Below, one piece after another: positions 1-25,192 of a stretch of 25,192 bases of DNA. Positions within the stretch are counted from its first letter, which is position 1. The number at the start of each line of letters is the position of its first letter. The stretch spans positions 55,097 through 80,288 of the IMG/VR virus record IMGVR_UViG_3300000116_000011, one strand, 5' to 3'. The DNA is from a virus. The translations under genes and the position numbers were made by a program. The notes under the pieces are model-generated. The model saw nothing but the letters and a program-made list of their open reading frames with translations, was not told where the DNA came from and ran no database searches.

Positions 1-231
1 AAAATAAATAGTGGAACTTTTTCTCCTACAGCACAAGCCAATTCGAACACGGGAGCATCTACAGTTAGCCACGGTGACGTTAACATTAGTATAAATGTAA
101 ATGATTCTGGATCGAAAACAGAAAACTCATCAAATAATCCTTTAGCAACTCCAGAATTTGCATCAAGAGTAAAGAATGCGGTAATGGAGGTTATTGCTAG
201 AGAAAAAAGAATTGGTGGAACATTGAGATAG
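1..231 (+). CDS. Probable tape measure protein, C-terminal end (5' partial)
   Basis: Frame 1 is open from the first base to a TAG at 229-231, giving the last 76 residues of a longer protein. The segment is Ser/Thr/Asn-rich, then has a short beta-like stretch (DVNISINVND), a Pro/Ala turn and a basic helix ending REKRIGGTLR. Tape measure proteins of siphophages often end this way, with a low-complexity linker, a helix and a short Gly-Gly tail. Position supports the call: in lambda, tape measure gene H immediately precedes M-L-K-I-J, and that series follows here. Tape measure proteins set tail length and pass through the tube during DNA delivery. Only the end is visible, so coiled coils and length cannot be judged. 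The next ATG lies one base after this stop. Confidence 0.6.
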   Translation, partial: KINSGTFSPTAQANSNTGASTVSHGDVNISINVNDSGSKTENSSNNPLATPEFASRVKNAVMEVIAREKRIGGTLR

Positions 232-232
232 A

Positions 233-1186
233 ATGAAATTAAAGCCAAGCAAATATTATTTAGATTCTACAGATAAAAGATTTACTATATTTGGTGATGT
301 TATATCTGGGTTGCAATCTATTGATGCTTCATATACTATACCTATGGAAAACTCTGCAGCTATAGGAAACAGAGGTGGAATATCTAAAATTCAAAATGGG
401 TTTGGTAAAGGCAATATATCATTTAGTAAAAAAATGTTAACTTGTGATAAAAATATTACTGATTATATAGGATCAAAAGATTATATATACGGAAGTTTAG
501 AATTTTTACCTTTTGATTTAAACCCAGTCTATGACGATTTGATCGATGATTACACTTACGAGCCTGCTGATTTTGGTGACGAACAAAATCCTATAATAAA
601 ATTTGATAGCGGAATTATAGAATCTTATACATGCTCCTTTACCGTTGATTCTCTACCAGAAACAAGTGTGAATATGGCGATTTATGGAGATATGGGAAAA
701 ACAGCAAAGATTCCAACAGAAAACCCGCCAAAGGAACCAGCTACAACAGTAGATTTCATACCATTCAGCAGCGGAATATCATTAGTTTGCGATGGGAGGG
801 AATCAAATCATGTTTCAAGTTTTACTTTAACAATAATTACAGCACATCAACCTTATTATAAAATAGGATCTCTAAATCCTTGTGATATAATTCCCATAAA
901 ACCTGTAAAACAAAATTTTAATGTAGATATTGACATAATAGATTATCAAACTAGATCATTACACGATTATATTAAAACAGGAATTCATGTTAAAAATTTG
1001 AGTGTTAAAATGAGGGACAAATGCGATCCTGATAAGTATTGTACATTTGAATTCCCGAACTCTTATTTAGTTTCAGAAAATGTGAGTGTTGATTCTCAAA
1101 ATAATACTAAAGCAAAGCTTTCTTACGAATGTCTTACTATTGATAAACCGATAATTAATTATTATGGGTTTCCAGATGGGAGTTAA
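233..1186 (+). CDS. Two-domain beta-rich tail protein, paralog 1
   Basis: A 317-residue protein of no named family that I can recognise. It appears to have two beta-rich domains: about residues 15-155, ending in the strand pair around SYTCSFTVDSLPETSVNMAI, and about 180-310. A Pro/Thr-rich linker of about 25 residues joins them. The pattern (strand-rich start with LQSI, Gly turn, closing strands, then a second domain with an aromatic-Pro-x-Tyr motif, here HQPYYKIG) also occurs in the proteins at 1189-1989 and 23325-24539, so the three look like paralogs. The closing strands resemble those of tail-tube domains, so a tube-like or distal-tail ring role is possible, but this is inference. The start is the ATG one base after the upstream stop; the downstream gene starts two bases after this stop, so they are very likely co-transcribed. 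There is no signal peptide or membrane segment. Confidence 0.7.
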   Translation: MKLKPSKYYLDSTDKRFTIFGDVISGLQSIDASYTIPMENSAAIGNRGGISKIQNGFGKGNISFSKKMLTCDKNITDYIGSKDYIYGSLEFLPFDLNPVYDDLIDDYTYEPADFGDEQNPIIKFDSGIIESYTCSFTVDSLPETSVNMAIYGDMGKTAKIPTENPPKEPATTVDFIPFSSGISLVCDGRESNHVSSFTLTIITAHQPYYKIGSLNPCDIIPIKPVKQNFNVDIDIIDYQTRSLHDYIKTGIHVKNLSVKMRDKCDPDKYCTFEFPNSYLVSENVSVDSQNNTKAKLSYECLTIDKPIINYYGFPDGS

Positions 1187-1188
1187 AT

Positions 1189-1989
1189 ATGTCCAGGTAT
1201 ATAGAATATCAAGAATGCGAAGTAGAGATAGGCGGCAAAAAAGTATTAGCTCAGAGTGCAGCAATATCAATCAATGCAAATATAGAGGCTAATAGAGCAT
1301 ATGGTGGCGACTTTAGATATGGACAACATTACTCAGCATCTTCTGTAGAAACTGCAACATTAGATTTAGAATACTATATAGTAGATGCTGGAAAAGATCA
1401 TATTGAACAATTTACTGGACAAAAATATGCTGATGGAAAATTTTGTGGAATTGAGTTTTCTGGAGCTGGGTTAACAAGTTATTCAGTTTCTATGAAACCA
1501 TTTGAAGTTGTAAAATACAAGGCAACTTTCACAATCTATAGCGGTTATGATCAACGGTCAAATGGTGCGGAAGGAGTAGCGGACCCAAGCATAGGAAGAG
1601 ATGAGTTTTACGAAAAATTTGCAAATGGAGCATATTCAGAATTAATTAATTTTAATAAAGAAAATATAGGATTAGATTTTCCTAGTTCAATTGATTATTC
1701 TGTATCTTGTCAAAGAGTTCCTAAATATATTATAGGAGACAGGTATCCAAGGTCTGTAGCCTTAAGTAAAGTTGAAAGGAAAATGAGCATAGCTGGAGAA
1801 AATATTGGGTCAATCATAAGTTTTTCTGGTAAAGACTTTGCGACCGTAAAACTTTCCCCGAAAAATATAGACAAAGCGGCAAGAGGTCAAGATGTAACTT
1901 GTAATGGAATAATAACAAGCCAATCTTTAAGTGTAAGCGCTGAAGGAGTGTTAGCTGGAACTATAGGAATATACGAAAGCTTGAGATGA
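1189..1989 (+). CDS. Two-domain beta-rich tail protein, paralog 2
   Basis: A 266-residue protein with the same layout as its upstream neighbour. The first beta-rich domain (about residues 10-120) closes with GLTSYSVSMKPFEVVKYKAT; the second (about 155-266) carries SVSCQRVPKYIIGDRYP followed by a Lys/Val strand. The similarity to the 317-residue neighbour is weak at the residue level but ordered along the length, and it is clearer to the 404-residue protein at 23325-24539. A tube-like or tail-tip ring role is inferred from this and from location between the tape measure and gpM-like genes. The ATG is preceded by a GGGAG run about eight bases upstream, one of the better ribosome-binding sites here. 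The TGA stop overlaps the next ATG as ATGA, suggesting translational coupling. Confidence 0.72.
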   Translation: MSRYIEYQECEVEIGGKKVLAQSAAISINANIEANRAYGGDFRYGQHYSASSVETATLDLEYYIVDAGKDHIEQFTGQKYADGKFCGIEFSGAGLTSYSVSMKPFEVVKYKATFTIYSGYDQRSNGAEGVADPSIGRDEFYEKFANGAYSELINFNKENIGLDFPSSIDYSVSCQRVPKYIIGDRYPRSVALSKVERKMSIAGENIGSIISFSGKDFATVKLSPKNIDKAARGQDVTCNGIITSQSLSVSAEGVLAGTIGIYESLR

Positions 1990-2951
1990 ATGTTTTTGAT
2001 CCAAGACATGTTTGGGGAAATTTTGAAACCCAAAAGAAATTTTTCAGAAGTCAAGATAATTCAAACTATACATCTTATGCAGATTTTATCGCTAATTCAA
2101 AGATTGATTCTGAATTAAAAGAATTTAAATACTATAAACCATTTAATTTTGTTCCATCATACGGATCATCAGTTACTGTGCAATTCGAAAATAACGAAAT
2201 TGAATACGGAAACAAATATGTAAGCTCTAAACCAGCTCTTCTAAATAGAGTAGCAATGTCTTTTGATGTAAATTTTAACGACAGGAGCGATAAAGATGCA
2301 AACGAAATTATAAAATTTCTAGAGGAAAATGAAAATGATGTTTTTGTAATGCAAAAACATGAATACAGCGAGCTTAATGATGATGAAAAATTTAAGTCTT
2401 TAATTTCATTAGATCCTTATTTCGTTCAAGAATTTAAATGCTTTCAATTTTCTTTAACAGAAAGTTACAGAGATTTAAATTCAATAACAGCTAATTTCTA
2501 TAATCAAGACTTTTCGATGCTAACCTTAAAATATTTATTGTTTGCTAATTCAATGTCAGAAAAGAGAAAAAATATTTTTCAAGAGTATTTTTATAAAAAA
2601 CATTTAGATATATTGCCCTCATATAGTGTTAATAGTAATTCAACTTTTCACACAAAAGATTACTCGTTGGGTAACTCTAGGTCAGAGTATAGTAAAGATG
2701 GTACATTTAGTAGAACAGACGAAATAAGTATTACTTATGAAAAAATGACAGATCTAGATGCATATAAAATTTTATGCTTAATTATTGGTAGACAAGGGAT
2801 TGAGACATTTACATTTAACACAATTAAACCAGAGTTAAGAACATCAAAATTTACATGCACATCAATTAAACACGACTATGTATACAAAGATACAAACACT
2901 TTGCAGTTGAACTTAAAAGAAGAGAAAATTAAAAAAAATTTTAATATTTAA
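1986..2951 (+). CDS. Minor tail protein M-like, two tandem gpM-like domains
   Basis: A 321-residue protein. Residues about 48-176 resemble lambda gpM: a short PSYG segment, a tyrosine-rich beta stretch (EYGNKYVSSKPALLNRV), a helix with the DAN-IIKFLE pattern, then strands around FKCFQFSLTES. Residues about 207-313 repeat the order (LPSYSVN, a helix around DLDAYKILCLIIG, a phenylalanine-rich turn, then FTCTSIKHDYVYKDTNTL). Lambda gpM is a single domain of about 110 residues that forms a ring between the tail tube and the tip, so this looks like an internal duplication with an extra N-terminal 45 residues. Placement after the tape measure region and directly before a gpL gene fits gpM. The start overlaps the previous stop by four bases. 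The lysine/asparagine-rich C-terminus is not conserved in gpM. Confidence 0.72.
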   Translation: MNVFDPRHVWGNFETQKKFFRSQDNSNYTSYADFIANSKIDSELKEFKYYKPFNFVPSYGSSVTVQFENNEIEYGNKYVSSKPALLNRVAMSFDVNFNDRSDKDANEIIKFLEENENDVFVMQKHEYSELNDDEKFKSLISLDPYFVQEFKCFQFSLTESYRDLNSITANFYNQDFSMLTLKYLLFANSMSEKRKNIFQEYFYKKHLDILPSYSVNSNSTFHTKDYSLGNSRSEYSKDGTFSRTDEISITYEKMTDLDAYKILCLIIGRQGIETFTFNTIKPELRTSKFTCTSIKHDYVYKDTNTLQLNLKEEKIKKNFNI

Positions 2952-2957
2952 AAAAAA

Positions 2958-2968
2958 TATAGTAAAAT
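2958..2968 (+). promoter_or_regulatory. AT-rich promoter-like box before the gpL gene
   Basis: The 23-base gap between the gpM-like and gpL-like genes holds TATAGTAAAAT, ending six bases before the ATG, after a run of A. No ribosome-binding site is visible at this start, although upstream genes are tightly packed. The box sits at the same distance from a start codon as the TATA boxes at 14684 and near 23310. It is only a candidate, because such strings are frequent in AT-rich DNA. Confidence 0.3.
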
Positions 2969-2974
2969 ATTGTT

Positions 2975-3889
2975 ATGGCATTTTATAAAGGAGAACATAT
3001 AAATCAAGAAATTTTTTCAAACAATCAAACTTCAATGATTGATCTATGGGAAATTTCAAGAATTGGAAATAGTGAAGATGTAATCAGGTTTCATGGTGGG
3101 GTAATTAATGTAACAGATAGCCTTAAGTTCAATAACAAGGAATACTTTTATCTACCTTTTGAGGTCTCTGACCTTAGCACAAGATCAGACGGAGGCTTAT
3201 CTAGACCTACAATTAAATTAATTAATTTTCAAGGCGTATTATCAAGATATATAAAAGACAAGGACGACTTGGTTAAAGCCGAAATAACTAGAACTAAAAC
3301 TTTTGTAAGATTTTTAGATAAAGAAAATTTTTTAAACTATGATGCAGACATAGATCACTGGAAATCTATGGGTATAGATCCTGATCCAAATGCTACATTG
3401 AGACCAGACAAGTGGATAATTAACCAAAAACTTACAGAAAATAAATTTTTTGTAGAATTTGAATTATCAAATGCTCTTGATTTTGAAAATGTTTCAGTTC
3501 CAAGAAGAGTTATATTAAATAATTATTGCTGGTGGAAATATAGAGGTAAAGGATGCGGCTATAATGGAGGGCCAATATCTGATTCTAATAATGTAGGATT
3601 TGTTATAGATGGAATCACAAACAAGGGGCTTTGGGAAGCTGGGGTAGATTATAAATTAAAAGATGTTGTAACTATTCAAGTGGACGATCAGGGTATAGAA
3701 AGTAGCCCAAGAAATGTAGTATACTATTGTATAGTTGCTCACACATCTAGCTCAAAAAACAAGCCATCAATAAATACTGAGTACTGGGCTAGGGATGCTT
3801 GTAATAAAAAAATATCTGGATGTAAATTAAGATTTCCAGATGCGGACTTCTTACCATACGGAGGCTTTCCAGGTAGTAGATTGTTTTAA
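2975..3889 (+). CDS. Minor tail protein L-like, Fe-S cluster tail-tip protein with an inserted binding domain
   Basis: A 304-residue homolog of lambda gpL. Hallmarks are the N-terminal DLWEISRIG segment, the PFEVSDLSTRSDGGLSRP block (residues about 61-78) and the cysteine region starting with NNYCWWKYRGKGCGYNGGP. Lambda gpL forms a ring in the tail tip and binds a 4Fe-4S cluster through four cysteines. Here C185/C194 and C276/C283 keep gaps of 9 and 7 residues, as I recall for lambda. The stretch between the pairs is 82 residues instead of about 23. It contains W220-x6-Y, a DVV strand, a YYCIVAH strand and a closing Trp271, the pattern of CBM5/12-type carbohydrate-binding modules. A further cysteine, C252, lies in that insert. 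The stop is one base before the JAB-domain gene, and the order M-L-K is that of lambda. Confidence 0.88.
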   Translation: MAFYKGEHINQEIFSNNQTSMIDLWEISRIGNSEDVIRFHGGVINVTDSLKFNNKEYFYLPFEVSDLSTRSDGGLSRPTIKLINFQGVLSRYIKDKDDLVKAEITRTKTFVRFLDKENFLNYDADIDHWKSMGIDPDPNATLRPDKWIINQKLTENKFFVEFELSNALDFENVSVPRRVILNNYCWWKYRGKGCGYNGGPISDSNNVGFVIDGITNKGLWEAGVDYKLKDVVTIQVDDQGIESSPRNVVYYCIVAHTSSSKNKPSINTEYWARDACNKKISGCKLRFPDADFLPYGGFPGSRLF

Positions 3890-3890
3890 T

Positions 3891-4274
3891 ATGATTCATA
3901 AACAAATAGCAGAAATATGCGAAAATCTCCCACAGGAAGAAAGTTGTGGATTTTTGCTATATAAACAAAAAAAATTTTTTGTTAAACAATGTGAAAATAA
4001 AGCGGAAGATAAGGCTAGATATTTCAAAATTGATCCATTTGATTATGTAAATGCATTTAAAAAATACAAAATATTAATGTGTTATCATTCTCACGTTTTA
4101 GGTGATGAATCCCCTTCCGATTATGATATAAAATATTCAGAAGAAATGCTTATGCCTTTATACATATATAGTACAGTAACAAAAAAATATAAAATACATT
4201 ATCCACAAAAGCTTAGAATGTATAAGAATCTGAAATTACTAACAGAAAGCAAGGTTAAGTTGTGTATATTATAA
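3891..4274 (+). CDS. Tail assembly protein K-like, JAB/MPN metallopeptidase domain only
   Basis: A 127-residue protein with a complete JAMM motif. Glu17 lies in EESCGF, and His66, His68, Ser76 and Asp79 give HSH-x7-S-x2-D exactly (HSHVLGDESPSDYD). These residues bind zinc in JAB/MPN peptidases, including the N-terminal half of lambda gpK. Lambda gpK also has a C-terminal NlpC/P60 peptidoglycan hydrolase domain; none is present here, since the protein ends about 48 residues after the motif. I chose the ATG at 3891, one base after the gpL stop, rather than the in-frame ATG at 3840, which would overlap gpL by 50 bases and add 17 unrelated residues. The gene for the ubiquitin-like gpI homolog follows after 16 bases, a pairing known in lambda-type tails. 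The last codons carry a promoter-like motif. Confidence 0.85.
   Translation: MIHKQIAEICENLPQEESCGFLLYKQKKFFVKQCENKAEDKARYFKIDPFDYVNAFKKYKILMCYHSHVLGDESPSDYDIKYSEEMLMPLYIYSTVTKKYKIHYPQKLRMYKNLKLLTESKVKLCIL
4260..4273 (+). promoter_or_regulatory. TTGTGTATATTATA motif upstream of the gpI-gpJ genes
   Basis: This exact 14-mer overlaps the last codons of the JAB gene (coding L-C-I-L-stop) and ends 17 bases before the gpI-like ATG at 4291. The same 14-mer occurs at 23264-23277 (minus strand) and 23303-23316, both directly in front of genes; I saw no other exact copy. This copy continues as AATAGG, so TATAAT is present within it. It could be a late promoter driving gpI, the very long gpJ gene and the genes after it. 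AAGGTT between the motif and the ATG could serve as a weak ribosome-binding site. Confidence 0.5.
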
Positions 4275-4290
4275 TAGGTTTAAGGTTGTT

Positions 4291-4989
4291 ATGGTAAATG
4301 TTTTTTTACATGGTAAATTGGGTCAGAAATTTGGCAAAGAATGGAAACTTGATATAAGTAGTCCGCTTGAAGCTATTAAAGCTATTGATGCGAACAAAGA
4401 AGGATTCCTTGGGTATTTACTAAAAAAGAGTCAAGAGCAAACTAAATATATGGTTTTCGTTGATAAGAAACCATTAAGAAGTCAAGATGAATTAAAAATT
4501 CAAGTGAATAAAGAAGCCGAAAATATTCACTTTTTTATGGTCCCACAGGGTGGAATAGGAATGATACTTGGTGGACTTTTGGGAATGTTTGGAGGCTGGG
4601 GTGCGGGTGCTTTAGGATCAAGCATAGGTGGATTTTGGGGAGGACTATTAAGCTGGGGTGGAAATTTATTATTCGAAATAGGTGGGGCTGTATTAATGCA
4701 AGGATTAATGGATAAACTAGTGAAGGAGCCTGATCCACCAGAAATGGAAGATAGTGCTCCTAAGATGAAAAGCACATCATCATTTACTTTTTCCAGACCC
4801 ATAAATAATATAACACAAGGAGCTAGAGTCCCAGTTGGTTATGGAAGATTAAGAGTTGGTAGCACTGTAATATCATCATCCGTAATGAATTGCAGATTAA
4901 ATGCATTTGATTACTTAAATGCAACAATAAAGAAGCCAGATGGATCTCTGGAAGGAGCGGTCATTGTTGATCAGTATACTGAAAGTTAA
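4291..4989 (+). CDS. Tail assembly protein I-like, ubiquitin-fold N-terminus with Gly-rich hydrophobic segment
   Basis: A 232-residue homolog of lambda gpI. Residues 1-86 fit a beta-grasp (ubiquitin-like) domain: NVFLHGKLGQKFG, a helix at about 25-33, YMVFVDKKPL, then FFMVPQ. A Gly-Gly at 87-88 is followed by about 55 Gly/Leu/Trp-rich hydrophobic residues (89-144), which could insert in a membrane or pack inside the tip. After an acidic Pro-rich linker comes the conserved tail FSRPINNITQGARVPVGYGR (about 167-186), typical of this family. GpI and gpK are needed for assembly of the lambda tail tip and are not prominent in the mature particle. Neighbours are the JAB peptidase before and gpJ seven bases after. 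The Gly-Gly at the end of the ubiquitin-like fold, beside a JAMM peptidase, suggests a possible cleavage site; that is inference. Confidence 0.82.
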   Translation: MVNVFLHGKLGQKFGKEWKLDISSPLEAIKAIDANKEGFLGYLLKKSQEQTKYMVFVDKKPLRSQDELKIQVNKEAENIHFFMVPQGGIGMILGGLLGMFGGWGAGALGSSIGGFWGGLLSWGGNLLFEIGGAVLMQGLMDKLVKEPDPPEMEDSAPKMKSTSSFTFSRPINNITQGARVPVGYGRLRVGSTVISSSVMNCRLNAFDYLNATIKKPDGSLEGAVIVDQYTES

Positions 4990-4996
4990 GTAAATT

Positions 4997-7900
4997 ATGT
5001 ATAACCTAGTATGTTACGCTTCTAATACTACACCCAGATTGTTCAGAAGAACAATAACTGGAGACGGTTTTGGTGGAAAATTTCTAGCTGTATCTAAAGA
5101 AGATAAAGAAAAACTACAATCCACAGCATTTATGAAAATGCTGGATGTTGTATCTGAAGGCCCAATTGAAGGGTTTTGTGATGCAACTGGAGGTTTAGTT
5201 CAGGGGGCTGGAATATTAAAGGGGATTTATCTAAACGATACACCCGTACAATTAACAACATCAGACACCTCTCAAGCTGGAATTTATAATTTTAGAAATA
5301 TATCAGTAGCATGGAAAAGAGGAGAGCTAGATCAAACTCCTTTTTATGTCAACCAGGGAGAAAGTGGAGAAACTGAAGATGACAACTTTTATTGGTTAGA
5401 AGATTTTTCTTATGCATCTCAAACTATAGGAAAAAATGTTCCGTTAGGAAATCAAGTTGAACTAGAAGAGAATGACGATGGCCAGGGAAAAAGAATAACT
5501 AGTCAAACAACACACTCAGTAATGGATGAAGATGTTGACTGGCTTGGGGTTACATTAAATGTAGATCAATGTTACACCATAGATAAAGCTGGAGAGCAAC
5601 AGCCCAATAAAGGTAAAGTTATGATATGGGGAGACATAACTGGCATTACACATCGAAGCCTAGATGATGGCGTGATCGAAGAAATTATACCTGATGGGTT
5701 AAACGACTACAATGTTCTTGTTGATATTCAAGGCTTATCTTTATCTCAATACAAAGAAGATATTTGGTTGAAATTAATTGACCCGAAAGATCTCTCTGGA
5801 CCTAGACCAAGACAGATTTACATAAGAAATGTAACAGCTCAGTCATACAATTTTAAAAGTAAATTTTCAGTAACACTTGACTCAGTTACAGAAATAGTAG
5901 ACAGGAACTTTAATTACCCAGGCTCTGCTATGATTGCATCATTAGTTAATGCAGAGAACTTTGGAAATGCTCCAACTAGGTCTTTTGACATGAAACTAAA
6001 AAGGGTAAAGGTTCCCAGTAATTATGTTGAAAAATTGGAGAATGAAAAAGGGCCAACAAATTTAAGGGCATATACAAGTAGTTATGGGTCAAAGGGTAGT
6101 TCGCATACAAGCGAAGAAAGACACGAAGGAGTTTGGGATGGGACATTTAAAGAAGAATTAGAATGGACCGATAATCCAGCTTGGATTTTGTACGATATAT
6201 TGACCAATGATATTTATGGTTTAGGAGAATACATAAGAGATGTTAATTTAGACAAATGGGAATTATTTAAAATTGCCAAATATTGCGACGAACTAGTTCC
6301 AACATCAATACCAGTTGACAACTCATTTAAAAAAGAGCGGAGATTTAGTTGCAACCTTTTGCTTCAAAATCCAGCAGATGCATACAAAACTGTAAATGAG
6401 ATTTGTTCGATTTTTAGAGGTATAGCATATTTCAATAATTTGGAGATTTTTATCTCCATGAATGCTCTTAAAAATTCAATATTTAAATTCAGCAATGATT
6501 CTGTATTAGAAGGAAATTTTAGTTATGCAGGAGCTCCAAGGCAGTCAAAATTTACAGCTGTAAAAGTAGCTTACAAGGATAAAGAAGATTCATTTTTAAC
6601 TAAATACGAATACGTAGAAGATCCCGAAGGCATCACAAGATACGGCTGGAATCTAAAAGAAGTAACGGCTGTCGGCTGTACTTCTCGAGATCAAGCATTA
6701 AGGACTGCTAGGTGGATTTTATTAACTTCAGTACTCGAGGAAGAAACTGTAAGTTTTACAACAGACAGTCAAGCAGAACATATAGAACCAGGGCACATTT
6801 TTACAATATATGATGAGTTAAGAAATGGATTTAAAGTAGGGGGGAGAGTATTAGAAGTGGTCGATGATAATCCTACCCCTAGTAAAAATTATGTTTTTAT
6901 AGATCAAAAATTAGATTTAACAAAAAAATACACAAGCATAAGCTTTTTAATCCCTGATGAAGATGTTAATCTAAATGAATCTGAACATTATATTGAATTT
7001 ATACATAGAAACGGACAGCATCAAGGTGCGTCCGATGGAGGGCAAAGAGATGCTGAAATAATTCCAATAAACTCAGAAAGATCTGCAAATACAAATTTAA
7101 ACAATTATTTTGAAGTAACTACATCTGGAACTAAAATATTAACTCATCAAAACGAAGATTTAATTCAAAGAATTCCAAAAGAAATAAGCTTTATAAGTTC
7201 TTCAGCTGGATACAAAACATTCAATGATTATTTTCTTGCTACAAATGTTTTAGCTGGAATGCCTAGAGGAGATGAAAGAAAATCAGTATCAACTAAACTA
7301 AAGGAAGGAGCCTTGTATATATTGCATGGAGAAGAAGCTGATGGGTCTACAGAAGCTTTTGATTCTAAAGAATATCAATTGTTAGGTAAAACAGAAAATC
7401 AGGATGGAACATATTCTATGATTGCAATGGAATATAATAGGGAAAAATTTAGCCAAACTGACTCTTTATCAACAATATATACAGCCAGGACAGTTCCATA
7501 CGACCCGACTCCAGCAAATAGACCATCAGCTGGAGGTGGACCTTTACCTCAATTTGATGACGATCCCGACGATAATACTCAAGTACAAAACTTAGGAGCT
7601 CCAGAAAAAAATACTATTGAAGTTATAATTGCTGCGACTGGATATGTAAATTCAGAAGGGGTTACTAGATCGAGAGCAAATTACTTCATACATAATTTAG
7701 AGGAGAATGAAGATTACTATAATCCAGATGTAACAAATTTTGGAAATTACTTCATGCGAGTGCAAAGAATCACTGAAGAGTACTACAGAAGTCTCGTGGT
7801 GACAAAAATGGGTAACAATGATACAAATTTATTACAAAATAATGAATGGAAGGTTCCTGGTCTCAAACAAAAATGTGGATCAAATAAGATTTTATGGGAT

Positions 7901-10900
7901 CTTAGTTTGGGTGCAGATCGAGACAAAGCTAGAGTTGGAGGAAGTAATAATTTAACAGTTAGTCTGCCAAACTATAAAGATTCTAAATTTACTCCATTTC
8001 TTGAAGTTGCTCACCCGAGATATGAATCTGAATTTGATGATTTAGCAATAGATGGTTGTGCAATATTTGATGCAGATGCATATGAAGCTAGAGTAACTGG
8101 TGCGGTATCTGGAGAATTTGAACTCCCTGATTCAAACGGTTATTACGAATTGAGATGGTCTGAGGCTAACGATTTTGGAAGATCAGAGGAAAAAGTAATG
8201 TTTTTCAGGGGAGAGCCTGACTTAATACCTCCCGACCCACCCGACCACTTTAATGTATCTCTAAACCCATTATTTCCGAATAACTTAAGCTTTAGATGGG
8301 AAAATGAATCTCCAGATAGAGAGTTAGATTTAATAGGATTTAGATTATATACTGGATGGGTAGGAGGAGAAGTTCCAGAATTTGAAAATACAAATTTAGG
8401 AGAAGAAGGGGCTGGGGGTTACAACGAATACAGATTACCTAAAATAGGATCTTCCTTTACAGAAGTTGTAGGTAAATATGCATCCCATACCGTTTATGAA
8501 GCAGATACAAGTAGAGGGTCTTTTGCTGATTTAAATGGAAATCCTTTAGGTATAGGAACGAATGCTATGTTCCATATAAGAGCATTTGATGTAGCAGGAA
8601 ATTTTAGTGATCCAAGAAATAGTAATTTAATTAGTTTATTTGATGTGGCTGTAGCTCCAGACTTATATCTTTCTGGAGAAATAAGAGAAGAAGGTAAAGG
8701 AACTGATACATATAGGCAGTCTCCAATACTTCATGCATTTTACTCAGGACAATTTCACAACGACAAAAGTTTTAAAAAATATTTTCTAAAAATTAATGAT
8801 GAAACCTTTGGAGTGTCCAATCACTCAATAAATATTTTTCAGGAAGATATAAAAACTGCACCAGCACAATATGAAGCTGGTGCATCTGGTCATCTTGAAA
8901 TAAGAGAAGTAACAGCCAACACAGAATATTTCGGAAAATTATCGGCTTTCACATCAGAAAACAGAGAATCCTTAGTGGCAACTTCTACTGCAAAAATAGG
9001 TAAAGATAATTTTGCTCCACTAAAAATTAAAAACTTTGAAATTAGAAAACAGTTTTCTGACTTTGAATTTTCCTGGGATCCTCCTCCAGAGGCGGATTGT
9101 AATAGAGTCCTACTTTATACTGGAGTAGGTAAAGATAATTTTGGAGAAGTTACTGTAGATCAAAATAAAATCATCGAAATTGCAAAAAATAAAAATGGAT
9201 TAATTGCTTCGGTAAATAAAGACGATAGACCAGTATTTCCTATATCTAGATTTGACGATGTAATACAGTACAAAAATGCTGCAACTACATATCCATTTCA
9301 CATTCTTCCAGTAGATACTTCTGATAATACAGGAGTTTATACAGATGCAGAATTTAAAACGGTGGACATGTCTCCTCCTGTTCTACACACTAGTGGAACA
9401 GTAAATGAAGCAGGTCAAGGATTAGTTCATGTTTTTTACTCTGGAGTAGCTCAAGATGATAGTACTTTTCAATACTATCTTACCGAATATAAAGATATTA
9501 ATTCTTTCGATATTAAGACCTTCCAAGGGAAGGACAAAGCTGCTTATAATGATAGCGATACTTATGGAGGATCAGGGCATTTTGTATTTGAGGCAAATGG
9601 AAATACATTTTACGATGTAAAAACTAGAATAGTTTTAAGTAAAAATGAAACTGATTGGGCTACTGATACAATTTTAAGCAATGAAATTTATGATGTTGTA
9701 TCAGATCATGTTTATGTACCAAGAGATTCCAAACCTCCAGGAAAATTAGAAAGATTCAGGGTCAGTAAAGAGTGGTCGAATTTTAGATTCTCTTGGGATG
9801 AACCTAAAGAAAATGATGTAGTAAAAGTTTTACTCTATACTGGAATTGGTAAAGAAAATTTTGATTTTACAGTAGAAGAAGAACAGTCAACCACAAAAAT
9901 AGAGGATCTCCCAATAGATTACTCGAGTCCCTTTGCTTCAGTTCTTCCTGATGATGCACCCTCTTTTGCAATAGATAAATTTAATAAACCTGGTTCAGAA
10001 TCATACGAAAACACAAAATGGTATTTTCATGCATTGGCCGTAGATAGCTCTAATAATACAGGAATGTATGTGGATACATCATTTGAATATGTTAATTTAG
10101 ATGGTCCAGTAGTTCATACCAGTGGAGAAATAACATCAGATGGCAGGTCTGTAATACATGTATTTTATTCAGGACAGGAACAAAACGACGATTCTTTTAG
10201 ATATTATTTCACGGAGTATCAGAATGTTGAGGAGATGACTTTATTGGGTCAAAGAGATTCAACTAAAGCCTTTCATAACCCTGGGGTTCTTGGAGAAGGT
10301 TCGGGGCATTATATTTTTGAAGCTAAAGGAGATAGTTATTATGAAGTAAGAGTCAAATCTGTTTTTGATATTTTTCAATCAAATTGGGCTGATGATACAA
10401 TACTGACAAATAAATATTATGATATAAAACCTGGATATGAGGACTATATATATGCTGCTCCAGATAACATCCCACCTGGTACACCAACTTGGATTTCTTC
10501 TCAAAAAAATGGAAATAATATATTTTTAAGCTGGGAAAATCCAGGTGACCATGATTTAGAGCATATACATTTATATACTGGAACTGATATAGCTACAGTT
10601 TCAGAAGATGAATACTCTTTTTCAGACCAAAAAAAGGTTGCTATTCATCAATCGACGATAGCAATTTCGGATATAATTCCATTAAAAGATTTTTCTGCAA
10701 ATGCGGGTAAGAAATTTTATTTTTGGCTTCAAGCTGAAGACACATCGAACAATAAAGGAAAGATAAGCGAAAGAAGATTAGTGGATGTAGGAAGAACAGA
10801 AGCTTTATTTAGAGACGAAGTAAGATGCACTACTGGAATAATTAATGACGATGGGGGTGATGGAACATCTTATGCATTTATAAATTATTTAATAAATGAT

Positions 10901-13900
10901 GATCCGCTCAATAGGCAACATTTATCTTATACTATACAACTATCAAAAAGACCAAGCTTTAACCCATTAATAGGAACACAAGAAATTCCTGTACAATATA
11001 GTGACGATGATGATGATTTAAAGGTAAGATATCCTGGCAGGAATATTGGAAGCGGAATCTTTAGTAATTTAGAAGCTAATCAAACATATTATTTAAGAGC
11101 AAGAATCAATGAGCATGACGGAAAGCAAAGCCAGTGGACTTTGTCTTACGATAATCCAATAAAAACTCCAAAAGATTCAACTCTCCCAAAAATTCCAAAT
11201 AACTTTAATATAATTTCAGGACCAAAGCAAATATTCTTGGAATGGGATTGGGATCAAGGCATATCAAAAGATACTGATAGTATATTGGTTTATAAGACAG
11301 GAATACCGACAGGTATAGTAAAAGAAGATTCTGTTGAGCCTACTTTAGCAAACCCAAACACTAACTGCTGGAAGATGTCTCATATTAGCGGTTATTTCTT
11401 TAATAATCCAGAATTATATACATACAAACTTTCAGCATCGACATCATATATTGATAATGATGTAGAAACAGGCATTAATGGAGAAAGTATATACTATTTT
11501 TATTTTTTAAGGACGTTAGATAAATCAGACAACTTAAGTAAGCAATTTGTATCAGGAATATCCAGAGATGTTCATAATTATTATCCTGTAAATAAAGCTA
11601 AAACTATTTTCTCAAACGAAGCTAACTTAGCATTTGGGGAAACCCCTCACACTCAAGGATATGTGACTGGAGGAGCTGTTAGTGCAGATTACATATCTAA
11701 TATATATGCAAGCAGAATTTTAACTGATAGAATAACTGCAGCAGATTTTATATTATCACACCCAAGCGGAAGAGTTTTGAGTGATAATGTATTTACAAGA
11801 GCTGTAGAAACTCCACAATATGCATATTCAATAGGAAAGGGTGTATACTTAGACCATAAAATGTTCAGAATAGGCGACCCTTCTCCAGGAGGGTACGGAT
11901 TATTCTGGACTGGTCATAAAGAATATTCTGATTCAGATTTTACAAAACCTACATTTTCAAAAGACCCAGATGGTTTTCATGCCATAGATATAGATCCAAA
12001 CACTTTAGAGATTAGAGGAAATTTAACTGCTGGAACTATTGAAATTGGAGCAAGTAGAACTTCGGCTTTTAATGTTGACTCAGAAGGAAACTTAACAATC
12101 GGAAACCAAACAAAAGAAATCTCTGGATTCTTTAAGGGAGAGCTTGGTGTTAGTGGTATTTTTGGGGAAACATATGAGGGATACGATTACGATGATCAAT
12201 ATTCTTCTGTATTTGTACAAATTGAAACTGATCATTTAACTGCCATAGAAAAAGCGGCTATAAGGCCAGGAGTATATCTAGAAACAAACTGGAAAAGAGG
12301 TCCTTTTTATTATGGCTGGGAGATAGCTCAAGTAGAATCATTTAACCAAAGTAATGGTATATTGAAACTTGAACTTCCTGGTTTAGAATACAACGGTTTT
12401 GATTTTTATAATTTATTTGGAAATGCATACGGATTAAGTGGAGTTACTACCACAGGATCAAGAGATTGGGATTCAAATAATGTACCAGTCGTTAGAGATT
12501 ACTGGAGAATACATGATGCTAAATTTAAAGTCACTAAAGACGGGTCTTTATTCGCTGCAGATGCAAAAATTTTAGGAACTGCAAAAGCAGATGCACTAGA
12601 AGTTGGACAAACAATTGTTCTAGGAGACACTTACAATAGTTACAGTAGTGTAATTCAAAGTTATAATTTTGATGATGATTTTAATCCTTGTGACCCAACA
12701 GAAGATGCTCGAGGTTGGAAGATTGTAGGTGATGGAACAGCATACTTTAAAAGTATTGACATTCGTTCGGGTTTACTTAGCGGGTCCATGGGATTAATTA
12801 TAGGAAATGGATGTTACGATAATGCATTTTTTAGGGTAACAAGTAAAGGTGATATATCTATAGGAAGAAGCTTAGTTTATCACAATAACCCATTCTATGT
12901 TTCCAGAGAAGGAAATTTATTTGCTCAAGATGCTGAATTTAGAGGAGATTTAAATATTTCTGGTAGAGTGGATGTTGGAGATGGAATGAGATTTGGTAGC
13001 CATGTTACTAGAGACAGATTCGGAACAGTAATTAGTGCTACAGATGAAGATGGAATTTTAATCAACAGATTTGGATTGCAGTCTACTAATTTTCAGCATG
13101 GATCCGACAAAGGGTTCCAGTTAACACAAAATGGTAAAGCAATTTTACATAATTTAGCCGTAACTGGAGGCTGGATAAGTGGCGCAAATCTATTGATTGG
13201 AAGAGGTTCCAGAGACAACCCATGGTTTAAAGCATTTTCCAATGGAGATATAAGTTTAGGAGATTATGCAGGAGCCAAATGGACTACAAATGGATCTTTA
13301 AGTACAGCTGCAACAGCTCCAAGCAAGAATCACCCATTTTTTGTATCTCGGAAAGGAACTCTCAAAACTAAGGATGCTTACATCATAGGTGATGTTGGCA
13401 TATCTGGCAATGTAGATGTTGGAGATGGTATAAGATTTGGATCTCGGGTCAATAGAGACGAATACGGAAATGTTACATCGGTAACAAAAGATACAAATGG
13501 TATACTTATAAACAGCAGTGCTATGCGCTCCATAAACTATCAAAGCGTTTGGGATGGTACCACAAAGAGTTTTTATTTGGGCGCTGATGGAGAAACAATA
13601 CTAAGCGATCTTGTAGTTAGAGGAGGAAACATTAGTGGGGTCAAAATGATGATAGGTAAAGGAACATCAAGCGAACCTTGGTTAAAAGTTTGGGATGATG
13701 GAGAAATCAGCATAGGATCTTATGGATATAGTAATAGAAATAGAGCTCCTAAAAACACGGATCCATTTTATGTAGACAAACAAGGCTCTATGTGGGCTCA
13801 AAATGCATTTGTAAAAGGAACAATCACTGGAAGATACGGAAGAGTGGGCAGTTTGATCATGGATCCAGACTGGTTATCAACATCTCACCCTGATTATGAT

Positions 13901-14641
13901 GTACCAAGAACTAGCAACAATTTACAAACTGTAGCTGCTGGAGCGCATAATGCAAGTACAAATCCATATAGGGTTGGTTGGTATATAAATTCAGAAGGGC
14001 ATTTTTCTGTGGTAAATGAAGCTGGAAAACTTTTTGGATGGGCAGGTGAAAATCAATATTTAACAGTAACTGGTTTAGCGAGCAGCTCTAAAGATAATGC
14101 AATATATGAAACTACCAGACATCCCTCAAATTACGATCCGCCAGACCCTAATACATATGGTAAAGGATTCCTTCTTCAGGGAGAACACATGGGTGGATGG
14201 ATATCTAATTTTAGAACAGACCCAAAAAGTGCTTGGGGTATAGCAAATCAAGTTATTACTTGCATACATGGAGATATTAGGTTACCCGTTTTAAATGATT
14301 TATATACAATAATATCAAATAGTCCTATAGGATACTTTGTTTCAGGTATATATCTAGAGACTGATGTGGACAATGCCACTGTTAGGTTTACTAAAAACGA
14401 TCCTCAAGCAGCTGTGCCAAGTATATTGGGGCCTGAAAATAAATATGGAAACTTCACGGCTACAAAAGCTGGTTATTATACAACCTTGAGTAATACAAAT
14501 AAAATAGAACCAGGAGCAAACAAAGATTCATATCTAGTTGCTAAACCAACATCCGTGGGAACTAATACCAGCATAAGATTCAGGATAGATTTATATAGAC
14601 AGGGCAGTTATACGAAAAACACTGCAGATGCATCTTGGTAA
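4997..14641 (+). CDS. Tail tip host-specificity protein J-like, giant fibre with tandem FN3-like domains
   Basis: A 3214-residue central tail-tip/fibre protein, nearly three times lambda gpJ (1132). The N-terminus has the gpJ signature FMKMLDVVSEGPIEGF (residues 45-60) and ends its first block with GIYLND. Residues about 394-482 carry further conserved blocks: IYGLGEYI, the IAKYCDELVP segment and RFSCNLLLQNPADAYKTVNE with FRGIAYF. From about 1075 to 2190 lies a string of fibronectin-III-like and related beta domains in a period near 240 residues. From about 2250 the protein carries phage tail repeats of the kind FYVSREGNLFAQDAEFRGD, with three longer copies starting at 2592, 2725 and 2877. 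The C-terminal 250 residues are unique and probably contact the receptor. In lambda, gpJ forms the tip hub and binds the receptor with its C-terminus. The gene begins seven bases after gpI. The start is less certain because MYNLVCYAS is not typical of the family. Confidence 0.9.
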   Translation: MYNLVCYASNTTPRLFRRTITGDGFGGKFLAVSKEDKEKLQSTAFMKMLDVVSEGPIEGFCDATGGLVQGAGILKGIYLNDTPVQLTTSDTSQAGIYNFRNISVAWKRGELDQTPFYVNQGESGETEDDNFYWLEDFSYASQTIGKNVPLGNQVELEENDDGQGKRITSQTTHSVMDEDVDWLGVTLNVDQCYTIDKAGEQQPNKGKVMIWGDITGITHRSLDDGVIEEIIPDGLNDYNVLVDIQGLSLSQYKEDIWLKLIDPKDLSGPRPRQIYIRNVTAQSYNFKSKFSVTLDSVTEIVDRNFNYPGSAMIASLVNAENFGNAPTRSFDMKLKRVKVPSNYVEKLENEKGPTNLRAYTSSYGSKGSSHTSEERHEGVWDGTFKEELEWTDNPAWILYDILTNDIYGLGEYIRDVNLDKWELFKIAKYCDELVPTSIPVDNSFKKERRFSCNLLLQNPADAYKTVNEICSIFRGIAYFNNLEIFISMNALKNSIFKFSNDSVLEGNFSYAGAPRQSKFTAVKVAYKDKEDSFLTKYEYVEDPEGITRYGWNLKEVTAVGCTSRDQALRTARWILLTSVLEEETVSFTTDSQAEHIEPGHIFTIYDELRNGFKVGGRVLEVVDDNPTPSKNYVFIDQKLDLTKKYTSISFLIPDEDVNLNESEHYIEFIHRNGQHQGASDGGQRDAEIIPINSERSANTNLNNYFEVTTSGTKILTHQNEDLIQRIPKEISFISSSAGYKTFNDYFLATNVLAGMPRGDERKSVSTKLKEGALYILHGEEADGSTEAFDSKEYQLLGKTENQDGTYSMIAMEYNREKFSQTDSLSTIYTARTVPYDPTPANRPSAGGGPLPQFDDDPDDNTQVQNLGAPEKNTIEVIIAATGYVNSEGVTRSRANYFIHNLEENEDYYNPDVTNFGNYFMRVQRITEEYYRSLVVTKMGNNDTNLLQNNEWKVPGLKQKCGSNKILWDLSLGADRDKARVGGSNNLTVSLPNYKDSKFTPFLEVAHPRYESEFDDLAIDGCAIFDADAYEARVTGAVSGEFELPDSNGYYELRWSEANDFGRSEEKVMFFRGEPDLIPPDPPDHFNVSLNPLFPNNLSFRWENESPDRELDLIGFRLYTGWVGGEVPEFENTNLGEEGAGGYNEYRLPKIGSSFTEVVGKYASHTVYEADTSRGSFADLNGNPLGIGTNAMFHIRAFDVAGNFSDPRNSNLISLFDVAVAPDLYLSGEIREEGKGTDTYRQSPILHAFYSGQFHNDKSFKKYFLKINDETFGVSNHSINIFQEDIKTAPAQYEAGASGHLEIREVTANTEYFGKLSAFTSENRESLVATSTAKIGKDNFAPLKIKNFEIRKQFSDFEFSWDPPPEADCNRVLLYTGVGKDNFGEVTVDQNKIIEIAKNKNGLIASVNKDDRPVFPISRFDDVIQYKNAATTYPFHILPVDTSDNTGVYTDAEFKTVDMSPPVLHTSGTVNEAGQGLVHVFYSGVAQDDSTFQYYLTEYKDINSFDIKTFQGKDKAAYNDSDTYGGSGHFVFEANGNTFYDVKTRIVLSKNETDWATDTILSNEIYDVVSDHVYVPRDSKPPGKLERFRVSKEWSNFRFSWDEPKENDVVKVLLYTGIGKENFDFTVEEEQSTTKIEDLPIDYSSPFASVLPDDAPSFAIDKFNKPGSESYENTKWYFHALAVDSSNNTGMYVDTSFEYVNLDGPVVHTSGEITSDGRSVIHVFYSGQEQNDDSFRYYFTEYQNVEEMTLLGQRDSTKAFHNPGVLGEGSGHYIFEAKGDSYYEVRVKSVFDIFQSNWADDTILTNKYYDIKPGYEDYIYAAPDNIPPGTPTWISSQKNGNNIFLSWENPGDHDLEHIHLYTGTDIATVSEDEYSFSDQKKVAIHQSTIAISDIIPLKDFSANAGKKFYFWLQAEDTSNNKGKISERRLVDVGRTEALFRDEVRCTTGIINDDGGDGTSYAFINYLINDDPLNRQHLSYTIQLSKRPSFNPLIGTQEIPVQYSDDDDDLKVRYPGRNIGSGIFSNLEANQTYYLRARINEHDGKQSQWTLSYDNPIKTPKDSTLPKIPNNFNIISGPKQIFLEWDWDQGISKDTDSILVYKTGIPTGIVKEDSVEPTLANPNTNCWKMSHISGYFFNNPELYTYKLSASTSYIDNDVETGINGESIYYFYFLRTLDKSDNLSKQFVSGISRDVHNYYPVNKAKTIFSNEANLAFGETPHTQGYVTGGAVSADYISNIYASRILTDRITAADFILSHPSGRVLSDNVFTRAVETPQYAYSIGKGVYLDHKMFRIGDPSPGGYGLFWTGHKEYSDSDFTKPTFSKDPDGFHAIDIDPNTLEIRGNLTAGTIEIGASRTSAFNVDSEGNLTIGNQTKEISGFFKGELGVSGIFGETYEGYDYDDQYSSVFVQIETDHLTAIEKAAIRPGVYLETNWKRGPFYYGWEIAQVESFNQSNGILKLELPGLEYNGFDFYNLFGNAYGLSGVTTTGSRDWDSNNVPVVRDYWRIHDAKFKVTKDGSLFAADAKILGTAKADALEVGQTIVLGDTYNSYSSVIQSYNFDDDFNPCDPTEDARGWKIVGDGTAYFKSIDIRSGLLSGSMGLIIGNGCYDNAFFRVTSKGDISIGRSLVYHNNPFYVSREGNLFAQDAEFRGDLNISGRVDVGDGMRFGSHVTRDRFGTVISATDEDGILINRFGLQSTNFQHGSDKGFQLTQNGKAILHNLAVTGGWISGANLLIGRGSRDNPWFKAFSNGDISLGDYAGAKWTTNGSLSTAATAPSKNHPFFVSRKGTLKTKDAYIIGDVGISGNVDVGDGIRFGSRVNRDEYGNVTSVTKDTNGILINSSAMRSINYQSVWDGTTKSFYLGADGETILSDLVVRGGNISGVKMMIGKGTSSEPWLKVWDDGEISIGSYGYSNRNRAPKNTDPFYVDKQGSMWAQNAFVKGTITGRYGRVGSLIMDPDWLSTSHPDYDVPRTSNNLQTVAAGAHNASTNPYRVGWYINSEGHFSVVNEAGKLFGWAGENQYLTVTGLASSSKDNAIYETTRHPSNYDPPDPNTYGKGFLLQGEHMGGWISNFRTDPKSAWGIANQVITCIHGDIRLPVLNDLYTIISNSPIGYFVSGIYLETDVDNATVRFTKNDPQAAVPSILGPENKYGNFTATKAGYYTTLSNTNKIEPGANKDSYLVAKPTSVGTNTSIRFRIDLYRQGSYTKNTADASW
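8220..11560 (+). repeat. Five-fold ~240-residue supra-repeat in the gpJ-like gene
   Basis: Two domain types alternate. Type B has a D/P-x-PP start, an F-x-F-x-W-strand and ends in LYTG; the LYTG tyrosine codons start at 8348, 9116, 9836, 10574 and (as VYKTG) 11291, giving spacings of 256, 240, 246 and 239 codons. Type A has HTSG, then HVFYSG and a DDSF-x-YY strand; its YSG codons start at 8741, 9437 and 10166, with a diverged fourth copy near 10800-10950. The second and third B copies are most alike (FEFSWDPP / FRFSWDEP, LLYTGVGKDNF / LLYTGIGKENF). The copies are conserved as protein rather than as DNA. Confidence 0.8.
12770..13860 (+). repeat. Three C-terminal fibre repeats in the gpJ-like gene
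   Basis: Copies start at 12770, 13169 and 13625, so the steps are 133 and 152 codons. Each begins with a Gly-x-(I/L)-S-G turn, then (L/M)IG-G, a hydrophobic F/W-F/L-K/R strand, G-(D/E)-ISIG, and a NPFYV / HPFFV / DPFYV strand followed by (R/K)-x-G and an (A/D)A-x-(F/I) strand. The first two copies continue with nearly identical VDVGDGMRFGS / VDVGDGIRFGS segments; the third lacks that part. Such repeats are common in phage tail fibres and in the C-terminal parts of gpJ-like proteins. Confidence 0.75.
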
Positions 14642-14683
14642 TTTTTAATAAAATTACTTTAAGAATAAATAAAAAAAACATAA

Positions 14684-14689
14684 TATAAT
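14684..14689 (+). promoter_or_regulatory. TATAAT box before the coiled-coil gene
   Basis: The 53 bases between the gpJ-like stop and the next ATG at 14695 are almost pure A/T and contain TATAAT five bases before the ATG. There is no visible -35 box and no Shine-Dalgarno sequence. If this is a -10 element, the transcript would begin at or inside the start codon. No hairpin terminator for the long gpJ transcript is visible in the same gap. Confidence 0.35.
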
Positions 14690-14694
14690 GTATT

Positions 14695-14865
14695 ATGAAT
14701 ATTAAGGAATTAGATGTTGTAAATATTAAAGCTTTTTTGTACGAACTAAATAAAGAAAAAGAAAATATAGAAAAAAATATAGAAATTCTCGAAAAGGAAC
14801 TAGATCTTCGATCTGAGATAGAAAAAAAGTCAAAAGATAGTAAAGAAAAAGAGGTTGAGGGATAA
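14695..14865 (+). CDS. Small coiled-coil protein, 56 residues
   Basis: ATG at 14695 to TAA at 14863-14865. About 60 percent of the residues are Lys, Glu, Asn, Ile or Leu. Hydrophobic residues spaced three or four apart run through IKAFLYELNKEKENIEKNIE and the following EILEKELDLRSEI, so a single charged coiled coil is the clear prediction. No known family is recognised. The gene fills the gap between the gpJ-like gene and the 1492-residue gene, which starts nine bases after its stop, so they are probably co-transcribed. It could be a trimerisation or assembly chaperone for one of these large fibres, which is inference. The acidic GAGGTTGAGG at its end may serve as ribosome-binding sequence for the next gene. 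Confidence 0.7.
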   Translation: MNIKELDVVNIKAFLYELNKEKENIEKNIEILEKELDLRSEIEKKSKDSKEKEVEG

Positions 14866-14874
14866 ATTCAAGAT

Positions 14875-17800
14875 ATGCCATTTGACCAAATATATTGGAA
14901 TAATTACGGTGCAATAGCAGATATAGCTGAGCTGGGCCATTTTGTAAAAAGTTCAGCTCACGATGTGAGATTTGGCCAAACAAAAACTGAAGATAGTCAT
15001 TCTGTTTTTAGCTTTGCGGGAGAGCGTAGAGATAGAATTATGGAGTTCTATAATCTATATTATTATGATGGTAGAAATCCATATAATGAAAGAAATAGGG
15101 AAGAAATATATAAAGTTTTTTATGATCCAAGTTTCGATGGATATGATCAAAATGATCCAAGTAGATCGAGGTATGCAATGGGATCAGAGCAGCCTTATGT
15201 ATTTGGCTGGCCTGACATGGAAAGTTACGAAAATCAAGTAGCCACAAATACTTTTTACGGAAACACGGTAAATAATATGACCGTAGATGATATAGAAAAT
15301 GTTTATACACAAAAAAGAAATTACTCAAGAAAGATAAACCCAGATGATGGTAGTGTATTAAATGAGGGAACAAGTTCGCACTCTACACTTTCTGATGATT
15401 TATTTCAAGCGCAAAACAGAGAGAGCTGTCATTGGCTGTCAAATACTGCTCATGCTCATACAGTAGAAAATCCTTTCATAGGAATACATAAAGACAATCC
15501 AATCACCGTAACAGCAGATAAAAATTTTTTAGGATATGCTTTAGTTTTAAAAAGAAAAAGATATAACTATTGGGAGAGAAATTTAAGATTAGTACACCCA
15601 AATGGTTACTCAGCAATTGATCCAAGACCATTTAAACAACACAAAACCGATTACAGAAGAGTATTTCTTGGTTCCTGGAATCAATATCATGAACAAGTGG
15701 GTGATGCATCATGGAATCAAACTAACTGGTATCATGTAAAAAGAGCGGGTTATACATGGACAATAGGAGTAAATTGGGATAAATATAGAAGAACCAAAGA
15801 TAATGCAAATTTTAGAATAAAAGTTCCAGATTCAGATGGATATTATCCTTATGAAGATGAATGGACTCCGACATTCAACACTAATGTAGACTGCTTTACA
15901 GGAGGAGGAGGGGATGGAAATGGATACTTTGATGTTGAAGCATATGTAGATGGAGAAGGAAACCAAATATATTATTCCTCTGACGAAGCAATAGAGTACA
16001 ATGAAGGATATAATTATCCAAGCAATATGAGCAAATGCACTGAGTTTAAAATGATATGGGTGGAATACCCCTCGGATTGCCCAGGAAGTTTTATTGATTA
16101 CGATTCAGACGGTTCTACTGTTTTATTTGATGACAACTTGTGTTCGGAATTTGCTTTGTTCGATGAATCAGCAGGTGATTACCATGATAAAATATGGGAA
16201 GATTTAGATACATTATCTAACGATTCTTCCTTGGAGAGTGACATAGATTATTCGATTTATTCAAATAGTATATATGGTGGTCCTAATATAATGTTTATGT
16301 ATTATCCAGACCAAGGAGGATGTCCTTGGAATATTGTTCAATTGTATACAAAATACTGGTGGCAACACAGAGGGGGGTATTGCATGAAGAAAAAATCTCT
16401 AGATGATGCGGGCGTAGAGAGCACTAAACCAGTAGCATATGGCTACCAACAATCAACATGGGAGTTTATTTACACAACAGCAAGAAGACAAAACCAAGGC
16501 CTTGGATGCTATTTAAAAACAGTAAGAAGTTGCAATAGCAATGAGAACGACCCTACTGGATTAAATTGGTGGGGATATACAGATGCTAAAATGAATTTTT
16601 GCACTAATTTAATTGCAGATTCTGAATTTTATGATTGGATGGATGGATGTTATTGGACAGTAGACCACTGGATGTTCAGTTCAAATAGATCATCAGCACC
16701 ATCAAATTTTAATACAATAAAAGATAGCGGAAATAAAATTTTAACAGATAAATGGTTTTTCAGACAACCTGGAACTGCAGGAAGCTCTTATGATGGTTTA
16801 TTTGAAAATTCAACAAATCCAGTATACCTAAAAATAGGAAGACCATTGGATGCGAATAATACAAATGGCTTTTCAAATATAAATGGTACTTTTCCATTTG
16901 GAGCAGTTGGAGAACAATATATAGAAAGTAATAGCTCTAATGCTGTTGGTGAAAGATTTTGGGATGTAGATAACTATGATATGGTACAGCGAAGTGGAGC
17001 TGCATGGCTACAATATAATATGTTTTTTACAAGAATGCCAAAAATTGGTCATGCTGCCCCTCAGCCATTAAGCACTACCACACAAAATAATAATCATTTA
17101 GGAAATTTCTCTGTAGTAGATATTCATGAAGCTAGGCACATAGAAAGTTATGTACAGCCTTATATTTATCAACAAGATTTTACAGATGGATACCCAAGAG
17201 CTCATCCATATTCTATTTATTGGACATCTTTCTTTCAAGTCACAGACAATGATGACCTTCCAATGTTTCCAGAAGATTATTTTCATGAAGGAGAAACTTT
17301 AGCCAAGCATAAATGGGTAAGCGATCATGCTTGGTGGGAAGGTGATTCGTTTTTTGGAGATTATTTAGGTCTTCTTGGGGACACTCATAGAGCATACAAA
17401 AATTCAGAAGGGAAGTATGAAATTGAGAGAGTTTGGTGGAAAGATAGTATAGATGTTAAAGATGCGGCAATACATCCATCTTACAGTAAAAGGCAATTGA
17501 CTGATACTGGTTCTATTTACTTAAAAAATATGACGATTAAAAAGAATGGTAATGTATTGCATGCATGGAAAGATACCATAGGAGAATGGATAGAACAACC
17601 TAGCTCGGAAATATATACAGATAGAAGTAGTAAAATAGTAGCAACCAATACATCAAGCAATAGAAAAGTGATAACATTTTCAAACATGTATTCTAATAAT
17701 AATAATAGATGCAAAAGATATTTTGACACAAGTTTTCAAATAAAATTTGGGAATAGTACTACATGGCATGAAATTTCTGCAGTCAATAATGGTAATATTG

Positions 17801-19353
17801 TTTTGACTACAAGCCCGAACTCACTAAGTAATTCTTCTTTTACATTAAGAATACCAAGGGGCTCCCCAAATGAAGATTATACATGGGGAAATTACAAACT
17901 TTCAAATTTTGATGGAGATAATTATACGTTAAATAGAGCTTGGCAATTGGGAAATCAAAATGATGTAACCTGGTTTGAGTTATTTATATCAACGCCAGCT
18001 GAGACTGAAAAAAGTTTATATGAAATATTTAATACTTCCTGGTGGGGAGATCAATCATCGGGAGGAATAACAGGAAAACCAGACAGGCATCCATTTTTTT
18101 CTAATGAGCTTTCTGAATCTCTTCACATTAGAAATGGATTTACCAGCCTAGCATACTGGCAAGATTCTTACTGGAATAATAGAGCTGGACAATTTGGGCA
18201 TGTCTCTTCAAAAGTCAAGGGTAATGTGAACTGGGATGTGGCAAGTTGGGTTAGTTATTGGGAGTGTGCTCATACAGTTTATGACGGCCCATGGAAATCT
18301 ACAAACAATGGAGAGCCAGTAAATTATAATCTTGATTTTGGAGAGCCTGGGGATAGTGAATATTGGAAGGGTCCAAGAGGAGATGATGTTTACCCATATC
18401 AACAAGACTTTAATAAACCAAACTATAATCCTGTTGGTGGATGGATTCCTCCCACACCAATGGGAAAGGGAGATTATAGACATATTAGACCGCCCGCTGT
18501 GAATATGGCAAATTATGCAACAGTTCAAGCTAGCTCTGCAGGATGGTTTAGTAATTTAGATAATTTTACAATGGATCCAGGCATAGCTGCCCCCGTTAAA
18601 GACACTCAAGGAAATTCAGTTAATTTTAGAATTAATTCTTTTATATTTGGGGGAATGGATAAAGCTTCTGGAGCAATATGGCCTGGATATGGTTATGATC
18701 AATCAGTAAGATACTTAATAGGAGATTTAGATACGAATATAGAAAACAAAGCTGATTGGGCTAGTATGATGGTGGATGCATTTGGTATACCCGATACCAG
18801 CGGAAATGTTCCATTGATGCCATATCTAGACAGGCCATGGATGGCATTTTCCTCATTTAAAACTTTTCCCGCACTAACTGCATATTATCAAATAGGGCAA
18901 AGAACAAATTACGACACCGACATAGCTTCATTTAATATGACTTCATTAGAAAATGCTGGAAATAAAGGTAGTACTCTTGGAAATTTCTGGAAAGATAATA
19001 GTGCTGGAAAAGCATTAAGAAGATCTGCTGTAGAACCAGCGGAAAAATCTAGATTAGAAAAAAGTTTATTGAATGAATGGGTATTAGCATCCTATGGATA
19101 CGATAATGATATAATGGGGTGGGGAAATAAAACAGCGGGAACAGAACCTCATTTTATAACTATTTTTGAGAGTAATGAGTTTATAAAAAAAGGAACTACA
19201 TTTTCAGTATCTTTTCAACAGGCTGCTACAGCATTCAATAGAGAGTTAGAAAGAACTGCTGGAGGCTACAGTGAAATTGATGAGACTTTAGGTATGGGAA
19301 GAACAACTATAGATATAGATAGTTACGAACTTTACCTTTGTGCCATACCTTAA
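14875..19353 (+). CDS. Large Trp/Tyr-rich protein of unknown family, probable tail fibre or receptor-binding protein
   Basis: A 1492-residue protein that I cannot assign to a family. It lacks a signal peptide, membrane segments and obvious long repeats. It is unusually rich in Trp, Tyr, Asn, Asp and Ser, with many aromatic clusters such as KYWWQHRGGY, LNWWGYTD and DHAWWEGDSFFGDY, as seen in carbohydrate-binding surfaces and adhesins. Cysteines are concentrated around residues 340-600 (for example PSDCPG, GCPWN, YCMKK, GCYLK, FCTN, GCYW). The N-terminal 60 residues (IYWNNYGAIADIAELGHF) would be the likely attachment end. Its position downstream of gpJ, where phages place fibre and host-range genes, supports a structural role. 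Codon and base use look like the flanking tail genes. The stop overlaps the stop of the converging gene on the other strand. Confidence 0.65.
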   Translation: MPFDQIYWNNYGAIADIAELGHFVKSSAHDVRFGQTKTEDSHSVFSFAGERRDRIMEFYNLYYYDGRNPYNERNREEIYKVFYDPSFDGYDQNDPSRSRYAMGSEQPYVFGWPDMESYENQVATNTFYGNTVNNMTVDDIENVYTQKRNYSRKINPDDGSVLNEGTSSHSTLSDDLFQAQNRESCHWLSNTAHAHTVENPFIGIHKDNPITVTADKNFLGYALVLKRKRYNYWERNLRLVHPNGYSAIDPRPFKQHKTDYRRVFLGSWNQYHEQVGDASWNQTNWYHVKRAGYTWTIGVNWDKYRRTKDNANFRIKVPDSDGYYPYEDEWTPTFNTNVDCFTGGGGDGNGYFDVEAYVDGEGNQIYYSSDEAIEYNEGYNYPSNMSKCTEFKMIWVEYPSDCPGSFIDYDSDGSTVLFDDNLCSEFALFDESAGDYHDKIWEDLDTLSNDSSLESDIDYSIYSNSIYGGPNIMFMYYPDQGGCPWNIVQLYTKYWWQHRGGYCMKKKSLDDAGVESTKPVAYGYQQSTWEFIYTTARRQNQGLGCYLKTVRSCNSNENDPTGLNWWGYTDAKMNFCTNLIADSEFYDWMDGCYWTVDHWMFSSNRSSAPSNFNTIKDSGNKILTDKWFFRQPGTAGSSYDGLFENSTNPVYLKIGRPLDANNTNGFSNINGTFPFGAVGEQYIESNSSNAVGERFWDVDNYDMVQRSGAAWLQYNMFFTRMPKIGHAAPQPLSTTTQNNNHLGNFSVVDIHEARHIESYVQPYIYQQDFTDGYPRAHPYSIYWTSFFQVTDNDDLPMFPEDYFHEGETLAKHKWVSDHAWWEGDSFFGDYLGLLGDTHRAYKNSEGKYEIERVWWKDSIDVKDAAIHPSYSKRQLTDTGSIYLKNMTIKKNGNVLHAWKDTIGEWIEQPSSEIYTDRSSKIVATNTSSNRKVITFSNMYSNNNNRCKRYFDTSFQIKFGNSTTWHEISAVNNGNIVLTTSPNSLSNSSFTLRIPRGSPNEDYTWGNYKLSNFDGDNYTLNRAWQLGNQNDVTWFELFISTPAETEKSLYEIFNTSWWGDQSSGGITGKPDRHPFFSNELSESLHIRNGFTSLAYWQDSYWNNRAGQFGHVSSKVKGNVNWDVASWVSYWECAHTVYDGPWKSTNNGEPVNYNLDFGEPGDSEYWKGPRGDDVYPYQQDFNKPNYNPVGGWIPPTPMGKGDYRHIRPPAVNMANYATVQASSAGWFSNLDNFTMDPGIAAPVKDTQGNSVNFRINSFIFGGMDKASGAIWPGYGYDQSVRYLIGDLDTNIENKADWASMMVDAFGIPDTSGNVPLMPYLDRPWMAFSSFKTFPALTAYYQIGQRTNYDTDIASFNMTSLENAGNKGSTLGNFWKDNSAGKALRRSAVEPAEKSRLEKSLLNEWVLASYGYDNDIMGWGNKTAGTEPHFITIFESNEFIKKGTTFSVSFQQAATAFNRELERTAGGYSEIDETLGMGRTTIDIDSYELYLCAIP

Positions 19354-21023
19354 CTACAGCTTCCAACCCCGCTACAATTGTGACCTGTTACTACCTTTTT
19401 GAATATAACATCATACTCAGTACAATACGGAGAAGTCCAATCAAAATATGAAGCGCCCAAATTGGTATTAGGGTGATTATGGGCTACACATTCTTTACCT
19501 GCTTCTTTCATTACATATTCTTCTGCAGCAGGCGAATTCGTTCCACAGGCATTCCTACAATACCACGAACTTGTTCCACCAAGTCCATTAGGTCCTGGAA
19601 TATGTTTACTGTACCGACTGCAAGTTTTCGCCCAAGGCTGACATGGAGGGGGAGGCGGATTTGGTGGAGGATTAGGCGGTGGCGGAGCAGGTGGTGGAAC
19701 ATTAGGTGGTGGAACATTAGGCGGTGGAGTAGGAGGAGGAACAGGGGGAGGAGGACTAGGTGGAGGAACACTACAACCGCAGCCTGCTGACCCATTACAA
19801 TCTGCAACCATCATGTAGCCACAAAAGTCATTACCAGTCATGTCTTTTGAGTCACAACATTCTTGTCCAGCAGATGTACATTTTGATGGAACAGGAGTTT
19901 GTTGAGGGTGGTCTCCACAAGGATCACCATCTTCATATTCGCCCCCTTCTGTTGGGTGCCATACAGTAGCTTGTCCCTTCGTACATCTCATTCTCGTTTT
20001 ATCAACACTTATTGAGTGATTAGATCTTCCAGGGAAAAATATATTTACATTTCCGCTGTCTGGTCCCGTAAGAGCTGACATCATTAGCGGCATAATAAAT
20101 CTATTGTATCCAATTGGTTGAATTAATCGATTTAAAATAGCTTCAGCATAATGACTTCTATTTGGTTTTAAAATAGGAGTTTCTTTATCGACTCTACTCA
20201 AAGGATTTGAGTCTAATAAAGTATTAATTGAATTGATATCTATAGATCTTCCATGAGCATACATATTTTGCTCAAAAACAGTAAATCCAACACTGACTCT
20301 AGTTTGAATTCTCCTATTGACAAAATTAGTTTTTCCAGTTTTGTCTATTGTGGCCTCTTCTATTTCTGCAACATTTTGAGTATCGCTTATGGATGAAAAA
20401 TCTACATTGTTTGCTATCCTAGCAGAATGCTGACTTACCCAGTCGTTAATAGTAGGTTTTTCATTAAATGCCCTCCTTACTCTTGTTCCATAATCTGGAA
20501 ATGTTGCCATTTTACCTTTGTTTGCATTATATATTGCAGTTTCTATAGGTTGATCAAAAACAGTTACTGTTTTGGGGCTTCCGTTTTCTTCAGTAACTAC
20601 ATCAAAAGTAGTATTTATAGGATTACCCCTTATTATAGTTTGAAGAGATCTAAAACTGATATCACCTTCACCAGTATCGGTACTAACTATTACAGTAAGC
20701 ATCAAAGTAACAACCTCACCAGGTTGAATATTTTTTACTTTTAAAATCGGAGAATCTCCTGTGTTTTTTAGAAATTCAAACTCAACAAAAGTTTCTTCAA
20801 ACTTCGCTCTTTTAAAGTTGCTTTTCCATGTTTCTATATTCCAATTGTAATTAGTAACTTCGGGTAAAGAATAAAATTCTGGGAATTCTTTGACTAATTC
20901 CATATCAGTTTCATCATACACCCATGTAGCTCTAGGTGCTACTATTGCATTATTCCCCTCAATTCCTTCTTCGTCAGACCTTGGAGTTCTCCAAACACTA
21001 TGATCAACAGTTATAAATGCCAT
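19350..21023 (-). CDS. Pro-tract and cysteine-rich protein of unknown family, probable virion adhesin
   Basis: A 557-residue protein in three parts. Residues 1-346 contain no cysteine and look beta-rich with an Ig-like stretch around 92-133 (VKNIQPGEVVTLMLTVIV). Residues 347-417 carry nine cysteines, including SAGQECCDSKD and SAGCGC. Residues 420-460 are a Pro tract (31 of 41 residues Pro, mostly PPP plus one spacer), followed by 97 residues with eight more cysteines. A rigid proline stalk joining two disulfide-type domains suggests an exposed stalked adhesin. I chose ATG 21023 (MAFITVDH), two bases after the upstream stop; an ATG at 21077 would overlap that gene by 52 bases. It is second in a two-gene minus-strand unit. 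Its stop shares TTAA with the stop of the converging gene. No family was recognised. Confidence 0.68.
   Translation of the reverse strand: MAFITVDHSVWRTPRSDEEGIEGNNAIVAPRATWVYDETDMELVKEFPEFYSLPEVTNYNWNIETWKSNFKRAKFEETFVEFEFLKNTGDSPILKVKNIQPGEVVTLMLTVIVSTDTGEGDISFRSLQTIIRGNPINTTFDVVTEENGSPKTVTVFDQPIETAIYNANKGKMATFPDYGTRVRRAFNEKPTINDWVSQHSARIANNVDFSSISDTQNVAEIEEATIDKTGKTNFVNRRIQTRVSVGFTVFEQNMYAHGRSIDINSINTLLDSNPLSRVDKETPILKPNRSHYAEAILNRLIQPIGYNRFIMPLMMSALTGPDSGNVNIFFPGRSNHSISVDKTRMRCTKGQATVWHPTEGGEYEDGDPCGDHPQQTPVPSKCTSAGQECCDSKDMTGNDFCGYMMVADCNGSAGCGCSVPPPSPPPPVPPPTPPPNVPPPNVPPPAPPPPNPPPNPPPPPCQPWAKTCSRYSKHIPGPNGLGGTSSWYCRNACGTNSPAAEEYVMKEAGKECVAHNHPNTNLGASYFDWTSPYCTEYDVIFKKVVTGHNCSGVGSCS
19644..19766 (-). 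repeat. Proline-codon repeat (PPPx), G-rich on the plus strand
   Basis: About 120 bases encode residues 420-460 of the minus-strand protein, dominated by PPP triplets separated by S, V, T, NV, A or N. On the plus strand this reads as runs of GGTGG, GGAGGAGG and GGGGGAGG, in sharp contrast to the AT-rich surroundings. Short units such as GGTGGTGGAACATTAGG occur twice in tandem, which suggests growth by slippage or unequal exchange. Confidence 0.85.
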
Positions 21024-21025
21024 AA

Positions 21026-23257
21026 TTAATAATCCTCGTCTACTGGGTAAGTTCTTCCTGGTGTGAAATAACCCCATGGATCAGTTATCCATTCATCTCC
21101 TTCTCCTGATTCATCAGCATCAACGAATTCAGTCCAGACAGTTTCATCTGTATAAAAATCAGAGTCGTCGGTTCCCAAGTAACCTTCTGGGTAACCGTCG
21201 ATTTGATTTCCATAAGGTCCATCATAGTCGGTAAGATGTGGGGTATAATGAACATGCGGCTTTCTATGAGTATCAACAACTACATGCCACTGTCTATCCA
21301 TTAAAGTTGCTATTCCAGAAACACATGCATTATTAATATCTGGTATTTCTACATCATATTCTACTTGACCTTCATACATATCAGGCCTCATGGAGTAAAA
21401 AACTGCATCTTCTGGACCATTATAATATTTTTGGCCAGCTAAATTTAAATATCCATAAGTCGAATTTGATAAAATGCAGGCCTGTATAAAATGCCAGCAT
21501 CCTGTTTGATTTAAAGCATTTCCAGAAAGATTACAGTGAACAAATTGATTACTAGCTATAGGAACAGGAAGCAAGCCTCTATTGAAGAAATATTCGCTTT
21601 TGGAATCTAAATCTTCACCAAAATAGAAAGGGCTTCTCAATCCGCTTGGAACTTCCCTCTGTAATCCATATGGAAAAGTTGTTTTATCAAAATCATCATG
21701 ATATCTATGAACTCCATTCCATACATTTAATCCACAATTAACTATCTTTAATTGTTCTATGTCACTAGTTAATGCTTGAGGAAGAACAAGGTCAGTAAAA
21801 TTTTTACATCCAGAAATTTTTATTTCTCTTAAAGCACGTTGGTTAATTAAATAGTTTTGATTGGGAATTCTCATTCCGATAATAGTATCATTATCGAGTA
21901 TATTGACATTTCTGTATTGCTGAAATCTATTACCTAAATATCCACTAGGAGCACCAACATACCAATAATTTTCTTCGGAAAAAGAATTATCTACACCATT
22001 TTCATCTAGATCCCCTTGATTCCCGCTTGCATAAAATGTATGTAGTGGATAAGAGTGATCCATACTCATAATAGATGAAAATACAACTTCATTAACTTTT
22101 TTTGGTTTGGCTCCAGTAATATAAACGACTTCTTCTGTATTATTTGCATCAACAGATTTATTGAAATAATATTCAAGACCATCATACTGTTCTTGAATCT
22201 GAATTCTAGTAGGCTGAGTTATTACACCTGGAGTTCCAGAAGAAAAAACACCTCTATGAAACCAATTTTCATCAGCAGGAACATCACGTACCATTTGATA
22301 CATATGTCCCGCAGGACCTTTATTTGAGCCATCCTGAATGCAATAAGAACTACTTTCAAAAATAATTTTATAATCTGTTCCAGGAAATAAATCCATGCCA
22401 TAAGCCCAAAACTGATAAGGTATTTGACCAGTTGTATTAAATCTAAGATTATAAACAGCATTGGTGTCGTCACTTCCATGGTAACCCGTAATGGAACCAG
22501 TAATAACAGCTGGATCAGAATGCATATCACCAGTAACATATAAATAATTATCAGACCTATCTCCTGTTAACCTAGCTTGAAACATATACGGACCAAATTG
22601 AGCCAACTCAAGATTTCCCATTGTGGATACATCATATCCAGAAACCCCACTAATTAAGTCTTTATCAATTACATATTGTAATTCTTCACAGGTTAAAAAA
22701 TATTTAAGTTTTCGACTTAGTCTGTTACCATCTTTATGCTTGTACCCAATTCTATAGTGACATTCTCTTAAAGGCGCATAGTCTTTAAAGTTCATATTAC
22801 CACTAAACCAAGGTCTAACTTGACCATACGTAGCAAACCAATGTTCATAATCTTCCGCATCAACTTCATAATCTGGGTCGTCTGGCCAAGGGTATGTAGG
22901 TTCAGGTATAACTTCTAATCTTTTTTTCGTGTCTTCATAGCTCATAAGGGGGAATTCCTTACTTGATAATTCGCTATTAGAGCTAGAAGCAAAAGGGTCT
23001 TTTACGAAGTCTCGATTAATAGACATTCCATGATCATTAGGCGTAAATCTATTTAAATCGACTTCAATTCCAAAATATTTAGAAACATCTCTTACATACT
23101 TGTACGGATTGTTTACTAAATCTCGATATCTTACGGGGTCTTGAGGTCCAGTCCAACCTAGAGAACCCACTTCCCAGACTCCTCCTTTAATGCTAATTTT
23201 ACCAGCAATGTGCCCTTTTACCACTCTAGGAATTGGATTTTGAGAATTTTCTGCCAT
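21026..23257 (-). CDS. Large structural protein of unknown family with a leucine-rich stretch
   Basis: A 743-residue protein that opens the minus-strand unit. The N-terminal 50 residues (VVKGHIAGKISIKGGVWEVG) look beta-rich, followed by a Pro/Asp/Trp-rich region. Residues about 475-612 have LRR-like spacing of Leu/Ile and Asn/Cys: LREIKISGCKNFTDLVLP, IEQLKIVNCGLNVW, CNLSGNALNQTG and YLNLAGQ, which resembles a short irregular leucine-rich repeat domain. The C-terminus is acidic and Asp/Glu/Tyr-rich. No signal peptide or membrane segment is seen. The reading frame also has an ATG at 23263 and a GTG at 23275; I prefer 23257 because it gives MAEN, like the gene at 24569, and leaves the promoter-like motif outside the coding region. 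The next gene begins two bases after its stop. A host-binding or decoration role is inferred from context only. Confidence 0.65.
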   Translation of the reverse strand: MAENSQNPIPRVVKGHIAGKISIKGGVWEVGSLGWTGPQDPVRYRDLVNNPYKYVRDVSKYFGIEVDLNRFTPNDHGMSINRDFVKDPFASSSNSELSSKEFPLMSYEDTKKRLEVIPEPTYPWPDDPDYEVDAEDYEHWFATYGQVRPWFSGNMNFKDYAPLRECHYRIGYKHKDGNRLSRKLKYFLTCEELQYVIDKDLISGVSGYDVSTMGNLELAQFGPYMFQARLTGDRSDNYLYVTGDMHSDPAVITGSITGYHGSDDTNAVYNLRFNTTGQIPYQFWAYGMDLFPGTDYKIIFESSSYCIQDGSNKGPAGHMYQMVRDVPADENWFHRGVFSSGTPGVITQPTRIQIQEQYDGLEYYFNKSVDANNTEEVVYITGAKPKKVNEVVFSSIMSMDHSYPLHTFYASGNQGDLDENGVDNSFSEENYWYVGAPSGYLGNRFQQYRNVNILDNDTIIGMRIPNQNYLINQRALREIKISGCKNFTDLVLPQALTSDIEQLKIVNCGLNVWNGVHRYHDDFDKTTFPYGLQREVPSGLRSPFYFGEDLDSKSEYFFNRGLLPVPIASNQFVHCNLSGNALNQTGCWHFIQACILSNSTYGYLNLAGQKYYNGPEDAVFYSMRPDMYEGQVEYDVEIPDINNACVSGIATLMDRQWHVVVDTHRKPHVHYTPHLTDYDGPYGNQIDGYPEGYLGTDDSDFYTDETVWTEFVDADESGEGDEWITDPWGYFTPGRTYPVDEDY

Positions 23258-23263
23258 ATTCAT

Positions 23264-23277
23264 TATAATATACACAA
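23264..23277 (-). promoter_or_regulatory. TTGTGTATATTATA motif, left arm of divergent promoter region
   Basis: Read on the minus strand, TTGTGTATATTATA continues as AT, and the preferred start codon of the 743-residue gene lies six bases after the 14-mer. It matches exactly the motifs at 4260-4273 and 23303-23316. The embedded TATAAT looks like a -10 element; no -35 hexamer is evident, since the upstream sequence is an A/T run. Confidence 0.55.
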
Positions 23278-23302
23278 AATACTATTTTTTTCTAGTTAAA
23301 TA

Positions 23303-23316
23303 TTGTGTATATTATA
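23303..23316 (+). promoter_or_regulatory. TTGTGTATATTATA motif, right arm of divergent promoter region
   Basis: This plus-strand copy lies eight bases before the ATG at 23325. Together with the minus-strand copy it forms a 14-base perfect inverted repeat with a 25-base spacer inside the short gap between divergent genes. It could be two back-to-back promoters or paired operator sites for a dimeric regulator. There is no Shine-Dalgarno sequence between the motif and the start codon, so a leaderless or very short-leader transcript is possible. Confidence 0.55.
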
Positions 23317-23324
23317 TAACAAAG

Positions 23325-24539
23325 ATGGAAAATAGCGTAAGATATCCAAGTAGAGGCCCAATAGTGAGATATAATGCGGCCAGATTGTATGCACAATCGA
23401 GAACCGTGGATAGGCAAATGCAGTCCATTGCTTTAGTTAGAGATTTTAGATTTTCTTTTAATATTCAAAGGGATGAGACTAGGTCAATAGGATTTGATAG
23501 CGTCGATAAAAGAATAATAAATAGACAAAGACCAACTTTAGCATTTACATACTATTTATCAGATTTAGACAATGAAAAATTATTTAGAATGCCAGTTACT
23601 CATGAGCAGGCTTTATTGAATAAAACTCCATTGTTTACAGGGTTAGAATCTTTTGACCTATTTTTCCTGTCTGCGGAAAGTGGTCATGATATACGAGATG
23701 AAGATCCTCAAAATTTATCAGCCTGCTGCTTTATTAATTGTTATTTAACAAGTTATGAAATAAATGTAGCTGGACCTGGATTAATGGAAATAAGTGTTAG
23801 CTTTGAAGCTGATGATGTTTCATTCAAAAAATTCAGAGCTATAGAAAATTATGAATACATTGATTACGATATAGAAGATTTGCAATTTACAGATAGATTA
23901 ACTTTTGAATTAAATCCAGACAAAAATTACGACATAAGTATTGATGCTGGAGGGTGGGAAATGAGCAACAGAATCATGGATTTTAATTTTTCCGCTAGAA
24001 TACCTTATAAAACAATATATGATTTCGGACAATTGCATCACAAGCAAGCAATATCATTTCCTGTTAAATCAAGGGTCGTAATGTCTGCATTTGTTAATAA
24101 ATTATTGGCAGGTTCATTAAGTAATATGCTTTGTGAAGAAAAAACTCATAGTATACTAATTGCAGGTAGGAAAGCTCATTGTTCAGAAGGTCCAGATGAT
24201 AAATCTGGAATGCTTTTTAAAGGTATGAAATTAGCGTCACAATCATATTCTCAATCAACCTCAAGGGGGGAATACTTGAAAGCTGAACTTGCCTTTGATT
24301 TAGATATAACTAGTAAATATGGGGTATGGATAAGTCAACATGTAACAAAAGCTGATGTTTATTTAGGAGGAGAGACTGAAAATCAGGACCCACCAACTTC
24401 AGATGGTGGTGAATTTACATTGCAGAATTTAATTTTAGAGAATTTTGATGAAAGTATTGGAGGATTCCAGCCTAAATTTCTGTTTGAAGAAGCTCTGGAT
24501 ATGCTTTCCGCGTTAAGAGAATTAAATTCATCTCTCTAA
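23325..24539 (+). CDS. Two-domain beta-rich tail protein, paralog 3
   Basis: A 404-residue protein that aligns in layout with the two beta-rich proteins at 233-1186 and 1189-1989. Its first domain (about 30-165) starts QMQSIALVRDFRFSFNIQRD with a Gly turn (RSIGFD), then LAFTYYLSD, and closes with YLTSYEINVAGPGLMEISVS, close in pattern to LTSYSVSMKPFEV in paralog 2. Its second domain (about 195-330) holds NFSARIPYKTIYDFG, matching CQRVPKYIIGDRYP. A C-terminal 75 residues is extra: acidic, then a helix ending in LSALRELNSSL. It probably has a tube-like or tail-ring role, but family membership is not established. It begins the plus-strand unit at the divergent promoter region and is followed after 29 bases by a fibre gene. 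Confidence 0.7.
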   Translation: MENSVRYPSRGPIVRYNAARLYAQSRTVDRQMQSIALVRDFRFSFNIQRDETRSIGFDSVDKRIINRQRPTLAFTYYLSDLDNEKLFRMPVTHEQALLNKTPLFTGLESFDLFFLSAESGHDIRDEDPQNLSACCFINCYLTSYEINVAGPGLMEISVSFEADDVSFKKFRAIENYEYIDYDIEDLQFTDRLTFELNPDKNYDISIDAGGWEMSNRIMDFNFSARIPYKTIYDFGQLHHKQAISFPVKSRVVMSAFVNKLLAGSLSNMLCEEKTHSILIAGRKAHCSEGPDDKSGMLFKGMKLASQSYSQSTSRGEYLKAELAFDLDITSKYGVWISQHVTKADVYLGGETENQDPPTSDGGEFTLQNLILENFDESIGGFQPKFLFEEALDMLSALRELNSSL

Positions 24540-24546
24540 AATGTCT

Positions 24547-24565
24547 TATAATTGTGTAATATATT
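24547..24565 (+). promoter_or_regulatory. Degenerate promoter-like motif before the repeat fibre gene
   Basis: The 29-base gap contains TATAATTGTGTAATATATT, ending three bases before the ATG at 24569. It shares TTGTGTA and the following AT-rich box with the three exact 14-mers, but differs by an inserted base, so it is a weaker match. No Shine-Dalgarno sequence is visible. Confidence 0.35.
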
Positions 24566-24568
24566 TAT

Positions 24569-25192
24569 ATGGCTGAGAATAGGAAAATATCTGATTTAGA
24601 AAATATTCCAGGAGTACCCTTGGATAATGATTATTTTCTTTTAGCTAGAGAAGATATTAACAACTACAAAGTAAGGTGGGAGGTAGTTGAGGAAACCATA
24701 GCTGAGGAGGCAAAAGATAGGGTTCTAGATTATTTGAGACCTAGAGTAGTTTGGGTTCATGGAGAACAAACTATCGTTGGTCCAAAAGTATTTGCAAAAG
24801 CAATAACTGGAAATCTGACTGGTACAGCAAAATATGTTGAACATGGAGTTTATATAACGGGCAATCAAGAGATAGATGGAAGGAAAGATTTTGTAGGTGA
24901 TTTATTTATTAGTGGTAAAAATTTTGTAAATTATATACCATCAAATATAGTATTTACTACTGGAGAACAAACTATAACGGGTCCTAAACTTTTTTCTCAA
25001 GCAATTACTGGAGATTTAACTGGAACGGCAAAATACGTTGAGTTTGGTGTTTATACAAAAGGTGATCAAGAAATTACAGGTCGCAAGGATTTCGTAGGAG
25101 ATCTATTCCTAAGTGGCAAGCCAATCCTTGATTACCAACCCAAAGATGTAGTATACTTAACGGGCGAGCAAACAATAACGGGACCCAAAGAG
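24569..25192 (+). CDS. Repeat-built tail fibre protein, N-terminal part (3' partial)
   Basis: The frame is open from ATG 24569 to the window end, giving 208 residues. Residues 1-60 (KISDLENIPGVPLDNDYFLL, then a charged helix) look like a fibre N-terminus that attaches to the tail. From about residue 65 the protein is made of 67-residue repeats: GEQTI-x-GPK-x-F, AITG-x-LTGTAKYVE, G-(N/D)QEI-x-GRKDFVGDLF and an SGK turn. Two copies are complete and a third begins at the edge. Each unit is itself a double of about 33 residues, because GEQTI-x-GPK-x-F and G-x-QEI-x-GRKDF are alike. Comparable G-x-QTI-x-G-x-K-x-F repeats occur in phage fibre and baseplate proteins and are thought to fold as beta-helical or beta-sandwich shafts. 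The true length is not visible. Confidence 0.75.
   Translation, partial: MAENRKISDLENIPGVPLDNDYFLLAREDINNYKVRWEVVEETIAEEAKDRVLDYLRPRVVWVHGEQTIVGPKVFAKAITGNLTGTAKYVEHGVYITGNQEIDGRKDFVGDLFISGKNFVNYIPSNIVFTTGEQTITGPKLFSQAITGDLTGTAKYVEFGVYTKGDQEITGRKDFVGDLFLSGKPILDYQPKDVVYLTGEQTITGPKE
24761..25192 (+). repeat. 67-codon tandem repeat in the fibre gene
   Basis: The GGAGAACAA-type starts lie at 24762 or one base earlier by frame, 24962 and 25163, a constant step of 201 bases. Copies 1 and 2 differ at many wobble positions but keep the protein pattern, which points to old copies held by selection rather than a recent duplication. The array runs off the window. Confidence 0.85.

Follow-up and report, generated by a model that had tools for sequence, protein, structure and literature searches.

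The window analysed here, a stretch of 25,192 nucleotides forming the terminal part of an 80,288-base virus record (IMG/VR IMGVR_UViG_3300000116_000011, positions 55,097 to 80,288), carries tail-tip genes in the order M-L-K-I-J, as in phage lambda, according to the Pfam and PHROG matches of adjoining open reading frames (ORFs). Specifically, a gpM-like distal tail protein (1986-2951; Pfam Phage_min_tail, E 9.5e-11, above the cut-off) precedes a homologue of the tail-tip hub protein gpL (2975-3889, 304 amino acids), which is followed by a gpK-like protein starting at the ATG at 3891 (3891-4274; Pfam Prok-JAB, E 1.9e-8), a gpI-like tail assembly protein (4291-4989; phrog_32, E 5.8e-32) and a gpJ-like central fibre protein of 3214 residues (4997-14641; Pfam Phage-tail_3, E 2.4e-13), all on the plus strand. 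The gpK-like protein is short and holds the JAB domain only, with no NlpC/P60 part found in it. Further along the window lie two large ORFs on the minus strand (19350-21077 and 21026-23275) with no convincing family match, the former with a proline-rich tract followed by a cysteine-rich C terminus.

The ORF at 2975-3889 matches both Pfam Phage_tail_L (PF05100; 139.9 bits against a cut-off of 25, E 9e-41) and TIGR01600 (157.7 bits against 70.75, E 2.5e-46). Lambda gpL (8iyk_L) was recovered with E-values of 6.6e-18 by phmmer and 1.6e-15 by Foldseek, and the F2-pyocin hub was also among the PDB matches. Alignment with lambda gpL and relatives delimits an N-terminal tail-tube-like domain at residues 1-176 (2975-3502, plus strand), termed HDI after the naming of the gpL N-terminal domain in PMC10721106. 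The same protein carries two pairs of cysteines, each predicted to belong to an Fe-S site: C185/C194 (3527-3556, plus strand), aligned to lambda C173/C182, and C276/C283 (3800-3823, plus strand), aligned to lambda C205/C212. Both pairs are invariant across an alignment of 33 gpL sequences.

The spacing between these pairs sets the protein apart. Its cysteines are C185, C194, C252, C276 and C283, which gives a four-cysteine spacing of 9/82/7, so that the two pairs with 9- and 7-residue steps reported in the preliminary description stand as given. The distance between the second and third cysteines of the four-cysteine set, 82 residues here, is 23 residues in lambda and in Erwinia phage Midgardsormr38, and among 19 distinct prophage gpLs, drawn from a 399-genome sample of one phylum in which 18 genomes had PF05100 matches, it is 23 in 18 proteins and 24 in the remaining one. 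The surplus is about 59 residues, in agreement with the roughly 60 proposed earlier, and places the window gpL far outside the usual range. Alignment to the Midgardsormr38 and lambda proteins puts the inserted stretch at residues 205-273 (3587-3793, plus strand), and the coordinates 3632-3787 previously assigned to the domain correspond exactly to W220 through W271 of the 304-residue ORF. This core on the plus strand, with conserved W/Y220, Y226, V232, C252, P264 and W271, displays the order W, Y, DVV, YYC..H, P, W that had been read from the sequence, and its main positions are conserved in nine related gpLs. The fifth cysteine, C252 (3728-3730, plus strand), is the motif cysteine (YxC) of CBM5/12 modules inside the insert and is invariant in nine inserts. 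It was considered as a fifth cluster ligand and is unlikely to be one, because it occupies a regular CBM5/12 position, common in members of that family.

Assignment of the insert to CBM5/12, made in the preliminary description from residue order, is supported by Pfam, by hhalign and by the predicted fold. Of the Pfam families, the insert matched CBM_5_12 (PF02839) alone (E 4.7e-5), at a score of 23.8 bits that lies 2.4 bits below the gathering score of 26.2; four of nine related inserts matched the same family at E-values up to 0.1. When compared by hhalign with an alignment of 18 CBM5/12 domains from the family search plus ChiA1, the insert scored 96.6%, the best of 200 column shuffles reaching 12.2%, and when compared with the ChiA1 chitin-binding domain alone it scored 86.8%, with 100 shuffles at or below 2.9%. 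Our own CBM5/12 profile had a single match among all ORFs of the window, the gpL homologue itself (E 3.5e-6), split into blocks at residues 220-234 and 249-272 that a longer hairpin separates, and with this profile no second CBM5/12-like domain was found elsewhere in the window. A sequence search of the PDB with the insert profile returned mostly chance antibody matches on the YYC motif and ChiA1 only at E 0.83.

Structure prediction points in the same direction. In the AlphaFold2 model of the whole protein, no part of the C-terminal half is modelled better than the insert: ten-residue means across residues 211-270 are 67-93, with the minimum at the hairpin at 239-243, and the linker at 169-184 is poorly modelled; disorder of the insert, the outcome named beforehand as counting against a separate domain, was thus not seen. 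Modelled alone (a single model, mean pLDDT 77.8), the insert retrieved CBM5/12-bearing chitin enzymes at ranks 1-9 and at most ranks to 17 of a Foldseek search of the PDB, including Vibrio chitin deacetylases and ChiA1 (1ed7, TMt 0.75), with probabilities mostly of 1.00 and E-values of only 0.02-0.4, the domain being short. In BFVD the matches were to domains of CBM5/12 type in the tail fibres and minor tail proteins of phages (best E 1.9e-4). We conclude that in predicted fold and in family the insert is CBM5/12-like, of a type common in phage tail proteins. It has in common with the ChiA1 domain (1ed7) and those of the Vibrio chitin deacetylases both the fold and the order W, Y, V, Y, C, H, P, W, and differs from CBM5/12 domains in the longer hairpin between the two conserved blocks.

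A further difference from ChiA1 bears on the ligand. The tryptophan of the ChiA1 GWEPS motif, which we take to be W687, essential for chitin binding, aligns with asparagine in the window insert and with lysine or threonine in its near relatives (ChiA1 sequence verified against 1ed7). This column is variable in CBM5/12 generally, with tryptophan in one of 19 alignment members. Since the window insert has asparagine in place of tryptophan at this key binding position, chitin is doubtful as its ligand; another glycan is possible.

CBM-type gpLs number nine among the viral contigs, the window gpL included, and all keep the four cysteines. Across the nine inserts, W/Y220, Y226, V232, C252, P264, W271 and D274 are kept at identities to the window insert as low as 18%. 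In most, though not all, pairs of CBM-type gpLs the insert is less conserved than its flanks (for example, 39% against 62% and 67%). Both close pairs have a dN/dS well under 1, and they show no sign of positive selection in the insert or of an arms race. Separately, the gene L ORFs of one environmental clade (L018, L021, L025, L026, L030, L037, L080, L085 and L194) are extended at the N terminus by about 65-75 residues, which also resemble CBM5/12 (hhalign 93.6%, a partial alignment over 28 columns).

The same loop holds other domains in other gpLs. One such protein (L035:1501-3027) carries a mannose-lectin domain, B_lectin (PF01453), between its cysteine pairs (E 9.6e-8, above the cut-off), and a search with it led to dozens of contigs (L091-L155 and L193) with loops of about 290-318 residues that combine B_lectin with further beta-rich sequence, the B_lectin match of L193 falling just under the cut-off. 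Counted on viral contigs retrieved through conserved peptides, with no more than 80 loci kept, and hence as minima and not as population frequencies, lectin-type loops come to at least about 39 distinct examples, most with intact mannose motifs: the strict motif QxDxNxVxY is present one or more times in 37 of the 40 distinct long loops, while the other ORFs of the retrieved loci, 173,619 residues in total, have 12 matches. Synechococcus cyanophage S-CBS4, among the matches listed the sole cultured phage whose loop is long, has a 259-residue stretch without an assigned family between its cysteine pairs (L175:1-1323). Phages N15, phiKO2 and HK225 and an Acinetobacter phage came up as candidates in tblastn searches, but their proteins have the 23-residue step.

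In a gpL core tree built with the loop removed, CBM-type proteins form one clade (support 98/97) and lectin-type proteins another (100/98). A single clade of all long-loop gpLs was rejected (p 0.0015), a value that is indicative, since a quick tree was already in view when this grouping was put to the test. Within PF05100 the loop was filled independently at least twice, and probably three times. Because unrelated domains, one of them clearly lectin-type, occupy the same loop in related phages, this site resembles a socket that accepts sugar-binding modules.

Variation in gpL extends to other sites. One protein (L194:1273-2889) has a near-normal cysteine loop and an insert of about 220 residues, beta-rich in appearance, between the second cysteine pair and the C-terminal PFGSFPG motif. 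In L211:601-1860, in L212 and in Klebsiella phage RCIP0100 (L225:153-1418), it is the N-terminal domain and not the Fe-S loop that bears large inserts. The gpLs of Prochlorococcus phage P-HS2 (L227:1186-1758) and Marine virus AG-345-A17 (L228:1474-2466) lack the Fe-S cysteine domain altogether, and the N-terminal domain of the latter contains an insert that looks cupredoxin-like by eye.

On balance, we favour the reading that the window encodes a lambda-type gpL hub on which a module of CBM5/12 fold is displayed as a putative glycan-binding decoration. A module of about 60 residues, of a kind common in phage tail fibres, has taken the place of the short connection between the two cysteine pairs in the Fe-S domain, and by homology this insert would be presented three times around the tip. 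Its putative role would be in adsorption, probably through a low-affinity, multivalent grip on a surface glycan. In lambda, the Fe-S domain lies on the outer surface of the tip (PMC10721106), which makes an exposed glycan-binding decoration the most likely interpretation of a domain placed in this loop. We infer cluster binding by the four cysteines, exposure of the insert, glycan binding and the part in adsorption. What inclines us towards glycan binding is the CBM5/12 family and fold, the lectin-type clade at the same loop, the precedent of the RcGTA and R4C hubs and an insert that is often less conserved than its flanks. Several observations weigh the other way: the loss of the ChiA1 tryptophan, a tailspike (CBA120 TSP1) with this fold and no known sugar binding, the Pfam score 2.4 bits under the cut-off, the modest E-values of the fold matches, the low dN/dS and an RcGTA precedent whose sugar-binding role was itself assigned by structural resemblance.

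The main rival to a glycan-binding decoration is reuse of the CBM5/12 fold as a protein-protein adaptor, through which the large gpJ, a side fibre or a tail spike would attach to the tip and which would bind no sugar. It holds this place because the head-binding region of the CBA120 tailspike TSP1 has the fold of the ChiA1 chitin-binding domain and no known sugar binding (PMC3966878); the missing ligand tryptophan fits it too, as do the many viral fold matches that fall in proteins of the tail and its fibres, in which a domain of this sort may serve a structural purpose. However, glycan binding better suits a loop that in a separate clade holds lectin-type domains with intact mannose motifs, and an insert that often diverges faster than its flanks, so that we regard an adaptor as rather unlikely. 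An insert that is a tolerated decoration of little function, accepted because the cluster holds the ends of the loop together, would agree with the short loops of all 19 distinct prophage gpLs sampled, which show that many gpLs manage without an insert, and with the presence of at least three unrelated inserts in this loop. Such neglect is hard to square with CBM motif positions kept across gpLs that are only about 35% identical, or with an insert dN/dS far below 1, and we consider it improbable.

Least probable is that a change in the Fe-S cluster, brought about when the insert binds a glycan, helps to trigger genome release. The position of the insert between the two ligand pairs would allow such coupling, and the lambda structure paper leaves the function of the cluster to future characterisation (PMC10721106). 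Yet the four cysteines are also kept in gpLs that have no insert at all, and the cluster therefore cannot exist for glycan coupling alone. A more speculative extension of the glycan-binding reading, which we put forward tentatively, is that the cluster acts as a staple that holds the ends of a surface loop and so provides a socket in which CBM5/12, B-lectin and RcGTA-type modules can be exchanged without disturbing the tail tip. If true, this would supply a reason to keep a cluster whose role is open. The repeated occurrence of unrelated domains, at least one of them lectin-like with intact sugar motifs, points to the loop as a host-recognition site on the tail tip, beside the central fibre. 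It also offers a sequence rule, a distance of more than about 60 residues between the second and third cysteines, by which candidate receptor-binding modules can be flagged in hubs annotated only as minor tail protein L.

Compared with lambda gpL (PF05100, PDB 8iyk), the window gpL has the N-terminal domain and the four aligned cysteines in common, and differs in that the lambda protein has a 23-residue step between the pairs and no inserted domain. One paper comments that gpL is hypervariable in its C-terminal region, close to the cell wall (PMC13243795). The closest precedents in design are the trimeric tail-tip hubs of RcGTA and R4C, in which a four-cysteine Fe-S domain is split by a domain of about 80 residues named as oligosaccharide-binding (PMC7296036, PMC10276861): ion-binding segments 143-167 and 250-263 flank an inserted domain at 168-249 in the RcGTA hub (g13), and segments 142-161 and 244-266 flank one at 162-243 in the R4C hub. 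The sugar-binding role in RcGTA was itself named from structural similarity, and the inserted domain of these hubs is of another kind, compared by the authors with LKA1 gp49 and T4 gp27 (PMC7296036, PMC10276861). Both hubs match the whole window gpL in structure only remotely and are absent from the best 50 PDB matches of its insert. The upper baseplate protein of phage JBD30, with Cys147, Cys156, Cys238 and Cys245, has a 9/82/7 cysteine spacing identical to that of the window gpL (PMC11445458); its match to the whole protein is weak (Foldseek E 4.8e-5, 11% identity), and it too is missing from the best 50 matches of the insert. As RcGTA, R4C and JBD30 match the whole model and not, within those 50, the insert, the domains that they carry at this site appear to fold differently from it.

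The idea of a glycan-binding domain inside a gpL-type loop is therefore already published for the RcGTA and R4C hubs. Its CBM5/12 and B-lectin versions in lambda-type gpL, for which no counterpart was found in the literature searched, appear unreported. The evolved distal tail proteins of lactococcal and streptococcal phages follow the same design idea, a glycan-binding CBM set within a tail-tip ring protein; there the carrier is Dit and not gpL, the insertion site is another and the CBMs are of other types.

Follow-up and report, generated by a model that had tools for sequence, protein, structure and literature searches.

What is a protein with a proline stalk between two cysteine-rich modules doing among the tail genes of a phage, and might the stalk be a substrate of an oxygenase that the same phage encodes? 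2OG-Fe(II) oxygenases are numerous in marine phages, and their substrates are unknown. One account states that the viral use of prolyl 4-hydroxylase "remains cryptic" (PMC9301287), and a passage of another repeats a DNA-repair proposal for phage oxygenases, which is said there not to fit the paper's own phage (PMC9146016). A search of titles and the beginnings of abstracts in the open-access literature found no study linking phage oxygenases to proline-rich tail stalks. We analyzed a 25,192-nucleotide window (positions 55,097 to 80,288) of an 80-kb viral record, IMGVR_UViG_3300000116_000011, together with the remainder of that record and collections of phage records and environmental viral contigs.

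A proline stalk separates two cysteine-rich modules

The stalked-protein gene occupies positions 19350 to 21023 on the minus strand, stop codon included, and translates into 557 amino acids. Residues 1 to 346 (19986 to 21023) contain no cysteine, have no relatives, and presumably form the virion anchor. The first cysteine-rich module (residues 347 to 417; 19773 to 19985) holds nine cysteines at positions 347, 369, 382, 389, 390, 401, 409, 415, and 417, and the second (residues 461 to 557; 19353 to 19643) holds eight at positions 461, 468, 489, 493, 512, 534, 550, and 556. Between them lies a 41-residue PPPx stalk (residues 420 to 460; 19644 to 19766), the only strong polyproline stretch in the 80-kb record, with 12 prolines in 14 residues compared to at most 5 in 14 elsewhere. 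The translation bears out a sequence-only reading of this DNA in which all 17 cysteines were placed within residues 347 to 556, 9 and 8 on either side of the tract, behind a cysteine-free stretch of 346 residues; the interval it gave, 19353 to 19985, corresponds exactly to codons 347 to 557. In a post hoc test, 17 uniformly scattered cysteines would all fall within the C-terminal 211 residues of the 557 with a probability of 6.8e-8. Cysteine makes up 3.05% of the protein, both modules also contain histidine, and none of the 17 cysteines form a CxxC pair. No hydrophobic N-terminal signal was apparent by eye.

A mechanical open reading frame (ORF) caller places the start 18 codons earlier, which would yield a 575-residue protein. 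We consider the 557-residue start likelier because it lies 2 bp past the stop codon of the upstream gene. The same ORF is present in a near-identical viral contig (L001; 99.6% identity over 15.8 kb) with the single difference S412P, and the layout is therefore not an error of one assembly.

Searches of Pfam, PHROGs, NCBIfam, PDB, phage records, and genome contigs identified no relatives of the 557-residue protein, and its sole relative among viral contigs was the 99.6%-identical contig. Matches in PDB were weak (best E value, 0.034), as was a subthreshold match of the second module to the Pfam family Toxin_32 (E value, 0.015). Neither zinc-ribbon families nor pherophorin-type globular domains matched the protein in Pfam at E values up to 1. 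Remote homology searches of the separate domains, which the sequence-only reading had put forward as a check, proved unproductive, with a single PHROGs match (E value, 0.17) at E values up to 10. Structure prediction of the whole protein without an alignment returned a mean pLDDT of 34.8, with no residue reaching 70. When the tail genes L and J served as queries, they retrieved the same or nearly the same phages, plus a 4-kb fragment at 82%.

The stalked-protein gene lies within a tail gene block

The record is that of a lambda-like phage, and the stalked-protein gene sits among its tail genes. We assign it to the tail block because lambda-like tail tip genes (L, JAB/K-like, I, and J-like) occupy positions 2975 to 14641 on the plus strand; the J label was given by position and size. 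An orphan gene of 1,492 codons without relatives (14875 to 19353, plus strand) is convergent with the stalked-protein gene and overlaps it by 4 bp. On the other side, 2 bp away and on the same strand, lies a second orphan of 749 codons, also without relatives (21026 to 23275, minus strand), which is probably coexpressed with the stalked-protein gene. Farther along, a tail protein with BppL_N-type repeats (E value, 6e-16) starts at 24569 on the plus strand and is still open at the window end (25192). A location inside the tail gene block is characteristic of tail fibre and tail tip proteins.

The record encodes a prolyl 4-hydroxylase-like enzyme

Elsewhere in the record, beyond the window seen by the sequence-only reading, a prolyl 4-hydroxylase (P4H)-like protein is encoded on the minus strand (L009:16421-17506) and matches PF13640 with an E value of 9.3e-14. 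Its best PDB matches are 5c5t (prolyl 4-hydroxylase; E value, 5.7e-10), which we take to be the enzyme of chlorovirus PBCV-1, 2jig (5.7e-9), and 3gze (5.8e-9). The protein was aligned with 5c5t and 2jig, and the iron triad HxD...H (H239, D241, and H319) and the 2OG-binding lysine (K329) are intact. The gene is part of a packed minus-strand run (7907 to 19975 in the same numbering) with Fringe/GT31, exostosin/GT47, LicD, and sulfotransferase genes. It does not adjoin the tract gene, from which it is separated by about 57 kb.

Proline tracts and oxygenases co-occur in environmental viral contigs

We assessed the association of proline tracts with oxygenases using 120 polyproline pattern loci from environmental viral contigs. 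The proline frame was the longest ORF in 54 of them; the other 66, in which the same DNA pattern falls in a noncoding frame, served as frame controls. Counting only records of at least 15 kb, PF13640 occurred in 9 of the 37 in which the tract is coding versus 1 of 40 frame controls (Fisher P value, 0.0056). It was present in 2 of 40 records of a second control set defined by a PhoH pattern. This second set contributed 40 of its 120 loci to the whole-record searches and all 120 to the reverse comparison of loci described below. After merging by family, which was done by eye, the counts became 6/32 versus 3/80 (P value, 0.016), and an oxygenase lies within about 2 kb in five of six polyproline families.

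The reverse comparison started from oxygenase loci, the best 80 of 550 relatives, and 20 of these 80 were searched as whole records. Its 79 loci (L134 to L212) leave out L088, which had already been found by its tract, and include two (L134 and L136) of the same tract family as the query seed L084. A proline tract (at least 7 prolines in 14 residues) was present in 45 of these 79 loci versus 3 of 120 control loci, while a strict polyproline threshold of 10 in 14 left 4 of the 79. Among loci from the same best 80 of 550, an oxygenase ORF is no more than 2 kb away from 47 of 51 tract ORFs, versus 35.2 expected by permutation (P value, 5e-5); adjacency at 100 bp is not significant (25/51 versus 20.4 expected; P value, 0.10), and rotation tests of the nearest tract, performed per record, gave P values of about 0.10 to 0.32. 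The 79 loci belong to related phages; a clustering meant to yield independent units merged them all into one group and was unusable for that purpose, and the tract proteins mostly form one cluster as well (50 of 59, drawn from the 79 loci of the best 80 of 550 and the seed loci L046, L049, L063, L084, L088, L108, L125, and L132).

As a general rule, the link between tracts and oxygenases is contradicted by the phage-record collection. No convincing tract was found at six loci there, four around relatives of the P4H-like enzyme described here and two around relatives of one environmental oxygenase, with flanks of 8 to 12 kb where the record reaches; one antisense ORF of 102 residues attains 7 prolines in 14. 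Eight cyanophage or Rhizobium-phage oxygenase loci, taken from 355 phage records that had matched an oxygenase, likewise had no repeat tract and at most 8 prolines in 14.

Two further candidates were set aside. Collagen-like repeats were considered as an oxygenase substrate and dropped; they occur in 20 of the 79 oxygenase loci (best 80 of 550 relatives), a count made with no control set. Sulfotransferases as a general part of stalk systems were also rejected, as Sulfotransfer_2 was not enriched (1/26 versus 0/40 PhoH controls over the cutoff).

The tail stalk as a candidate oxygenase substrate

We propose that the 557-residue protein is a tail-associated stalked protein with cysteine modules of an extracellular type and a stalk hydroxylated by the phage's own P4H-like enzyme, a reading to which we give a probability of roughly 0.35. 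That the protein is a virion tail protein is likely, and its cysteine-free N-terminal region would be what anchors it in the particle. The rigid polyproline rod would separate the two small modules and thereby hold the tip away from the tail. The modules are somewhat more probably of the disulfide type than not, their cysteines pairing once the particle has left the reducing cytoplasm. Hydroxylation of the rod by the P4H-like enzyme is a tentative further step, and the subsequent addition of sugars or sulfate, although conceivable, is unlikely.

The strand opposite to the neighboring tail genes and the secreted look of the cysteine-rich modules would also suit a late protein outside the virion, released by lysis or placed at the cell surface, which might act in superinfection exclusion or in contact with eukaryotic cells; with tail genes flanking it on both sides and no hydrophobic N-terminal signal seen by eye, we consider this quite improbable. 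Only slightly less improbable is that zinc or iron, rather than disulfides, holds the two modules together. Phage proteins are made in a reducing cytoplasm and histidines are available in both modules, but the lack of CxxC pairs and of any zinc-ribbon match in Pfam at E values up to 1 argues against metal binding. The sequence-only reading had offered both options, and its stalked tip, in which disulfides would form after lysis, is the more plausible in view of the tail-gene setting and of Agrobacterium phage Milano. The virion of Milano is described as extensively disulfide bonded, with 2.1% cysteine in its structural proteins (PMC10811340). It resembles our case in having cysteine-rich virion proteins, but its tail is contractile and its disulfides, as described in that source, cross-link the baseplate, sheath, and tube, whereas the cysteines here are confined to two modules beside a polyproline rod.

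A more serious contender, which falls just short of even odds, is that the protein is a plain stalked tail protein, its tract a stiff unmodified linker, and that the P4H, glycosyltransferases, and sulfotransferases act on surface glycans of the host or virion or on other proteins. The distance between the P4H and tract genes favors this, as do the P4H relatives without proline tracts in phage records and the cyanophage clusters of glycosyltransferases and 2OG oxygenases that have been read as modifying capsule polysaccharide in part of one report (PMC7824862). Against it, proline tracts and PF13640 genes co-occur in environmental contigs well above controls, and the tract is the sole strong polyproline target in the record.

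Extending hydroxylation of the stalk beyond this phage, we regard it as possible but doubtful that some bacteriophages build hydroxyproline-rich glycoproteins, in which tail proline-repeat stalks with cysteine-rich or FN3 modules are hydroxylated by P4H-like oxygenases of the phages themselves and then glycosylated or sulfated. If true, these would be a bacterial-virus counterpart of algal pherophorins and would provide a substrate for a large class of phage 2OG oxygenases with a role listed as unknown. With a proline-repeat tail stalk as the candidate substrate, the oxygenase question becomes testable with two genes.

Comparison with known stalked proteins

A signal peptide and numerous Ser-Pro3-5 repeats are typical of extensins. 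The sequence-only reading had called the layout extensin-like, which is close, but the phage tract contains one serine and the N terminus does not appear hydrophobic by eye, and the algal pherophorin layout is a better fit. Pherophorins of volvocine algae are described as having a hydroxyproline rod that bears two globular domains, with highly sulfated O-linked sugars (PMC9818292). The 557-residue protein similarly has a proline-rich rod, residues 420 to 460, between two domains, and genes for a P4H-like enzyme, glycosyltransferases, and sulfotransferases are present in the phage, recalling the hydroxyproline-rich glycoproteins of these algae. However, there is no sequence relation in Pfam, the gene belongs to a phage and not to an alga, the P4H gene is 57 kb off, and the tract would be hydroxylated only under our proposal. 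Judged from its sequence, the protein resembles pherophorins, which are cell-coat proteins of green algae, in layout and is not a member of the family. In PDB, the phage enzyme matches the chlorovirus P4H best. That P4H hydroxylates proline-containing peptides and is said to have an unknown role (PMC7019647); it comes from an algal virus, and passages of that report connect it with no stalk protein.

The sequence-only reading had also deemed the layout unusual for a phage protein. This holds for the phage-record collection, where our search came up empty, but polyproline or proline-rich linkers beside cysteine-rich modules recur in the environmental viral contigs L132 (45 cysteines), L128, L078, L064/L084, L144, and L168. 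L132, L064/L084, L144, and L168 carry 2OG-oxygenase genes in the same locus as the stalk. These proteins share the arrangement of a proline-rich stalk adjoining cysteine-rich modules but have no detectable sequence homology to the 557-residue protein, and several of their stalks are built of PPFF, PPSF, or PPPF, whereas the one described here is PPPx with S, T, N, V, or A in the last position.

The stalked protein and its genomic neighborhood

The stalked protein is encoded on the minus strand (window 21023..19350; 557 residues), and its translation bears out the coordinates that the sequence-only reading had given for the Cys-rich region. All 17 cysteines fall within residues 347-556, nine ahead of and eight behind a PPPx tract of 41 residues (420-460). 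The tract has 12 Pro in 14 residues, and the virus record contains no other strong poly-Pro stretch, the maximum elsewhere being 5 in 14. When EF-P is absent, ribosomes stall on long poly-Pro tracts; extensins are marked by many Ser-Pro3-5 repeats. A second viral contig, 99.6% identical over 15.8 kb, encodes the ORF with a single difference, S412P. The sequence-only reading had offered metal binding as an alternative to disulfides for the Cys-rich region; no pair with CxxC spacing occurs among the 17 cysteines, which argues against zinc ribbons.

Searches of PHROGs, NCBIfam, and the PDB with the stalked protein gave no convincing match, and Pfam returned only Toxin_32 (E 0.015), whose 15.5 bits fall short of the cut-off of 25. 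Neither tblastn against 50,697 phage records (E up to 1) nor a search of genome contigs gave any match, and the three parts of the protein matched only their own copies among 3968 ORFs of the collected loci.

The virus record is 80,288 bp long, and the window is its right end (55097-80288). A 749-aa orphan gene on the same minus strand stops 2 bp ahead of the stalked-protein gene start, and a converging 1492-aa orphan gene overlaps the stalked-protein gene by 4 bp at its 3' end. To the left are lambda-like tail proteins, namely an L homolog (Pfam E 9e-41), a JAB-domain protein, and an I homolog, followed by a 3214-aa protein placed as J by position and size only. To the right (window 24569-25192) is a protein with BppL_N-type repeats (E 6e-16). 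Flanked in this way by tail genes, the stalked protein is probably a tail component. BppL_N-type repeats and lambda-like tail genes co-exist in this record. Neither the window nor the three 20-kb pieces of the remaining record yielded a tRNA gene.

We think that the stalked protein is a stalked tail component bearing extracellular-type Cys modules. Pherophorins have the same layout, although sequence homology is absent; their rods are hydroxylated and their sugars sulfated (PMC9818292). The best precedent that we found for disulfides within virions is phage Milano (PMC10811340).

A candidate modifying enzyme in the same record

The virus record (here L009) also encodes a 2OG-Fe(II) oxygenase resembling prolyl 4-hydroxylase (P4H) on the minus strand (L009:16421-17506; PF13640 E 9.3e-14). 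It matches nine PDB sequences at E up to 0.01, eight titled prolyl 4-hydroxylase or procollagen-proline dioxygenase and the ninth, 3gze, "predicted protein." The top match is 5c5t, which we take to be the enzyme from PBCV-1; 2jig and 3gze are presumably the Chlamydomonas enzyme. The iron triad (H239, D241, and H319) and the 2OG lysine (K329) are kept. The gene belongs to a packed minus-strand run (L009:7907-19975; gaps of at most 40 bp) that holds two further 2OG-type oxygenases, a Fringe/GT31 enzyme (E 3.8e-17; top PDB matches a beta-1,3-glucosyltransferase at 2.3e-12 and a core-1-type galactosyltransferase at 3.8e-10), a GT47 exostosin (34.6 bits; cut-off 33.4), a LicD protein, and sulfotransferases. 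Seven of the 20 record proteins scanned exceed a Pfam sulfotransferase cut-off (six Sulfotransfer_2 and one Sulfotransfer_1).

We regard hydroxylation of the Pro rod by the predicted P4H-like phage enzyme as a possibility that is to be taken seriously but is not proven. About as likely, the rod is a plain linker without modification, and the distance of about 57 kb between the P4H-like gene and the tract gene favors this alternative.

Association of Pro tracts and oxygenases in viral contigs

Evidence bearing on hydroxylation comes from a search of viral_contigs for the PPPx codon pattern, which gave at least 120 loci; among those listed, the Pro frame was the longest ORF in 54, and the DNA pattern lay in another frame in 66. 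In records of at least 15 kb among the matches listed, PF13640 was present in 9 of 37 Pro-frame records versus 1 of 40 other-frame records (P = 0.0056), and in 2 of 40 records picked by a PhoH pattern as a second control. After by-eye merging into families, again among the matches listed, the counts were 6/32 for tracts and 3/80 for controls (P = 0.016). Five of the six families have the oxygenase gene no more than about 2 kb from the tract gene; in the sixth (L047), about 73 kb separate the two. Several of the tract proteins also have adjoining Cys-rich modules, most clearly a 687-aa protein (L132:7084-9147) whose 45 cysteines lie in modules separated by poly-Pro linkers, with a P4H-like gene 730 bp downstream. 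Sulfotransfer_2 was not enriched in tract records relative to controls. On one contig classed as viral (L126), an 834-aa ORF combines poly-Pro with apparent membrane segments and by eye looks eukaryotic rather than phage.

Oxygenase loci in the phage-record collection gave a different picture. A convincing tract was absent from six loci, of which four hold relatives of the L009 enzyme and two hold relatives of an environmental oxygenase, and none of eight cyanophage or Rhizobium-phage oxygenase loci had a repeat tract. In S-CAM9, P-RSM4, and S-ShM2, the oxygenase is flanked by a recombination gene and a DNA primase-helicase gene. Many phage 2OG oxygenases must therefore act on substrates other than Pro tracts.

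For the reverse search, the best 80 of 550 relatives of a P4H-like query (A2) were taken as loci, and 79 (L134-L212) were counted, omitting L088, which had been found earlier by its tract. Within this best-80 set, 45/79 oxygenase loci had a tract of at least 7 Pro in 14, versus 3/120 PhoH-pattern loci, and strict poly-Pro (10 in 14) occurred in 4/79; the loci are mostly one phage family, so these counts and those that follow are not independent. The tracts are mostly PPFF, PPYF, or PPSF repeats, and the tract proteins inspected at full length appear FN3-like by eye. Among 20 long records, 13 have the PPFF-type pattern and all 20 have 3 to 11 PF13640 genes. Of the 51 tract ORFs, 47 have an oxygenase ORF of their own locus within 2 kb (35.2 expected; P = 5e-5) and 25 have one within 100 bp (20.4 expected; P = 0.10); per-record rotation tests of the nearest tract gave P values of 0.10 to 0.32.

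In L141-L149 and L155-L211, PPFF/PPYF-repeat proteins are close to 2OG oxygenase arrays with as many as 11 members, and some of these stalks are followed by CVDGDTLILTSE, which we take to be a Hint-like motif. Collagen-like G-x-y repeats, possibly another P4H substrate, are close to 2OG oxygenases in 20 of the 79 loci (L134-L212), a count made without a control set.
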